DNA of 64,000 nucleotides from Streptomyces sp. MST-110588. GTDB taxonomy: Bacteria; Actinomycetota; Actinomycetes; Streptomycetales; Streptomycetaceae. A program made the translations under genes and the position numbers. The stretch covers positions 6,330,001 through 6,394,000 of the forward strand of contig NZ_CP074380.1 in NCBI RefSeq assembly GCF_022695595.1. Direction: 5' to 3'. Every line of letters begins with the position of its first letter. Position 1 is the first letter of the stretch. The notes under the pieces were generated by a model. It had not been told where the DNA came from and searched no databases. It saw nothing but the letters and a program-made list of their open reading frames with translations. Shown piece after piece: positions 1 to 64,000 of this stretch.

Positions 1-175
1 CCGAACGGCGCGCCGACGGGCGCGCGCCCCGCGCCCTTGTTGGCGTCGTGGCACGCGGCACGTGGCCCCGCCATCCGGCACGCGGCCCCCGCCACCCGGC
101 ACGCGCACCTGGCGCATCTGCCCGCGCGCATCAATCAGGACGCGCCCCCGCGGTTCTTCCAAGCACCCTCCGCCC
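1..175. other. short flank downstream of the first gene, no gene seen
   Basis: This stretch lies beyond the stop codon of the reverse-strand gene at 176. It is very GC-rich and holds two loosely repeated copies of a CCCCGCCA/CCCGGCACGCG-type unit between about 70 and 107. No convincing reading frame, promoter or terminator is visible. A gene could lie further left, outside the window. Confidence 0.4.
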
Positions 176-1783
176 CTACTGGCGCCGCAGCAGCCGGGAC
201 GCGCCCGCCGCCACGGTCGTCGCCAGCACCCAGCCCGCCAGGATCATGATCGCCGCGACCCACTGCGCGGCGCCCCCCGGCTTCCAGGAAGTCTCCTGGT
301 GGAGGTCGATCACCGGCAGCAGCAGGTCCAGCACGTACAGGTACGGGTTCCAGGGCTGGGCCTCGCCGGCATTGACGGCCCGGGGCGGCGACTGGGAGAA
401 GTAGACCGTGCCGAGCGCCCATAAGACGGCCATCCACACCGCCGCCCGCCCCGGCCGGTAGCCGTACGCCACCGTCCAGTCCTGGAGGATGCCCCACGCC
501 TTGGCCGCCAGCGGCAGCGTCTCGCGGCGGCGGCGCTGCTTGGCCAGCAGCGCCTCCCGGGCGTCGGAGTCCTCGCCACTGCGGCGCATCGAGGCGGCCA
601 GCATCTCGTACGGCTCGGGCGCGTACTCCGGGGTGGCCGCGGCCACCCATTCCAGACGCCGGGCCAGCGGGAAGTGCCCGCGCGGTATCAGCGTCTCGTA
701 GGAGAAACCCGCCATCCACAGCCCGCCCAGGCCCGGCCAGCTCGCCGCCTTGTCGACCAGGTTGACCACCCGCGCGCCGGAGAGGATCACCCGGCCCTGC
801 TGCGGGCGCTCGCACAGGAAGCGCAGCTCGGGGGTCTGGATGCGGCGCAGCGACAGTTCCTGGTCGCCCTCCATGAGGAAGCGGGCCTGTTCCAGGTCCA
901 CGGCGTCCCCGAACCGCCCGTCGTCCAGCCGCATCCCGCCCTCGCACTCGAAGCGCTGCATGCGCGTCCCGCGGGTGGGGGTGTGCCCGATCCCGTACGG
1001 GGGCGTGCCGGCGCCGACCGTGGAGAACGGGGAACTGGCCAGGCCCGCGGCCGTCAGGTACAGGGTGCGCTCGACCGTGAGCTGCGGGGCGTTGAGCGCT
1101 CTGCGCCCGTAGGGATTGCTCAGCCGGCTGCCGCGCAGGCTCAGCGAGACGCCGACCGTCGCGCCGCGCAGCGACACCTCTCCGTAGGACTCCAGCATCT
1201 CGGCCTGGAGGTCCTGGGCTACGGTCAGGCCGTCGGCCATGACCGACCGGCCCTGGCGGTCCTTGTGCACCACCGTCTGGTTGAGCAGCAGGTCCGTGCC
1301 TATGTGGGCGTCGGTGAGCCGGATGCCGGACCGTACGACGCAGCGCGGCAGGTGCAGGTCGCCTTCGGTGTGCAGCCGGGCCGCCTCCAGCCGGGGGACG
1401 GCGCAGCCGACGATCCGCAGGGTCGTGAAGCGGCTCTCCGGCAGCAGCACCTCCTTCTCGAAGCGGCAGTCGCGCAGCTCCACGAACGGCTTGACCGTGC
1501 CGCCCGCCAGGTCCAGGGTGTCGGTGATGTACGCGCCGGTGAGCTTGAGCGCGGAGACCCGTCCGGGCTGTGCGGGCGGGCTCTCCAGGAGCAGTAAGGC
1601 CACCACCCGGGCGCGTACGCTGCGCTCCGGGCCCCACGGGTACCGGCCGTGCGGATCGTCCCTGGCCGCGTCGCCGCTGTGCAGCCGGCAGGTGCTGCCG
1701 TTGCGGAACGCCTGCCACATGCTCCACTCCGCCGAGGTCAGCCCCAGTGCGGCCGGCGCGTCACCGGCGTCCGGGGTGGTCAC
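176..1783 (-). CDS. membrane-anchored protein of the Streptomyces 'membrane-associated oxidoreductase' type
   Basis: The protein has 535 residues and starts at a GTG (MTTPDAGDAP...). Residues roughly 80-340 alternate short hydrophobic and polar stretches (for example LRDCRFEKEVLL, LRGATVGVSLSLRG), which suggests a right-handed solenoid of pentapeptide or bactofilin-like style. The C-terminal 120 residues contain two to three membrane segments (AAVWMAVLWALGTVYF, AAIMILAGWVLATTV). I recall homologues being labelled 'membrane-associated oxidoreductase' in Streptomyces, but no nucleotide-binding or redox motif is visible, so the enzyme name is unsupported. It is transcribed divergently from hisD. 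A longer reverse-strand frame at 135-1727 is an overlapping shadow with Arg/Gly-rich composition. Confidence 0.7.
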   Translation of the reverse strand: MTTPDAGDAPAALGLTSAEWSMWQAFRNGSTCRLHSGDAARDDPHGRYPWGPERSVRARVVALLLLESPPAQPGRVSALKLTGAYITDTLDLAGGTVKPFVELRDCRFEKEVLLPESRFTTLRIVGCAVPRLEAARLHTEGDLHLPRCVVRSGIRLTDAHIGTDLLLNQTVVHKDRQGRSVMADGLTVAQDLQAEMLESYGEVSLRGATVGVSLSLRGSRLSNPYGRRALNAPQLTVERTLYLTAAGLASSPFSTVGAGTPPYGIGHTPTRGTRMQRFECEGGMRLDDGRFGDAVDLEQARFLMEGDQELSLRRIQTPELRFLCERPQQGRVILSGARVVNLVDKAASWPGLGGLWMAGFSYETLIPRGHFPLARRLEWVAAATPEYAPEPYEMLAASMRRSGEDSDAREALLAKQRRRRETLPLAAKAWGILQDWTVAYGYRPGRAAVWMAVLWALGTVYFSQSPPRAVNAGEAQPWNPYLYVLDLLLPVIDLHQETSWKPGGAAQWVAAIMILAGWVLATTVAAGASRLLRRQ

Positions 1784-1831
1784 CGCCGTCTCCCCCCTCT
1801 TCTCACCGTGGCCGTCCTCTTCTCACCTCTG

Positions 1832-1945
1832 CCGCCCCTCTTCACCACCGCATCCCCTCTTCCTGATGGCGTCCCCCTTGCCCCGCCGCGCTCCCGAGCC
1901 CCCGCCGCGTCTCCCTTGCCCCGCCGCGTCCCCCTCTCACCGTGG
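1832..1945. repeat. six 19-bp tandem repeats in the hisD upstream region
   Basis: Six consecutive 19-bp units begin at 1832, 1851, 1870, 1889, 1908 and 1927. Typical units are CGTCCCCCTTGCCCCGCCG and CGTCTCCCTTGCCCCGCCG. A slightly shorter copy follows at 1946 and looser copies precede at about 1795-1831. The period is not a multiple of three and no gene covers it, so this is a non-coding minisatellite. It fills most of the 326-bp gap between the divergent genes at 1783 and 2110. Confidence 0.75.
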
Positions 1946-2046
1946 CACCCCTTCACCCCGCCGTTCCCGTCCCGTACGCCCATTCCGTACGCCTGTACGG
2001 TTCTCTATTCCCACTGCGTGACATCTTGAACACGAAACGTGACGTC

Positions 2047-2069
2047 GGTCGTGTATCACGACCTGATAC
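2047..2069. promoter_or_regulatory. two overlapping palindromes at the histidine operon promoter
   Basis: GGTCGTG-TAT-CACGACC (2047-2063) is a perfect 7-bp dyad with a 3-bp spacer. It overlaps a second perfect dyad, GTATCA-CGACC-TGATAC (2053-2069). Both sit about 40-60 bp upstream of the hisD GTG, where a promoter and operator would be expected. The binding protein is not evident from the window. A repressor of the his operon is the natural inference. Confidence 0.55.
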
Positions 2070-2109
2070 TGGCGACGGGCCGCCGCGCCGGGTCTGAGAC
2101 ACTGGAGGG

Positions 2110-3432
2110 GTGATCTCCCGAATCGACCTGCGCGGTGACGCCCTCCCCGAGGGTGCCGCCCTGCGTGACCTGCTGCCCCGTGCCGAGTTCGACGTGGAAG
2201 CCGCCCTGGAGAAGGTGCGGCCCATCTGCGAGGACGTACGCCATCGCGGCACCGCGGCGCTGATCGATTACGCGCGGCGGTTCGACGGCGTCGAGATCGA
2301 ACGGATCCGGGTGCCCGCCGAGGCGCTCACCCGAGCCCTCGAAGAGCTGGACCCCGCGGTGCGGGCCGCCCTGGAGGAGTCGATCCGCCGGGCCCGCATC
2401 GTCCACCGCGAGCAGCGCCGCAAGGACACCACCACCAAGGTCGTCCCCGGCGGCACGGTCACCGAGCGCTGGGTCCCCGTCGAGCGCGTCGGCCTGTACG
2501 TACCCGGCGGCCTGGCCGTCTACCCGTCCTCCGTGGTCATGAACGTCGTCCCGGCGCAGGAGGCCGGCGTCGAGGCCGTCGCCGTCACCTCCCCGCCGCA
2601 GGCGGAGTTCGGCGGCCTGCCGCACCCCACGATCCTGGCCGCCTGCGCCCTGCTGGGCGTGGACGAGGTGTACGCGGCCGGCGGCGCCCAGGCGATCGCC
2701 ATGTTCGCCTACGGCACGGACGAGTGCCGGCCGGTCAACCTGGTCACCGGCCCCGGCAACATCTTCGTCGCCTCCGCCAAGCGCCTCCTGAAGGGCCGCA
2801 TCGGCATCGACGCCGAGGCCGGGCCGACCGAGATCGCCGTCCTGGCGGACGCCACCGCCGACCCGGCGCACGTCGCCGCCGACCTGATCAGCCAGGCCGA
2901 GCACGACACCCTGGCCGCGGCCGTCCTGGTCACCGACTCCGCCGAGCTGGCCGCCGCCGTCGAGGCCGAGCTGAAGACCCAGGTGCGGGCCACCAAGCAC
3001 GTCGAGCGGATCACCGCCGCGCTGGCCGGCCGGCAGTCCGCGATCGTGCTGGTCGACGGCATGGACGCGGGCCTGAAGGTCGTCAACGCCTACGGCGCCG
3101 AGCACCTGGAGATCCAGACCGCCGACGCCACCGCCGTCGCGGCCCGGGTCCGTAACGCCGGCGCGGTCTTCGTCGGCCCGTACGCGCCGGTCTCCCTCGG
3201 CGACTACTGCGCGGGCTCCAACCACGTCCTGCCCACCGGCGGTTGCGCCTGCCACTCCTCGGGCCTGTCCGTCCAGTCCTTCCTGCGCGGCATCCACGTC
3301 GTGGACTACAGCCGCGACGCGCTGGCCGAGGTCGCCCACCACGTGGTGACCCTCGCCGAGGCCGAGGACCTCCCCGCCCACGGCGCGGCGCTGAAGGCCA
3401 GGTTCGACTGGAAGGTCCCGCAGAGCAAGTGA
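2110..3432 (+). CDS. hisD: histidinol dehydrogenase
   Basis: This 440-residue protein of normal family length catalyses the last two oxidation steps of histidine synthesis (L-histidinol to L-histidine, NAD-dependent, zinc enzyme). Recognisable blocks include [16 protein letters not shown], the substrate/NAD region [30 protein letters not shown] and the histidine-containing [12 protein letters not shown]. The GTG at 2110 sits one base after a GGAGGGG tract, an unusually tight ribosome-site spacing, so leaderless or alternative initiation is possible. It is the first gene of the his operon; hisC follows within 10 bases or overlaps. Confidence 0.95.
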
Positions 3433-3440
3433 GCAGGCAC

Positions 3441-4667
3441 GTGACCGGTACCACTTCCGGACCTGGTACCTCTTCCGGACCCAGCACTCCCTCCGGACCC
3501 GACACCCCCTCCGGAGCCGGTACCTCCCCCGACCGGGGCACCGCCCCCGGCCCTGCCCCCTGGGACACACTTCCCATACGCGACGAGCTGCGCGGCAAGT
3601 CCCCCTACGGCGCGCCCCAGCTCGACGTCCCCGTACAGCTCAACACCAACGAGAACCCCTACCCGCTGCCCGAGCCGCTGGTCCGGCGGATCGCCGAGCG
3701 CGTCACCGAGGCCGCCCGCGGACTGAACCGCTACCCGGACCGGGACGCGGTCGAGCTGCGCACCGCGCTCGCCGCCTACCTGACGCGTACGGCGGGCCAC
3801 GAGGTCGGCCCCGAGCACGTCTGGGCCGCCAACGGCTCCAACGAGGTCATCCAGCAGGTGCTGCAGACCTTCGGCGGGCCGGGCCGCAGCGCCATCGGCT
3901 TCGAGCCGTCGTACTCGATGCACGCCCTGATCTCGCGCGGTACCGGCACCGGCTGGATCTCCGGCCCGCGCAAGGACGACTTCACCATCGACGTCGAGGC
4001 GGCCGTGGCGGCCATCGCCGAACACCGGCCCGAGGTGGTCTTCGTCTGCTCGCCCAACAACCCCACCGGCACCGCCGTCGAGGCCGGCACCGTCCTCGCG
4101 CTCTACGAGGCCGCCCAGGCCGCCAGGGCCGAGCACGGCGGCGCGATGGTCCTCGTGGACGAGGCGTACGGCGAGTTCAGCCACCGCCCCTCGCTGCTGC
4201 CGCTGCTGGCCGGCCGCCGCAACCTGATCGTCTCCCGCACCATGTCCAAGGCGTTCGGCGCGGCCGGGCTGCGGCTGGGCTACCTGGCCGCCGACCCCGC
4301 CGTGGTCGACGCCGTCCAGCTCGTACGGCTCCCGTACCACCTCTCGTCCGTCACCCAGGCCACCGCGCTGGCCGCCCTGGAACACACCGACACGCTCCTG
4401 AAGTACGTCGAGCAGCTCAAGGAGGAACGCGACCGGCTGGTCACCGAGCTGCGCGCCCTGGGCCTGGAGGTCACCGACTCCGACGCCAACTTCGTGCAGT
4501 TCGGCAGGTTCAAGGACGCGCACGCCGCCTGGCAGGCGATCCTGGACCACGGCGTGCTGGTCCGTGACAACGGCGTGCCGGGCCGGCTGCGGGTCACCGC
4601 GGGCACCCCGGCCGAGAACGACGCGTTCCTCGACGCGGTTCGCGCAGTGATGAAGGAGAATCGATGA
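3441..4667 (+). CDS. hisC: histidinol-phosphate aminotransferase
   Basis: A PLP-dependent class I/II aminotransferase converting imidazole acetol phosphate to histidinol phosphate. The core begins at [19 protein letters not shown], with [11 protein letters not shown] near the N terminus, [22 protein letters not shown], and the PLP lysine in [17 protein letters not shown]. Unlike typical Streptomyces HisC it carries about 40 extra N-terminal residues made of hexapeptide repeats of G-T-x-S-G-P type, encoded by an 18-bp array. The start is either GTG 3441 or GTG 3429; the latter overlaps the hisD stop. No ATG or GTG lies between the repeat and the core, so the extension is probably translated. 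The stop overlaps the hisB ATG. Confidence 0.92.
3447..3536 (+). repeat. five 18-bp tandem repeats inside the hisC N-terminus
   Basis: Five 18-bp units start at 3447, 3465, 3483, 3501 and 3519, for example GGTACCTCTTCCGGACCC and AGCACTCCCTCCGGACCC. Each encodes a hexapeptide close to GTSSGP, so the array lengthens HisC without shifting the frame. The array matches the period of other arrays in the window but not their sequence. Confidence 0.85.
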
Positions 4668-5257
4668 CCCGCGTTGGGCGCGTGGAGCGCACCACGAAGG
4701 AGACGTCGGTGCTGGTCGAGATCGATCTCGACGGCACCGGTCAGGTGGACGTGTCGACCGGTGTCGGCTTCTACGACCACATGCTCGACCAGCTCGGCCG
4801 CCACGGCCTGTTCGACCTGAAGGTCAAGACCGACGGCGACCTGCACATCGACACCCACCACACCATCGAGGACACCGCCCTCGCGCTCGGCGCCGCCTTC
4901 CGGCAGGCCCTGGGCGACAAGGTCGGCATCTACCGCTTCGGGAACTGCACGGTCCCGCTGGACGAGTCCCTGGCGCAGGTGACCGTGGACCTCTCCGGGC
5001 GCCCGTACCTGGTCCACACCGAGCCCGAGAACATGGCGCCGATGATCGGTACGTACGACACGACCATGACCCGGCACATCCTGGAGTCCTTCGTGGCGCA
5101 GGCCCAGATCGCACTGCACGTCCACGTCCCCTACGGCCGCAACGCCCACCACATCGTGGAGTGCCAGTTCAAGGCGCTCGCGCGGGCCCTGCGGTACGCG
5201 AGCGAGCGCGATCCGCGCGCCGCCGGAATCCTCCCTTCCACGAAGGGCGCACTGTGA
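4664..5257 (+). CDS. hisB: imidazoleglycerol-phosphate dehydratase
   Basis: This 197-residue, single-domain (non-fused) HisB catalyses the sixth step of histidine synthesis in the cytosol. The metal-binding repeats are present: [15 protein letters not shown] with [16 protein letters not shown], and later [15 protein letters not shown]. The active-site [10 protein letters not shown] is also clear. The start ATG at 4664 overlaps the hisC stop by four bases (ATGA), and the stop overlaps the GTG of the next small gene, so the genes are probably translationally coupled. Confidence 0.96.
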
Positions 5258-5418
5258 ACGGTCTGTCCACCGTCTTCATCCTCGTCGGTCTCTTCCTGCT
5301 CGGCGGGGTCATCTCCTTCTGGAAGCAGGGCATGCCCAAGAGCGTGATCACCCTGCTGGGCATCGGCTCCGCCATGTGCCTGGTGGCGGGCATCCTGCGG
5401 CTGGAGGTCTGGAATTGA
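5254..5418 (+). CDS. conserved small membrane protein of the his operon
   Basis: This 54-residue product starts at a GTG that overlaps the hisB stop, and ends in a TGA overlapping the TTG start of hisH. It has two hydrophobic segments, roughly residues 3-20 ([18 protein letters not shown]) and 30-48 ([19 protein letters not shown]), separated by a basic turn (WKQGMPK). A small membrane protein at this place is also known in other Streptomyces his operons. Its function is unknown; the stop/start overlaps on both sides argue that it is really translated. A longer frame starting upstream at 5161 would run back into hisB and is not preferred. Confidence 0.8.
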
Positions 5419-6059
5419 GCACGCCCGCCAAGAAGGTCGTGGTCTTCGACTACGGCTTCGGCAACGTACGCTCCGCCGAGCGCGCCCTGGCCCACGTCGG
5501 CGCGGACGTGGAGATCACCGGTGACTACGACCGGGCCATGAACGCCGACGGGCTGCTGGTCCCCGGCGTCGGCGCGTTCGCCGCCTGCATGCAGGGGCTG
5601 CGCGCGGCCCGCGGCGACTGGGTCGTGGGCCGCCGGCTCTCCGGCGGCCGGCCCGTCATGGGCATCTGCGTGGGCATGCAGATCCTCTTCTCACGCGGCA
5701 TCGAGCACGGCGAGGAGACCGAGGGCCTGGACGAGTGGCCCGGCACGGTCGGCCCGCTGAAGGCCGACGTCGTCCCGCACATGGGCTGGAACACCGTCGA
5801 AGCGGCGCAGGACTCGCGGCTCTTCGCGGGCCTGGACGCCGCCACCCGCTACTACTTCGTGCACTCCTACGCGGTGCACGACTGGGAGCTGGAAATCGGC
5901 AACCCCAACATCCGCGCGCCGAAGGTCACCTGGGCCACCCACGGCGAGCGGTTCGTGGCCGCCGTCGAGAACGGTCCGCTGTGGGCCACCCAGTTCCACC
6001 CCGAGAAGTCCGGCGACGCCGGTGCCCAGTTGCTGACCAACTGGCTCGACAGCCTCTGA
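5415..6059 (+). CDS. hisH: imidazole glycerol phosphate synthase, glutamine amidotransferase subunit
   Basis: The 214-residue glutaminase subunit pairs with HisF and supplies ammonia from glutamine to make IGP and AICAR. The class I amidotransferase triad is intact: the nucleophile is in [10 protein letters not shown], with the His/Glu pair in [29 protein letters not shown] is the typical N-terminus. The TTG at 5415 is chosen because GGAGG lies seven bases upstream and the start overlaps the previous stop (TTGA). The gene is followed by a 161-bp gap with a hairpin and repeats, the largest gap in the operon. Confidence 0.94.
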
Positions 6060-6077
6060 GCCCCACCGGCGGCTTCC

Positions 6078-6102
6078 ACGGAGGTCCCCCGCGGACCTCC
6101 GT
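6078..6102 (+). terminator. 10-bp hairpin just after hisH
   Basis: ACGGAGGTCC (6078-6087), loop CCCGC, then GGACCTCCGT (6093-6102) form a perfect 10-bp stem beginning 18 bases past the hisH stop. There is no U-tract, so it could act as an internal terminator/attenuator or as an mRNA processing or stability element within the operon. Confidence 0.6.
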
Positions 6103-6178
6103 ACAGGATTCCCGTACAGGATTCGCGTACGGGACGCCCGTACAGGACCGTCGTGCAGGACTCCTGTGCAGGACCGCC
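6101..6178. repeat. six 13-bp tandem repeats between hisH and priA
   Basis: Six uninterrupted 13-bp units start at 6101, 6114, 6127, 6140, 6153 and 6166. All begin GTACAGGA or a close variant (GTACGGGA, GTGCAGGA), for example GTACAGGATTCCC and GTGCAGGACCGCC. The period is not a multiple of three and no gene covers it. There are no spacers, so it is not a CRISPR array. It starts inside the 3' arm of the preceding hairpin. Confidence 0.85.
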
Positions 6179-6220
6179 GGCCCCCTTGGATCGATTCCTC
6201 CGAACGGAAGATCTGACCTG

Positions 6221-6943
6221 ATGACCAAGCTCGAACTCCTTCCCGCCGTAGACGTCCGCGACGGCCAGGCCGTCCGTCTGGTGCACGGCGAGTCCGGCTC
6301 CGAGACCTCCTACGGCGACCCCCTCCAGGCCGCGCTGGCCTGGCAGCGGGCGGGCGCCGAATGGCTGCATCTGGTCGACCTGGACGCGGCCTTCGGCACC
6401 GGCGACAACCGGGCCGTGATCGCCGAGGTCGCCGGCTCCATGGACATCAAGGTCGAACTCTCCGGCGGCATCCGCGACGACGACACCCTGGCCGCCGCGC
6501 TCGCCACCGGCTGCCACCGCGTCAACCTGGGCACCGCCGCCCTGGAGACCCCCGAGTGGGTCGCCAAGGTCATCGCCGAGCACGGCGAGAAGATCGCGGT
6601 CGGCCTGGACGTACGGGGCACGACCCTGCGCGGTCGTGGCTGGACCCGCGACGGCGGCGACCTCTATGAGACGCTCGCACGGCTGGACTCCGAGGGCTGC
6701 GCCCGTTATGTCGTCACCGACATCAACAAGGACGGTACGCTCCAGGGGCCCAACCTCGAACTGCTCAGGAACGTGTGCGCCGTCACCGACAAGCCCGTCG
6801 TGGCCTCCGGTGGCGTCTCCTCCCTGGACGACCTGCGGGCCATCGCGAGCCTGGTGCCGGACGGCGTCGAGGGCGCCATCGTCGGCAAGGCCCTGTACGC
6901 CAGGGCGTTCACGCTGGAAGAGGCCCTGGCAGTCGTCTCCTGA
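6221..6943 (+). CDS. priA: bifunctional HisA/TrpF isomerase PriA
   Basis: A 240-residue (beta/alpha)8 barrel that in actinobacteria isomerises both ProFAR (histidine route) and phosphoribosylanthranilate (tryptophan route). The sequence has the N-terminal catalytic Asp region [19 protein letters not shown], phosphate-binding [13 protein letters not shown], the second Asp region [16 protein letters not shown], and [13 protein letters not shown]. No separate trpF occurs among the trp genes of this window, as expected if PriA serves both routes. The ATG at 6221 follows an in-frame region without other good starts. The dual role is family knowledge, not shown by the sequence alone. Confidence 0.93.
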
Positions 6944-6958
6944 AGTGACCGATCGCGA

Positions 6959-7004
6959 ACGACCCGTCCGCCACGTCTGAAACGCCCCGTCCGCCCCGTC
7001 TGAA
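6959..7004. repeat. duplicated about 23-bp unit between priA and the RidA gene
   Basis: Two adjacent copies of a CCCGTCCGCC...GTCTGAA unit (about 6959-6980 and 6981-7004) fill most of the 75-bp gap. No hairpin or promoter is obvious. Confidence 0.5.
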
Positions 7005-7018
7005 GGGACCACCCCGTC

Positions 7019-7417
7019 ATGACCATCGAGCGCGCGCAGTCCACCAGTCCCTGGGAAGAGACCATCGGATTCGCACGCGCCGTGGCGGCCGGCGACCGGG
7101 TGCTGGTCGCCGGGACCATGCCGCTGGTCGACGGGGTGCTGTACGGCGAGGGCGACCCGTACGAACAGACCAAGGTCGCCTTCGCGGGCGCCCTGGCGGC
7201 ACTGGAGCCCTTCGGCCTGGGCGCCGGCTCCGTCGTGCGGACGCGGATGTACCTCACCCACGCCCGCGACGTGGACGAGGTCGCCCGCGCCCACAAGGAA
7301 CTCTTCGACGCCGTACGCCCCGTCGCCACGCTCGTCGTGGTCTCCGGCTTCGTGGATTCCCGCGTGCTGGTCGAAGTAGAACTAGAAGCCTTCCAAGACC
7401 CCTCCCGAGGAGCCTGA
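7019..7417 (+). CDS. RidA/YjgF family protein
   Basis: The 132-residue protein belongs to the Rid (YjgF/YER057c/UK114) family. Members of the RidA subgroup hydrolyse reactive enamines/imines released by PLP enzymes, though not every subgroup has this activity. Visible blocks are [44 protein letters not shown] and a C-terminal [10 protein letters not shown]. The Arg in VVRTRMYL corresponds to the family position that binds the substrate carboxylate. Its place between priA and hisF is unusual for the family but fits an operon with an aminotransferase. The subgroup cannot be assigned by eye. Confidence 0.82.
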
Positions 7418-7422
7418 CGCAC

Positions 7423-8178
7423 ATGACCCTGGCGGTCCGAGTCATCCCCTGCCTGGACGTGGACAACGGCCGGGTCGTCAAGGGCGTGAACTTCCAGAAC
7501 CTCCGCGACGCGGGCGACCCCGTCGAAATGGCCAAGATCTACGGCGAGGAGGGCGCCGACGAGCTGACGTTCCTGGACATCACCGCCTCCTCCGGCGACC
7601 GCGAGACGACGTACGACGTCGTGCGGCGCACCGCCGAGCAGGTCTTCATCCCGCTCACGGTCGGCGGCGGCGTACGCACCCCCGAGGACGTCGACAAGCT
7701 CCTGCGCGCCGGGGCCGACAAGGTCGGCGTCAACACCGCCGCCATCGCCCGCCCCGACCTGATCCGCGAGATCGCCGAACGCTTCGGCCGGCAGGTCCTG
7801 GTCCTCTCGGTGGACGCCCGCCGCACCGCGACCGGCTCCTTCGAGGTCACCACCCACGGAGGACGCCGCGGCACCGGCATCGACGCCGTGGAATGGGCCC
7901 ACCGCGCCGCCGAACTCGGCGCCGGCGAGATCCTCCTGAACTCCATGGACGCCGACGGCACCAAGGACGGCTACGACACCGAGATGATCGCCGCCGTCCG
8001 CCGGCACGTCACCGTCCCGGTCATCGCCAGCGGCGGCGCCGGCCGCCTCGCCGACTTCGCCCCCGCCGTCGCCGCCGGCGCCGACGCCGTCCTGGCCGCC
8101 TCCGTCTTCCACTTCGGCGACCTGCGCATCGGCGAGGTCAAGGAGACATTGAGGGAAGCCGGCCACCCGGTGCGATGA
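7423..8178 (+). CDS. hisF: imidazole glycerol phosphate synthase, cyclase subunit
   Basis: A 251-residue (beta/alpha)8 barrel that closes the imidazole ring using ammonia from HisH. Catalytic Asp regions are present: [19 protein letters not shown] and [16 protein letters not shown]. Phosphate-binding loops are [15 protein letters not shown] and [14 protein letters not shown]. It begins five bases after the RidA gene stop with CGAGGAG upstream, and is the last his gene of the cluster. Confidence 0.96.
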
Positions 8179-8187
8179 CCTGGGCGC

Positions 8188-8215
8188 CGTCGGCACTTCG
8201 GCCGAGACGCCGACG
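8188..8215 (+). terminator. hairpin after hisF, possible end of the his operon
   Basis: CGTCGGC (8188-8194) pairs with GCCGACG (8209-8215), and the loop contains the small palindrome TCGGCCGA. It starts ten bases after the hisF stop. Only TT follows, so it is a weak candidate for an intrinsic terminator. Confidence 0.45.
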
Positions 8216-8446
8216 TTCACTCGTACGGGGAAAACCGGCTAGCGCGGCCGGTCGGGTGGAGGGGGCGTTGCGGTCGCGTGACGGGAAGGAAACGTGAGCG
8301 GGACTGCGAAGGGAACGGCCCCGGGCATGTAAGGGGCCTATAGGGACAGTCGCTGTTCGATTCCCCTGTGGTGCTTGTGTTCATGGTCGGGGTCTCTCTA
8401 CCGTGCTCGCGTTCGGTTCCCGGACGCCCACGGAAGGAAACCTCAC
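8216..8446. other. region upstream of the M23 peptidase gene
   Basis: About 230 bp without a gene. It was checked for a c-di-AMP (ydaO-type) riboswitch, which precedes many cell-wall hydrolase genes in Streptomyces, and the conserved core was not recognised. A GGAAGGAAA ribosome site at 8432-8440 serves the next gene. No clear promoter was identified. Confidence 0.4.
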
Positions 8447-9217
8447 ATGGTGTTCTCCCCGACAGGCCGCCACCGAGCTCCCCGCCGCCGTGGTGGCGCG
8501 GGCCGATTACTCACCCGCGCCTCGACCGCCGTCGCCACCCTCGCGCTGCCGGTCGTGGGCGCCTCGGCCGCCTCCGCGCTGGGCGGCGGCGGGACGTACA
8601 CGGTGGCTCCCGGTGACAGCCTCTCCGGTATCGCCGCCAAGCAGGGAGTCAAAGGGGGCTGGGCCGCCCTCTACGAGCGGAACCGGTCCGTGGTCGGCGG
8701 CGACCCGGATCTCATCAAGGTCGGCGTCAAACTGAAGCTCGGCGGCAAGGCCGCCGCACCGGGACAGCGCGCGGCGCGTACGGCCGAGCGGCCCTCGGTG
8801 CACAGGGCCGACGCCGGATGGACCGCCGTCCGGCCGGTCAGCGGCGGCTCGCTCACCGCCGGGTTCGGGGCGAGCGGAGGCCGCTGGGCCCACGGGCACA
8901 CCGGGCAGGACTTCGCCGTACCCGTCGGTACACCCGTCCGGGCCGCCCGGGGCGGCACCGTCGTCAAGGCGGGCTGGGGCGGCGCGTTCGGCTACGAGAT
9001 CGTCATCCGGCACCACCGCGGTTCGTACACGCACTACGCGCATCTGTCGCAGATCAGGGTGGGGGAGGGGCAGGCGGTCGCGACGGGTGAGCGCGTCGGC
9101 CGGTCCGGCGCCACCGGCAATGTCACCGGACCGCATCTGCACTTCGAGGTCCGCTCGACCCCGTACTACGGGTCGGCGGTGAACCCGATGGCCTGGCTGC
9201 GCAGGCACGGGGCGTAA
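8447..9217 (+). CDS. exported LysM and M23 (LytM-like) peptidoglycan endopeptidase
   Basis: A 256-residue secreted protein. A signal peptide with basic head (RHRAPRRRGGAGR) and hydrophobic core ending ASAASA covers about residues 1-43. One LysM domain follows (TYTVAPGDSLSGIAAKQG, to about residue 90). The M23 zinc metallopeptidase domain has GRWAHGHTGQDFAVPVGTPV with the H-x(3)-D ligands, YTHYAHLSQ, and GNVTGPHLHFEV carrying the H-x-H. Such enzymes cut peptidoglycan peptide crosslinks outside the membrane. The ATG at 8447 is favoured by its ribosome site; an upstream in-frame start at 8375 would bury the signal peptide. Confidence 0.9.
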   Translation: MVFSPTGRHRAPRRRGGAGRLLTRASTAVATLALPVVGASAASALGGGGTYTVAPGDSLSGIAAKQGVKGGWAALYERNRSVVGGDPDLIKVGVKLKLGGKAAAPGQRAARTAERPSVHRADAGWTAVRPVSGGSLTAGFGASGGRWAHGHTGQDFAVPVGTPVRAARGGTVVKAGWGGAFGYEIVIRHHRGSYTHYAHLSQIRVGEGQAVATGERVGRSGATGNVTGPHLHFEVRSTPYYGSAVNPMAWLRRHGA

Positions 9218-9260
9218 GGGACCGGGGAACCGGGACCGGGGGACCGGGACCGGGGACCGT
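9218..9260. repeat. GGGACCGG-type repeats between convergent genes
   Basis: Directly after the peptidase stop, the units GGGACCGG, GGAACCGG, GGGACCGGG and similar recur with an 8- to 10-bp spacing until about 9258. The tract lies between two convergent genes and may also fold on itself. No U-rich terminator is visible. Confidence 0.5.
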
Positions 9261-9269
9261 TTTCGGACG

Positions 9270-10012
9270 TCATCGTCTGCCCTTGCGGGCCGCCCGCACG
9301 AACTCGCGGTTCATCCTGGTGATGCTGAACAGCGGGATGCCCTTGGGGCAGGCGGTGGCACACTCGCCGGCGAGCGTACAGCCGCCGAAGCCCTCCTCGT
9401 CCATCCGCGCCACCATGTCCAGCACCCGGCTCGCCCGCTCCGGCGCGCCCTGCGGCAGTACGTTGAGGTGGTTGACCTTCGCCGAGGTGAACAGCATCGC
9501 CGAGCCGTTGGGACAGGCCGCCACGCAGGCGCCGCAGCCGATGCACTCGGCGTGTTCGAAGGCCGCGTCGGCGGCCGGCTTGGGCACGGCGGTGGCGTGG
9601 GCCTCGGGCGCGGAGCCGGTGGGGGCGGTGATGTAGCCGCCCGAGCCGATGATCCGGTCGAAGGCGGAGCGGTCCACGACCAGGTCCCGCACGACGGGGA
9701 AGGCCGCGGCGCGCCACGGTTCGACGTCGATCGTCTCGCCGTCCCGGAAGGACCTCATGTGCAACTGGCAACTGGTGGTACGTTCCGGGCCGTGCGGCTC
9801 GCCGTTGATGACCAGGCTGCACGCGCCGCAGATGCCCTCGCGGCAGTCGTGGTCGAAGGCGATGGGGTCCTCGCCCTTGAGGATCAGCTCCTCGTTGAGG
9901 GTGTCCAGCATCTCCAGGAAGGACATGTCGGGGGCGACGCCGTCCACGTCGTACGTGGTCATGGCGCCGTCGGCGCCGGCGTCGCGCTGCCGCCAGACGC
10001 GCAGGGTGAGCT

Positions 10013-10016
<4 letters not shown>
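9270..10016 (-). CDS. sdhB: succinate dehydrogenase/fumarate reductase iron-sulfur subunit
   Basis: A 248-residue electron-transfer subunit. The [2Fe-2S] site is [16 protein letters not shown] with a distal Cys at about residue 83. The [4Fe-4S] site is [15 protein letters not shown] and the [3Fe-4S]-type site is [16 protein letters not shown]. The protein is smaller and more divergent than the main aerobic SdhB, consistent with the fumarate reductase/Bacillus-type branch that pairs with a single cytochrome b subunit. The ATG (10014-10016) overlaps the flavoprotein stop (ATGA). A longer frame to 10220 is just read-through into sdhA. Confidence 0.9.
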
Positions 10017-12016
<2,000 letters not shown>

Positions 12017-12018
12017 GG

Positions 12019-12723
12019 TCAGCTCACTGCTCCGGTCATGACGGCCACCGGTACGGCGACGAAGCCCGCCGTCAGTACCAGCGCCAGGAGGTTGGCCAGG
12101 GCTTTCAGCGCGCGGTCGCGTGCCGCGCTGCCTGCGCCCAGCGTCTGCGCGGCGCTCCAGAACCCGTGCCGTACGTGCAGGCCCAAGGCGAGCATCGCCA
12201 CGATGTAGACCACGTCGCCGTACCAGGTGGAGAAGGTCGCGATGAGGTTCTCGTACGGGTGACCGGCCTGGGCGCGGGGATTGACCGTCAGCGTCGTCAG
12301 GTCCAGGACGTGCCAGACGATGAACAGGCCGAGGATGATCCCGCCCCAGCGCATGGTGCGGGTGGCGTAGCTGGTGCGCAGGCGCCGGTGCGCGTACGGC
12401 CGCGGGCGTGCGGCGATGTCCCGGCGGCTGAGCTGGTAGGCGGCCACGCCGTGGACGAGGACTGCCGAGAGCAGCACCAGCCGGGCGAGCCACAGGAACC
12501 ACTCATGGCGCAGGAACGGTTCGCCGATGGTGCGCAGCCAGTGGGCGTAGCCGTTGAACTCCTCCGGGCCGAAGAAGATCTTGAGATTGGCGAGCATATG
12601 GACGACCAGGTACAGCAGCATCACGACGCCGCTGACGGCCATCGCGGTCTTCTTGCCGACGGTCGAGCGCCACAGGATCCCCGCGAACGAGGGCTGTCGT
12701 TCCGTCCTTGTGTCCAGTGCCAT
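12019..12723 (-). CDS. sdhC: succinate dehydrogenase cytochrome b subunit
   Basis: A 234-residue, five-helix membrane anchor of the Bacillus/Wolinella single-subunit type (cytochrome b558 family) that binds haem and passes electrons to quinone. Helices include [21 protein letters not shown], the segment around [53 protein letters not shown] and [17 protein letters not shown]. Histidines suited to haem ligation lie in VVHM, LVHG, VWHV and LHVRHG. It is the first gene of the sdhCAB operon and is divergent from a LysR gene. Confidence 0.9.
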
Positions 12724-12783
12724 GGGTCCCGACGTTAGGGACCGTCGGCGGCATCAGTCCAAGACATCGTGCGGCTCAACTCC

Positions 12784-12798
12784 ATAGGCAACGCCTAT
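12784..12798. promoter_or_regulatory. LysR-type operator between sdhC and lysR
   Basis: ATAGGC-AAC-GCCTAT is a perfect 15-bp dyad containing a T-N11-A core. This is the classic LysR-family box, placed between divergent sdhC and the LysR gene, just where the -35 of the regulator would fall. It suggests that the regulator controls both itself and sdhCAB. Confidence 0.7.
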
Positions 12799-12806
12799 CG
12801 AGTGTC

Positions 12807-12812
12807 TATGAT
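12807..12812 (+). promoter_or_regulatory. -10 element TATGAT for the LysR gene
   Basis: TATGAT ends seven bases before the ATG at 12820, so the transcript probably starts at or next to the start codon (leaderless). No Shine-Dalgarno sequence precedes the ATG. The operator at 12784 covers the -35 area. Confidence 0.55.
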
Positions 12813-12819
12813 CGGGCCC

Positions 12820-13704
12820 ATGCAGCTCCAGCAGCTCCGCTACTTCGCCGCCGTCGCCGACACCCGCCACTTCACCCGGGCGGCCGAGCGCGAACACGTC
12901 GCACAGCCCTCCCTGTCCCAGCAGATCCGCGCGCTGGAACGGGAGTTGGGCGCCGAACTCTTCCACCGGGCGCGCGGTCACATCACCCTCACCGACGCCG
13001 GGCAGACCCTGCTCCCGCTGGCCCGCCGCATCCTCGCCGACACCGACACCGCCCGCCGTGAGGTCCAGGAGGTCGCCGGTCTGCGGCGCGGACGGCTGCG
13101 CCTGGGTGCGCCGCCCAGCCTGTGCGCCAGCCTCGTACCGGACGTTCTAAGTACCTTTCACGCCACCTACCCGGGCGTGGAACTCCTCGTCCACGAAAGC
13201 GGTTCGCAGGATCTCGTACGCGTCCTGGCGGATGGCGCGCTGGACCTCGCCCTGGTCATCACCCCGCTGCCGGTGCAGGCGCCGGCCCTGACGACCTCCG
13301 AGATCCTGCGCGAGGACCTGGTCGTGGTCTCCGCGCCCGACCGCCCGGCTCCGGTGAAGGCGGGCCGCCGCATCCGCGTGGAGGATCTGCGCGGGTGCCC
13401 GCTGGCGATGTTCCGGCGCGGCTACGACCTGCGGGAGTTCACCACGGCGGCCTGCCGCGCGGCCGGCTTCGAGCCGGTCTTCGCCGTCGAGGGCGGCGAG
13501 ATGGACGCGGTGCTGGGATTCGTCAGGGCCGGGCTGGGCGTCGCCGTCGTCCCCAGCATGGTCGCCGGGCGCTCCGGCCTGCGCGTCACCCGGTTCGCCA
13601 CCCCCGGCATGCACCGGGTGATCTCCGTGGCGCACCGGGGCGACGTCTCCCCGCCGCGCGCCGCCCGCGAGTTGCAGCGCATCCTGCGAGAACATCTGCG
13701 GTAG
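12820..13704 (+). CDS. LysR-family transcriptional regulator
   Basis: A 294-residue regulator. The N-terminal winged helix-turn-helix is MQLQQLRYFAAVADTRHFTRAA...AQPSLSQQIRALERELGAELF (about residues 1-58), followed by a linker helix and a type 2 periplasmic-binding fold effector domain (LRLGAPPSLCASLVPDVLSTFHATYPGVEL...). It is divergent from sdhCAB and probably controls that operon; the ligand is unknown. ATG 12820 is preferred over 12808 (MIGPMQLQQ) because the family consensus starts at MQLQQLRYF and the -10 box fits it. Confidence 0.88.
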   Translation: MQLQQLRYFAAVADTRHFTRAAEREHVAQPSLSQQIRALERELGAELFHRARGHITLTDAGQTLLPLARRILADTDTARREVQEVAGLRRGRLRLGAPPSLCASLVPDVLSTFHATYPGVELLVHESGSQDLVRVLADGALDLALVITPLPVQAPALTTSEILREDLVVVSAPDRPAPVKAGRRIRVEDLRGCPLAMFRRGYDLREFTTAACRAAGFEPVFAVEGGEMDAVLGFVRAGLGVAVVPSMVAGRSGLRVTRFATPGMHRVISVAHRGDVSPPRAARELQRILREHLR

Positions 13705-13718
13705 GCGACGGTGCGGGC

Positions 13719-13754
13719 GGTATTGCCGGTATTGCCGGTATTGCCGGTATGGGT
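13719..13754. repeat. 9-bp tandem repeat
   Basis: Three perfect copies of GGTATTGCC (13719-13745) are followed by a degenerate fourth (GGTATGGGT), 15 bases past the LysR stop. It lies outside any supported gene. Confidence 0.8.
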
Positions 13755-13835
13755 GGTAGGTAATGGTTCAGGTGATAGGGGGACGAGGGCCGGCGGGCGT
13801 CCGGGTGACGGTGAATCAAGGCGCCGTCGAGCCTG

Positions 13836-13841
13836 TATGAT
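13836..13841 (+). promoter_or_regulatory. candidate -10 element TATGAT for a small RNA
   Basis: TATGAT lies about 18 bases after a loose GTGAAT -35-like hexamer. Nothing protein-coding starts downstream on this strand before the terminator at 13954, so the promoter would drive a non-coding or leader-type RNA. Confidence 0.4.
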
Positions 13842-13847
13842 CGTCGG

Positions 13848-13996
13848 CGTAACTCCGGTTCGCAGCAGCCGGGGTCACGCGTCTGTGGTCCAAGGAAAGA
13901 CGTCCGCCAACCGGCGGGAGATGCAGGTGCAAGGCCTGCCGGGCGCTCCACTTCGAAGGTCCCCGTACAGCTCGTGTACGGGGACCTTCGCTTTCC
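13848..13996 (+). ncRNA. candidate structured small RNA, about 150 nt
   Basis: Between the TATGAT box and the strong hairpin at 13954-13990 the + strand holds a chain of short hairpins: CGTCT...AGACG (about 13880-13902), CCGCC-AACC-GGCGG and GCAGG-TGCAAGG-CCTGC. It ends in a 16-bp stem followed by CTTTCC. The block is not open in any convincing frame and looks like a compact RNA or an orphan riboswitch/leader ending in an intrinsic terminator. A GGTGCAAG loop recalls part of a cobalamin riboswitch, but the rest of that consensus is missing. The family is not recognised; the 5' end is inferred only. Confidence 0.45.
13954..13990. terminator. 16-bp perfect hairpin terminator
   Basis: CGAAGGTCCCCGTACA (13954-13969), loop GCTCG, and its exact complement (13975-13990) form the strongest hairpin in the window. 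CTTTCC follows on the + strand. It lies between the convergent LysR and maleylpyruvate-isomerase-like genes and may work in both directions. Confidence 0.85.
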
Positions 13997-14037
13997 GGTA
14001 CGTCCTACCGGCCCGCACGCCCTTTCCGGCGGCGCGC

Positions 14038-14670
14038 CTACAGACCGAGCTTGGCCTCCAGCAGCCTGGCGACGGCGTCCTTGTCACCGTCCAGCTCCAC
14101 ATTCGCCGCGGACTGGCGGCCGAACGCGAACAGGAGCAGCTCGCCCGGCTCACCCGTGACCGTCACCACGGGCGTACCACGGCGGGCCACCGCCGTCTGC
14201 CCGTCGGGCCGCCGCAGCACCAGCCCCACCGGCGACTTCCGCCCCAGGACCCTGGCCATCCGTTCGAGCCGTGCCCACAGGGCGTCCGAGAAGACGGGGT
14301 CCAGCTCGCGCGGGGTCCAGGCCGGCTGCGCCCGGCGTACGTCCTCGGAGTGGACGTAGAACTCCACGGTGTTGGACGCCTCGTCGATCTGCTTGAGGGA
14401 GAACGGGGACAGCCGCGGCGGGCCCGTCCTGATCAGGCCGATCAGCTCCTCGTACGGCTTGGCGGCGAACTCGGCCTGTACCCGCTCCAGCCGGGAGGCC
14501 AGCGGTTTGACGAGGATGCCGCCGGCCGCGTCCGCGCGCCGCTCGCGCACCACCGTGTGCGCGGCCAGTTCCCGGGTGGTCCAGTTCTCGCACAGGGTGG
14601 GCGCATCGGGCCCGGCGCCCTCCAACAGGTCGGCGAGGAGGAGACGTTCGCGCTTGGCATGGGTCGACAT
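14038..14670 (-). CDS. maleylpyruvate isomerase/DinB-like protein (TIGR03085 type)
   Basis: A 210-residue cytosolic protein. The N-terminal helical bundle starts RERLLLADLLEGAGPDAPTLCENWTTRELAAHTVVRE, the typical opening of mycothiol-dependent maleylpyruvate isomerase-like proteins, in which a His of the AAHTVVRE type binds metal. A second block FYVHSEDVRRAQPAW carries further His/Glu candidates. Members are mostly of unknown function; some use mycothiol or bind metal. The start MSTHAKRER at 14670 is preferred to the longer frame (14730), whose extra residues are not family-like. Confidence 0.78.
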   Translation of the reverse strand: MSTHAKRERLLLADLLEGAGPDAPTLCENWTTRELAAHTVVRERRADAAGGILVKPLASRLERVQAEFAAKPYEELIGLIRTGPPRLSPFSLKQIDEASNTVEFYVHSEDVRRAQPAWTPRELDPVFSDALWARLERMARVLGRKSPVGLVLRRPDGQTAVARRGTPVVTVTGEPGELLLFAFGRQSAANVELDGDKDAVARLLEAKLGL

Positions 14671-14799
14671 GCGCTCCAGCCTACGACCGGGGACCGGCAC
14701 GTGCCACGGCGCCGCGCGGTGCCCGCACAACGGCCGTAAACGATCGCAAAGGCGCCGTCGGCGGCGCCGCAGACGGCCGCCAGCGGGTGCAGACGGCCG

Positions 14800-14943
14800 T
14801 CAGAGGCGCAGCAGCAGGATGACGACCACCACGAGCGCCACCAGGAACACCACGGCCAGCAGGACCGTCGCGACCTTCGCGGTACGGTCCAGATCGGGCG
14901 GTGGCGGGAGCGGCGGCGGGGGCGCGCCCTGCTGGTGGTCCAT
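14800..14943 (-). CDS. small single-span membrane protein
   Basis: A 47-residue product: a Pro-rich cytosolic head ([20 protein letters not shown]) and one hydrophobic helix ([21 protein letters not shown]) ending RL at the very C terminus. It starts 33 bp from hisI in the opposite direction. No ribosome site is striking. Function unknown; it is plausible as a real small gene because the membrane segment is well formed and the frame is bounded. Confidence 0.5.
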
Positions 14944-14976
14944 GGAGGCAGGATGCCGCACGGCACAATGGGGCGC

Positions 14977-15450
14977 ATGAGCACCCGCGAATCCCGGCCG
15001 GGCCCGGACCCCGCCGGTCTGAGCCCGGACCCCACCGCTCCGGGACCGGACACCACCGCCCAAGGTCCGGACGTCACCGCCCAAGGTCCGGCCACCACCG
15101 CCTCCGGCCTGGACCCCGCCGTCGCCGCCCGCCTCAAGCGCGCCCCCGACGGCCTGATCCCCGCCATCGCCCAGCAGTACGACACCGGCGAGGTCCTGAT
15201 GCTCGGGTGGATGGACGACGAGGCGCTGCACCGCACCCTCACCACCGGCCGCTGCACCTACTGGAGCCGCAGCCGTCAGGAGTACTGGGTCAAGGGGGAC
15301 ACTTCCGGCCACGTTCAGCATGTGAAATCCGTGGCCCTGGACTGCGACGCCGACACCGTCCTGGTCAAGGTCGACCAGGTGGGCGCCGCCTGCCACACCG
15401 GCACCCGTACCTGCTTCGACACCGACGTGCTGCTCACGGACGCGTCGTAG
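14977..15450 (+). CDS. hisI: phosphoribosyl-AMP cyclohydrolase
   Basis: A 157-residue monofunctional HisI opening the purine ring of PR-AMP in the third step of histidine synthesis. Zn/Mg motifs are [34 protein letters not shown], and [26 protein letters not shown] with the ligand cysteines. Ahead of the core (from about [15 protein letters not shown]) are about 45 extra residues built of heptapeptide repeats of GPDTTAQ type, encoded by 21-bp units. The ATG at 14977 follows a GGGGCGC tract; an upstream ATG at 14935 is also in frame. The gene is separated from the main his cluster and sits just before trpE. Confidence 0.92.
15034..15117 (+). repeat. 21-bp tandem repeats in the hisI N-terminus
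   Basis: Units such as GGTCCGGACGTCACCGCCCA(A) repeat with a 21-bp period, three clear copies and one degenerate copy upstream. They encode [21 protein letters not shown] heptapeptides. Like the hisC array they add residues in front of a conserved enzyme core. Confidence 0.7.
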
Positions 15451-15477
15451 GGGAACCCCTGAGCCCCGGACGGCGGC

Positions 15478-15483
15478 TAGGAT
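15478..15483 (+). promoter_or_regulatory. -10 element TAGGAT for trpE
   Basis: TAGGAT is followed by eight bases and the trpE ATG (15492), consistent with a leaderless transcript. There is no Shine-Dalgarno sequence and no room for a leader peptide between hisI and trpE, so classical attenuation is unlikely here unless transcription starts further upstream. Confidence 0.5.
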
Positions 15484-15491
15484 CCGCTGCC

Positions 15492-17014
15492 ATGACCACG
15501 GGAACCGCCGGCACGGCCACGCCTGACCTGGAGAACTTCCGTACGCTCGCCAAGGACCGCCGGGTCGTCCCCGTCACCCGGCGCCTCCTGGCCGACGGTG
15601 ACACCCCGGTAGGGCTCTACCGCAAGCTCGCGGCCGAACGCCCCGGCACCTTCCTCCTGGAATCGGCCGAGAACGGCCGCACCTGGTCCCGGTATTCGTT
15701 CATCGGCGTACGCTGCGCCGCCACCTTGACCGCACGCGACGGGCAGGCGCACTGGCTGGGCACCCCGCCCGTGGGAGTGCCCACCGACGGCGACCCCCTC
15801 CAGGCGCTGCGCGCCACCGTCGAGATGCTGCACACCCCGCGCGACCTGATCGAGGACGAGGGCCTGCCGCCCTTCACCGGCGGCATGGTCGGCTACCTCG
15901 GCTACGACATCGTGCGCAGGCTGGAGAAGATCGGCGACAGCGGCACGGACGACCTCGGGCTGCCCGAGCTGACCATGCTGCTCACCTCCGACCTGGCCGT
16001 ACTGGACCACTGGAACGGCACGGTCCTGCTGATCGCCAACGCCATCAACCACGACGCCCTGGACTCGGGCGTGGACGAGGCGTACGCGGACGCCGTGGCC
16101 CGGCTGGACGCGATGGCCTACGACCTGGCCCGCCCGGCACCCGCCGGCGCCGCCGCGCTGCCCCCTTCCGAACTGCCCGAATACACCGTGAAATGGGGCG
16201 GCGCCGCTTACCAGGAGGCCGTGGAGGACATCAAGGAGCGCATCCGCGCGGGCGAGGCGTTCCAGGTGGTGCCCTCCCAGCGCTTCGAAACCCCCTGCAC
16301 GGCCTCGGCGTTGGACGTCTACCGCGTCCTGCGGGCCACCAACCCCAGCCCGTACATGTACCTCTTCCGCTTCGAGGGCGGGATCGACGTCGTCGGCTCC
16401 AGTCCCGAGGCGCTGGTCAAGGTCGAGGGCGGGCGTGCGATGGTGCACCCCATCGCCGGCACCCGCCCGCGCGGCGCCACCGTCCGCGAGGACCGGGCCC
16501 TGGCGGACGAACTGCTGGCCGACCCCAAGGAACGCGCCGAGCACCTGATGCTGGTCGACCTGGGCCGCAACGACCTGGGACGGGTCTGTGCGCCCGGCAG
16601 CGTCGAGGTCGTGGACTTCATGTCGGTCGAGCGCTACAGCCATGTCATGCACATCGTCTCCACGGTGACCGGCCGGCTCGCCCCGGGCCGTACCGCCTTC
16701 GACGTGCTGACCGCCTGCTTCCCGGCCGGCACCCTCTCCGGAGCGCCCAAGCCGCGGGCGATGCAGATCATCGAGGAGCTGGAGCCGTCCCGACGCGGTC
16801 TGTACGGCGGCTGCGTGGGCTATCTGGACTTCGCCGGGGACTCCGACACGGCCATCGCGATCCGTACGGCGCTGCTGCGGGACGGCACCGCGTACGTCCA
16901 GGCGGGCGCGGGGTCGTCGCGGACTCCGACCCGGTGGCCGAGGACACCGAGTGCCGCAACAAGGCTGCGGCGGTGCTGCGGGCCGTGGCCACGGCCAACA
17001 GGCTGGGACGGTAG
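15492..17014 (+). CDS. trpE: anthranilate synthase component I, frameshifted near the C terminus
   Basis: The product converts chorismate to anthranilate with a TrpG-type subunit (not in this window). The N-terminal domain holds the Trp feedback region [19 protein letters not shown]. The chorismate-binding domain has [43 protein letters not shown] and [15 protein letters not shown]. The frame breaks at GGGG (16910-16913): upstream it reads AYVQAGAG; the next frame continues [25 protein letters not shown] to TAG at 17014, exactly the family ending. One G appears missing. As written, translation runs to 17030 with an unrelated tail, losing conserved active-site-adjacent residues. This is either a sequencing error or a real lesion causing Trp auxotrophy. 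Confidence 0.88.
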
Positions 17015-17361
17015 CGGCGGGTTGGTGTGAAGGCCCCCGGTGCGCTGTGCCGACGCGCTTTCGAGATGGTGGTGGCGACGGTGGCGGCTTCGGGGCGGGA
17101 CGGCCCGTGGGCGGCGGGGCGCCGGGCCATGCCCGTGGTCCGGGGCTGTCGTCCGGGTCCGTGCGCCGGAGCCCGGCGCGCTCGCGCCCGGTGCGTCGGA
17201 CGTGCCACACGCCGGCGCCCGGGGCGCCACACGCCGGGGCCCGACGCCTCACGCGCGCCGGGAGACGGTCACCGTACGCCGGGGCCCGCACGCACCGGGC
17301 GCCGGAGCCCGAGGACACCCCGCACGCCGGGGTACGGCCGGGCGTGCGCCATAGTGGAGGT
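17015..17361. other. gap after trpE with degenerate repeats
   Basis: About 350 bp with no credible gene. From about 17200 to 17335 loose copies of CACGCCGGGGCCCG recur with 20- to 24-bp spacing. A CATAGT hexamer at 17350-17355 precedes the next gene and may be its -10 element. Confidence 0.4.
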
Positions 17362-18087
17362 GTGAGTGCCCTACCCCAGTCCCGTACCGCCGCCGCGTCC
17401 GCGACCGCCGCGTCCGGACCCGCCGCATCGGCATCCCCCGCGTCGGCGTCCGCAGGCGAGAGCGTGAGCCCCGGCCCGAGCCGGGAGAAGGGCGCGCCGC
17501 GCAGCGCGCGCCGCAGCCTCGCGCTCGCGCTGCTGTGCGGCGCGGCGGGCGCCGCCGTGGTGCTGCTGGCCTCCGGCCGTACCTGGGCCGAGGCCACCGC
17601 GCGGGTCGTGCAGGGCGCGCTGCCGCAGACCGCCTCCGGCCAGGACGTCACGGGCGTGCCCGGTGCGCTGGCCGTCGTCGGGCTCGCCGCCCTGGTCGCC
17701 GTCTTCGCCGTACGCCGGGCCGGCCGGATCGCGGTCGCGGCCCTGCTGACCCTCAGCGGCCTGGGCATCGTGATCGCCGCCTTCCTCGGCGCCTCGGACA
17801 CCGCGGCACTGAAGGAGAAGGCCGCCACCGTGACCGGCCTGACCGGCGCGGACGTGGAGAACGTCAGCCACACCGCGTGGCCGTGGGTGGCGGTGGCCGG
17901 CGGCCTCCTGCTGCTGCTCGCCGGGCTGCTGGCGCTGGCGTACGGACGGCACTGGCCGGCCATGTCCGGACGCTACGAGCGCCCCTCCGGCGGCTCCCGC
18001 AGCCCGCGCCGAGCCGCGGCGGCCGACCCGGAGCGGCCGGAGGAGATCTGGAAGTCGCTGGACCGGGGCGAGGACCCGACCCGGTAG
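17362..18087 (+). CDS. Trp-operon-associated membrane protein (Trp_oprn_chp type)
   Basis: A 241-residue protein with four hydrophobic helices: LALALLCGAAGAAVVLLASG, ALAVVGLAALVAVFAV, IAVAALLTLSGLGIVIAAFLG and WPWVAVAGGLLLLLAGLLALAYG. The spacing and the GRTWAEATARV segment match the actinobacterial tryptophan-associated membrane protein family found near trp genes. Function unknown. The first 45 residues are Ala/Ser/Pro-rich. The GTG at 17362 has GGAGGT directly upstream and a CATAGT hexamer six bases before, so leaderless start and SD-led start are both possible. Confidence 0.8.
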   Translation: MSALPQSRTAAASATAASGPAASASPASASAGESVSPGPSREKGAPRSARRSLALALLCGAAGAAVVLLASGRTWAEATARVVQGALPQTASGQDVTGVPGALAVVGLAALVAVFAVRRAGRIAVAALLTLSGLGIVIAAFLGASDTAALKEKAATVTGLTGADVENVSHTAWPWVAVAGGLLLLLAGLLALAYGRHWPAMSGRYERPSGGSRSPRRAAAADPERPEEIWKSLDRGEDPTR

Positions 18088-18467
18088 GACCTGCGGGTTC
18101 TCAGGTTTCGTGTCGGACGCTCAGTCTCAGAGCTGATGCCGAACCGCCGTCGGATGCGACACCCATCGCAAGACAGCCCAGGTCAGGGACCGGCGGCCCG
18201 AAGCCGCCCGGCGCGGACGGTCGGGCACAGGACGTGGAAGCGGGAATCCAGCGTCCGGCACGTCGTGAGATGGCGGGCGAAGCCGCAGGTCATGAAGGCG
18301 GCATCCGATACGGGCGGCGAGGACCTGCCGGACCCCGACAGGCCCCGGCCGGCCCCGGCGGACCCCGGCAGGACCCGGTAGCGGGGTTGCCCCGGGCATC
18401 GGGGACAATGGACGTCGAGGTATCACCGCGCCCCGACTCTGGCGCGACAGATCAGCGAGGAGCACTC
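18088..18467. other. 380-bp gap, no convincing gene
   Basis: The region holds imperfect GGACCCCGGCAGG-like repeats (about 18325-18380) and a GACAAT hexamer at about 18406-18411 that may serve the next gene. The open frames here are Arg/Pro-rich and lack family features. Confidence 0.4.
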
Positions 18468-18713
18468 ATGTCGAGCAGTGGCCACGGACACACCCCTGCC
18501 GCCTGGACCGGCGTCATCATCTCGTTCATCGGCTTCTGCATCGCCGGTGCCTGCACCGTGCTGGCGAACGTGACCGGCTTCTGGGCCGGCATGGTCGTGA
18601 TCGGCGTGGGCGCCGTGGCGGGCGGCGTGATGCACCTCATGGGCATGGGCCAGGCGCCCAAGCGGTCGGCCCAGAGCAGCCCCCGGGCGCAGGCCCAGCC
18701 GCAGCAGAGCTGA
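18468..18713 (+). CDS. HGxxPAAW-motif small membrane protein
   Basis: An 81-residue protein beginning MSSSGHGHTPAAWTGV, which carries the HGxxPAAW signature of a small actinobacterial family. Two helices follow (VIISFIGFCIAGACTVLANVT without the last residue, and FWAGMVVIGVGAVAGGVMHLM), then a Gln/Ser-rich tail. The ribosome site GAGGAG lies just upstream. The family sits among the trp genes in Streptomyces; its function is unknown. Confidence 0.85.
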   Translation: MSSSGHGHTPAAWTGVIISFIGFCIAGACTVLANVTGFWAGMVVIGVGAVAGGVMHLMGMGQAPKRSAQSSPRAQAQPQQS

Positions 18714-18799
18714 GCCCCGGAGCCGAAGCCGGGACCGGCATCCTGAGTCATGGCCCGGGCAGGCTCCGCGGCCGGGGTTCCGGGCCGCCGGAGGCGTCG

Positions 18800-18889
18800 G
18801 GACCGTCTGATCCGCCGGGTCGGTCAGCTCTGCCGGGACCGTCGGATCAGCCGGTGCGGTCAGGTCCGGCGGGCCGGTCGGCTTCGGCG
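18800..18889. repeat. five 18-bp tandem repeats in an intergenic region
   Basis: Units start at 18800, 18818, 18836, 18854 and 18872, for example GGACCGTCGGATCAGCCG and GGTCGGTCAGCTCTGCCG. The array lies in the 271-bp gap between the HGxxPAAW gene and the DUF2752 gene. Read on the reverse strand it could encode hexapeptides such as VPAELT and DPADQT, but no real gene is apparent there. Confidence 0.75.
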
Positions 18890-18984
18890 GGCGGAGACCG
18901 GCAGGGGCCAGGGCGCGGCTCGCCGGCCGCCTGTACGCACCCCGTACGGCGGCCGGCAAGCCGCGCCCTCGCGCGTACGGAGGC

Positions 18985-19446
18985 ATGATCGGCACCGTGA
19001 GCGAACCCGCGGCCCGGACGAGTGCGGCCGGGGGCACGGCCCGGGCCGGACGGATCCGCCGCCTGGCCGGTCCCCTGACCGCCCTGGTGGCCGGCGTCGC
19101 CGCCTTCGCCTGTGTCGGCGCCGTCGACCCGGCCGAGCCCGGCCACTACCCGGTCTGCCCGCTGCTCCACCTCACCGGCCTGTACTGCCCTGCCTGTGGC
19201 GGACTGCGCAGCGCCCACGCCGTCGCGCACGGCGACCCGGCCGCGGCCCTGGGCGCCAACGCCCTGGCGGTGGCCGGCTACGCGGCCGGCGCGCTCCTGT
19301 GGGCGCTGTGGTGCGTACGGGCGGCGCGGGGAGTGCGGTGGTCCGGGCCGCGACCACGGGCGGTGCACTGGTGGGCCCTGGGAGCGCTGACGGCCGCCTT
19401 CACCGTCGTACGGAATCTGCCCTTCGGGTCCGGCCTGGTGCCGTGA
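18985..19446 (+). CDS. DUF2752 membrane protein
   Basis: A 153-residue protein with the DUF2752 hallmark CPLLHLTGLYCPACGGLRSAHAVAHGD, three membrane segments (LTALVAGVAAFACVGAV, ALAVAGYAAGALLWALW, WWALGALTAAFTVVRNL) and conserved cysteines on the outer side. Biochemical role unknown. Start is uncertain: ATG 18985 directly follows GGAGG (one base), whereas GTG 18997 lies seven bases after CATGAT and could be a leaderless start. Confidence 0.8.
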   Translation: MIGTVSEPAARTSAAGGTARAGRIRRLAGPLTALVAGVAAFACVGAVDPAEPGHYPVCPLLHLTGLYCPACGGLRSAHAVAHGDPAAALGANALAVAGYAAGALLWALWCVRAARGVRWSGPRPRAVHWWALGALTAAFTVVRNLPFGSGLVP

Positions 19447-19623
19447 CGGCCGGATTCCGCCCTCGCCGGCCGCCGGAGGCCCGGTGAATGTCCAGGTCGT
19501 GGGACTGACGTCAACCGGATGTGAGACCTTTGCCCCTCGCCGGATACCATCGGAGAGCCTGACGGGACGGACCCCGCCTCTAAGGCACTGTCACCCTCCA
19601 CCGCCAAGAAGGAGGCCGCTCGC

Positions 19624-20433
19624 GTGAGTGTGCTCGACGAGATCATCGAGGGAGTCCGCGCCGACCTTGCCGAGCGGCAGGCGCGTGTGAGCCTCGACGA
19701 GCTCAAGGAACGGGCCCTCAAGGCGCGCCAGGCCAAGGACGGGGTCGCGGCCCTCAAGGGCGACAGTGTCACGGTGATCTGCGAGGTCAAGCGCTCCAGC
19801 CCCTCCAAGGGCGCGCTGGCCGCCATCGCCGATCCGGCCGGTCTCGCCGCCGACTACGAGGCGGGCGGTGCCGCGGTCATCTCCGTCCTCACCGAGCAGC
19901 GCAAGTTCGGCGGTTCGCTGGCCGACCTGGAGGCCGTACGGGCCAAGGTCGACATCCCCGTACTGCGCAAGGACTTCATCGTCACCGCCTACCAGCTCTG
20001 GGAGGCGCGGGCCCACGGAGCCGACCTGGCGCTGCTGATCGTCGCCGCGCTGGAGCAGGAGGCGCTGGTCTCGCTCATCGAGCGGGCCCACTCCATCGGG
20101 CTGACGCCGCTGGTCGAGGTGCACGACGAGGAAGAGGTCGCACGGGCCGTCGACGCCGGAGCCAAGATCATCGGGGTCAACGCCCGGAACCTGAAGACTC
20201 TTGAGGTGGACCGCGGGAACTTCGCGCGGATCGCACCCGAGATCCCCGACCACATCGTGAAGGTCGCCGAGTCGGGCGTGCGCGGGCCGCACGACCTGAT
20301 CGCGTACGCCAACGACGGCGCGGACGCCGTCCTGGTGGGCGAGTCGCTGGTCACGGGCAAGGACCCCAGGACCGCCGTCGCCGACCTGGTCGCCGCCGGC
20401 TCCCACCCCGCCATCCGCCACGGACGGGGCTGA
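19624..20433 (+). CDS. trpC: indole-3-glycerol phosphate synthase
   Basis: A 269-residue (beta/alpha)8 enzyme closing the indole ring from CdRP. Motifs are [18 protein letters not shown] (catalytic Lys), [40 protein letters not shown] and [12 protein letters not shown]. The GTG at 19624 has AAGAAGGAGG shortly upstream. It begins the trpC-trpM-trpB-trpA block. The length is normal for a monofunctional TrpC not fused to TrpF. Confidence 0.95.
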
Positions 20434-20441
20434 GCCACCCG

Positions 20442-20675
20442 ATGACCACCGCCCGCCTCCACCGCCCCGGCCCGGGCCGACGCCCGGGGCCGGTCGGCGT
20501 GCTGCGCGCGGCGCAGGCCGCGGGCGATGTGCACGCGGCGCTGGGGCGGGGCTGCCGGCCGCGTGGCTGCCGGGCGCCCGCGCGGCGGGTGCACGGGCGG
20601 CGGGTCAGGTATCACATCGGTGCCGAACCGGGACAGATCAACGGCCGTCGATGGCGTGGCCACACCGCGCTGTAG
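20442..20675 (+). CDS. trpM: TrpM-like small protein
   Basis: A 77-residue, strongly basic protein between trpC and trpB, eight bases after the trpC stop. The C-terminal half (RGCRPRGCRAPARRVHGRRV, then a YHIGAEPGQINGRRW block) resembles the small TrpM reported at this place in Streptomyces coelicolor, which influences tryptophan synthesis and differentiation. The N-terminal 30 residues are Pro/Gly/Arg-rich and probably variable. Assignment rests on position and remembered resemblance. The ATG lacks a strong ribosome site, suggesting coupling to trpC. Confidence 0.6.
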   Translation: MTTARLHRPGPGRRPGPVGVLRAAQAAGDVHAALGRGCRPRGCRAPARRVHGRRVRYHIGAEPGQINGRRWRGHTAL

Positions 20676-20915
20676 CTGTTCGTTGCCGGGTGGTGCCCCT
20701 TTCGCATGCTTTTGCGAGCCTCTGCGTCCTGCGGGGAACGCCACGGACCTCAAGGTCCGTGGGCGTCCGCGCGGGTGCGCCCATCCGTCTCGTGGTGCCC
20801 ATGAGCACCGGCCGCGGCAGGTGACCGACGCCGCGGCCCCGTGCACGGGCCATGCACACCGTGATGCCCACACACAAATGTGCGGGGCGAGAGCCCCGAT
20901 ATAGGAGTACGTCGG
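20676..20915 (+). promoter_or_regulatory. structured leader between trpM and trpB
   Basis: The 240-bp gap has three clean hairpins: TCGCA-TGCTTT-TGCGA (20702-20717); CCACGGACCT-CA-AGGTCCGTGG (20741-20762, 10 bp); and CGGGGC-GAGA-GCCCCG (20883-20898), with a GNRA tetraloop, which ends five bases before the trpB GGAG (20904). A 32-codon frame at 20706-20804 holds two Trp codons (codons 19 and 30) but has no ribosome site. A regulatory role is inferred. Confidence 0.5.
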
Positions 20916-22340
20916 ATGTCTTCTGACTTCTTCGTTCCGGACCCGGAAGGCCGAGTCCCCAGCGCCGAGGGCTACTTCGGCGCGTTCGGCGGCAAGTTCA
21001 TCCCCGAGGCGCTGGTCGCCGCGGTGGACGAGGTCGCCGCCGAGTACGAGAAGGCCAAGGCGGACCCCGCCTTCGCGGCCGAGCTGAACGACCTGATGGT
21101 CAACTACACCGGTCGGCCCAGCGCCCTGACCGAGGTGCCCCGGTTCGCCGAACACGCCGGTGGCGCCCGGGTGTTCCTCAAGCGCGAGGACCTCAACCAC
21201 ACCGGCTCGCACAAGATCAACAACGTGCTGGGCCAGGCGCTGCTCACCAAGCGCATGGGCAAGACCCGGGTCATCGCGGAGACCGGCGCCGGCCAGCACG
21301 GCGTGGCCACCGCGACCGCCTGCGCCCTCTTCGGCCTGGAATGCACCATCTACATGGGCGAGGTCGACACCGAGCGCCAGGCCCTGAACGTCGCCCGCAT
21401 GCGGATGCTCGGCGCCGAGGTCATCGCCGTGAAATCCGGCAGCCGCACCCTGAAGGACGCCATCAACGAGGCGTTCCGCGACTGGGTCGCCAACGTGGAC
21501 CGCACCCACTACCTCTTCGGTACGGTCGCCGGCCCGCACCCCTTCCCGGCCCTGGTCCGCGACTTCCACCGGGTCATCGGCGTCGAGGCACGCCGGCAGA
21601 TCCTGGAGCGCACCGGCCGGCTGCCGGACGCCGCCGTGGCCTGCGTCGGCGGCGGCTCCAACGCCATCGGCCTCTTCCACGCCTTCATCCCGGACAGCGA
21701 CGTACGGCTGGTCGGCTGCGAGCCGGGCGGGCACGGGGTGAGCACCGGCGAGCACGCGGCCACCCTCTCCGCGGGCACCCCGGGCATCCTGCACGGCTCC
21801 CGCTCCTACGTGCTCCAGGACGAGGACGGCCAGATCACCGAGCCGTACTCGATCTCGGCGGGGCTGGACTACCCGGGCATCGGCCCCGAGCACTCCTACC
21901 TCAAGGACGTCGGCCGCGCCGAATACCGGGCGGTCACCGACGACGACGCGATGCGGGCGCTGCGGCTGCTCTCGCAGACCGAGGGCATCATCCCGGCGAT
22001 CGAGAGCGCACACGCCCTCGCGGGCGCCCTGGAGATCGGCCGCGAGCTGGGGCGGGACGGGCTGCTGCTGGTCAACCTCTCCGGGCGCGGCGACAAGGAC
22101 ATGGACACCGCCGCCCGCTACTTCGGGCTGTACGACAACGCCCACGACACCGACAGCGACGGTGACGGCGCCACCGGCGCCGCCCACGACGACACGACCA
22201 CCCGGGGGAGAAGTAAATGGCAGGCAAGGTGGAGTTGCTCGGTTCCGTCCTGGCGGCGGCCAAGGCCGAGAACCGGGCCGCACTCGTCGGCTATCTGCCG
22301 GCCGGCTTCCCGTCCGTGGACGGCGGCGTACGGGCCCTGA
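20916..22340 (+). CDS. trpB: tryptophan synthase beta subunit, apparent run-on into trpA
   Basis: The beta subunit condenses indole with serine. PLP lysine is in [15 protein letters not shown]; glycine-rich phosphate site is [31 protein letters not shown] and [18 protein letters not shown] are also typical. The family normally ends soon after YFGLYD. Here the frame passes an Asp-rich tail and continues 124 bases into trpA, giving residues with no family likeness. Adding one G to the run at 22204-22208 would give an ending Glu-Lys-stop (TAA 22214-22216), directly before the trpA ATG. A one-base deletion or sequencing error is therefore suspected. The enzyme core is intact either way. Confidence 0.9.
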
Positions 22341-23035
22341 CGGCGATGCTGGAGGGCGGCTGCGACATCGTCGAGGTCGGCCTTCCGCACAGCGACCCGG
22401 TCCTGGACGGCCCGGTGATCCAGACCGCCGACGACATCGCGCTGCGCGGCGGAGTGAAGATCGTCGACGTGATCGGTACGGTCCGCGAGGTGCACGCCGC
22501 GACCGGCGCGCCGGTGCTGTGCATGACGTACTGGAACCCCGTCGACCGCTACGGCGTCGAGCGGTTCGCTGCCGACCTCGCCGAGGCCGGCGGCGCGGGC
22601 TGCATCCTGCCCGACCTGCCGGTCGAGGAGTCCGAGGTGTGGTGCAAGGCCGCCGAACAGCACGGCCTGGCCACGGTGTTCGTGGTCGCGCCGAGCAGCC
22701 GGGACGAGCGGCTGGCCAAGATCACCGCGGCCGGCAGCGGCTTCGTCTACGCCGCCTCGCTGATGGGCGTCACCGGTACCCGCGAGTCGGTCGGCCGGGA
22801 GGCGCAGGACCTGGTACGGCGCACCCGCGCGGTCACCGAACTGCCGGTGTGCGTCGGGCTCGGCGTCTCCACGCCCGGCCAGGCGGCCGAGGTGGCTCAG
22901 TTCGCGGACGGGGTCATCGTCGGCTCGGCCTTCGTCAAGCGGCTGCTCGCCGCGCCGGACGACCTTCAGGCGGGGCTCGCGGGCGTCCGCGAACTCGCGG
23001 GAGAGCTGGCCGAGGGCGTACGCAAGCGCGCATGA
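22217..23035 (+). CDS. trpA: tryptophan synthase alpha subunit
   Basis: A 272-residue barrel that cleaves indole-3-glycerol phosphate and channels indole to TrpB. Catalytic Glu region [11 protein letters not shown]...[22 protein letters not shown], catalytic Asp in [12 protein letters not shown], and phosphate site [28 protein letters not shown] (parts) are visible. GGGGGAG lies a few bases upstream of the ATG at 22217. It is the last trp gene, followed by an 18-bp repeat array and a terminator. Confidence 0.95.
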
Positions 23036-23053
23036 CAGGACGACGGACCTGAC

Positions 23054-23233
23054 GGGTGCGACGGGTCTCATGGGCCTGATGGGCGCGCCGGGCTTGACGG
23101 GTGCGCCGGGCATGACGGGCGTACCGGGCCTGATCAGCGCTTCGGGTCTGACGGACCCGATGGGTCCGGTGGATCTGCTGGGCCTGATGGATGTGCTGGG
23201 CCGGGCGGGGTTGCCGGGCCGGACGGGTGTGAC
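23054..23233. repeat. ten 18-bp tandem repeats downstream of trpA
   Basis: Ten consecutive 18-bp units, each starting with GGG, begin at 23054 and every 18 bp to 23216, for example GGGCTTGACGGGTGCGCC and GGGCATGACGGGCGTACC. This is the longest array in the window. Read forward from an ATG at 23070 it would give collagen-like hexapeptides (GLMGAP, GLTGAP, GMTGVP) in a 78-residue frame, but there is no ribosome site and the frame ends in unremarkable sequence. A non-coding minisatellite is more likely. Confidence 0.85.
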
Positions 23234-23354
23234 ACCGTGCGGTCGGGCTCGGTCCGGGGCGTTCCGGGTACGGACCGTCCCGGACCGGCCCCGGGCCGCT
23301 CCGTGAGGCCGATGCCCGTACGGGACCGCGTCATCCGTTAGGGCGAACCGTGGG

Positions 23355-23382
23355 GCGGAGGGGTGCGAACGCGCCCCTCCGC
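23355..23382 (+). terminator. terminator after the trp genes
   Basis: GCGGAGGGG (23355-23363) pairs with CCCCTCCGC (23374-23382). Inner pairs extend the stem to about 12 bp with a GAAC loop, and TTCGTT follows. It lies between trpA and the DsbA-like gene. Confidence 0.8.
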
Positions 23383-23398
23383 TTCGTTGTCCAGGGGC

Positions 23399-24427
23399 GT
23401 GAGCGAGAACAATCCACAGGCCCGGAACAATCCAGGGGCGGACGGCCCGGGGGCCAAGAGCCCAGGCCCGACCAGCAGTGCCCGCGAGCGGCTGCAGGCC
23501 CAGCGAGAAAAGGAGAAGGCGCGCGCACGGCGCGGACGGCAGATGAAGGTCGCCGCCGCCGTGGCCGCGGTGCTGGTGGTGGCCGGCGGCGTCGCCGTGT
23601 GGGCGACGCAAGGGGGCGAGGACTCCGGCAGCGGAGAAGTGGTGGCCGCGCCGAAGGGCACCGAGGGCGGCGACAAGCCCATCGTCCCGGTCGGCGCACA
23701 GGACGCCCCCTCCACCCTCACCGTGTGGGAGGACTTCCGCTGTCCCGCCTGCGGCCAGTTCGAGAACGGTTTCCGCGCCACCATCCGCGAGCTGGAGGAC
23801 GCCGGCCAGCTCAAGAGCGACTACCACCTCGCGACGATCATCGACGGCAACATGGGCGGCAGGGGCTCGCTCACCGCCGGCAACGCGGCACTGTGCGCGC
23901 AGGACGCGGGCAGGTTCCGCGACTACCACGACGTGCTGTACAAGAACCAGCCGCCGGAGCAGAGCGACGGCTTCGCCGACAAGAAGCACCTGATCGAACT
24001 CGCCGGAAAGGTCGACGGACTCGTCGGCGAGAAGTTCACCCGGTGCGTCAACGACGGTACCTACAACGACTTCGTACGGAAGTCCAACGACGCGTTCGCC
24101 GCCTCCGGCCACCGCGGCACCCCGACCGTCCTCCTCAACGGCAAGAACCTCGCGGACGAGGGCGACCAGTTCACCCCGGACGCATTCAAGAAGATGGTCC
24201 AGGACACCGCCAAGGGCAAAAAGGCGGCCAAGCAGACGGGAGAAGGGCCGGAGAAGGAGCCGGGCAAGACACCGGGCAAAGAACCCGGCAAGGACAAGGA
24301 AGTCGAGAAGGCTTCCGGCGAGGACGACGGCAAGGGGACCGGCGGCCGGACCGGGAAGGCGCCGGGCGAGGAGGTCGACAGGGCAGTCGGCGGCGCGAAG
24401 ACCGGACAGGCCGGTCAGGCCGGGTAG
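23399..24427 (+). CDS. membrane-anchored DsbA-like thioredoxin-fold protein
   Basis: A 342-residue protein. Residues about 30-45 are charged (REKEKARARRGRQ), then one membrane helix (VAAAVAAVLVVAGGVAVWA), placing the rest outside the cell. The thioredoxin/DsbA-type domain has FRCPACGQFENGFRATI with a CxxC active site, the helical insert with ALCAQDAGRFRDYHDVLY, and the cis-Pro region GHRGTPTVLLNGK. Such proteins form or shuffle disulfides in exported proteins. The last 85 residues are Lys/Glu/Gly-rich repeats (EPGKTPGKEPGKDKE). GTG 23399 is chosen because the longer frame from 23363 would start inside the terminator. Confidence 0.85.
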   Translation: MSENNPQARNNPGADGPGAKSPGPTSSARERLQAQREKEKARARRGRQMKVAAAVAAVLVVAGGVAVWATQGGEDSGSGEVVAAPKGTEGGDKPIVPVGAQDAPSTLTVWEDFRCPACGQFENGFRATIRELEDAGQLKSDYHLATIIDGNMGGRGSLTAGNAALCAQDAGRFRDYHDVLYKNQPPEQSDGFADKKHLIELAGKVDGLVGEKFTRCVNDGTYNDFVRKSNDAFAASGHRGTPTVLLNGKNLADEGDQFTPDAFKKMVQDTAKGKKAAKQTGEGPEKEPGKTPGKEPGKDKEVEKASGEDDGKGTGGRTGKAPGEEVDRAVGGAKTGQAGQAG

Positions 24428-24637
24428 CTCCGGCAGACCGGGCACGCCGCGTACGCCGGACAGACCGGGGAAGAGGCCGGCCGGCGGATGGCGGCGCACC
24501 CGGGGGCACAAGCCGGGCGGACCGGTCCGCCGCCGCGGTGACCGGGGGAAACGTGGCGCGGATGTGAGGGTCGTTACGGAGCCGTTGCCGGGTGGGTTGT
24601 CGTCGCGCCCGCCCGGCGCGGTAGCGTCGTCCCTGCC

Positions 24638-25678
24638 ATGGACCTCGCATTCATTCCCAGCCCCTCGACCGGTGTCGTGCACCTCGGCCCGATCCCGCTG
24701 CGCGGCTACGCTTTCTGCATCATCATCGGCGTCTTCGTCGGCGTCTGGCTCGGCAACAAGCGCTGGATCCAGCGCGGCGGCCGGTCCGGGACCGTCGCCG
24801 ACATCGCCGTGTGGGCCGTGCCCTTCGGGCTCGTCGGCGGTCGCCTCTACCACGTCATCACGTCCTACGAACCGTACTTCGGTGAGGGCGGCCACCCCAT
24901 CAACGCCCTGAAGGTGTGGGAAGGCGGCCTCGGTATCTGGGGCGCGGTCGCGCTCGGTGCCGTCGGTGCCTGGATCGGCTGCCGTCGGCGCGGCATCCCG
25001 CTCCCGGCGTACGCGGACGCGCTGGCACCCGGCCTCGCGCTGGGCCAGGCGATCGGCCGTTGGGGCAACTGGTTCAACCAGGAGCTGTACGGGCGCGCGA
25101 CCGACCTGCCCTGGGCGCTGAAGATCAGCGACGACCCGGCCATCGGGCGCGTCGGCGGCACCTACCACCCGACCTTCCTGTACGAGTCGCTGTGGTGCAT
25201 CGGCGTCGCGGTCCTGGTCATCTGGGCGGACAAGCGCTTCAAGCTCGGCCATGGACGGGCCTTCGCGCTGTACGTGGCCTCGTACTGCGCGGGCCGCGCC
25301 TGGATCGAGTACATGCGGGTGGACGAGGCCCACCACATCCTGGGGCTGCGCCTCAACGTGTGGACCGCGATCATCGTCTTCATCCTGGCCGTCGTCTACA
25401 TGGTCGTCTCCGCGGCGAAGGTCCCGGGCCGCGAGGAGATCGTCGAGCCGGGCGCCCAGGAACAGGACGCCGACGAGAACACCACCGAGGACACCCCTGC
25501 TGACGCGCCGGTCGGCACCAAGGGCAACCCGAAGCCGGCGGGCAGCGGTAGCACCGGGAAGGCCGCGAAACCCGCGGGCGGCAGCACCAAGGGCGCCCCG
25601 AAGTCCGTCGGCAGCGGCGAGGACACGGCCAAGGACAAGGCGAAGCCGGCCGGTAGCGGCGGCACCCAGAAGCCCTGA
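24638..25678 (+). CDS. lgt: prolipoprotein diacylglyceryl transferase
   Basis: A 346-residue polytopic membrane enzyme that adds diacylglycerol to the lipobox cysteine of prolipoproteins. The Lgt signature GRWGNWFNQELYGRATDLPW and the conserved RLYHVITSYEPYF are present, with seven probable membrane helices. The C-terminal 90 residues are a hydrophilic Lys/Pro/Gly/Ser tail (KPAGSGSTGKAAKPAGGSTK) common in Streptomyces Lgt. The sequence TAGCGT lies ten bases before the ATG, and no ribosome site is seen, so the transcript may be nearly leaderless. Confidence 0.93.
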   Translation: MDLAFIPSPSTGVVHLGPIPLRGYAFCIIIGVFVGVWLGNKRWIQRGGRSGTVADIAVWAVPFGLVGGRLYHVITSYEPYFGEGGHPINALKVWEGGLGIWGAVALGAVGAWIGCRRRGIPLPAYADALAPGLALGQAIGRWGNWFNQELYGRATDLPWALKISDDPAIGRVGGTYHPTFLYESLWCIGVAVLVIWADKRFKLGHGRAFALYVASYCAGRAWIEYMRVDEAHHILGLRLNVWTAIIVFILAVVYMVVSAAKVPGREEIVEPGAQEQDADENTTEDTPADAPVGTKGNPKPAGSGSTGKAAKPAGGSTKGAPKSVGSGEDTAKDKAKPAGSGGTQKP

Positions 25679-25736
25679 CGTGTCCGCCGCACCGTAGGAA
25701 CCGGCGACGGACCTGTTCGCGCGACACCGCCACCGA

Positions 25737-25764
25737 GGCCGCGGTCCCGAAGGGGACCGCGGCC
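25737..25764. terminator. 12-bp perfect hairpin between convergent genes
   Basis: GGCCGCGGTCCC (25737-25748), loop GAAG, and GGGACCGCGGCC (25753-25764). An A-T pair extends it and TTCGTG follows. It serves lgt and probably also the end of the reverse-strand CoA-lyase operon at 25913. Confidence 0.85.
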
Positions 25765-25912
25765 TTCGTGCTGTGCGGTCCTTCGCGCTGGGTGATTCCT
25801 TGTGTTGCGCGTCTTTCATGCGATGCGGTCCTTGAACTCAGGGATTTTTGTGCCGTGCGGCCTCGGGCGAAGCGGAGCGGGACAGACCGGGGAGCGGCGG
25901 AGTCAGGGGCCG
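25765..25912. other. short gap between the terminator and the CoA lyase gene
   Basis: Slightly lower GC than its surroundings (TTCCTTGTGTTGCGCG, CAGGGATTTTTGTG). No gene or repeat is seen. Confidence 0.4.
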
Positions 25913-26977
25913 TCATGGGCAGCGGTCCCGGTGGCGGTGGGCCAGGGCCAGTACGCGACGGGCGCCCGCGACCACGGCCGCGTCGACGAAGCGTCCGTCG
26001 GGCAGGGACAGCGCACCCGCGTCCGCACCCGCCGCCCGTACCGTCTCCTCGGCTGCCGCTATCTCTTCCGGCGTGGGCAGATAAGCCCGTTCGATGACCG
26101 GCAGTTGACGGGGATGTATCGCCGCCCGGCCCAGGAACCCCAGGGCGCGGCCTCGCGCGCAGGAAAGCGCCAGGCCCGCGGTGTCGCGCACGTGGGGATA
26201 GACCGACTGCGCTGGAGGCGCCAGGCCCGCGGCGCACGCGGCGACGACGGCCCGGCCCCGCGCCCAGCACAGACCGGCGTCGTCGCGTACCCCCAACTCG
26301 GCACGGAGATCGGCCTCGCCCAGGGCGATGCCGCACACAGCGGGATGCGCGAGGGCGATGGCGAAGGCGTTCTCCACCCCTAGCGCGGATTCCAGCAGGG
26401 CGTACAAGCAGGGCACCCGGCGAGGACCACCACCCTCGCCCGTGGCCTCACTCCCCGGCCCGCCGCCGGCCGGCTGTGGACGTACGGGGCGAGCCGTATC
26501 GGCGGCCCAGGCCGCGACCCGTACGACATCGGCCGGCCCCTTCACCTTGGGGAGCCGCAGTCCCGCCAGGCCGGGGAGCGGAGCCAGGGTACGTACCTCG
26601 GTCTCGGCGAGCGGACCGTCCAGGGCGTTGATGCGTACGTGGACAGGGACCGGGCCGACGGCGGCATCGCTGAGGAGCTCGGCCGTGGCACGCAGGGCGT
26701 AGCGCTTACGGCCCGGCGCGACCGCGTCCTCCAGATCGATCAGCACCACATCGGCGCCGGAACCGAGCGCCTTGGTGACCGTCTTTGGACGGTCACCGGG
26801 CACATACAGCCAGGTGAGAGGCGCCGCCGTGACAGCAGTCGGGACCGAGGACGCGACCACGGCGGCGTTCACGGAAGCGGAGGCGGGGGCGGCCGGGAAG
26901 GCAGGGGCCGGCGCCGGCGGGGTGCCGGCGGGCGGCGCGGGAGCGGTGACGGACGGCGGTGGAACAGCGGTGTTCAC
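25913..26977 (-). CDS. HpcH/HpaI-type CoA-ester lyase (citrate lyase beta-like)
   Basis: A 354-residue protein of the CitE/HpcH fold. After a Pro/Ala-rich head of about 65 residues come TWLYVPGDRPKTVTKALGSGADVVLIDLEDAVAPG (metal/CoA site region), LPKVKGPADVVRVAAW, LYALLESALGVENAFAIA (Mg-binding Glu) and AIHPRQLPVIERAY. These match (citramalyl/malyl) CoA lyases and CitE-like proteins; the substrate cannot be read from sequence. GTG 26977 overlaps the stop of the CoA transferase gene (GTGA), so it is the last gene of a coupled operon. Confidence 0.85.
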   Translation of the reverse strand: MNTAVPPPSVTAPAPPAGTPPAPAPAFPAAPASASVNAAVVASSVPTAVTAAPLTWLYVPGDRPKTVTKALGSGADVVLIDLEDAVAPGRKRYALRATAELLSDAAVGPVPVHVRINALDGPLAETEVRTLAPLPGLAGLRLPKVKGPADVVRVAAWAADTARPVRPQPAGGGPGSEATGEGGGPRRVPCLYALLESALGVENAFAIALAHPAVCGIALGEADLRAELGVRDDAGLCWARGRAVVAACAAGLAPPAQSVYPHVRDTAGLALSCARGRALGFLGRAAIHPRQLPVIERAYLPTPEEIAAAEETVRAAGADAGALSLPDGRFVDAAVVAGARRVLALAHRHRDRCP

Positions 26978-28275
26978 AGGGCACCTTCTTCGCGCAGGGC
27001 GGCGATCTCCGTTGCGGTGAGTCCGATGGCGGCCAGGACCTCGTCCGTGTCGGCACCGTGCGGCCGGCCGGCCCACCTGATGGCACCGGGGGTTCCGGAG
27101 AGACGAAAGAGCACGTTCTGCATACGGACCGTCCCCAGCTCCTCGTCGGGAATCCCGGTGATGGTTCCCAGGGCCCGGTACTGCTCGTCCTCCATCACAT
27201 CGCGGATGTCCTGGACGGGCGCGACCGCTGCCTCGGCTTTCTCGAACGCGGCCATCACCTCGGCCCGCCCGTGCCGGGCTATCCAGCCGCCGACCGCGGC
27301 ATCCAGCTCATCGGCGTGCCGGGCGCGCCCCGCGCCGGTGGCGAACCAAGGCTGTTCGAGGAACTCCGGCCGGCCCACCAGCCGCATGACGCGTTCGGCC
27401 ACGGACTGCGCGGAGGCCGAGACGGCCAGCCACGAGCCGTCGGCGGTGCGGTAGAGGTTGCGCGGCGCGTTGCCGGGGGTCCGGTTGCCCGTACGAGGCT
27501 GGACGTACCCGAGCTGGTCGTACCAAATGGGCTGCGCGCCGAGTACCGTCAGCATCGGCTCGATGATCGCCAGGTCCACCACCTGGCCGACGCCGGTGGT
27601 ATCACGCCCGCGCAGGGCCGCCATGACCGCGTAGGAGGTGGTCAGCGCGGCGATGGAATCGGCGAGGCCGAAGGGCGGCAGGACCGGCGGGCCGTCCGGT
27701 TCGCCGGTGATCGCAGCGAAGCCGCTCATCGCCTCGGCGAGGGTGCCGAAGCCGGGGCGGCGTGCGTACGGGCCGGACTGACCGAACGCGGTGACGCGGG
27801 CCAGCACCAGCCGGGGATTGACGGCGCGCAGCTCCGTCCAGCCCAGGCCCCACTTCTCCAAGGTGCCGGGCCGGAAGTTCTCGATCACCACGTCCGAACG
27901 CGCGGCGAGGCGCAGCAGCACGTCACGGCCGCCCGGTGTGGACAGGTTCAGGGCGATGGTCTTCTTGTTCCGCCCGAGCAGCTTCCACCACAGGCCGACG
28001 CCGTCCTTGGCGGGGCCGTGTCCACGAGCGGGATCGGGCCGGTCCGGATGCTCGACCTTGATCACTTCGGCGCCGAAGTCACCGAGCATGGTGGCGGCCA
28101 GCGGCCCCGCGAAGAGCGTGGCGAGATCGAGAACGCGTAACCCCTGGAGCGGACCGGGCCCGGCTTCAGGCCCGGCTTCGGGCCCGGCACCGGGACGGGA
28201 GCCGGGGCCGGCGGCAGAGCCGGGAACGGGCTCGGGTCCGGTCTCCGGTTCGGGAGAAAGAGGGGGAACTGTCAT
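26974..28275 (-). CDS. CaiB/BaiF family CoA transferase
   Basis: A 433-residue class III CoA transferase. LQGLRVLDLATLFAGPLAATMLGDFGAEVIKVEHP is the family opening; GRNKKTIALNLSTPGGRDVLLRL and SDVVIENFRPGTLEKWGLG carry the conserved Asp/Asn-Phe-Arg-Pro block; SGPYARRPGFGTLAEAMSG follows. The N-terminal 40 residues are Gly-Pro-Glu-Ala repeats of 12 bp each. It moves CoA between acids; the acid is unknown. The ATG overlaps the upstream ARH stop (ATGA). Pairing with a CoA lyase suggests activation then cleavage of a branched or hydroxylated acid. Confidence 0.9.
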   Translation of the reverse strand: MTVPPLSPEPETGPEPVPGSAAGPGSRPGAGPEAGPEAGPGPLQGLRVLDLATLFAGPLAATMLGDFGAEVIKVEHPDRPDPARGHGPAKDGVGLWWKLLGRNKKTIALNLSTPGGRDVLLRLAARSDVVIENFRPGTLEKWGLGWTELRAVNPRLVLARVTAFGQSGPYARRPGFGTLAEAMSGFAAITGEPDGPPVLPPFGLADSIAALTTSYAVMAALRGRDTTGVGQVVDLAIIEPMLTVLGAQPIWYDQLGYVQPRTGNRTPGNAPRNLYRTADGSWLAVSASAQSVAERVMRLVGRPEFLEQPWFATGAGRARHADELDAAVGGWIARHGRAEVMAAFEKAEAAVAPVQDIRDVMEDEQYRALGTITGIPDEELGTVRMQNVLFRLSGTPGAIRWAGRPHGADTDEVLAAIGLTATEIAALREEGAL

Positions 28276-30023
28276 GGCCGGTGTACCTCCTGCCGGTCGG
28301 TGTCGGTACGGGTGTGGGTGTGGGTGTCGGTACGGGGGCGGGTGCGGGCATCAGGGGGCGCCGGCTGGGCGACGAGGGCGGCCGTGCGCTCCGCGAGGAC
28401 GTCGAAACCGATGCCGTCCAGGCCGCCGACGGAAGTGGCCAGACGATTGCGCAGCGGCGTGGTCCAGCGGCCGGGCAGGGCGGACGGGGCGCCGGCCAGG
28501 AGACCGGTGAGTGATCCGGCCGTCGCGCCGTTGGAATCGGTGTCCCAGCCGCCGGAGACGACACGGCAGATGGCACCGGCGAAGTCGCCGTCGGCGTGGG
28601 TGAGGGCGGCGGCGAGCAGCGCGGCGTTCGGCACGACGTGCACCCAGTGGTGGTGCCCGTAGACGGTGTGCAGGCGGTCCACCACACGCGCGAAGCCGGT
28701 GGGGGAGCCGGTCGGTTCCTCCTGCGCCGTCCGGATGCCGAACCGGACGGCGTGGGCGAGCCGGGCCCGTGGCGGAACGACGGCGAGCCCTGCCCGCAGA
28801 CAGCCGTGGACGTCCGAACTCCCGCCGCCTGCCTCCGCGATGGCGGCAGCGGCGAACATCGCCCCGTACACACCGTTGGCGGTGTGGGTGAGCACGGCGT
28901 CCCGCCACGCCTCCTCCGCCGCGGCGCCCGGGTCACCCGGGTTGGTCCAGCCGAAGACGTCCGCGCGGATCAGCGCACCGATCCACTCCCGGTAGGGGTT
29001 GCGGTGCCGTGCGGTGAGCGGGGGCTCGAACCCGTCCAGCAGATTGCGGTACGCGACGCGCTCGGCGGTGAACGTACGGCCCGCCGGGAGCTGTGCCAGC
29101 CACAACCGGGCGACATCGGCGGTGCCGAAGCCATGACCGTGCCGCTGGAGGAGAAGCAGCCCCAGCAGCGGATAGTTGAGGTCGTCGTCCTCGGGCATCC
29201 CGTCGATGTTCTCGGCGAGCGAGGTGAGACGGCTGCGCCGGTTCCAGGGGTACCGGGCGGCGACGGCGGGGTCCAGCCCGGCCCCGGTGAACCAGGTGCG
29301 CAACGGCCAGTTGCCGGTGGCGCGTGCGAGGGCACGGATTCCCGCGAGCGGCAGCTTCTCCACCGGCTTGCCGAGCAGGCACCCGGCGGCCCGCCCCAGC
29401 CAGGCCGCTTCCAGCCGCTCCCGGGTCGCAGCACCGGCCAAGGGAACGGAGGTTGACGGGTCGGCGGTCGACAGCGCGGCGGTCGTCGGTGCAGTGGCTG
29501 GAGATGGAGTGACTGGGGGTGGGCTGACTGGAGACGGGGTGGTGGGAGGTGGGGCGGTCGTAGGCGCGGCGTTCAGGGGCCCGGCGGGTGGGTGTGTGGG
29601 CGAGGGCCAGGCCGGGCAGGCGGCCTTGATCGCGTCCAGGCCGGTCGGCTCGGCCGCCGCCAACGGTGAGGGAATGGCAGCCAGTTCGTCCAGCAGCCGT
29701 TCGGCCAGGGCGCGCAGGGGCAAATCCGCGGGACCGGGGGAGGCACCGGCCCGGGCGGGAGCCGGTCCACCGCCCGCCGCCAGCCAGCGGCGCTCGATCA
29801 CCGTGGCGTCCCGCCCGTCCTCGGCGGCCTGCCGCAGCTCGTGCCCGAGCAGGTCCTCGGGCTGCACCCAGGTGAGCCGTAGGGGTGTGGACGTGCGGTC
29901 CCGGGCTTCCACGTCGGGGGGCGGCCCGGCAGCGGCCGACGGCCGGGGACCGGAACCGGGTGGAGGGACGGGCGTGAAACCGGGCGGAGGGACGGGCGTG
30001 AAACCGGGCGGAGGAGGACGCAT
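28272..30023 (-). CDS. ADP-ribosylglycohydrolase-family protein 1 (longest)
   Basis: A 583-residue ARH/DraG-fold protein. The first 210 residues are divergent and Pro/Thr/Ser-rich, starting with PPGFTPVP repeats. The ARH domain begins ERLEAAWLGRAAGCLLGKPVEKLP; first metal block is GMPEDDDLNYPLLGLLLLQ; the second is VVSGGWDTDSNGATAGSLTGLLAGA, with the paired Asp residues kept. The family removes ADP-ribose or ribose-linked groups from proteins or small molecules using two Mg ions. Substrate unknown. The ATG shares one base with the upstream stop (TGATG). Confidence 0.87.
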   Translation of the reverse strand: MRPPPPGFTPVPPPGFTPVPPPGSGPRPSAAAGPPPDVEARDRTSTPLRLTWVQPEDLLGHELRQAAEDGRDATVIERRWLAAGGGPAPARAGASPGPADLPLRALAERLLDELAAIPSPLAAAEPTGLDAIKAACPAWPSPTHPPAGPLNAAPTTAPPPTTPSPVSPPPVTPSPATAPTTAALSTADPSTSVPLAGAATRERLEAAWLGRAAGCLLGKPVEKLPLAGIRALARATGNWPLRTWFTGAGLDPAVAARYPWNRRSRLTSLAENIDGMPEDDDLNYPLLGLLLLQRHGHGFGTADVARLWLAQLPAGRTFTAERVAYRNLLDGFEPPLTARHRNPYREWIGALIRADVFGWTNPGDPGAAAEEAWRDAVLTHTANGVYGAMFAAAAIAEAGGGSSDVHGCLRAGLAVVPPRARLAHAVRFGIRTAQEEPTGSPTGFARVVDRLHTVYGHHHWVHVVPNAALLAAALTHADGDFAGAICRVVSGGWDTDSNGATAGSLTGLLAGAPSALPGRWTTPLRNRLATSVGGLDGIGFDVLAERTAALVAQPAPPDARTRPRTDTHTHTRTDTDRQEVHRP

Positions 30024-31360
30024 CAGGCACCCGCAATCATCGTGAAGGCACGCTCATGGGCGTCACGGCGCTGCCGGTCCCGGGCGAAGACCTCTCGGCT
30101 GACCGCGGCGAGGGCCACGGCCGGGGCCCTCAGGTCCAGTCTGCTGGCGCGGGAGACCTCCTCGCTCCACTCCGCGGGGACCGCCCGCGCGCCCTGAAGA
30201 GCACCGACGAGCGCACCGCACATCGTGGCGATGGAGTCGCAGTCGCGCCCGTAGTTGACCGCTCCCAGGACCGTACGGCGGAAGTCGCCGCCACCGACGA
30301 GCAGCATGCCCAGAGCGATCGGCAACTCCTCGATGGAGTGGAGCCGCGAGGGCCGCCGGGCGCCCAGGGAGGGCTGACGATAAGCGGGTCCGACCGTGTC
30401 GAAGGGCGCCACGGCCTCGCGCAGCGGCCCGAGCGCGGCCTCGAAGTCCGCATACCGGGCCGCGGTGTCGCAGACCGCCTCAATGGCGGCGCGGGTGCCG
30501 TCCTTGGCGAGTAAGAGCGCGGCCTCGACCACGGAGGCGGGGCAGGCGCCCGGCTCGCAGGCCGCGGCGACCGCCGCCGCGAAGACACCGGCGGCCTCCC
30601 GCCCGTACGAGGACTGGTGCGCGCCCGCGACGTCCAGCGCCTCCGCGTAAGCCCCGGCCGGGTGACCGGCGTTGACCAGGCCGACCGGTGCCATGTACAT
30701 GGCGGCACCGCAGTTGACGACATTGCCGACGCCCGCCTCGCGCGGATCGGCATGTCCGTAGTGCAGCCGGGTCACGATCCACTTCTCGGCGAGGAAGACA
30801 CGCTGGAGCAGCAGCGCTTCGGCCTCCAGCTCCGGGATCCAGCGCGGGGTGCCGATGAGGTCGGGCACGAGGTGCTCGGCGACGGCGTACGCGTCGAGGT
30901 GGTCGCGGACCTTCTCGTAGACCCGCACCAGCGCATGGGTCATGAGGGTGTCGTCCGTGACGTGTCCGTCGCCCTTGTGGTACGGCGCGATGGGCCGGGC
31001 CGTGCGCCAGTCCTCGTGATACGGACCGACGATGCCCTGGACGCGGTGACCGTACCGTTCCACGATCTGTTCCGGGCTCCAGCCCTCGACCGGGCCGCCG
31101 AGCGCGTCCCCGACCGCGGCTCCCACCAGGCAGCCGGCCGCGCGGTCTTCAAGAGTCGGCGGTACGGACGACCGGACCCGGGCCGGTCGTCGGGTCCCGG
31201 CCGTCGGCGTGGCGGCGGCACCGGCCACCGAAGGCTGCGCACCGGCCACCGCAGGCGGCGCACCGCCGTCATCCACCGGACAGGGAGGGGGAGCCGGGTG
31301 CCCTGGTGGTGCCGAGTGGGTCCGAGGTGCCGGTTGGGTGGAGCGGTGCGGGTGTGTCAT
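30023..31360 (-). CDS. ADP-ribosylglycohydrolase-family protein 2
   Basis: A 445-residue ARH protein. After a 70-residue Pro/Ala-rich head, LEDRAAGCLVGAAVGDALGGPVEG gives the family opening; the first metal block is GHVTDDTLMTHALVRVY; the second is VNYGRDCDSIATMCGALVGALQGA. These Asp/Thr/Ser positions fit a functional binuclear Mg site. GNVVNCGAAMYMAPVGLVNAG and SSYGREAAGVFAAAVAAA are helical core segments. Start ATG 31360 overlaps the upstream stop (ATGA); the longer frame to 31639 is read-through. Confidence 0.88.
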   Translation of the reverse strand: MTHPHRSTQPAPRTHSAPPGHPAPPPCPVDDGGAPPAVAGAQPSVAGAAATPTAGTRRPARVRSSVPPTLEDRAAGCLVGAAVGDALGGPVEGWSPEQIVERYGHRVQGIVGPYHEDWRTARPIAPYHKGDGHVTDDTLMTHALVRVYEKVRDHLDAYAVAEHLVPDLIGTPRWIPELEAEALLLQRVFLAEKWIVTRLHYGHADPREAGVGNVVNCGAAMYMAPVGLVNAGHPAGAYAEALDVAGAHQSSYGREAAGVFAAAVAAACEPGACPASVVEAALLLAKDGTRAAIEAVCDTAARYADFEAALGPLREAVAPFDTVGPAYRQPSLGARRPSRLHSIEELPIALGMLLVGGGDFRRTVLGAVNYGRDCDSIATMCGALVGALQGARAVPAEWSEEVSRASRLDLRAPAVALAAVSREVFARDRQRRDAHERAFTMIAGA

Positions 31361-33087
31361 GGGGAGGTCAACTCCTCCGTCGAAGGGCTCCGGTCCCCTC
31401 GTGGCGACGCGGAGCGAAGCGGCGAGCGGACCGGAGAGGCGTGCGGGGCGGACGGTTCCGTACGGGCGAGCAGGGCGGCCAGCTCCACGAGATCGGTGCC
31501 GGCCAGCCGGGGCAGTGCGCAGCCGGACAGCGTGCGGCAGGCGGCACGCCAGGTGCCGGGAATGCCGGCGGTTCCGCCGATCGCGCCGGTCAGCGCACCG
31601 GCCAGGGCGGGCGCGGAGTCCGCGACGCGGGAGAGACACGCGGCGGCCGGCACCGCCTCGGCCACCTGTCCACCACCCGCGACCGCCAGGGCGAGCGCCA
31701 CGGGAACGGTCTCGGCCGCGGCGATGCCATAGCTGTAGACGTGGTCCACGATCCCGTGCTCCAACGCCGGTACCAGGGCGAAGGCATTGCCGGGACGACC
31801 GGGCCGGTCGGCGGCCACCTCACGGGCGAGACGTACGGCGTGCAGCGTATTGCGACGGATCTCCGTCCCCTCCGGTAGCTGGTTCAGGGCCACCGACGCA
31901 CACTCCTCGGCGTCCGCGCCATCAAGGGCCGCGGCGACCGCCGCCGCCATCGCACGGGCTCCGTGCACACCGTCGCCGTCCTGGGTGTACCGGGCGTCGA
32001 ACTCCGCCAACTCCGCGGCGGCAAGCGGCTGTCCGAGGTGGACGACGGCCAGGACACAGGCGCGTACGCAGGCCGCGTCGTCGAAGAAGTGCGGGTTGTC
32101 ATGGCCGGTGGCGGGCGGGCGCAACCCGGCGGCGAGGTTGCCCAGCCCGGCCCGTACGGAAATCCGGGCCCGCAGCGGCAGCACCGCGGATTCCACCTCG
32201 GGCGCCCGCTCGGCCGCCGCGGCCACCTCGCTCGCCAGCGCGTTCCACGCCAGGTCGATCGCCGCGCGCATCCCGCGGTCCCGGCCGGGACCGCCCGACG
32301 GCGCGCCCGCCGCCGTCAGGACGGCCTCGGCGGCGAAGGCGGCCCACTCGGCGTCGTCCGAGGGCCCCAGACGCAGCGGTTCCGGCGGCTGGTTGAGGGC
32401 GATGGGCACGGGTAGCGTCGTCGTCGCGTTCTGCTCGGCGAAGGTGTCCAGCTCGCGAGTCAGCCGACGGGTCCACTCCGGCATCCGCGCCGCCCGATGA
32501 CGTGCCGCGGGCCACCCCGCCGCGTCCCCCGCGGCCAGCCCGAGCAGCAGCCCCTCGATACGCCGCCGCTTCCCTTCCCTGCCCGCCTCTGCTTTCGCTT
32601 CCGCCTTCGCCTCACCGACCGTCCCCGCCTCCGCCTCACCGACCGTCCTCGTACCTCCTGCTACCGAAGCGGTCGTGTCCCCCGCTCCACTCACCCGGCA
32701 CGCAGCTCCCGCACCCCCTTCCACCCCCGCTTCCTCGCCCTCATCCACCACATCTGCCGCACCCGCCGCGTCGCCCCGGTCCACCGGAATCCCTGCGTCT
32801 GCCGGAGTCCCCGCATCCGTCGATGTCCCCGCATGCGTCGCGGCCTCTGAACCCGTCGGGGTCTCTGAACCTGTCGGCGTTCCCGCAACTGCCAGAGTCC
32901 GTGCTCCCGTTGGAGGCCCGGCGCCGGTCGCGCTCACCGCACCTCGTCGCTTCGCCTGGGCTCGTACCGGCTCGGCTGCAGCGGTACCCAAAGCGTTCGC
33001 GGGCCCGCCGACCGCGCCGTCACCCGACCGAGAGATCCGCGCGACGGCCGGACGCGGTGTTGCAGTGGGGGAGTGGTCGCAGGTCAT
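31357..33087 (-). CDS. ADP-ribosylglycohydrolase-family protein 3, metal site degenerate
   Basis: A 576-residue protein. The first 185 residues are low-complexity Ala/Gly/Thr-rich with hexapeptide repeats (GTPTGS, ETPTGS, GTPADA) from an 18-bp array. The ARH-like domain starts RRIEGLLLGLAAGDAAGWPAARH. The first block reads LGPSDDAEWAAFA, keeping two Asp but not the usual TDDT. The second reads LSRVADSAPALAGALTGAIGG, where family members have DxDT/DxDS. The second metal pair thus looks incomplete and hydrolase activity is doubtful. It may bind ligand or act with its paralogues. ATG 33087 overlaps the previous stop. Confidence 0.8.
   Translation of the reverse strand: MTCDHSPTATPRPAVARISRSGDGAVGGPANALGTAAAEPVRAQAKRRGAVSATGAGPPTGARTLAVAGTPTGSETPTGSEAATHAGTSTDAGTPADAGIPVDRGDAAGAADVVDEGEEAGVEGGAGAACRVSGAGDTTASVAGGTRTVGEAEAGTVGEAKAEAKAEAGREGKRRRIEGLLLGLAAGDAAGWPAARHRAARMPEWTRRLTRELDTFAEQNATTTLPVPIALNQPPEPLRLGPSDDAEWAAFAAEAVLTAAGAPSGGPGRDRGMRAAIDLAWNALASEVAAAAERAPEVESAVLPLRARISVRAGLGNLAAGLRPPATGHDNPHFFDDAACVRACVLAVVHLGQPLAAAELAEFDARYTQDGDGVHGARAMAAAVAAALDGADAEECASVALNQLPEGTEIRRNTLHAVRLAREVAADRPGRPGNAFALVPALEHGIVDHVYSYGIAAAETVPVALALAVAGGGQVAEAVPAAACLSRVADSAPALAGALTGAIGGTAGIPGTWRAACRTLSGCALPRLAGTDLVELAALLARTEPSAPHASPVRSPLRSASPRGDRSPSTEELTSP
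32786..32929. repeat. eight 18-bp tandem repeats inside ARH-family protein 3
   Basis: Eight 18-bp units start at 32786, 32804, 32822, 32840, 32858, 32876, 32894 and 32912, for example GGAGTCCCCGCATCCGTC and GGGGTCTCTGAACCTGTC. They encode hexapeptides on the reverse strand (GTPTGS, ETPTGS, GTSTDA, GTPADA). The copies differ a good deal, unlike recent slippage products. Confidence 0.8.
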
Positions 33088-34190
33088 GTGGCGGTCGCCT
33101 CCTCCAGGCATGGAGTGAGGAGGTCCGCGATGTCCAGAACGTGGTGACCCGCCATCGCCGGCAGGCAGCTCCCGCGGACGGGACCGATGAGGCGGGACCA
33201 GTCCTCCGGGACGCAACGGGCGCCGCCGAGCGCGCCCGCGAGGGCCCCGGCGACCGCCGCCGTGGTGTCGGCGTCGCGGCCCATGTTGACCGCCGTCAGT
33301 ACCGAGGCGGCGAAGTCGCCGGAGGCCGCGGCGAACGCGCCGAAGGCCAGACCGACCGCTTCGGGGGCCAGATCGGTCCACGGATAGCCGCCGACGACGA
33401 CGGCGGAGCGCACGGCCCGCTCGGTGCCGAGCTGGGTGATACCGGGGTCCAGACGGGAACGCTGGGCCGCGGCGACCGCGCGGCGCAGGGAACGGGCGGT
33501 CCAGGAGTCCTCGGGGACCACGGAGAGGGCCGCGGCGATCACGGCGTCGGTCGAGCCGGCGACCATGGCGGTGGCCACTCCGGCCGCCACCGCCCGGCCG
33601 CCGTAGATCCCCTCGCCTTCATGGCTGACCGTACCGTCGATGGAGACCAGCCTGGCGGCCTCGGCGGGCCGGCCGGCGGCGTAGACACCGAAGGGAGCGG
33701 CGCGCATGGCCAGGCCGTCGCTCCATGCGTGCCGGTGCTGGGCGGAGATGGGTGCGGCCAGTCCACGGCGCAGGTTCTCCAGCGTGCCGCGCTCGCTGAA
33801 CCCCGCGCCGCGAAAGGGACCTTCGTCCAGATCGGCGATCCATTGGTGCCAGGCCGCCTCGACGTGCGCGACGGTGAGCGCCGAGCCGTGTTCGGCCAGG
33901 ACGAGGCCGGAGAAGATGGCGTACTCGGTGTCATCCGTGCCGACCGGGTCCTCGTCCACGAACCCTTCGATACGGCCCCAGCGCCGGCGGATCTGGGACG
34001 GCTTCATGTTCTCGGCGGGGGCGCCCAGCGCGTCCCCGACGGCGAGCCCGAGCATCGCCCCGCGCGACCGCTCCCGCAGGCCGCAGGTGTCTTGGGGCAG
34101 GGACGGCACGGTACGCAGCCGGGTGCGGGGCGGAGGCGGAGGGACAGGGAAGGGCTGGGGCGGTGGTGGGGCGTGCAGTGCGCTGCTCAT
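33084..34190 (-). CDS. ADP-ribosylglycohydrolase-family protein 4
   Basis: A 368-residue ARH protein and first of the four paralogues to be transcribed. ARH opening is RSRGAMLGLAVGDALGAPAENM; first metal block is PVGTDDTEYAIFSGLVLAEHG; second is VNMGRDADTTAAVAGALAGALGGAR, so the canonical TDDT and DxDT sites are complete. This is the paralogue most like classical DraG/ARH enzymes. The N-terminal 40 residues are Pro-rich (APPPPQPFPVPPPPP). It is 171 bp downstream of the LacI gene stop; the gap holds GTGCGG/CTGCGG hexamer repeats. Confidence 0.9.
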   Translation of the reverse strand: MSSALHAPPPPQPFPVPPPPPRTRLRTVPSLPQDTCGLRERSRGAMLGLAVGDALGAPAENMKPSQIRRRWGRIEGFVDEDPVGTDDTEYAIFSGLVLAEHGSALTVAHVEAAWHQWIADLDEGPFRGAGFSERGTLENLRRGLAAPISAQHRHAWSDGLAMRAAPFGVYAAGRPAEAARLVSIDGTVSHEGEGIYGGRAVAAGVATAMVAGSTDAVIAAALSVVPEDSWTARSLRRAVAAAQRSRLDPGITQLGTERAVRSAVVVGGYPWTDLAPEAVGLAFGAFAAASGDFAASVLTAVNMGRDADTTAAVAGALAGALGGARCVPEDWSRLIGPVRGSCLPAMAGHHVLDIADLLTPCLEEATAT

Positions 34191-34361
34191 GGCGTGCCGT
34201 TCTGTCGTGCGGGTGCGGGTGCGGGTGTTACGAGTGGAGGTGCGGACGTAAGCGTGGGAATGAGCGCGACGGTGGTTGCGGCTGCGGCTGCGGCTGCGGT
34301 TCGGGTGTGGATGCGGATGCGGAAGGGAGCCGTAGGACGGAGGGAGGGGAGGGGGCCGCGC
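34191..34361. repeat. hexamer repeats between lacI-type gene and ARH 4
   Basis: GTGCGG units at about 34209-34228 and GGCTGC units at about 34277-34300, then GGTGTGGATGCGGATGCGG. These are simple six-base repeats and no terminator-like hairpin is evident, so the operon may continue from the regulator gene. Confidence 0.6.
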
Positions 34362-35408
34362 TCACGGAGCGGCGCCGGCCGGGGCGGAAGAGGCCCGTAT
34401 CACCAGGCGCGGAGCCACCGTCTCGCGGCGGGCGGGTGCCCTGGGCCCCTCGGCGGGTTCCCGAAGGCGGTCCAGGAGCATGCGCGCCGCGATCCGCCCG
34501 CGTTCGGCCGAGCCGAGGTCCACACTTGTCAGAGGCGGCCAGCCGGCCCGCGCCAGGACGGTGTCGTCCATCCCGACGACCGCCACATCGTCCGGTATGG
34601 ACAGGCCCCGGGTGTGCAGCGCCTGACAAGCACCGAGCGCCAGTTGGTCGTTGGCGCAGAAGACGGCGTCGAGGCCGGTACGGCGGTCCAGCAGGTGGTG
34701 CACGGCCGCCGAACCCGCCTCGATGGTGAACTGCGTGGTCTCCACCAGAGCAGGGTCGAGCCCGAGGCCGCAGGAGGCCAGACCGGTGCGGTAGCCCAGG
34801 GCGCGGTTGCGGCCGGGCACCGTGTCCGCGGGACCGTTGACGAAGGCGATGCGCCGCCGCCCGCTCTCCACCAGATGACGTACGGCCGCCTCGGCGCCCC
34901 TGGCGGAGTCGGCGCGGACGCTGTCCACCGGCCCGCGGCCCGCGGGGTCGTCCGGCAGCGAGCCGATGACCACGACGGGCCGGGCCGCGGTGGCCAGCGC
35001 GTCCAGATGCCGGGGCGTGATGCGGATCGGGCACAGGATCAGCCCGTCGCTCGTACGGTCCGCCAGGCTGCGCAGCACGGCCAGTTCGTCCGCCACGACC
35101 GCGTCGGTGGAGTGCAGGAGGAGCCGGTACCCCTCGGCTCTGGTGGCGGCCTGTATCTCACGGACCATCGAGACGTAGACCGGGTTGCCGATGTCCTGCA
35201 TGGCGAAGGTGAGCTGCATCGAGCGGCCTCCCTTGAGCGAGCGGGCCACCGCGTTGGCGACATAGCCCAGTTCGGCCGCCGCCTTCTCCACCCGGCTGAC
35301 CGTATCGGGCCTGGCCGCCCGGCCGTTGAGTACCCGGGAGACCGAGGCGATGGAGACCCCGGCCCGCTCGGCGATCGTCTCCACGGTGGGAGATTCGTTC
35401 GTCGTCAT
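34362..35408 (-). CDS. LacI-family transcriptional regulator
   Basis: A 348-residue repressor-type protein. The DNA-binding domain is TVETIAERAGVSIASVSRVLNG (about residues 9-30) with the hinge helix segment NAVARSLKGGRS. The sugar-binding-protein-like core shows LTFAMQDIGNPVYVSMVREIQ, DGLILCPIRITPRHLDAL, VFCANDQLALGACQALHTRG and DVAVVGMDDTVLARAGWPPLTSVD. Ligand likely a sugar, nucleoside or phosphorylated derivative. ATG 35408 (MTTNESP) is preferred to 35441 because the HTH then starts near residue 9. A CG-centred operator lies about 150 bp upstream. Confidence 0.9.
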   Translation of the reverse strand: MTTNESPTVETIAERAGVSIASVSRVLNGRAARPDTVSRVEKAAAELGYVANAVARSLKGGRSMQLTFAMQDIGNPVYVSMVREIQAATRAEGYRLLLHSTDAVVADELAVLRSLADRTSDGLILCPIRITPRHLDALATAARPVVVIGSLPDDPAGRGPVDSVRADSARGAEAAVRHLVESGRRRIAFVNGPADTVPGRNRALGYRTGLASCGLGLDPALVETTQFTIEAGSAAVHHLLDRRTGLDAVFCANDQLALGACQALHTRGLSIPDDVAVVGMDDTVLARAGWPPLTSVDLGSAERGRIAARMLLDRLREPAEGPRAPARRETVAPRLVIRASSAPAGAAP

Positions 35409-35814
35409 GCTTCTCACCCCTCTACGCGCACACGGACCCACACCGCCCGTGCCGCGTCATTCCGCGCTGCGCCATTCCGTGCTGTGTCATCCGTGCCGTG
35501 CCGCGCCGGTCCTGACGCCCAGCGTCCGGTCCGTCCGCAGCCGCTGCCGAAGCTCCTGCTGAAAACGTTTACAGGATGCGGGAGTTGAACCCCTGACCAC
35601 ACTGCGGTTTCCCGCACTTTTGCTTACGGTTTTCCGCAGTGCGCGAGGGTGTGATCGGGATCTCAGCCCGCCCGTCGCGATAAAACCGCAGGTCAGCGTG
35701 GTAAGTACGGCCTTCCTTGCTAGCGGCGGAGGGTAATTCGCGCATAGATTCGCGTCGTTGGAGGGGGAAGCGCCGCCATCGGCCCACACCTCGTTGAAGG
35801 GAGAAGGTCCCTAT
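35409..35814. other. regulatory gap between the LacI gene and the VIT gene
   Basis: About 400 bp between divergent genes. It holds the operator at 35560, and an inverted repeat CACTGCGG (35600-35607)/CCGCAGTG (35634-35641) enclosing an AT-richer 26-bp stretch. Base composition is lower in GC than in the genes. GGGAGAAGG at about 35800 is the ribosome site of the VIT gene. Confidence 0.5.
35560..35573. promoter_or_regulatory. LacI-family operator with central CG
   Basis: TGAAAACGTTTACA is nearly perfectly palindromic around a central CG (core AAACGTTT, ends TG/CA), the classic operator type for LacI/GalR regulators. It lies 152 bp upstream of the LacI-type start, so autoregulation and control of the ARH operon are inferred. 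Confidence 0.65.
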
Positions 35815-36554
35815 ATGTCCGTCATGGAAGTCATGGACGCCTCGGCGCCGACACATGTCGCCCACCGCGACAACCACACCCACCGCGACGTGAACGGTGG
35901 CTGGCTGCGCCCCGCGGTCTTCGGCGCCATGGACGGACTGGTCTCGAACCTCGCCCTGATGACGGGCGTCGCCGGCGGCTCCGTATCGCAGCAGACGATC
36001 ATCATCACCGGCCTCGCGGGCCTGGCCGCCGGCGCCTTCTCCATGGCCGCCGGCGAGTACACCTCCGTCGCCTCCCAGCGCGAGCTGGTCCTCGCCGAGC
36101 TGGACGTCGAGCGGGCCGAGCTGCGCAAGCACCCCAAGGACGAGCTGGAGGAGCTGGCGGCGCTGTACGAGTCCCGCGGGTGGAGCCCGCGCTCGCCCGC
36201 GAGGTGGCCAAGCAGCTCTCCAAGGACCCCGAGCAGGCCCTGGAGATCCACGCCCGCGAGGAGCTGGGCATCGACCCGTCCGATCTGCCCTCGCCCACGG
36301 TCGCCGCCGTCTCCTCCTTCGGCTCCTTCGCGCTGGGTGCCCTGCTGCCCGTACTGCCGTACCTCCTGGGTGCCTCGGCCCTGTGGCCCGCGGTGCTGCT
36401 GGCCCTGCTCGGACTTTTCGCGTGCGGGGCGGTCGTGGCCCGCGTAACGGCACGCTCGTGGTGGTTCAGCGGACTGCGTCAGCTCGTACTGGGCGGAGCA
36501 GCGGCCGGTGTGACGTACGCCCTGGGGGCCTTGTTCGGAACCGCCGTAGGGTGA
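35815..36554 (+). CDS. VIT1/CCC1 family transporter, frameshifted
   Basis: A vacuolar-iron-transporter-like membrane protein. The N-terminal half has GGWLRPAVFGAMDGLVSNLALMTGVAGG (parts), the helix TGLAGLAAGAFSMAAGEYTSVASQ, and a charged cytosolic bundle up to LAALYESRG. At GGG (36178-36180) the frame must gain one G to continue as VEPALAREVAKQLSKDPEQALEIHAREELGIDP and the last three helices (LGALLPVLPYLLG, LWPAVLLALLGLFACGAVV, GAAAGVTYALGALFG). As written, the first frame runs on to 36447 without family likeness. Family members move Fe or Mn. Either an assembly error or a broken gene. Confidence 0.85.
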
Positions 36555-36849
36555 GACCCTGCGCATCCATGCATGTGACCGCATAGTTAACGCCTAATTC
36601 ACGGTTTCGCCCCGCCAGGAGTTGGGCATAAGGCCGAGGCGTTGCGGGCAATGTCGCCCCTGAAGCGCAGCGCTTTCGGAGCGATCCCTCCGTCCGCGTC
36701 CTTGATCCACTGCTATCGCGGTGTCCGCATGCTGGAAGGCGCTATCCGCTTTCCGAGAAGCAGGTCATCCTGTAACCTGCACGAAATTTCGCAGAGGGCC
36801 AACGTCGTCCCTCGGCACAGCACATGCCACGACGACGTTGGGAGAGCCG
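36555..36849. promoter_or_regulatory. upstream region of gltBD with a start-proximal hairpin
   Basis: About 295 bp. CCAACGTCGT (36799-36808) and ACGACGTTGG (36832-36841) form a perfect 10-bp stem with a 23-nt loop; its 3' arm runs into the ribosome site GGGAG (36840-36844) six bases before the gltB ATG. This could tune gltB translation. GTTAACGCCTAATTCACGG near 36588 is AT-richer and may be part of a promoter. No known riboswitch class was recognised. Confidence 0.5.
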
Positions 36850-39800
36850 ATGCGTTTCGCGTCCACGCACTCCGCGACCACCGGCAGCGCCAGCGCCGCA
36901 TGGTCGCCCATGGACGGGCGCCCCGCCGAGCAGGGGATGTACGACCCGCGCAACGAGCACGACGCCTGCGGTGTCGGCTTTGTGGCAACCCTTACGGGCG
37001 AGGCCGACCATGCGCTGGTCGAGCAGGCCCTCACCGTCCTGCGGAATCTTGAGCACCGCGGCGCGACCGGCTCCGAACCGGACTCCGGAGACGGCGCCGG
37101 CATCCTTCTCCAGGTCCCCGACGCCTTCCTGCGGGAGAGCGTCACCTTCGGCCTGCCCGAGGCCGGCGCGTACGCCGTCGGTATCGCCTTCCTCCCCGCC
37201 GACGCCCACGAAGCCGCCGCCGCCGTCTCGCGAATCGAGACGATCGCGTCCGAAGAAGGACTGGACGTGCTGGGGTGGCGCGTCGTCCCGGTCGCCCCCG
37301 AGCTCCTGGGCAGCGGCGCCCGCGCCACCATGCCGGCCTTCTCCCAGCTCTTCGTCGCCGACAAGGGCGCTGCGGAAGCAGGCGGTACGGAAGCAGGCGC
37401 TGCGGAAGCAGGCGGTACGGAAACCAGCAGTGCAGGCGCGGACACCGCCCGCCCGCCCAAGGCCACCGGCCTGGCCCTGGACCGCAAGGCGTTCGTACTG
37501 CGCAAGCGCGCCGAGCGCGAGGCCGGGGTCTACTTCCCCTCGCTGTCCGCCCGCACGATCGTCTACAAGGGCATGCTGACCACCGGCCAGCTCGAACCCT
37601 TCTTCCCCGACCTCTCCGACCGCCGCTTCGCCACCGCCATCGCGCTGGTCCACTCCCGGTTCTCCACCAACACCTTCCCGAGCTGGCCGCTCGCCCACCC
37701 GTACCGCTTCGTCGCCCACAACGGTGAGATCAACACGGTCAAGGGCAACCGCAACTGGATGCGCGCCCGCGAGTCGCAGCTCGCCTCCCCGCTTTTCGCC
37801 GGTACCGCCACCGGAAGCACCGGCACCCGAACCGGTGCCGCAACCGACGCCCCGACCGACGCCCCGACCGACCACAGCGGCTTGGAGCGCCTCTTCCCGG
37901 TCTGCACCCCCGACGCCTCCGACTCCGCCTCCTTCGACGAGGTCCTGGAACTGCTCCACCTCGGAGGCCGCTCCCTGCCGCACGCCGTCTTGATGATGGT
38001 CCCGGAGGCGTGGGAGAACTCCACCTCCATGGACCCGGCCCGCCGCGCCTTCTACCAGTACCACTCCACGATGATGGAGCCCTGGGACGGCCCGGCCTGT
38101 GTCACCTTCACCGACGGCACCCAGGTCGGCGCGGTCCTGGACCGCAACGGCCTGCGCCCGGGCCGCTACTGGGTCACCGACGACGGCCTGGTCGTGCTCT
38201 CCTCCGAGGTCGGTGTCCTGGACATCGACCCCGCCAAGGTCGTCCGCAAGGGCCGCCTCCAGCCCGGCCGGATGTTCCTCGTGGACACCGCCGAGCACCG
38301 CATCATCGAGGACGACGAGATCAAGGCGCGGCTCGCCGCCGAGCACCCGTACGAGGAGTGGCTGGAAGCCGGCCTGATCGACCTCGCGGACCTGCCCGAG
38401 CGCGAGCACATCGTGCACACCCACGCCTCGGTCACCCGCCGCCAGCAGACCTTCGGCTACACCGAGGAAGAGCTGCGCGTCATCCTCGCCCCGATGGCCA
38501 AGACCGGCGCCGAGCCCATCGGCTCCATGGGTACGGACTCCCCGATCGCGGCCCTCTCCGAGCGCCCCCGGCTGCTGTTCGACTACTTCACTCAGCTCTT
38601 CGCGCAGGTCACCAACCCGCCGCTGGACGCGATCCGGGAGGAACTGGTCACCTCCCTGATCTCCTCCCTCGGCCCGCAGGGCAACCTGCTGGAGCCCACC
38701 GCGGCCTCCTGCCGCAGTGTCACCCTGCCCTTCCCGGTGATCGACAACGACGAGCTGGCCAAGCTCATCCACATCAACGCCGACGGTGACATGCCGGGCA
38801 TGAAGGCCGTGACCCTCTCCGGCCTCTACCGGGTCTCCGGGGGCGGCGGCGCGCTGGCCGCCCGTATCGCCGAGATCTGCGCCGAGGCCGACGCCGCCAT
38901 AGAAGACGGCGCCCGCCTGATCGTGCTGTCCGACCGCCACTCCGACGCCGAGCACGCGCCGATCCCCTCCCTGCTGCTGACCGCCGCCGTCCACCACCAC
39001 CTCATCCGTACGAAGCAGCGCACGCAGGTCGGCCTGCTCGTGGAGGCCGGTGACGTACGCGAGGTGCACCACGTCGCGCTGCTCATCGGGTACGGCGCCG
39101 CGGCCGTCAACCCCTACCTGGCGATGGAGTCGGTGGAGGACCTGGTCCGGGCCGGCACCTTCCTCCCGGCCGGCACCGAGCCCGAGGCCGCCATCAAGAA
39201 CCTGATCAAGGCGCTCGGCAAGGGCGTGCTGAAGGTCATGTCCAAGATGGGCATCTCCACCGTCGCCTCCTACCGGGGCGCACAGGTCTTCGAGGCCGTC
39301 GGCCTGGACCCCGAGTTCGTGGACGCGTACTTCCACGGCACCGCCACCAAGATCGGCGGGGTCGGTCTCGACGTCATCGCCGAGGAGGTCGCGGCCCGGC
39401 ACGCCAAGGCGTACCCGGCCACCGGCATCGCCGCCACCCACCGCGCCCTGGACATCGGCGGTGAGTACCAGTGGCGCCGCGAGGGCGAACCCCACCTGTT
39501 CGACCCGGACACCGTCTTCCGTCTTCAGCACTCCACCCGCTCGCGCCGCTACGACATCTTCAAGCAGTACACCGAACGGGTGAATGAGCAGTCGGAGCGT
39601 CTGATGACGCTGCGCGGCCTGTTCAGCTTCAAATCCGACCGGCCCGCGGTCCCCCTGGAGGAGGTCGAGCCGGCGAGCGAGATCGTCAAGCGCTTCTCCA
39701 CCGGCGCGATGTCCTACGGGTCCATCTCCCGCGAGGCCCATGAGACCCTCGCCATCGCCATGAACCAGTTGGGCGGCAAGTCCAACACCGGTGAGGGCGG

Positions 39801-41619
39801 CGAGGACCCGGACCGCCTGTACGACCCGGCGCGCCGTTCCGCCATCAAGCAGGTCGCCTCCGGCCGTTTCGGCGTCACCAGCGAATACCTGGTCAACGCG
39901 GACGACATCCAGATCAAGATGGCGCAGGGCGCCAAGCCCGGCGAGGGCGGCCAGCTCCCCGGCCACAAGGTCTACCCCTGGGTCGCCAGGACCCGGCACT
40001 CCACTCCGGGCGTCGGCCTGATCTCCCCGCCGCCGCACCACGACATCTACTCCATCGAGGACCTCGCCCAGCTCATCCACGACCTGAAGAACGCCAACCC
40101 CCGGGCGCGCATCCACGTCAAGCTGGTCTCCGAGGTCGGTGTCGGCACCGTCGCCGCCGGCGTCTCCAAGGCCCACGCGGACGTCGTCCTGATCTCCGGC
40201 CACGACGGCGGCACCGGCGCCTCCCCGCTGACCTCTTTGAAGCACGCCGGCGGCCCCTGGGAGCTGGGCCTGGCCGAGACCCAGCAGACGCTGCTGCTCA
40301 ACGGCCTGCGCGACCGCATCGTCGTACAGACCGACGGGCAGCTCAAGACCGGCCGTGACGTGATCATCGCCGCTCTCCTGGGCGCCGAGGAGTACGGCTT
40401 CGCCACCGCCCCGCTCGTCGTCTCCGGCTGCGTCATGATGCGCGTCTGCCACCTGGACACCTGCCCGGTCGGCATCGCCACCCAGAACCCGACGCTGCGC
40501 GAACGTTTCAGCGGCAAGGCCGAGTACATCGTCAACTTCTTCGAGTTCATCGCCCAAGAGGTCCGCGAACTCCTGGCCCAGCTCGGTTTCCGTACGCTGG
40601 ACGAGGCCATCGGCCACGCCGAGCTGCTGAACACCGAGAAGGCCGTCAGCCACTGGAAGGCGCAGGGACTGGACCTCGCCCCGCTGCTGCACGTCCCCGA
40701 GCTGCCCGAAGGCGCCGTACGCCACCAGGTCACCGTCCAGGACCACGGCCTGGAGAAGGCGCTGGACAACGAGCTGATCAAGCTCGCCGCCGACGCGCTG
40801 TCCGCCGAGAGCGCCGAGGCCGCGCAGCCCGTACGCGCCCAGGTCGCCATCCGGAACATCAACCGGACCGTCGGCACGATGCTCGGCCACGAGGTGACCA
40901 AGAAGTTCGGCGGCGCCGGACTGCCCGAGGACACCATCGACATCACCTTCACCGGCTCGGCCGGCCAGTCCTTCGGCGCGTTCCTGCCGCGCGGCATCAC
41001 CCTGCGCCTGGAGGGCGACGCCAACGACTACGTCGCCAAGGGCCTCTCGGGCGGCCGGGTGATCGTCCGCCCGGACCGCGCCGCCGACCACCTGGCCGAG
41101 TACTCCACCATCGCCGGCAACACCCTGGCCTACGGAGCCACCGGCGGTGAACTGTTCCTGCGCGGCCGGGTCGGCGAGCGGTTCTGCGTACGCAACTCCG
41201 GCGCGACCGTCGTCTCCGAAGGCGTCGGTGACCACGGCTGCGAGTACATGACCGGCGGCCACGCCGTGGTCCTGGGTGAGACGGGCCGTAACTTCGCTGC
41301 CGGCATGTCCGGCGGCGTCGCGTACGTCATCGACCTGGACAAGGACAACGTCAACCCGGAGCTGACCGGCGCGGTCGGCCCCCTGGAGGACACCGACAAG
41401 CGGTGGCTGCACGACGTGGTGCGCCGCCACCAGGAGGAGACCGGCTCCACCGTCGCCGCCAGGCTCCTCGACGACTGGGACGCCTCCGCCGCCCGCTTCA
41501 GCAAGGTGCTTCCAGCCACCTACAAGGCCGTGCTCGCCGCCAAGGACGCCGCCGAGCGAGCCGGGCTCTCCGAGTCCGAGACCCACGAGAAGATGATGGA
41601 GGCGGCGACCCATGGCTGA
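36850..41619 (+). CDS. gltB: glutamate synthase (NADPH) large subunit
   Basis: A 1589-residue enzyme that makes two glutamates from glutamine and 2-oxoglutarate. The N-terminal Ntn amidotransferase has its nucleophile Cys at residue 40 ([10 protein letters not shown]); the 39-residue propeptide would be cleaved. Central and FMN-binding synthase domains include [31 protein letters not shown] (parts). [3Fe-4S] cysteines are about 1194, 1200 and 1205 ([15 protein letters not shown]). The glycine-rich C-terminal beta-helix follows. Around residues 175-195 a 15-bp repeat inserts [10 protein letters not shown] units, and another Thr/Asp/Ala-rich insert lies near residue 330. The stop overlaps gltD by eight bases. 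Confidence 0.96.
37369..37428 (+). repeat. four 15-bp repeats inside gltB
   Basis: Alternating units GCTGCGGAAGCAGGC and GGTACGGAAGCAGGC (two of each, the last degenerate) encode [10 protein letters not shown] in a surface-loop position of the amidotransferase domain. The length is a multiple of three, so the enzyme frame is kept. Confidence 0.8.
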
Positions 41620-43072
41620 CCCGAAGGGCTTTTTGACCACCGACCGCGAGGTCGCCCGGATGCGCCCCGTCAGCGAGCGGGTCCGGGACTGGAACGAGGT
41701 GTACGTCCCCGGCTCCCTGCTGCCGGTCATCAGCAAGCAGGCCGGCCGCTGCATGGACTGCGGCATCCCCTTCTGCCACAACGGCTGTCCGCTGGGCAAC
41801 CTCATCCCCGAGTGGAACGACTACGCCTACCGGGAGGACTGGCGGGCCGCCAGTGAGCGGCTGCACGCCACCAACAACTTCCCCGAATTCACCGGCCGGC
41901 TGTGCCCCGCGCCCTGCGAGTCCGCGTGTGTGCTGGGCATCAACCAGCCGCCGGTGACCATCAAGAACGTCGAGGTCACCATCGTCGACAAGGCGTGGGA
42001 CAGCGGTGACATCACCCCGCAGCCGCCCGAGCGGCTCAGCGGCAAGACCGTCGCCGTCATCGGGTCCGGCCCGGCGGGCCTGGCCGCCGCCCAGCAGCTC
42101 ACCCGCGCCGGCCACACCGTTGCCGTCTACGAGCGCGCCGACCGCATCGGCGGGCTGCTGCGCTACGGCATCCCCGAGTTCAAGATGGAGAAGCGGCACA
42201 TCAACCGCCGTATCGAGCAGATGCGTGCGGAGGGCACCAAGTTCCGTACGGAGGTGGAGATCGGCCTCGACATCGACGCCGCCAAGCTGCGCAAGCGCTA
42301 TGACGCGGTGGTCATCGCGGCCGGCGCCACCACCTCCCGCGACCTGAAGGTCCCCGGGCGCGAGCTGAACGGCATCCACTTCGCGATGGAGTACCTGCCG
42401 CTGGCCAACAAGGTGCAGGAGGGCGACCTGACGGTCTCCCCGATCACCGCCGAGGGCAAGCACGTCGTGGTCATCGGCGGCGGTGACACCGGCGCGGACT
42501 GTGTCGGCACCGCCCACCGCCAGGGCGCGGCCTCCGTCACCCAACTGGAGATCATGCCCCGGCCCGGCGAGGAGCGCTCGCCCGCCCAGCCCTGGCCGAC
42601 CTTCCCGATGCTCTACAAGGTCACCTCGGCCCACGAGGAGGGCGGTGAGCGCGTCTACTCCGTCTCCACCACCCACTTCGAGGGCGACGAGGACGGCAAC
42701 GTCCAGTGGCTGCACCTGGTCGAGGTGGAGTTCACCGACGGCAAGCTGACGCCCAAGCCCGGCACGGAACGCCGTATCCCCGCCCAACTGGTCACGTTGG
42801 CCATGGGTTTCACCGGCACCGACCAGGAGAACGGGCTGGTCGCCCAGTTCGGGCTGGAGCTGGACGCACGCGGCAACATCGCCCGGGACGCGGACTTCGC
42901 CACCAACGTCCCCGGCGTGTACGTGGCCGGTGACGCCGGACGCGGGCAGTCCCTGATCGTGTGGGCCATCGCCGAGGGCCGCTCCGCCGCCCGTGGCGTG
43001 GACCGCTATCTGACGGGAGCCAGCGCCCTGCCCGCGCCGATCAAGCCGACGGACCGCGCACTGACGGTGTAA
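41612..43072 (+). CDS. gltD: glutamate synthase (NADPH) small subunit
   Basis: A 486-residue flavoprotein passing electrons from NADPH to GltB. N-terminal Fe-S cysteines occur at 47, 50, 55 and 59 ([17 protein letters not shown]), with a second set in [17 protein letters not shown] site is [26 protein letters not shown] site is [15 protein letters not shown]; the C-terminal [22 protein letters not shown] completes the FAD fold. The ATG overlaps the end of gltB, typical for the pair. Confidence 0.96.
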
Positions 43073-43377
43073 CCAGCCGTACGCCCCGGTCCTGCGCCCT
43101 GCTGTGCGCCCCGCCGCGTGACCGGCGGCGCACTCTCCACGGCGCGCGCGGTCCGCGTACGGCCCCCGTACGGCGCGCGCCCCCCCCAGATGTCCCGTAC
43201 AGCGTCGTGCGGAACAACCGCGGCGCCTGTCCCCTCCCCCGACCGGAGGGCAGGCGCCGCACTCGTTCCCCCTCATTCCGGCCGTGTCGTCGGCACGGCG
43301 GAACTCCTTCGGACGGCCGAGGTCATGGGCGCGCTTCCTGAGGCCATGAACACGTCCCAAGCCTCCTTCAAGCCCCC
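43073..43377. other. convergent gap after gltD
   Basis: About 300 bp between convergent genes. Apart from the terminator at 43220 it contains only GC-rich sequence with CGTACGG-type motifs; no gene is evident. Confidence 0.5.
43220..43260. terminator. terminator downstream of gltBD
   Basis: A 13-bp stem (43220-43232 with 43248-43260; GCGGCGCCTG pairs with CAGGCGCCGC, then one G-U pair and two G-C pairs) with a 15-nt C-rich loop. ACTCGTTCCCCC follows. It lies between convergent genes and may work in both directions. Confidence 0.75.
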
Positions 43378-43983
43378 TCAAGCGTTCTCAAGCGGACTCA
43401 AGCCCCCTCCGGCCCCCGACTGCTGTACGGGAAACCGGCGCCCCAGCTTCCGCGCCAGCTCCCGCGCGGTGGCCGGTACGGCCAGGGGCACCGGCGCGGA
43501 ACTGGACCGGAAGTCGTGGACCGGCGGGCACCACGTGGAGACGCCGAGCCGGCGGTCCCCCAGCGGCAGCACCCACCGCGGGTCGGCGTGCACCCGCAGC
43601 ACCTGCGCCTCGATCTCGGTCCACGCGCCGTCCGGTGTCGTCCGCGCGCCGCCCCCGCGCGCCTCCAACTGCACCGGGCAGTCCACCACCCGCGGCGGTC
43701 GCACCAGTTCGGACGGCTCGGTCCACGGCGCCTCCGCGCACCGGTGGCGCGCACCGTACGCACTGTCCTCACCCGCCGCCTCGGCTGCCGGCAGGCTGAT
43801 CACCACATCCGGCCGCACCGCGAGATTGCGCGCGGTGCGCCCGCGCGCGGGCATCGTCGCGTGGATGACCGGCCCCTGTTCCCAGCGGACGCGCAGGACG
43901 GCGACCTCATACGTCCCGTCCTCATTCTCCGTGGACAGCAGGGCCTTCACGGCCCATCTGCCCTTCCCCGGCACGGATTCCAT
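43378..43983 (-). CDS. flavin-reductase-like FMN-binding split-barrel protein
   Basis: A 201-residue protein resembling flavin reductase/FMN-binding split barrels: ALLSTENEDGTYEVAVLRV, GRTARNLAVRPDVVISLPAA (flavin phosphate region) and ELVRPPRVVDCPVQLEA, then IEAQVLRVHADPRWVLP. The expected flavin-binding core is present, but the C terminus (VHDFRSSSAPVPLAVPATARELAR) is not typical, so the exact role is uncertain. ATG 43983 (MESVPGKGRW) is chosen over GTG 44019. It is divergent from a winged-helix regulator 66 bp away. Confidence 0.65.
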   Translation of the reverse strand: MESVPGKGRWAVKALLSTENEDGTYEVAVLRVRWEQGPVIHATMPARGRTARNLAVRPDVVISLPAAEAAGEDSAYGARHRCAEAPWTEPSELVRPPRVVDCPVQLEARGGGARTTPDGAWTEIEAQVLRVHADPRWVLPLGDRRLGVSTWCPPVHDFRSSSAPVPLAVPATARELARKLGRRFPVQQSGAGGGLSPLENA

Positions 43984-44006
43984 GCTTAGAGGATAGAAGC
44001 CAGATA

Positions 44007-44024
44007 CTTCGGCGCTCACCGAAG
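44007..44024. promoter_or_regulatory. small dyad between divergent genes
   Basis: CTTCGG-CGCTCA-CCGAAG is a 6-bp perfect dyad in the 66-bp gap between the flavin-binding gene and the winged-helix regulator, so it may be an operator for that regulator. Confidence 0.4.
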
Positions 44025-44049
44025 GGTTATGAGACGTTACTCTCTGTGC

Positions 44050-44940
44050 ATGAACCGACGGGACGCTTATCTAGAAAGCATCGCGGACACCCCGGACCTC
44101 GCCGCCCTGGCGGGCCTGCTCGCCGACCGCACGCGCGCGGCCATCTGCATGGCCCTGCTGGACGGAGGCGCCTGGACGGCAGGCGAACTCGCCGAATACG
44201 CCGCGGTCGCGCCCTCCACCACCACCGAACACCTCAACCTCCTGGTCTCCTCCGGACTGCTCACCGAGGAGCGCCAGGGGCGGCGGCGCTATGTTCGCCT
44301 GGCCGGGCCGGACACCGCGGAGGCCCTGGAAAACCTCGCGGGCCTGGCCCCCTACCGCCCGGTTCCCATCCGCTCTTTGGCCGAGGCCAACCACCGCCGG
44401 GCGCTGCACCACGCCCGCACCTGCTACGACCACATCGCCGGAGCGCTGGGCGTCGGCATCGCCCGGGCCATGACCGAACGGGCCCTGCTGGCCGACGAGT
44501 ACGGCCTGGTCCTGACCCACGCCGGCGCGGCCTGGCTCGCCGACCTCGGCATCCAGGACGCGGGCCCGTCCGACGCCTACCGTGCGCACGTACGCACCTG
44601 CCTGGACTGGACGGCACGCCGCCAGCACCTCTCGGGAGCGGTGGGCGCCGCGCTGTACCGGCACGCCCTGGGGGAGGGCTGGATCGTCAAGGCCGGCGCC
44701 ACCCGCATCCTGACCGTCACGGCGGCGGGGCGGGTCGCCTTCAGGCGCCACCTGGGCCTGGGTGACGCGGCCCTGGAGCCCTCCAGCGGCCCGCTCATCG
44801 CCCCGCCACCCACTCCGGCCCCGGCTGCCCTTCCCGTCACCGGCCGTCTCATGACTTCACCCACCGAACTGGCGGACCGAACAGCGGGCCCGGCCCCGGC
44901 CGTCACCGTCCCGGTCAGTCAAGTTCCCCCACATGTGTGA
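44050..44940 (+). CDS. ArsR-type winged-helix regulator with C-terminal extension
   Basis: A 296-residue regulator. The N-terminal ArsR-like domain is LAALAGLLADRTRAAICMALLDGGAWTAGELAEYAAVAPSTTTEHLNLLVSSGLLTEERQGRRRYVRL (split here; residues about 12-80). The middle holds a second conserved block (HHARTCYDHIAGALGVGIARAM ... DLGIQDAGPSDAYRAHVRTCLDWTARRQHLSG, shown in part) typical of a Streptomyces subgroup. The last 45 residues are Pro/Thr-rich. Ligand unknown. It overlaps the convergent MarR gene by 26 bases at the 3' end. Confidence 0.82.
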   Translation: MNRRDAYLESIADTPDLAALAGLLADRTRAAICMALLDGGAWTAGELAEYAAVAPSTTTEHLNLLVSSGLLTEERQGRRRYVRLAGPDTAEALENLAGLAPYRPVPIRSLAEANHRRALHHARTCYDHIAGALGVGIARAMTERALLADEYGLVLTHAGAAWLADLGIQDAGPSDAYRAHVRTCLDWTARRQHLSGAVGAALYRHALGEGWIVKAGATRILTVTAAGRVAFRRHLGLGDAALEPSSGPLIAPPPTPAPAALPVTGRLMTSPTELADRTAGPAPAVTVPVSQVPPHV

Positions 44941-45511
44941 TCCGGTCGTCACCGAGCCGCTCCTGTACGTCCAGCAGCAGCACCCGCAGCAGCCCGGCGA
45001 GCTGACGCTGCTCCTCACCCGTCAGGCCGCCGATCAGCTCCGCCTCCCGGTGCAGCACCTGGTCGACCGTCGTCTCGACCAGTTCGTGCCCCGCGGCGGT
45101 CAGTGCGACCAGGACCGTACGGGAGCGGCCCGCTGCGGGCCGGCGCGTGACCAGACCTGCTCGTTCGGCGCGCGCCACCCGCTGTGAGACCGCACCGGCC
45201 GTCACCAGCGAGCGCCGCCCGAGCTCGCGAGTGCTCAGGGTGTAAGGCTCCCCGGCCCGGCGCAGCACGCTCAGCAGGTCCAAGGTGGCGGTGTCGACCC
45301 CGGCACGGGCCAGCACCCGGCGGCGGTCGTCCCCCAAGAGCTTGGCCAACTGCCAGATCGGCGTCACGATGCCGACGGAGGAGACGGGCGTGCCAGGGCG
45401 CTCGCGCTCCCATGCGTCGGCGATCTCCTGGACGGGGTAGCGGCGCGAGCCGTCCGTACTGCCGGCGCCGGCCCCGTCTTCAGCGTCCTGTTCGATGTCG
45501 CCCCTTGCCAC
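44915..45511 (-). CDS. MarR-family transcriptional regulator
   Basis: A 198-residue regulator. The winged helix-turn-helix is DLLSVLRRAGEPYTLSTREL, with LVTAGAVSQRVARAERAGLV and the wing TRRPAAGRSRTVLVALTAAG. The N-terminal 30 residues are charged and variable. It is divergent from an SDR gene, and the 68-bp gap contains a perfect 26-bp palindrome, so it most likely represses both. The inducing ligand is unknown. Confidence 0.88.
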   Translation of the reverse strand: MARGDIEQDAEDGAGAGSTDGSRRYPVQEIADAWERERPGTPVSSVGIVTPIWQLAKLLGDDRRRVLARAGVDTATLDLLSVLRRAGEPYTLSTRELGRRSLVTAGAVSQRVARAERAGLVTRRPAAGRSRTVLVALTAAGHELVETTVDQVLHREAELIGGLTGEEQRQLAGLLRVLLLDVQERLGDDRITHVGELD

Positions 45512-45532
45512 GAGCCCTCCCGGCAGTGTTAT

Positions 45533-45558
45533 GTTCAGGTCTAAATTTAGACCTGAAC
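45533..45558. promoter_or_regulatory. 26-bp perfect palindrome, MarR operator
   Basis: The half-site GTTCAGGTCTAAA (45533-45545) is followed directly by its exact complement (45546-45558) with no spacer. The site lies between the divergent MarR and SDR genes and ends 21 bases before the SDR start. A 26-bp perfect palindrome at this position strongly suggests an operator. Confidence 0.85.
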
Positions 45559-45579
45559 GACGAGTTCGGAGCCCACCTT

Positions 45580-46299
45580 ATGGCACGCAACATCCTGGTC
45601 ACCGGCGGCGCCACCGGTATCGGCCGCGCCGTCGCACAGCACTTCGCCGAGCAGGGAGAGGACGTCACCATCACAGGACGCCGCCGCGCCCCCCTGGAGC
45701 GGACGGCCCAGGAAACCGGCGTCCGCGCCGTGGTCTGCGACCACACCGACCCAGCAGCCCTGACCTGCCTGCTGGCGGAACTGCCCGCGCGGATCGATGT
45801 CCTTGTCAACAACGCCGGCGGCAACACCGACTTCGACGCCGACGACGGTACGGATCTGGCTTCCTACGCGCGGCGCTTCAAAGCCAACCTCGACGCGAAC
45901 CTGCTCACCGCCGCGCTCACCACCACAGCCGTGGAGGACCGGCTCGCGGCCGGCGGCGCGGTCGTCCACATCGGCTCGATCGCCGCGGACCAGGGATCCG
46001 GCGCCTACGGTGCGGCCAAGGCCGGACTCGCCGCATGGAACGCCGGCCTGGCGGACGCACTCGGACCACGCGACATCACCGCCAACGTCGTCTCGCCCGG
46101 CTACATCGCGGACACCGAGTTCTTCCGGGACAAGCTCCGTGCCGAGCGGCGCGAATGGCTTGTGGCGGCTACCGCCGTGGGGCGGGCGGGCCGGCCGCGG
46201 GACGTCGCGGGCGCGGTGGCGTTCTTGGCCTCACCGGCGGCCCGGCACGTCACGGGGCAGGTGCTGAACGTCAACGGAGGGGCGTACAAGAGCCGTTGA
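45580..46299 (+). CDS. short-chain dehydrogenase/reductase
   Basis: A 239-residue SDR. The NAD(P) site is NILVTGGATGIGRAVAQHFAE; NNAGG follows beta strand 4; the catalytic Ser/Tyr/Lys are in VVHIGSIAADQGSGAYGAAKAGL. The C-terminal GQVLNVNGGAYKS is typical of classical SDRs. The basic GRRR after beta strand 2 suggests NADP preference. Substrate unknown. Repressed, by inference, by the divergent MarR protein. Confidence 0.9.
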   Translation: MARNILVTGGATGIGRAVAQHFAEQGEDVTITGRRRAPLERTAQETGVRAVVCDHTDPAALTCLLAELPARIDVLVNNAGGNTDFDADDGTDLASYARRFKANLDANLLTAALTTTAVEDRLAAGGAVVHIGSIAADQGSGAYGAAKAGLAAWNAGLADALGPRDITANVVSPGYIADTEFFRDKLRAERREWLVAATAVGRAGRPRDVAGAVAFLASPAARHVTGQVLNVNGGAYKSR

Positions 46300-46337
46300 C
46301 GTCGACATCGATGTGACGGGGGAGAGCGCCCGGCCAA

Positions 46338-46359
46338 GGGGCCGCCGTCCGGCGGCCCC
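46338..46359. terminator. bidirectional hairpin between convergent genes
   Basis: GGGGCCGCC (46338-46346), loop GTCC, GGCGGCCCC (46351-46359): 9-bp perfect stem between the SDR gene and the reverse-strand monooxygenase gene. Confidence 0.7.
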
Positions 46360-46368
46360 GGGCGCGGG

Positions 46369-47616
46369 TCACACGTACGGGGTGATCCGCTCCTCGACCC
46401 CGAGCAGCACCTTCCCGTAGATCTCCATGCCCACCGCGGGCCTGGACGCCGCGTGCCGGCCCGCCACGCTCGCATCCCGCCAGATCCGCTGGAGCGTGTT
46501 GGCGTCCGCGAAGGTTCCGGCGCCGTGCACATCGGCCAGGGTGCTGAGGGCCGACAGGAGGTTCTCGATGGCGTGCCCGGTGTCGGCGCGCACTCGTGCC
46601 CTGGTCAGCAGATCGAGGTCCACGCCCCGCGCCGCGGCCGTGTCGAGGTCGGTGGCGGCCCGGTGCACGTGCAAATGGGCGGTGTCGATCTTCATGGCGG
46701 CCTCGGCGACCTGTATCTGCACGCCGACCGAGTCCGCCTGGGTCTCGTAGTACGTGTACGACATCGGTTTGGTCGCCGCCTTCTCGGTGACGAGCTTCAG
46801 CGCGGCGCGCCCGAGCCCGAGCTGAGGACCTGCGAGCCCCACGGCCAGCAACGGGGCGAACGCGGTGCGGAACAGTCCGCTCGGACCGTGGTCGGCGGGA
46901 ACGTCACCCTCGATGGCGCCCGGCACGGACATCACCCGGTGCTCGGGTACGAAGACGTCCTCGGCGATCAGGCAGTTGCTGGCGGTGCCGCGCATGCCGG
47001 CGACGAACCAGGTGTCCTCCAGCGACAGTTCGGAGCATGGCGCCAGGACCATCGCCTGATCGGCCACCTCGCCGTTCTCATCGGTGATCGGCATGCCGAG
47101 GACGGCCCACGAGGAATGCGAGGAGCCCGAGTTGTAGTACCAGCGGCCGGTCATCCGCCAGCCGCCCTCGACCCTGCGGCTGGTGGCGGTCGGACTGAAC
47201 ACTCCGGTGACCCGCGCCTCGGGGTCGTCGCCGAAGACCTCTTCCTGCGCCTGCTCGGGGAAGAGGGCGGCCAGCCAGTTGCACGTGTTGATGACGGCGG
47301 CCACCCAGCCCGTCGAGCCGTCGCCCTCGGCCAGTGCGGCCGTCACGTCGATCAGGGTGCGTACGTCGCTCTCGTAACCGCCGAAGCGCCGCGGCACGGT
47401 CAGCTTGAACAGCCCGGCCCGCGTCAGCGCGTCGATCACTTCGTCGGTCACCCGCCGGTCCGCCTCGATCCGGGCGGCGTGCTCGCGCAGCAGCGGCTGC
47501 AGCGCCTGCGCCCGGGCCACGAGTTCCTCCCGGGCCGGGGCGGGGCTGGAAGCCGAAGCCGAGAAGGGGGCAGCCGGCCCGGCGGACGGCGCGGGACGGG
47601 AAGGCGTGGTGGTCAT
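46369..47616 (-). CDS. acyl-CoA dehydrogenase-fold flavin monooxygenase
   Basis: A 415-residue protein of the acyl-CoA dehydrogenase superfamily, most like the oxygenase of two-component flavin monooxygenases (HsaA/HpaB/ActVA-ORF5 type). Features include LLREHAARIEADRRVTDEVIDALTRAGLFKL (split), GDGSTGWVAAVINTCNWLAALFP, GRWYYNSGSSHSSWAVLG and the C-terminal GRHAASRPAVGMEIYGK. The usual dehydrogenase catalytic Glu is not evident. The next gene upstream encodes a matching flavin reductase, supporting an FMNH2/FADH2-dependent hydroxylase. Substrate unknown. Start ATG 47616 (MTTTPSRP). Confidence 0.83.
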   Translation of the reverse strand: MTTTPSRPAPSAGPAAPFSASASSPAPAREELVARAQALQPLLREHAARIEADRRVTDEVIDALTRAGLFKLTVPRRFGGYESDVRTLIDVTAALAEGDGSTGWVAAVINTCNWLAALFPEQAQEEVFGDDPEARVTGVFSPTATSRRVEGGWRMTGRWYYNSGSSHSSWAVLGMPITDENGEVADQAMVLAPCSELSLEDTWFVAGMRGTASNCLIAEDVFVPEHRVMSVPGAIEGDVPADHGPSGLFRTAFAPLLAVGLAGPQLGLGRAALKLVTEKAATKPMSYTYYETQADSVGVQIQVAEAAMKIDTAHLHVHRAATDLDTAAARGVDLDLLTRARVRADTGHAIENLLSALSTLADVHGAGTFADANTLQRIWRDASVAGRHAASRPAVGMEIYGKVLLGVEERITPYV

Positions 47617-47636
47617 ACGGGTCTCCTGACTGAAGC

Positions 47637-48116
47637 TCAGCGGGCGAACGTGGAGTGGGTGCCGAAGGTGCGGTGGCTGTAGACGAGGGGAGCGGCCCGG
47701 ACCGTACGGACGTGTACGACCTCGCCGAGGAGCAGCAGGTGGTCGCCGCCCTCGACCGCCGAGCGGAGCCGGCACACCAGCCAGCCCGGCGCGCCGGTCA
47801 GCCGCGGCAGCCCGTGGTCGTAGCGCCAGGGCACCTTGGACGCGGCGAAGCGGTCGGGCACCCGGCGGGCGAAGGTCCTGGCCAGCTCGTCCTGGCCGTG
47901 GGCCAGCATGTTCACCCCGAACCGCCCGGTCGTAAGGATGCGCCCGAGGACGCCGGAGGAACGGTCCAGCGCCACCGACACCATCGCGGGGCGCAGTGAC
48001 AGAGAGGCGAAGGCGCTCACCGTGACCCCGTAAGGGATCTCGTCCTCGGCCGCCGTCACGATCGTCACCGGGGCGCAGACCCCGGCCATCGCCTCACGGA
48101 AGTCCTGCTCCGTCAT
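47637..48116 (-). CDS. flavin reductase component
   Basis: A 159-residue NAD(P)H:flavin reductase of the HpaC/ActVB family: FREAMAGVCAPVTIVTAAE, PYGVTVSAFASLSLRPAMVSVALDR and GRFGVNMLAHGQDELARTFA. It would provide reduced flavin for the monooxygenase encoded 20 bases downstream. ATG 48116 (MTEQDFREAM) follows an AGGGGG ribosome site; a TTG three bases earlier is also in frame. Divergent from a GntR gene. Confidence 0.88.
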   Translation of the reverse strand: MTEQDFREAMAGVCAPVTIVTAAEDEIPYGVTVSAFASLSLRPAMVSVALDRSSGVLGRILTTGRFGVNMLAHGQDELARTFARRVPDRFAASKVPWRYDHGLPRLTGAPGWLVCRLRSAVEGGDHLLLLGEVVHVRTVRAAPLVYSHRTFGTHSTFAR

Positions 48117-48129
48117 CAAGCCCCCTTAA

Positions 48130-48152
48130 ATCACTATGATGATTATGGTGAT
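48130..48152. promoter_or_regulatory. GntR-type operator
   Basis: A 23-bp imperfect palindrome with ends ATCAC and GTGAT and alternating AT steps between (centre at 48141). It lies between the flavin reductase gene and the divergent GntR gene, the expected place for autoregulation and control of the monooxygenase pair. Confidence 0.7.
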
Positions 48153-48233
48153 CATGCATGCGGTTTACGAAAGCCGTCAAGAGGTGCGAGGGTATTCGGC
48201 ATAATCAATTCAGCCGGGCGCCGAGGAGACACC

Positions 48234-49007
48234 GTGGGAACCGCAGACCACCGCACGGGCGGGCACGACGCACATCACGTACGCGACGGAGCAGAACCCC
48301 CCGCCCTGCGCCGCGACGACTGGGAACGCCCCACCTCCCCCTCACGCGCCGAAACCGCCGCCGACCGCATCGCCGACCGCATCGCCCGCACCCGGCCGGG
48401 CGCCCGCCTGGGCACCAAGGAGGAACTGCGCGCCGAGTGCGGCGTATCCGTCGGCACGTTCAACGAGGCGCTGCGCCTCCTCCAGACCCGCGGCCTGGTC
48501 ACCGTGCGGCCCGGCCCCGGCGGGGGACTCTTCGCGGCCCAGCCGCCCCCCGCCGCACGCCTGGACGCCTGGGCCCGGTCCCTGGACGAGCGGCACCCCG
48601 AGGAGGCCCTGCGCATCCGCGACGCCCTGGATCCCCTGCTGGTCGAGGACGCCCTGTGGCACGCGTCCCCGGCCGACATCGCCGAGTTGCGACGTCACGT
48701 GGCAGCCCTGGACCAGGCGGCCGGCGCCGCCGACCCGGTCGCCTTCGCCCGCGCCGACCGGCTGCTGCGCACCCACCTCGCCGCCCTCAGCCCCAGCACA
48801 CTGCTGCGTTCGCTGTACGAGGGCCTGCTGGCGGCCGTCGAACGCGCCGAATCCGCAAGCACCCCCGAAACCCACGTCCTCCGTGCCCGGTACGACCGCC
48901 TCGCCGCCCTCGTCGACGCCCTCGACGCCCGTGACCGCGACCGGGCCCTGCGCCTGGCCGCCGCTCCCGCCGGCACATCGGGAAGGGGAGCGGCTCCGGC
49001 TTCTTGA
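48234..49007 (+). CDS. GntR/FadR-family transcriptional regulator
   Basis: A 257-residue regulator. The winged helix is ADRIADRIARTRPGARLGTKEELRAECGVSVGTFNEALRLLQTRGLVTVRPGPGGGLF (residues about 43-100, shown in parts). The C-terminal all-helical FadR-type (FCD-like) domain starts near EEALRIRDALDPLLVEDAL. GTG 48234 follows GGAGACACC. It probably senses the substrate of the divergent monooxygenase pair. Confidence 0.83.
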   Translation: MGTADHRTGGHDAHHVRDGAEPPALRRDDWERPTSPSRAETAADRIADRIARTRPGARLGTKEELRAECGVSVGTFNEALRLLQTRGLVTVRPGPGGGLFAAQPPPAARLDAWARSLDERHPEEALRIRDALDPLLVEDALWHASPADIAELRRHVAALDQAAGAADPVAFARADRLLRTHLAALSPSTLLRSLYEGLLAAVERAESASTPETHVLRARYDRLAALVDALDARDRDRALRLAAAPAGTSGRGAAPAS

Positions 49008-49270
49008 TATGCGGGTCAGCGCACCCGAAGTCGTCCCGGAGAGCGGTGGCTTGTGCGGAGGACGCCGACCGGCGCGACCCGATGTCCCGGCGACCGGTGA
49101 CCGGCGACCGGTGCCTGACGACCGGTGACCGGTGACCGGCGGCTCCTGAGCCGTACCGTCGTGGGCCCTTCGTGCCTTTCAATCCGTCGGCCCCACTTTC
49201 GCCGTCCGCTCAATTCGCCCGCAGCGCACAGGTGGTGGCCGACGAGTGATCGGCGGCTAGCGTCCGGGAC
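49008..49270. other. gap with 7-bp repeats and a leaderless promoter
   Basis: A 7 x 7-bp array (GACCGGT/GACCGGC units, 49092-49140) is the main feature. TAGCGT at 49258-49263 lies seven bases before the ATG of the next gene and is its probable -10 element. The ACCGGT-rich tract is self-complementary and could fold. Confidence 0.6.
49092..49140. repeat. seven 7-bp tandem repeats
   Basis: Units are GACCGGT, GACCGGC, GACCGGT, GCCTGAC (degenerate), GACCGGT, GACCGGT and GACCGGC. The CCGG core makes each unit partly palindromic. Confidence 0.8.
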
Positions 49271-50008
49271 ATGAACGGACCCGCACAGATCACCGACTCC
49301 ATCTGGCACCTCCCCTTCCCCGTCGGCCACGTCTACCTCGCCCGCCTCGCCGACGGCGGCTTCGCCGTGGTCGACGCCGGTGTCCCCGGATCGGCCCAGG
49401 CGATCCTCGATGCGCTCAAGCGCCTGGGCGGACAGCCGGGCGAGCTGCGGCAGATCGTGCTGACCCACTCCCACATCGACCACATGGGGTCGGCCGCCGA
49501 CCTCGTGGCGGCCACCGGCGCACAGGTCCTGGCGGGCGCGCCGGACGCCCCGTACATCCAGGGGACGGCCCCCGAACCGCCGCCGGTGCACACTGCGGCG
49601 GAAGGCCCCCTGCACGCCCGCATCCTGGCGGGCCTGGCGGGCGCCGGCATGCCGCCGCTGCGGCACACGGCCGTGGACACGGCGCTGCGCGACGGTGACA
49701 CGCTCGACGGCTGGACCGAGCCCGTCCACGTCCTGCACGTCCCGGGCCACACACCGGGAGGCATCGCCCTCCATCTGCCGGCCGGCAAGGTCCTCTTCCC
49801 CGGCGACCTCATCGCCAGGGCCGGGGACCGTGTCGTCCTAGGACCCTTCAACGTCGACCGGACGCAAGCCATCGCCTCCTTCCGCCGCCTGGCCCGCCTG
49901 GTCGCCGAGGCGGGGGTGGAGACGGTCTGCGTCCCGCACGGCGAACCGATCCTGCGGGGCGCCCGCGAGCTGCTGGCGGCGGCCACGCCGGAGACCGACT
50001 GGCTGTGA
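49271..50008 (+). CDS. metallo-beta-lactamase fold hydrolase
   Basis: A 245-residue MBL-fold protein. Zinc ligands: VLTHSHIDHMGSAADL (HxHxDH), VLHVPGHTPGGIALH (third His), LFPGDLIAR (bridging Asp) and VCVPHGEPIL (last His), so the binuclear site is complete. The subgroup resembles glyoxalase II/lactonase-like hydrolases of unknown substrate. ATG 49271 is preceded by a -10 box seven bases away and lacks a ribosome site, suggesting a leaderless mRNA. Confidence 0.88.
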   Translation: MNGPAQITDSIWHLPFPVGHVYLARLADGGFAVVDAGVPGSAQAILDALKRLGGQPGELRQIVLTHSHIDHMGSAADLVAATGAQVLAGAPDAPYIQGTAPEPPPVHTAAEGPLHARILAGLAGAGMPPLRHTAVDTALRDGDTLDGWTEPVHVLHVPGHTPGGIALHLPAGKVLFPGDLIARAGDRVVLGPFNVDRTQAIASFRRLARLVAEAGVETVCVPHGEPILRGARELLAAATPETDWL

Positions 50009-50137
50009 GGCGTCAGGGGCGGACAGCGGAAGTGGCGCACCTGACGTGTCAGGGGACGGACAGGGGAAGTGGCGCTCCTTACCCGTCCGGCGCGTCGTAC
50101 GGATCACAGTGCCGACCGCCCCCCAACCCGCCTCAAC

Positions 50138-50156
50138 TTAGGTTAGCCTCACCTTG
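50138..50156. promoter_or_regulatory. iron box (DmdR/IdeR-type operator)
   Basis: TTAGGTTAGCCTCACCTTG closely matches the actinobacterial iron box (TTAGGTTAGGCTCACCTAA). It lies about 100 bp upstream of the siderophore-binding lipoprotein gene, so that gene should be derepressed under iron limitation. Confidence 0.85.
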
Positions 50157-50256
50157 CCTGATGTGCGGGAAGGGGCGAGCGCAGCGCGATGTCCCGCCGC
50201 CGGGCGCGGCCGATCAGATCTGTCCCGAAGGATCTGTCCTAAGAGAGCGAGGCACC

Positions 50257-51345
50257 ATGACCGCAACCGTGACCGTTCCCCGCCGCGCGGCGGACAGCGG
50301 GACCTTACGGCAGCGCGACGGGGCCGCCGGCAGTGGCCCGGCCCGCCGGAGCGTGCTGGCCGCAGGCGGCGCACTGGGAGCGGGAGCGCTGCTGACGGCG
50401 TGCGGAAACGGTGGCGGCCCAGGTACGGACGGCTCCTCCGGAGCGGCGGCCGGAAGCTGGAGTTTCCGGGACGACCGCGGCAAGAAGGTCACGGCCGGCG
50501 TACGCCCCAGACGCATCGTCGGTTACATCGCCTCCGTGGCCGCGCTGCACGACTTCGGCGTCGGATGCACCGGCTACTTCGGGCCCGCCACCTACCCCAA
50601 CGGCAGGCCGACGCCGCAGGCCGGCACCCTCGACCTCGGCGGGCTGACGGCCGTCGGCAGCAACCACAGCGACTTCAGCATCGAGAAGTACGCCGCACTG
50701 CGCCCCGAGTTGCTGGTCAGCAACATGAACCAGCCGCCCCTTTTGTGGATGGTGCCGCAGGAAGGCGCGGAGAAGATCCTGGGGCTGGCGCCCAGCGTCG
50801 GCATCACCACCGCCCGCACCTCACTGCTGACGGCCATCGAGCGCTACGCGGCGCTCGCCGCGTCCTTGGGGGCCGACCTCAAGGACGAACGGGTCACCGG
50901 CGCCAAGGCCCGCTTCGAACGGGCGGCGCGGCGGCTGCGCGCGGCGGCCGGGGCCAAGAAGGGACTGAAGGTCCTGGCGGTCGCGGCACAGCCGGACACG
51001 ATCTCCGCCGGCGTGCCCACCTCCTTCGCCGACGTCCGTTACTACAGCGAGCTGGGGGTGGAGTTCGTCGTGCCGCGCAAGCCCGGCCGTGACGGGTTCT
51101 GGGAGAACCGGAGCTGGGAGAACGCCGACCTCTACGACGCCGATGTGATCTTCCTCGACCAGCGCCCCAACAACGTGCCGATGGACGAACTGGCCAGGAG
51201 CAAACCCACCTGGAGCCGACTCCCGGCGGTCAAAGCCGGACAGGTCGTCGCCTGGAACAACGAGGCCCAGTACAGCTACGCGGGCTACGCCCCACTCCTC
51301 GAACGCCTGGCCGACGCGGTGGAGCGAGCGCATAAAGTGACCTGA
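50257..51345 (+). CDS. siderophore-binding lipoprotein of an ABC importer
   Basis: A 362-residue class III (FecB/TroA-fold) substrate-binding protein. The N terminus has a Tat-like PARRSVLAAGGALGAGALLTAC with the lipobox LLTAC, so it is exported and lipidated at that Cys (needs Lgt). The binding domain shows FRDDRGKKVTAGVRPRRIVGY, YAALRPELLVSNMN and LYDADVIFLDQRPNN, ending WNNEAQYSYAGYAPLLERLADAV. Fe-siderophore uptake is inferred from the iron box. No permease or ATPase gene is adjacent, so it uses partners elsewhere. ATG 50257; the frame extends upstream but only this start gives a signal peptide. Confidence 0.87.
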   Translation: MTATVTVPRRAADSGTLRQRDGAAGSGPARRSVLAAGGALGAGALLTACGNGGGPGTDGSSGAAAGSWSFRDDRGKKVTAGVRPRRIVGYIASVAALHDFGVGCTGYFGPATYPNGRPTPQAGTLDLGGLTAVGSNHSDFSIEKYAALRPELLVSNMNQPPLLWMVPQEGAEKILGLAPSVGITTARTSLLTAIERYAALAASLGADLKDERVTGAKARFERAARRLRAAAGAKKGLKVLAVAAQPDTISAGVPTSFADVRYYSELGVEFVVPRKPGRDGFWENRSWENADLYDADVIFLDQRPNNVPMDELARSKPTWSRLPAVKAGQVVAWNNEAQYSYAGYAPLLERLADAVERAHKVT

Positions 51346-51392
51346 GGCGACCTGGGACCGATGTCGCGGAAGGGCCACAGAAAGGCACCACC

Positions 51393-52088
51393 TTGCAGTT
51401 GCACACCCACGAATGGGGGACCGGCGACCGGATCGCGGTGCTGATCCACGGCATCATGTCGGACCACCGCACCTGGTGGCGGGTCGGCCCGGCACTCGCC
51501 GAGCGGGGCTATCGCGTGATAGCCGTCGACCTACGGGGCCACGGCCGCAGCCCGCGGGGGGAGTACGGCGACCAGATCTTCGCCGACGACCTCATAGACA
51601 CCCTGCCCCAAGGTGTGGAGGTGGCGATAGGGCACTCACTGGGCGGCATGGCGCTGTCCTTGGCGGTGGAGCGGCTGCGGCCCGCGCGGGCGGTGTACTA
51701 CGACCCGGCGTGGACGCTGGGCAATCGCCAACGGCCCGTGGACCCCGCGATGTTCGCCCAGCTCAAGCGGGTGACCCGGCAGGTGATCAAGACGTTCAAC
51801 CCGCGCTGGGACGACGTCGACGTGGACCTCGAACTGGAGACCGTCGACCTGTGGGATGTAGAGACCGCGTACGCGCTGTCCGGTGACCAACTCAAGGACC
51901 GTACCCCCGCGAAGCCGGTCGTACCCTCCCTCGTGCAGGTGGCGGGCGAGGGATTCCTCTTCGATGCGGAAGCCGTGAAGGCGCTGGCCGACCGGGGCTT
52001 CGAGGTCCGTACGGTCCAGGGAGCCGGACACACCATCCACCGTGACGACTTCGAGGCGTTCATGGAGTCGCTGCACGGATGGATCTGA
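51393..52088 (+). CDS. alpha/beta hydrolase
   Basis: A 231-residue alpha/beta-hydrolase fold protein. IAVLIHGIMSDHRTWWRVGPAL holds the oxyanion region, VEVAIGHSLGGMAL the nucleophile elbow (GHSLGG, Ser), and VQGAGHTIHRDDFEAF the catalytic His. An Asp/Glu acid is probably in the VAGEGFLFDAEAV region. Substrate unknown. The start is a TTG (51393) with AGAAAGG upstream. No signal peptide, so cytosolic. Confidence 0.85.
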   Translation: MQLHTHEWGTGDRIAVLIHGIMSDHRTWWRVGPALAERGYRVIAVDLRGHGRSPRGEYGDQIFADDLIDTLPQGVEVAIGHSLGGMALSLAVERLRPARAVYYDPAWTLGNRQRPVDPAMFAQLKRVTRQVIKTFNPRWDDVDVDLELETVDLWDVETAYALSGDQLKDRTPAKPVVPSLVQVAGEGFLFDAEAVKALADRGFEVRTVQGAGHTIHRDDFEAFMESLHGWI

Positions 52089-52179
52089 GCACGCCCCGAC
52101 GCGTACGCGCTTCACCCTCGCCTCCGCCGCACACCTCGATGCGTTAGATGCGCACCGGAACGCCTCTCGCGCGGCGCCG

Positions 52180-53100
52180 TCAGGTGTCACAGTCCAATAC
52201 GGTGCGGCACAGGCCGCAGCGGGCCCGCAGCCGGCCGCGTACCGGCACGCGGATGCGCTGGTGGCAGGTCGGGCATGGGAAGGACACCCGCAGCGGCGCG
52301 CGGCCCTCGAAGGCGTAGCCGTCGTCCGGCGTGGCGGGGGCGGCGAGCGGATCGCGGCGGGGGCTGAGCGCCGCCCGCCGGTCCCTGGCGTAGCGGCGGC
52401 GGCCGGCCCAGCCCGCGGCGGCCAGCGGCGGCTGCTGCTCGTCCCGGCGGGCCCGGGCCAGGCCCGCCCGGTAGGCATCGTACGCCTGCGGGCTGGTGAA
52501 CCACGGCGCGGGGTCCTCGCCGAAGAACAGCGCCCGCTTGGCCAGGACGTAGCCGAACTCCTCCGGTGTGAGGTAGCCGAGCTTCTGGGAGAACGGGCCG
52601 TTCTCCCGGTAGGCGTCAAGGAGCAGCCAGCCCGCACCCAGATAGGTGGTGGCGGTGTCGGTGAGGATCTCGTTGTCGCGGGTGCCGGGGAAGGACAGCT
52701 CCAGGCGGTGCAGGTAGACGTGCATGACCTCATGGGCGAGGGCGGCGCCGATGTCCTTGCGGTGGTTCTTGAAGCGCGCGTTGAGCTCGATGAAGTACTC
52801 GGGTCCGGCGGCGAGTTCGACGTTGGCCGCGTGCCGCATGTCGCGGAAGGCGACGATCATACGGGCGTCCGGCAGCCGCAGGTGCCGGACCATCGCGCGG
52901 GCCACCCGCTGCACGCCCAGATGCAGGTCCTCCTCGTCGCCGAAGGCGACCTCGGCGGGCAGCACGCTGGCGGGGAAGGTGGCCACCGTGTCGTAGGACA
53001 GCCGCTTGAACAGGGCGGTGACGGCCGAGCGCACGGTCTCCAGGTGAGGGAATCCGTGCACGATCTCACTGCCGGGTCCGCCCGGCCCGCCCGCTGTCAC
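52180..53100 (-). CDS. SprT-like zinc metallopeptidase with zinc ribbon
   Basis: A 306-residue protein. HExxH motif is IGAALAHEVMHVYLHRLEL, an HEVMH site with a further His (LH) close by. A second block ILTDTATTYLGAGWLLLD is typical of such peptidase-like proteins. The C terminus has CPTCHQRIRVPV and CGLCRTVLDC, a four-Cys zinc ribbon. Function unknown; a cytosolic protease or peptidase-like regulator. GTG 53100 is chosen because TACAGT lies six bases upstream on the reverse strand (leaderless type); a GTG at 53145 is also possible. Confidence 0.75.
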   Translation of the reverse strand: MTAGGPGGPGSEIVHGFPHLETVRSAVTALFKRLSYDTVATFPASVLPAEVAFGDEEDLHLGVQRVARAMVRHLRLPDARMIVAFRDMRHAANVELAAGPEYFIELNARFKNHRKDIGAALAHEVMHVYLHRLELSFPGTRDNEILTDTATTYLGAGWLLLDAYRENGPFSQKLGYLTPEEFGYVLAKRALFFGEDPAPWFTSPQAYDAYRAGLARARRDEQQPPLAAAGWAGRRRYARDRRAALSPRRDPLAAPATPDDGYAFEGRAPLRVSFPCPTCHQRIRVPVRGRLRARCGLCRTVLDCDT

Positions 53101-54183
<1,083 letters not shown>

Positions 54184-54476
54184 GGGACTCGAGGGGCTGA
54201 GGGGCCAAGTGGCCGGGCCGGGCGGCGCACGCCGCGTACGGCCCGGCCCGTACCCCCAGCAGAAACATCACTGAAGCAGCCATACGCACCACGCACACTA
54301 TGCGCACCAACCGCACCACCAGCACGGCCCGGCGCCGGGCCCCGACCCCGGCACCGGGCCGCTGCCCTCCCGCGACCGCGGCGGGCCCGATGCCCCGAGG
54401 CCGTGATCCCCGCGAAGCTCACTGAACAGCGCCTGCCCCCGTCGCCCGGGGACCGGGCGCGAAGGAGACGGCGCGC
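54184..54476. other. gap with a terminator-like hairpin
   Basis: GGGCCGGGC (54215-54223) and GCCCGGCCC (54241-54249) form a 9-bp stem shortly after the protease stop, probably its terminator. The remaining sequence up to the GAAGGAGA ribosome site of the next gene holds CGCACCA-type short repeats near 54285-54320. Confidence 0.5.
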
Positions 54477-57400
54477 GTGAACGAACCGACGGACACCCGG
54501 CGCGGCCCCAGCCGCCGCACGCTGCTCGCCGCCACCGCGCTCGCCGGCCCGGCCCAGGCACTCGCGTACGGCGCCGGAGCCACCACCGCCCGGGCCGCGA
54601 CGGCCCGAACCGCGACCACCCGGGCCATGGCGCACGGCGGGCACGACGGCACTCCCCACGGCGGCACGGTCACCCTGACCTCGGCCGAACTGGCGGTCCG
54701 CGTCGAGGCCGCCTTCCCGAGCGTCATCTCCTACACCGGCCGGGGCAGCGGCGCGCTCCTCCACGGCTGCCACCAGACGGTCACCGAGGTCCTCATCGAC
54801 GGGACCGCCCACACCCCGAAGGTCACCTCCCAGACCGACCCGCGAGCGGCCCGGATCTCCTACACCCTCGCCTTCGACGGCGGTACCGAGATCGGCGTGG
54901 AGATCGCGGTCACCGGATGGCGCGTGGACTGGCGGGTCACCCGGATCACCGACACCCCCGCGCTGCGCGTGGGCACCCTGCAGATTCCCGGGCTCGCCCT
55001 GCTGGGCGTACGCAGCGACCAGCCCGCCGCCACCCTGCTGGCCGCCCGGATCGACCTCGACAAGTCCAGGAACGGTGACACCCTGATCGAGGTCACCGCG
55101 GACACCCCTGTGGACGCCGCGCCCATCGGGTGCGCGTACGCCGTGGTCGCCACCGGCGAACTGGCGGGCGCCATCGAGACCAACACCGTCCAGGACCGGC
55201 CCGCACCCGGCACGGCCTGGGAGAACGGGCGGCTGTGGCGGCGTACGCTCGGACACGGGAGCCACGTCGTCGCGCAACTGGCCCCCGGGCAGTGGACGCA
55301 CCGCGCGGCCACCGCGCCGGTGGACGCCACCGAGCCGCTGCCGTACGCGACGGTGATCATCACCGGGGACCGCAACGGTGACGGGACGGCCGACTGGCAG
55401 GACGCGGCGATCGCGCTGCGCGACATCATGGTCGATCCGCCGGGCGCCGACGAGCAGCACCTGCGGGTCGTCGCCCACATCCCGTTCAATTTCGCCAGCC
55501 AGGCCACCAATCCGTTCCTCGCCACACTGGACGATGTCAAGCGGATCGCGCTGGCGACGGACGGGCTGCGGCAGTTCACCCTGCTGAAGGGGTATCAATC
55601 CGAGGGGCACGATTCCGCGCATCCCGATTACGGCGGCCATTACAACGAGCGGGCCGGCGGACTGGCCGACCTGAACACCCTGCTGCGCGCCGGAAAGAAA
55701 TGGAACAGCGACTTCGCCGTACACGTCAACACCACCGAGTCCTATCCCGTCGCCCACGCCTTCTCCGAGACGCTGGTCGACAAGAACGACGAGCAGTGGG
55801 ACTGGCTGGACCAGTCCTACCGCATCGACCCCCGCCGTGACCTGGTCTCCGGCGACATCGTCCGGCGCTTTTGGCAACTGCGCGAGGAGACCGATCCCGC
55901 GCTGAACATGCTCTACATCGACGTCTTCCGCGAATCCGGCTGGAATTCCGACCGCCTCCAGCGCCATCTGCGTGACATGGGCTGGCAGATCACCACCGAA
56001 TGGGGCCACGGACTGGAGCGCTCCGCCCTGTGGGCGCACTGGGCGAACGAGACGGACTACGGCGGGGACGGGTCGCGCGGCATCAATTCCCGGCTGATCC
56101 GCTTCGTACGCAACCATCAAAAGGACGTCTTCGCGAACAAATGGCCCACGCTGCTGGGCGCGGCCCGGATGGGAAACTTCGAGGGCTGGGTCGGCAAAAC
56201 CGACTGGAACGCGTTCTATGCGATCGTCTGGAACGACGCGCTGCCCGCCAAATACCTCCAGGCGTACCCGATCCGGACCTGGAACGAGCACGAGATCACC
56301 TTCGAGGGGCCGACGCGGACCGTCGTCTCGGACGCGGACGGCACCCGCCGCATCACCACCGACGGACGCCTGGTCTACGACGACGGAACGTACCTGCTGC
56401 CCTGGGAGCCGCGCCGCGCCACCGACCCGGACAAGCTCTACCACTACAACCCCGGCGGCGGCACCACCACATGGACCCTGCCCCGCGGCTGGGCCGGGAC
56501 CAGAGCCGTGTACGCCTACCGGCTCACCGACCAGGGACGGGCCGGGGAGCGACGGCTGCCGGTCCGCGGCGGCAAGATCACCGTCACGGCCGAGGCGGGC
56601 CGGCCGTACGTGCTCCACCGGCACCCGGCTCCCGCCCAGGGCGATCCGGGCTGGGGCGAGGGCACACCCCTGGCCGACCCCGGCTTCCACTCCGGGACCC
56701 TGGCCGCCTGGCAGGTCGGCGCCACGGGAACCGCTGCGGACACGGATGACCACCCCTTCGCCCCCGCACGACCGGAAACGGCCGCCCAGGTCGAACGCAA
56801 CGCGCTGGGTGACTACGAACTGGTGATCGGCGCGGGCGGCGCGACCGCCGTCACCCAGCGCCTGACCCGCCTGGCCCCCGGCCCGTACGCGGCCTCGGTC
56901 CAGGTGGAGGTCGGCAGGAGCGCGGAGGAGCGGCGCCGGGCATCGCTGGAGGTCCGTACGCACGACGGCATCACCGCCGCCAACTGGACCGATACCTCCA
57001 CCGCGGTCAACCACGTCGCCGCCGACCGCAAACACGGCACCCGTTTCCAGCGGATGTTCACCCACTTCACCGTCCCGGAAGGCGGCGGCCCCATCACCCT
57101 CACCCTCAAAGCCGCCGCGGGCCGGGCCCGGGTCCGCTTCGACAACGTACGGGTCGTCGCGGCCCCCCGTACCGACCCCGGCGACGCGCTCGTCCTGGAG
57201 GACTTCGAACACGTCCCCCAGGGATGGGGCGTCTTCGTCAAGGGCGACGCGGGCGGCGTCACCGATCCGAGGACCCACATCGCCCAGAAACACGCCCCCT
57301 TCACCCAGCGCGGCTGGAACGGCAAGGCCGTCGACGACGTGATCGACGAGCCGCGCGGGCCCGGCGGCGGCCAGTCACTGAAGTCACGCGGCGAGAACCG

Positions 57401-57701
57401 GGGCCTGGTTTACCGGACCGTGCCGCACACCGTCCGCTTCACCGCCGGACACCGCTACCGGGTCACCTTCCGGTACGAGAACGAGAAGGCCGGCCAGTAC
57501 GCCTGGATCACGGCCGTCGACGAGCCGCTGCCGCGCGAACTGACCCGTACGCCGCTGCCCGTCGCCACCACGCCGACCACCCACACGTACGTCTTCACGG
57601 CCCCGGCGACCGGCGAGGCATGGGTGGGCCTGCGCAAGACCGGCGACGACGGCAAGGCGGAATGCGTCCTGGACTCCTTCGAGGTACGCCGCATCCCGTG
57701 A
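54477..57701 (+). CDS. secreted endo-alpha-N-acetylgalactosaminidase (GH101)
   Basis: A 1074-residue exported glycosidase. A twin-arginine signal (SRRTLLAATALAGPAQALA) precedes a beta-rich domain, then the GH101 (beta/alpha)8 barrel. D482 in MLYIDVFRESGWNSDR is the expected nucleophile and E508 in WQITTEWGHGLE the acid/base. After the barrel follow beta domains, two of them galactose-binding-like (around residues 740-890 and 910-1074). The family releases the Gal-beta-1,3-GalNAc disaccharide from Ser/Thr of mucin-type O-glycans. No LPxTG anchor, so free or weakly cell-bound. Next to an exported trypsin, it suggests glycoprotein degradation. Confidence 0.9.
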   Translation: MNEPTDTRRGPSRRTLLAATALAGPAQALAYGAGATTARAATARTATTRAMAHGGHDGTPHGGTVTLTSAELAVRVEAAFPSVISYTGRGSGALLHGCHQTVTEVLIDGTAHTPKVTSQTDPRAARISYTLAFDGGTEIGVEIAVTGWRVDWRVTRITDTPALRVGTLQIPGLALLGVRSDQPAATLLAARIDLDKSRNGDTLIEVTADTPVDAAPIGCAYAVVATGELAGAIETNTVQDRPAPGTAWENGRLWRRTLGHGSHVVAQLAPGQWTHRAATAPVDATEPLPYATVIITGDRNGDGTADWQDAAIALRDIMVDPPGADEQHLRVVAHIPFNFASQATNPFLATLDDVKRIALATDGLRQFTLLKGYQSEGHDSAHPDYGGHYNERAGGLADLNTLLRAGKKWNSDFAVHVNTTESYPVAHAFSETLVDKNDEQWDWLDQSYRIDPRRDLVSGDIVRRFWQLREETDPALNMLYIDVFRESGWNSDRLQRHLRDMGWQITTEWGHGLERSALWAHWANETDYGGDGSRGINSRLIRFVRNHQKDVFANKWPTLLGAARMGNFEGWVGKTDWNAFYAIVWNDALPAKYLQAYPIRTWNEHEITFEGPTRTVVSDADGTRRITTDGRLVYDDGTYLLPWEPRRATDPDKLYHYNPGGGTTTWTLPRGWAGTRAVYAYRLTDQGRAGERRLPVRGGKITVTAEAGRPYVLHRHPAPAQGDPGWGEGTPLADPGFHSGTLAAWQVGATGTAADTDDHPFAPARPETAAQVERNALGDYELVIGAGGATAVTQRLTRLAPGPYAASVQVEVGRSAEERRRASLEVRTHDGITAANWTDTSTAVNHVAADRKHGTRFQRMFTHFTVPEGGGPITLTLKAAAGRARVRFDNVRVVAAPRTDPGDALVLEDFEHVPQGWGVFVKGDAGGVTDPRTHIAQKHAPFTQRGWNGKAVDDVIDEPRGPGGGQSLKSRGENRGLVYRTVPHTVRFTAGHRYRVTFRYENEKAGQYAWITAVDEPLPRELTRTPLPVATTPTTHTYVFTAPATGEAWVGLRKTGDDGKAECVLDSFEVRRIP

Positions 57702-57713
57702 ACCAGCCGTGCG

Positions 57714-58118
57714 TCAGGCGGCCTCCGAGGCCACCGGCGCACCCGCGGAATCCCGCCGCCCACCGTCACGCACCGCGTCCAAGTAGGCGGCGATCGCGTC
57801 CCTGTCGCGGATCAGGCTCTCGACGCGCGCGGCGATACGGTCGTGCTCCCGCTCCAGCGTGGCCAGCATCTCCGGTGTCGCGTCGGGGAAATGGATCGAC
57901 CGCGGCTCATCGAGACACGGCAGGATCTGCTTGATGATCCTGGTCGGCAGCCCGGCGTCGAGCAGGCCCCTGATCTGCAGGACCCGGTCCACCAGGGACT
58001 CGTCGTACACGCGGTAGCCGTTCGCGCAGCGGCCCACGACGATCAGCCCCTGCTCCTCGTAATACCGCAGCAGCCGCCGCGACGTTCCCGTCCGCTCCGA
58101 CAATTCCCCGATCCGCAT
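57714..58118 (-). CDS. MerR-family transcriptional regulator
   Basis: A 134-residue MerR protein. The winged helix is MRIGELSERTGTSRRLLRYYEEQGLI; the NGYRVYDESLVDRVLQIRGLLDAGLPT block follows; a coiled dimer helix lies at residues 85-120. It lacks the Cys pattern of metal-sensing MerR proteins, so a small-molecule sensor is more likely. Convergent with the GH101 gene, 12 bases apart. Confidence 0.9.
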   Translation of the reverse strand: MRIGELSERTGTSRRLLRYYEEQGLIVVGRCANGYRVYDESLVDRVLQIRGLLDAGLPTRIIKQILPCLDEPRSIHFPDATPEMLATLEREHDRIAARVESLIRDRDAIAAYLDAVRDGGRRDSAGAPVASEAA

Positions 58119-58201
58119 GTGCCCGCCCTCGCGTCCCGTTCCTGGGCCCTCACCTCAACGTGATGGCCGCAGCATACGTACGCCCGCACAGCTCACCGGC
58201 A

Positions 58202-58606
58202 TCACGGGTTCACGTGATTGATCAGCAGAACGAACCCCACCAGGACCGCCGCCAGAACAGCCAGGCCCACCAGCACACAGCCGCAGCCCCGGAACGTCTC
58301 CCGTATCGCCTTGCGCGCCTCGGCCCGCCGCTCGGCGTGCAGCGGGGTACGGACCGGACGCAGGGCACGCCACAGGGCGCGCGTGGCCCAGTACGGGCTG
58401 CCGACCACGTAAAACAGGCACAACACCAGGTAATAGAGCAGTTCGAGGACCTGCGCCGCGGTGCCCACCACGGCCAGAACCGGCAGCAACAGCAGGACCA
58501 CGCCCACCGACTTCCCGGCGGTCCAGGCATCCCAGCTCGGCTTCTTGACGGGCGACCCGGGCAGCTTGCGACGGGTGGCCGCGGGGGAGGTGTCTGTCCT
58601 GCTCAC
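58202..58606 (-). CDS. membrane protein of unknown function
   Basis: A 134-residue protein from GTG 58606 (MSRTDTSPAATRRK). Two or three hydrophobic helices: SVGVVLLLLPVLAVVGTAA, VLELLYYLVLCLFYVVGSPY and CVLVGLAVLAAVLVGFVLLI. A basic loop (HAERRAEARKAIRETFRGCG) lies between. No family recognised. The longer frame from 58645 adds residues without character. Divergent from pepN. Confidence 0.65.
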   Translation of the reverse strand: MSRTDTSPAATRRKLPGSPVKKPSWDAWTAGKSVGVVLLLLPVLAVVGTAAQVLELLYYLVLCLFYVVGSPYWATRALWRALRPVRTPLHAERRAEARKAIRETFRGCGCVLVGLAVLAAVLVGFVLLINHVNP

Positions 58607-58707
58607 GCCAGGGACGCTAACAGGCCGACCGGCCACGGCCGGCACCGGGACCAGGACCGCGCCATTCTCGCGTGCGCACTGTCAGTGCCATACGGCAGCA
58701 TGAACCC

Positions 58708-61230
58708 ATGCCCGCACTGCAGCGCGACGAGGCGCAGACCCGAGCCCGACTCATCGACGTCCAGCGTTACGAGATCCACCTCGATCTCACCCACGGCGAC
58801 GAGCAGTTCGCCTCCAGCACCGTCATCCACTTCCGGGCCCGCGCCGCAGGCGACACCTTCGTCGAGATCCGGCCCGCCGCACTCCACTCCGCCACCCTCG
58901 ACGGCCGGCCCCTGGATCCCGCCTCCCTCGACGAGAACCACCTCCCCCTCACCGGCCTCACCGAAGGCACCCACGAACTGCGCATCGAAGCCACCATGCG
59001 CTACTCCCGCACCGGCGAAGGCATGCACCGCTTCACCGACCCCGCCGACGGCGAGACCTACACCTACACCCAGCTCTTCATGGAAGACGTCCAGCGCGTC
59101 TTCGCCGCCTTCGACCAGCCCGACCTCAAAGCCGTCTTCGAGCTGACCGTCACCGCCCCGCCCCAATGGACCGTCCTCGGCAACGGCATCGCCACCCGCA
59201 CCGGCGAAGGCCACTGGCAGCTCGCCGCCACCCCCCGCATCAGCACCTACCTCGTCGCCGTCGCCGCCGGCCCCTGGCACTCCGTACGCACCGAACACGC
59301 CGGCCTGCCCTTCGGCATCCACTGCCGCCGCTCCCTGGCCCCCCACCTGGACGCCGACGCCGAAGAAATCCTCGACATCACCCGGCGCTGCTACGACCGC
59401 TACCACGAGATCTTCGACGAGCCCTACCCCTTCGACTCCTACGACCAGGCATTCGTCCCCGAATTCAACGCCGGCGCCATGGAAAACCCCGGCCTGGTCA
59501 CCTTCCGCGACGAATTCGTCTACCGCTCCGCCGTCACCGACACCGAACGCCAGAACCGCGGCATGGTCATCGCCCACGAGATGGCCCACATGTGGTTCGG
59601 CGACCTCGTCACCCTCCAGTGGTGGGACGACATCTGGCTCAACGAATCCTTCGCCGAATACATGGGCTACCAGGTCCTGGCCGAATCCACCCGCTTCACC
59701 GACACCTGGACCGAATTCGCCGTCGCCACCAAGGGCTGGGGCTACGACGCCGACCAGCGCCCCTCCACCCACCCCGTCGCCCCCGCCCCCCAAGACGTCC
59801 CCGACACCGCCTCCGCGATGCTCAACTTCGACGGCATCTCCTACGCCAAGGGCGCCTCCGCACTACGCCAACTCGTCGCCTGGATGGGCGAAAAGGACTT
59901 CCTGGCCGGCATCAACAACCACTTCGCCCGCCACCGCTTCGGCAACGCCACCCTCGCCGACTTCATCGACTCCCTCGCCCGCGCCACCGACCGCGACGTC
60001 CACGCCTGGGCCCAGACCTGGCTGCGCACCACCGGAGTCGACACCCTCACCCCCACCGTCACCACCACCCACGACGGCGCCTGGACCCTGCACATCGACC
60101 AGGACGGCACCCGCCCCCACCACCTCACCGTCGGCCTCTACGACCACGACCCCACCACCCCCGGCCGTCTCGTCCCCCGCGACAGCCTCCCCTGGGACCT
60201 CCCCGGCCACAACGACCCCACCACCCCCGGCCGCCGCCCCGACCTCGTCCTCCTCAACGACGGCGACCTCACCTACGCCAAGGTCCGCCTGGACCCCACA
60301 TCCTGGGAAACCGTCCAGAACTCCCTCTCCGGCCTCCCCACCCCCCTCAACCGCGCCGTCGTATGGAACGCCGCCCGCGACATGGTCCGCGACGGCGAAC
60401 TCCCCGGCACCGCCTACCTGGACGCCGCCCGCACCCACCTCCCCCACGAGACCGACACCGCCATCGTCTCCGGCGTACTGACCTTCGCCCGCACCCAGAT
60501 CGCCGACCGCTACCTCCCCACCACCGACCGCCCCGCCGCCCTGGCCACCATCACCGCCATCTGCCGCGACATCCTGCGCCGCACCGAAGGCTCCGAAAAC
60601 GGCGACGGCCACGGCCTGCGCCTGACCGCCGTACGCAGCTTCATCGACAGCGCCACCACCCCCGAAGGCATCCAGGACTGGCTCGACGGCGGCAGCGTCC
60701 CCGGCGGCCCCCTCCTGGACCCCGAACTCCGCTGGCGCATCCTCGGCCGCCTGGCCGTCCTGGGCGCCACCACCCCCCAAGCGATCGACGCGGAACTCGC
60801 CCGCGACCCCAGCGCCACCGGCCAGGAAGGCGCCGCCCGCTGCCGCGCGGCCCTGCCCGACCCCGCCGCGAAGGCCGCCGCCTGGGACGCCATGTTCACC
60901 ACCGACGACCGCGCCGCCCTGTCCAACTACCTCTTCACCGCCACCGCCACCGGCTTCTGGGCCCCCGAACAACTCGACCTCCTGCGCCCCTACGTCGCCC
61001 GCTACTTCCCCGCCGCGGTCGCCCTCGCCGCCCGCCGCGGCCCCGCCCTCGCCGAAGCGGTGGGTCGTTACGCCTTTCCGGCCCCCTTCGTGGAGCCGTC
61101 GACCATCCACCTCGCCGAGGCGTGCCTTCGCGAGGCGCAACCGATTCCCGCCCTCCGCCGCAAGCTGATGGATCAACTCGCGGACCTTCGCCGAGCGGTT
61201 GGTCCCTTGCGGGCAGCCGATTCGGGGTGA
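58708..61230 (+). CDS. pepN: aminopeptidase N
   Basis: An 840-residue M1 zinc aminopeptidase, cytosolic, removing N-terminal residues from peptides. The substrate-amine motif is FNAGAMENPGLVTF. The zinc site is H290-E291-x3-H294 with E313 (VIAHEMAHMWFGDL...WLNESFAEYMGY). The N-terminal beta domain begins QTRARLIDVQRYEIHLDL; the C-terminal half is helical (ERAP1-like). A remarkably C-rich codon usage (ACC, CCC) runs through the gene. The start ATG 58708 lacks a ribosome site; CAGCAT lies six bases upstream, so leaderless initiation is possible. An upstream ATG at 58672 is also in frame. Confidence 0.94.
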   Translation: MPALQRDEAQTRARLIDVQRYEIHLDLTHGDEQFASSTVIHFRARAAGDTFVEIRPAALHSATLDGRPLDPASLDENHLPLTGLTEGTHELRIEATMRYSRTGEGMHRFTDPADGETYTYTQLFMEDVQRVFAAFDQPDLKAVFELTVTAPPQWTVLGNGIATRTGEGHWQLAATPRISTYLVAVAAGPWHSVRTEHAGLPFGIHCRRSLAPHLDADAEEILDITRRCYDRYHEIFDEPYPFDSYDQAFVPEFNAGAMENPGLVTFRDEFVYRSAVTDTERQNRGMVIAHEMAHMWFGDLVTLQWWDDIWLNESFAEYMGYQVLAESTRFTDTWTEFAVATKGWGYDADQRPSTHPVAPAPQDVPDTASAMLNFDGISYAKGASALRQLVAWMGEKDFLAGINNHFARHRFGNATLADFIDSLARATDRDVHAWAQTWLRTTGVDTLTPTVTTTHDGAWTLHIDQDGTRPHHLTVGLYDHDPTTPGRLVPRDSLPWDLPGHNDPTTPGRRPDLVLLNDGDLTYAKVRLDPTSWETVQNSLSGLPTPLNRAVVWNAARDMVRDGELPGTAYLDAARTHLPHETDTAIVSGVLTFARTQIADRYLPTTDRPAALATITAICRDILRRTEGSENGDGHGLRLTAVRSFIDSATTPEGIQDWLDGGSVPGGPLLDPELRWRILGRLAVLGATTPQAIDAELARDPSATGQEGAARCRAALPDPAAKAAAWDAMFTTDDRAALSNYLFTATATGFWAPEQLDLLRPYVARYFPAAVALAARRGPALAEAVGRYAFPAPFVEPSTIHLAEACLREAQPIPALRRKLMDQLADLRRAVGPLRAADSG

Positions 61231-62087
61231 CCGTTCGCCGTGGGGTTACCCCGGCGGCGGTCTTCCCCCCTTCCCCCGGTGCGGGGTGCGGGTTTCGCCT
61301 TCGGCGGGAGGGTTTGGTGGGGTGGGCGCTTTGCGCTTGCTGGGTGGTGGGTGGCGGGGTCGGGCCTGCGGGGGTGCATGCCAAAACTGCTTCGCTTTAC
61401 GCTCCGCTGCGCTCCGCCTTTGCTCTTACATAAGCCTTTGGAAGCAAAGCTTTGGCATACACCCCCTCCGGCCCGCCCCCTCCCGTCCGTAGCGCGCCCA
61501 CCCCTTGGGGGAGGGTTGGTAGGTGACCCGCCGTGCGGGTCGGTACCCGGGGCGGCTCCTGGTGGCAAAAAGCACAGGGCGGGCGTACGGGGAGGTCGTG
61601 CCCCGGAGGGGGCACGCAACAGCGGCCGTATGGGCCGGGTCTTGGGGCCGGTTGGAAAGGACTGGCCGGCGGCTCGGGGACGGCCGGGCGTGGGCGTATC
61701 GGGGACTCCCCGCAGGGCCGTGTGCAAGACGCACGCTTCCTTTCACGGCGTACCCGACACGCACACGGCCCGAGGAGTGGCCCCGGTGCGACCGCGCCCC
61801 ACCCCACCCACCGACCGCACCGGGCCCAAGACCAAACAACCCGCACATGACCGACAAGGAAGCGCCGCAGGCATCGCGCCACACACAGCAACCACCCACA
61901 ACGAACCGCCGCCCACAAGCGCCACCACCGCCACAGGCGAAAACCGCCGCACCGTCACGGACGGAAACGAGCGGAAAACGTACCACGTACGGGTGGTCTA
62001 TCCGTCACCCATTGGATATCGCGCGCTCACCGCCAGTAGCTTCAGGGCGGCCCATCGTCCCGACGTCCGTACAAGAAGGGCACACCC
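61231..62087. other. long non-coding region with a palindromic element
   Basis: The largest gene-free stretch (about 860 bp). It contains the inverted-repeat element at 61370-61466 and a perfect 8-bp hairpin CGTGCCCC-GGAG-GGGGCACG (61597-61616). Several open frames cross it on both strands but are Arg/Pro/Gly-rich and partly mirror one another, so none is called. No iron box was found ahead of the downstream siderophore genes. Confidence 0.55.
61370..61466. repeat. 97-bp inverted-repeat (MITE- or REP-like) element
   Basis: Left arm 61370-61393 begins GGGGGTGCATGCCAAA; right arm 61441-61466 read in reverse begins GGGGGTGTATGCCAAA. The arms match over about 24 positions with a few differences and enclose about 47 bp of lower GC (TTACGCTCC, CTTACATAAGCC). 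There is no coding capacity. It looks like a small palindromic mobile or folded element; no target duplication is evident. Confidence 0.65.
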
Positions 62088-63621
62088 ATGCCTGCGCCCC
62101 CCACCGACCCCAGCGGCGAGGGCGCCCCCGCCCTCGCCGGCGGCGTGCAGGGGGCGCGTGCGCTGCGGCCACTGGTTGACACCGTGCTGGACGCGCTCAC
62201 CGCCGGCGCCGCGCACCGGGGCGGACGGCCTCTGCCGGCCGGCGGCCCCGGCGCCGTGACCGAAGCGGTACGGGCGGCCTGCGCGCCCGTACTGCAAGAG
62301 ACCGGCACCGGACCACACGCGGCACTGCGTACGCTGGTCACCGCCCTCGCCGCCGGCGCCGCCGACCCCGCGGACCCCCACTGCGCCGCCCACCTGCACT
62401 GCCCGCCCCTGGCCCTGGCCACCGCCGCGGACCTGGCGGCCGGTGCCCTCAATCCCTCGATGGACTCCTGGGACCAGGCCCCTGCCGCCTCGGCGCTCGA
62501 AGCCCTCACCACCCGTGAACTCGCCGCGCAGATCTACCCGCAACGGCCCGACGCCGACGCGCTGGTCACCACCGGCGGCACCGAGTCCAACCAGCTCGCC
62601 CTCCTCCTGGCCCGCGAGCACGCCCGCGTCCACCACCCCCGGGAGCGCCGCGACAGCACCGCGCACCGCGACAGCACCGCGCACCGCGACAGCACCGCCG
62701 CGTCACGACGCCGCCCCCCTCCAGATCGTCTGCGGCGCCAACGCCCACCACAGCATCCACCGCGCCGCCTGGCTCCTCGGCCTGCCGGAGCCGGTCACCC
62801 TGCCCACCCCGGACGGCGTCCTGGACCCCCGTGCCCTCCACGCCGCCCTCGCCGGCCGCGCCGGCGACAGTGGGCCCCCTCGGCTCCGTCTGGTCGTGGC
62901 CACCGCCGGCACCACCGACCGCGGCGTCATCGACCCGCTGCAGGCCCTCGCCGACGTCGCCGAGGAACACGGCGCCCGCTTCCACGTCGACGCCGCCTAC
63001 GGGGGGCCATTGCTTTTCAGCGACCGGCACAGAGGCAAACTACGCGGGCTGGAGCGGGCCCACACCGTCGGCCTGGACCTGCACAAACTCGGCTGGCAGC
63101 CGGTCGCCGCAGGACTGCTGGCGGTTCCCGACGGCAGACCCGACGGCGCCGCACTGGCGGCGCTGAGCCACCGCGCGGATTACCTCAACGCCGACGACGA
63201 CACCGAGGCCGGCCTCCCCGACCTGCTGGGCCGCTCACTGCGTACGAGCCGGCGCCCCGACATCCTCAAGGTCGCCGTCACCCTCAAGGCCCTCGGCCGC
63301 CGCGGTCTCGCCGACCTCATGGACCGCACCATAGCCGCCGCCCACACCCTCGCCGACCTCATCGAGGCGCATCCCTCCTACGAACTGCACTCCCGCCCCA
63401 CGATCAGCACCGTCCTCTTCCGCCCCAACCGATCAAACGGCGTCGGCGACTCCACCGTCGCCGCCGTCCGCCGGCGTCTCCTGTACGGCGGCCATGCCGT
63501 CCTGGGGCGCGCCGCCACCCCCACCGGCCTGTGGCTCAAAGCCACCCTCCTCAACCCGTACACCCAGCCCGGTGACCTCCGATCGCTTCTGAAACTCGTG
63601 GAAGGCAACCTCCCTCGATGA
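62088..63621 (+). CDS. PLP-dependent amino acid decarboxylase (siderophore-type), frameshifted
   Basis: A group II PLP decarboxylase. The N-terminal frame (ATG 62088) covers LHCPPLALATAADLAAGALNPSMDSWDQAP and ADALVTTGGTESNQLALLLAREHA. At 62698-62699 the frame must lose one C to continue as RHDAAPLQIVCGANAHHS, then FHVDAAYGGPLLF and the PLP lysine region GLDLHKLGWQPVAAGLL, ending at 63621. The shift sits right after two copies of an 18-bp repeat (GACAGCACCGCGCACCGC). Family members make diamines (cadaverine or diaminopropane) for hydroxamate siderophores; the next gene encodes an N-hydroxylase. As written the first frame ends at 63575 without sense. Confidence 0.82.
62652..62699 (+). repeat. 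18-bp repeat at the decarboxylase frameshift
   Basis: Two full copies and one partial copy of GACAGCACCGCGCACCGC (DSTAHR) from 62652. The +1 shift lies at the broken third copy, suggesting slippage or misassembly at the repeat. Confidence 0.75.
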
Positions 63622-64000
63622 GCAGCGCCACCCCCCAGCCCCACGGCACTCCCCAGCCCCACGGCACTCCCCAGCCCCACGGCATCCCCCAGCCCAAGAA
63701 CACCACCCGCTCCGACGCGGTCAAACTCCACATGCCCGCCCCCCGGACCGCTCCGGCCGCGGCGCCCGCCTCCGCCCCCGCCCCCGACGAGCCGCTGGAC
63801 CTGGCGGGCATCGGCATCGGCCCCTTCAACCTCTCCCTGGCCGCCCTCGCCCAGCCCCTCACCCAACTGCGGACCGCCTTCTACGAGCAGCGCGCCGCCT
63901 TCCACTGGCACCCCGGTCTCCTCATCGAGGGCACCACCCTCCAAGTGCCCTTCCTCGCCGACCTGGTGACCCTCGCCGACCCCGCCAGCCCCTGGACCTT
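63618..64000 (+). CDS. lysine/ornithine N-monooxygenase, 5' part only
   Basis: The frame is open from ATG 63618, which overlaps the decarboxylase stop (ATGA), to the window end; 127 codons are visible. After a head with three 18-bp-encoded PQPHGT repeats and a Pro/Ala-rich linker, LDLAGIGIGPFNLSLAALAQ is the FAD-binding start of the SidA/IucD/DesB family; FHWHPGLLIEGTTLQVPFLADLVTLADPASPW (parts) is the conserved following block. These enzymes N-hydroxylate diamines or amino acids for hydroxamate siderophores. Truncated by the window edge. Confidence 0.88.
   Translation, partial: MSSATPQPHGTPQPHGTPQPHGIPQPKNTTRSDAVKLHMPAPRTAPAAAPASAPAPDEPLDLAGIGIGPFNLSLAALAQPLTQLRTAFYEQRAAFHWHPGLLIEGTTLQVPFLADLVTLADPASPWT
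63636..63689 (+). repeat. three 18-bp repeats in the N-monooxygenase N-terminus
   Basis: CCCCAGCCCCACGGCACT is repeated three times (the last copy ends ATC), encoding PQPHGT. The copies are almost identical, which suggests recent expansion, unlike the diverged array at 32786. Confidence 0.8.

Follow-up and report, generated by a model that had tools for sequence, protein, structure and literature searches.

A diverged 18-bp minisatellite gained in the trpA-dsbA spacer of a Streptomyces genome with a high density of tandem arrays

Bacterial minisatellites, or VNTR loci, consist of short units arranged head to tail. In the available part of a survey of prokaryotic satellites (PMC6749651), such arrays are scattered over genomes, are mostly unrelated between loci and occur both in non-coding and in coding DNA; long repeats are mostly multiples of three and are taken as coding. 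A table in that part lists 38 satellites for S. coelicolor, or 4.2 per Mb. The accessible text on archaeal Borg elements (PMC9879509) describes recent arrays of many periods that were born independently in spacers and in genes; those in coding DNA are divisible by three, compared with only 14-38% of the intergenic ones. Collagen-like coding repeats (Gly-X-Y) are a third system with which a comparison can be made, and have a 9-bp period led by GG.

The array described here, which lies between trpA and a dsbA-like gene, belongs to the first and already known kind, the bacterial minisatellite. Its head-to-tail units, and the arrays of unrelated sequence found elsewhere in coding and non-coding DNA of the same genome, are alike to those in the survey (PMC6749651, as far as its available part goes). 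The units here are, however, strongly diverged; a survey asking for well-matched copies may miss most of them, and the densities are not comparable. Likewise, Borg repeats, as they appear in the accessible text of PMC9879509, are perfect and A-rich, whereas those studied here are imperfect, GC-rich and located in a bacterial chromosome. By itself the array is a routine intergenic minisatellite, and the wider pattern to which it belongs is more useful.

The window, i.e. the whole stretch of DNA analysed, comprises 64,000 nt (positions 6330001-6394000) of a 7.9-Mb single-contig genome, G000, whose best trpA relatives are Streptomyces. On the forward strand, positions 23054-23233 contain ten imperfect 18-bp units, each made of two 9-bp halves, most of them led by GGG; 'twenty 9-bp units' is an equally valid description. 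The half-unit consensus is mostly GG[G/A]-[C/T]-N-[T/C/G]-G-[A/C/G]-[C/T], and each of the first nine half-units starts with GGG. Lags 18 and 9 gave self-identities of 0.67 and 0.56, respectively, compared with only 0.23-0.28 at lags 12, 15, 21 and 24. Tandem Repeats Finder (TRF) reported period 18 at 23072-23133 and at 23161-23204; when the 290-bp insert that contains the array underwent dinucleotide shuffling 200 times, only three of the shuffles gave any array with a score of at least 50. Row alignment, lag identity and TRF agree that the ten units reported in the preliminary description are real. Head-to-tail units of roughly 10-100 bp, repeated beyond chance, and a presence that differs between related genomes identify the array as a minisatellite or VNTR locus. 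Among the matches listed no genome of the same species was identified, the nearest trpA match being 89% identical. A genome search found no second copy; the next-best match covered 43 bp at 81%, and 42 further matches were weak, with E up to 10. A dispersed intergenic repeat family of the REP, ERIC or MIRU type was rejected, as the unit sequence is not repeated at several genomic sites.

The gene upstream is trpA, encoding the tryptophan synthase alpha chain (22217-23035, forward strand; an open reading frame matching PF00290, E 4.2e-78), with its stop codon at 23033-23035. We aligned the window with 46.9 kb of G036, a syntenic relative with about 90% DNA identity across much of the region. 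Directly after the trpA stop the window has 290 bp (23037-23326, forward strand) where the G036 spacer, in the alignment chain, has a single base. Besides the array, this insertion contains a GC-rich remainder, in which an inverted repeat lies at 23244-23293. Outside the insertion, in the part of the spacer common to relatives, a conserved GC-rich hairpin (23355-23382, forward strand) precedes a gene of the DsbA/thioredoxin-4 family with a GTG start (23399-24427, forward strand; PF13462, E 8.1e-22). The hairpin is shared by nine other non-varsoviensis sequences in the alignment; in S. varsoviensis (L058) the sequence at the site differs, yet it is able to pair as a hairpin.

Of 60 relatives searched, G036 gave the best match across hisD-hisC (91-92%). 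In trpA its identity is 87%, and among the matches listed G137, G194 and G090 are slightly closer (88-89%). The distance from the trpA stop to the hairpin, 319 bases in the window, is 30 in G036, 65 in G137, 102 in G194 and 85 in G090, and by this measure the latter three are also without the insertion. A simple hairpin pattern was matched in only 32 of 74 spacers, for which the median distance was 52 and the range 13-378. A check of this distance in 29 loci had 19 usable ones, the minus-strand loci L098, L100-L103, L109, L112, L113, L117 and L118 being excluded. Among the matches listed, from 391 other Streptomyces genomes, none passes base 840 of the 1204-base query, in which the array starts at base 838. 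Because the site is empty in G036, the distances are short in the relatives and the listed matches end at the array, the array was gained by this lineage within the spacer and is no gene remnant.

The same spacer was compared in 80 related loci, 74 of which have a dsbA-like neighbour; L029, L046, L048, L049, L054 and L073 gave no dsbA-like match and were dropped. In 13 of the 74, TRF found an array in the interval from the trpA stop to the first dsbA residue in the alignment. Six of these (L016, L018, L023, L027, L030 and L038) were not counted as spacer arrays, since their positions place them in the coding sequence for the N-terminus of the dsbA-like protein. Seven of the 74 relatives (L009, L010, L017, L041, L058, L059 and L065) have arrays of their own in the non-coding spacer, with differing units and with periods of about 20 (reported as 60), 17, 48, 12, 27, 11 and 14 bp, respectively. 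The trpA-dsbA spacer is a recurrent birthplace of arrays. The 27-bp array of S. varsoviensis (L058:3869-3972) has a TRF score of 166 and a 9-bp sub-period.

Insertions of this kind are found elsewhere in the window as well. At nine gaps in the alignment chain the window is longer than G036 by 76 to 294 bp, and eight of these insertions hold a TRF array with a score of at least 50. The insertions concerned lie in spacers, within the glutamate synthase gene gltB and, with the frame preserved, at the start of hisC. The array periods are 15, 18, 20, 22, 23, 26, 30 and 36; shuffles of the nine inserts reached a score of 50 in 0 to 24 of 200 cases. At the N-terminus of hisC (3446-3569, forward strand) an in-frame gain of 111 bp, 124 bp versus 13 bp in G036, contains an 18-bp array and gives a 41-residue GTxSGP-like tail in place of the four residues of G036. 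The insertion in gltB (37366-37457, forward strand) adds 87 bp, a length divisible by three, and contains a 30/15-bp array. The spacer insertions comprise 6069-6219 (151 bp versus 1 bp in G036; 26/13-bp array), 18088-18371 (a gain of 294 bp; 20-bp array) and the spacer at 18740-18939, which is 88 bp longer than in G036 and has a 36/18-bp array at 18798-18881. Two further insertions relative to G036 lie at 6925-7014 (period 23) and 17008-17514 (periods 22 and 15), while that at 43072-43182 contains no TRF array. Not among the nine are four larger gains in the window (512, 1232, 1621 and 9430 bp) and five gains in G036 (55, 74, 182, 582 and 4583 bp). G036 also carries its own arrays, among them ones of 24 and 30 bp at the tail of dsbA, and is longer at five gaps, which indicates that turnover was not one-sided. 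Given a relative for comparison, array birth in a high-GC genome becomes directly visible as insertion at sites that are empty in the other genome, both in spacers and in conserved enzymes.

The gltB insertion lies near the glutamine amidotransferase domain. In a separate part of the window, 25476-35588, about 10 kb corresponds to 683 bp in G036; this stretch contains two adjacent genes with ADP-ribosylglycohydrolase domains and many tandem repeats.

We consider it probable that the array is an ordinary non-coding minisatellite that slippage created, in a lineage where new arrays of this kind are frequent. Once the lineage had separated from the relatives examined, replication slippage or unequal recombination would have multiplied a G-rich 9-bp motif next to the trpA stop codon; the repeat unit would then have doubled to 18 bp and the array would have lengthened to about twenty half-units. 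Point mutation, mostly transitions, would then have let the array decay. The site, bounded by the trpA stop and the conserved hairpin that precedes dsbA, appears to be weakly constrained DNA where an insertion would be cheap. The same kind of process probably made many arrays of unrelated sequence and various periods across the genome; within genes, almost only multiples of three survive, 18 bp being the commonest of them. Among mechanisms, the best supported is replication slippage or unequal recombination between short direct repeats, with filtering by the reading frame where genes are hit and later decay through point mutation. The insertion, its repetitive composition, the mixed periods, the independent arrays of other species at this site and the high array density are observed directly, whereas slippage, the order of the steps and the lack of a function are inferred.

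Over all unit pairs there are 196 transitions and 111 transversions, and the mean pairwise divergence is 0.38 (38%). This exceeds the fourfold-site divergence from G036, which is 0.21 in hisD and 0.32 in trpA, and therefore the units either varied already when the array grew or lie in faster-evolving DNA. Such a high divergence, together with the stable RNA fold of the insert described below, fits a simple origin poorly. Simple neutral decay is a poor fit to a further feature, the invariance of unit positions 1, 2, 3 and 7 across all ten units, beside other positions that are very mixed. An effect of the transcribed strand is possible behind the invariant G and the mixed C/T positions.

In order to place the array in its genomic context, 78 stretches of 20 kb and the window were sampled (1.624 Mb; 1.56 Mb without the window) using a TRF score of at least 50; L181 and L182, chosen for their matches, were excluded from genome counts. 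Of 974 arrays found, the counts omit 17 that lie on gene borders. Coding DNA was assigned by a rough home-made gene finder based on codon usage, which misassigns some true coding DNA to the 'non-coding' class; its coding fraction was 80% in the G000 sample and 87, 84 and 81% in samples of other genomes. There were 499 coding and 458 non-coding arrays, compared with 83.5 and 13.0, respectively, in ten codon- or dinucleotide-preserving shuffles. Non-coding arrays numbered 1404 per Mb in G000, 415 in G137, 383 in G005 and 1131 in G340; the density is high in G000, but not there alone. Within the window, 2051-25475 has 18 arrays in 23.4 kb against 9 in 27.4 kb of the G036 counterpart, and 35589-43071 has two against none.

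It is tempting to ascribe such numbers to a chromosome-wide burst of de novo tandem duplication by which spacers and the ends of genes grew longer, with a mild 9/18-bp preference arising from the enzymology of the duplication step. The roughly 1400 arrays per Mb of non-coding DNA and the in-frame inserts in HisC and glutamate synthase speak for this scenario, which we nevertheless regard as doubtful. Coding arrays crowd at gene ends, with 84 of 445 in the first tenth of the gene and 69 of 445 in the last, as is expected if selection tolerates arrays there. If the high density holds genome-wide, the lineage would be a good natural test of minisatellite birth rates and of spacer lengthening in bacteria.

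G340 (L239-L258), a 5.3-Mb Streptomyces genome, is itself very rich in non-coding arrays, and among these 18 bp has no lead over 15 bp (7 versus 10). To our knowledge, this actinobacterial group is without MutS/MutL-type repair. Loss of the actinobacterial mismatch-repair nuclease NucS as a cause of the repeats was rejected in the form of a simple absence, as a predicted member of the NucS_C family is present in an open frame.

The preliminary description had emphasised one exact period, 18 bp, shared by six arrays of unrelated sequence. All six exist, where they were described or a few bases away, and Pfam supports the genes near them, namely an aminotransferase (taken as hisC, as it follows hisD), two genes with ADP-ribosylglycohydrolase domains, a pyridoxal-dependent decarboxylase and a lysine/ornithine monooxygenase. 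The choice of period was selective, however, since the window also has arrays of 13/26, 20, 21, 22, 23, 24, 27 and 30 bp. The array at 32786-32929, thought to lie in a gene for ARH protein 3, is between two ADP-ribosylglycohydrolase domain genes as called (31360-32484 and 33087-34109, minus strand); it is also inside an open reading frame, 31357-33381, that would extend the first gene at its N-terminus, and a coding location is thus possible.

In the genome sample 18 bp was the commonest period in both compartments. In coding DNA it accounted for 126 of 499 arrays, followed by 15 bp (70), 24 bp (61) and 21 bp (52); in non-coding DNA it accounted for 56 of 458, with 43 at 15 bp, 32 at 24 bp, 18 at 19 bp and 15 at 17 bp. 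When the window was left out, the figures were 122 of 481 and 52 of 434. The expected excess over shuffled sequence and over 15 and 21 bp is therefore present, and other periods are in excess too: ten shuffles gave on average 13.9 coding and 0.8 non-coding arrays at 18 bp, 12.3 and 0.7 at 15 bp, and 9.0 and 0.5 at 24 bp. A literature search of titles and the beginnings of abstracts recognised neither this array nor an 18-bp repeat class in Streptomyces.

These counts could be taken to mean that the lineage has an active, dedicated expansion process that prefers steps of 18 bp and makes coding and non-coding arrays alike. Consistent with this, 18 bp leads in both compartments and stands well above its non-coding neighbours at 17 and 19 bp; its lead in coding DNA persists at a score of at least 70, with 42 arrays against 31 at 24 bp and 25 at 15 bp; and arrays are 3.4 to 3.7 times as dense in the non-coding DNA of G000 as in two other Streptomyces samples, but just 1.2 times as dense as in a third. 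At a score of at least 70, however, non-coding arrays of 24 bp are no rarer than those of 18 bp (23 versus 21). The coding share of 18-bp arrays in G137, 23 of 90, is the same as the 122 of 481 found here (p = 1.0); it is lower in G340 (16 of 113, p = 0.013), and in G005 it is 9 of 57 (p = 0.14). Short convergent spacers (≤400 bp) provide the cleanest test, as a missed gene or wrong start is unlikely there. In these, 18 bp made up 7 of 77 arrays, with 4, 5, 5 and 4 at 15, 19, 21 and 24 bp, and under our home-made gene calls multiples of three made up 24 of 63 arrays of period 11-29 versus 6 of 19 expected (p = 0.28). In other short spacers multiples of three were 20 of 46 in divergent (p = 0.11) and 68 of 144 in tandem (p = 0.0001) arrangement, the latter excess being expected if part of such DNA is coding.

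The equal share in G137, the counts in convergent spacers and the range of periods from 15 to 36 among the new insertions relative to G036 weaken the case for a dedicated 18-bp process, and we judge it unlikely. What stands of the original proposal is a shared expansion acting on unrelated sequences, in that eight of the nine small insertions hold arrays, in spacers and in genes; a single process of 18-bp step is not supported, given new arrays of many periods, an equal share in G137 and no significant excess of multiples of three in convergent spacers. The mean identity at lag 9 of 18-bp arrays was 0.45 in coding DNA against a background of 0.34, and 0.43 against 0.33 in non-coding DNA. Having on average this 9-bp half-period, they probably arose in part by the doubling of 9-bp units, and the 18-bp mode is probably the result of such doubling and of reading-frame filtering. 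In coding DNA the mode is about twice as high as at neighbouring periods, which is explained only in part. As far as we could find, 18 bp is simply the commonest repeat length, with no special element behind it.

Two readings that give the array a function fare worse than slippage-born non-coding repetition. It is highly improbable that the array is, or is a relic of, a small collagen-like (Gly-X-Y) frame such as 23070-23306. An ATG-led open reading frame of 78 aa is present, and PF01391 was matched weakly in two forward frames, at 24.1 and 24.2 bits. Both scores are under the cut-off of 27.2 bits, and two different frames match equally, as a 9-bp period led by GGG would give by itself. Counts of the 45 between-unit changes, made with no formal test, were 12, 14 and 19 at first, second and third codon positions in the trpA frame and 14, 19 and 12 in the ATG-led frame. 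Change is thus not concentrated at third positions, and in neither frame is there the clear third-position excess that a translated sequence might show; a collagen-like protein was rejected on these grounds and on the Pfam scores. The codon-usage gene finder did not call the frame either, and unlike collagen-like repeats the stretch is an insertion into a spacer, with one base in its place in G036. The idea that the intergenic array was once coding is contradicted by the same observations: 290 bp have been inserted into a spacer that is usually short elsewhere.

Equally remote is a function as RNA, in which the insert would either form a structured 3' untranslated region on the trp transcript or insulate trpA and dsbA from each other: although the insert folds with a z of -4.63, no shuffle of 200 being as stable, and the GGG starts of the first nine half-units have a spacing that we take, by the quadruplex rule as we know it, to be G-quadruplex-like, the insert was not seen in the relatives examined whereas the adjoining hairpin is widely kept, the fold of the array by itself has only mild stability (z -2.40, equalled by 3 of 200 shuffles), tandem GC-rich units may easily pair among themselves, and no Rfam family passed its cut-off in 22900-23500.

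The Rfam search of 22900-23500 returned a single sub-threshold match, and a consensus scan of the same interval found neither a sigma-70 promoter nor a T-tailed terminator. Ahead of the dsbA-like gene, 23340-23398 has a TAGGGCGAA-like block and a strong GC hairpin that are conserved among the aligned relatives; this element is possibly a terminator or leader structure. Upstream, the trpB frame (20916-22340) extends 124 bp into trpA, which starts at 22217, and has a low-complexity tail rich in Asp, Gly and Thr.
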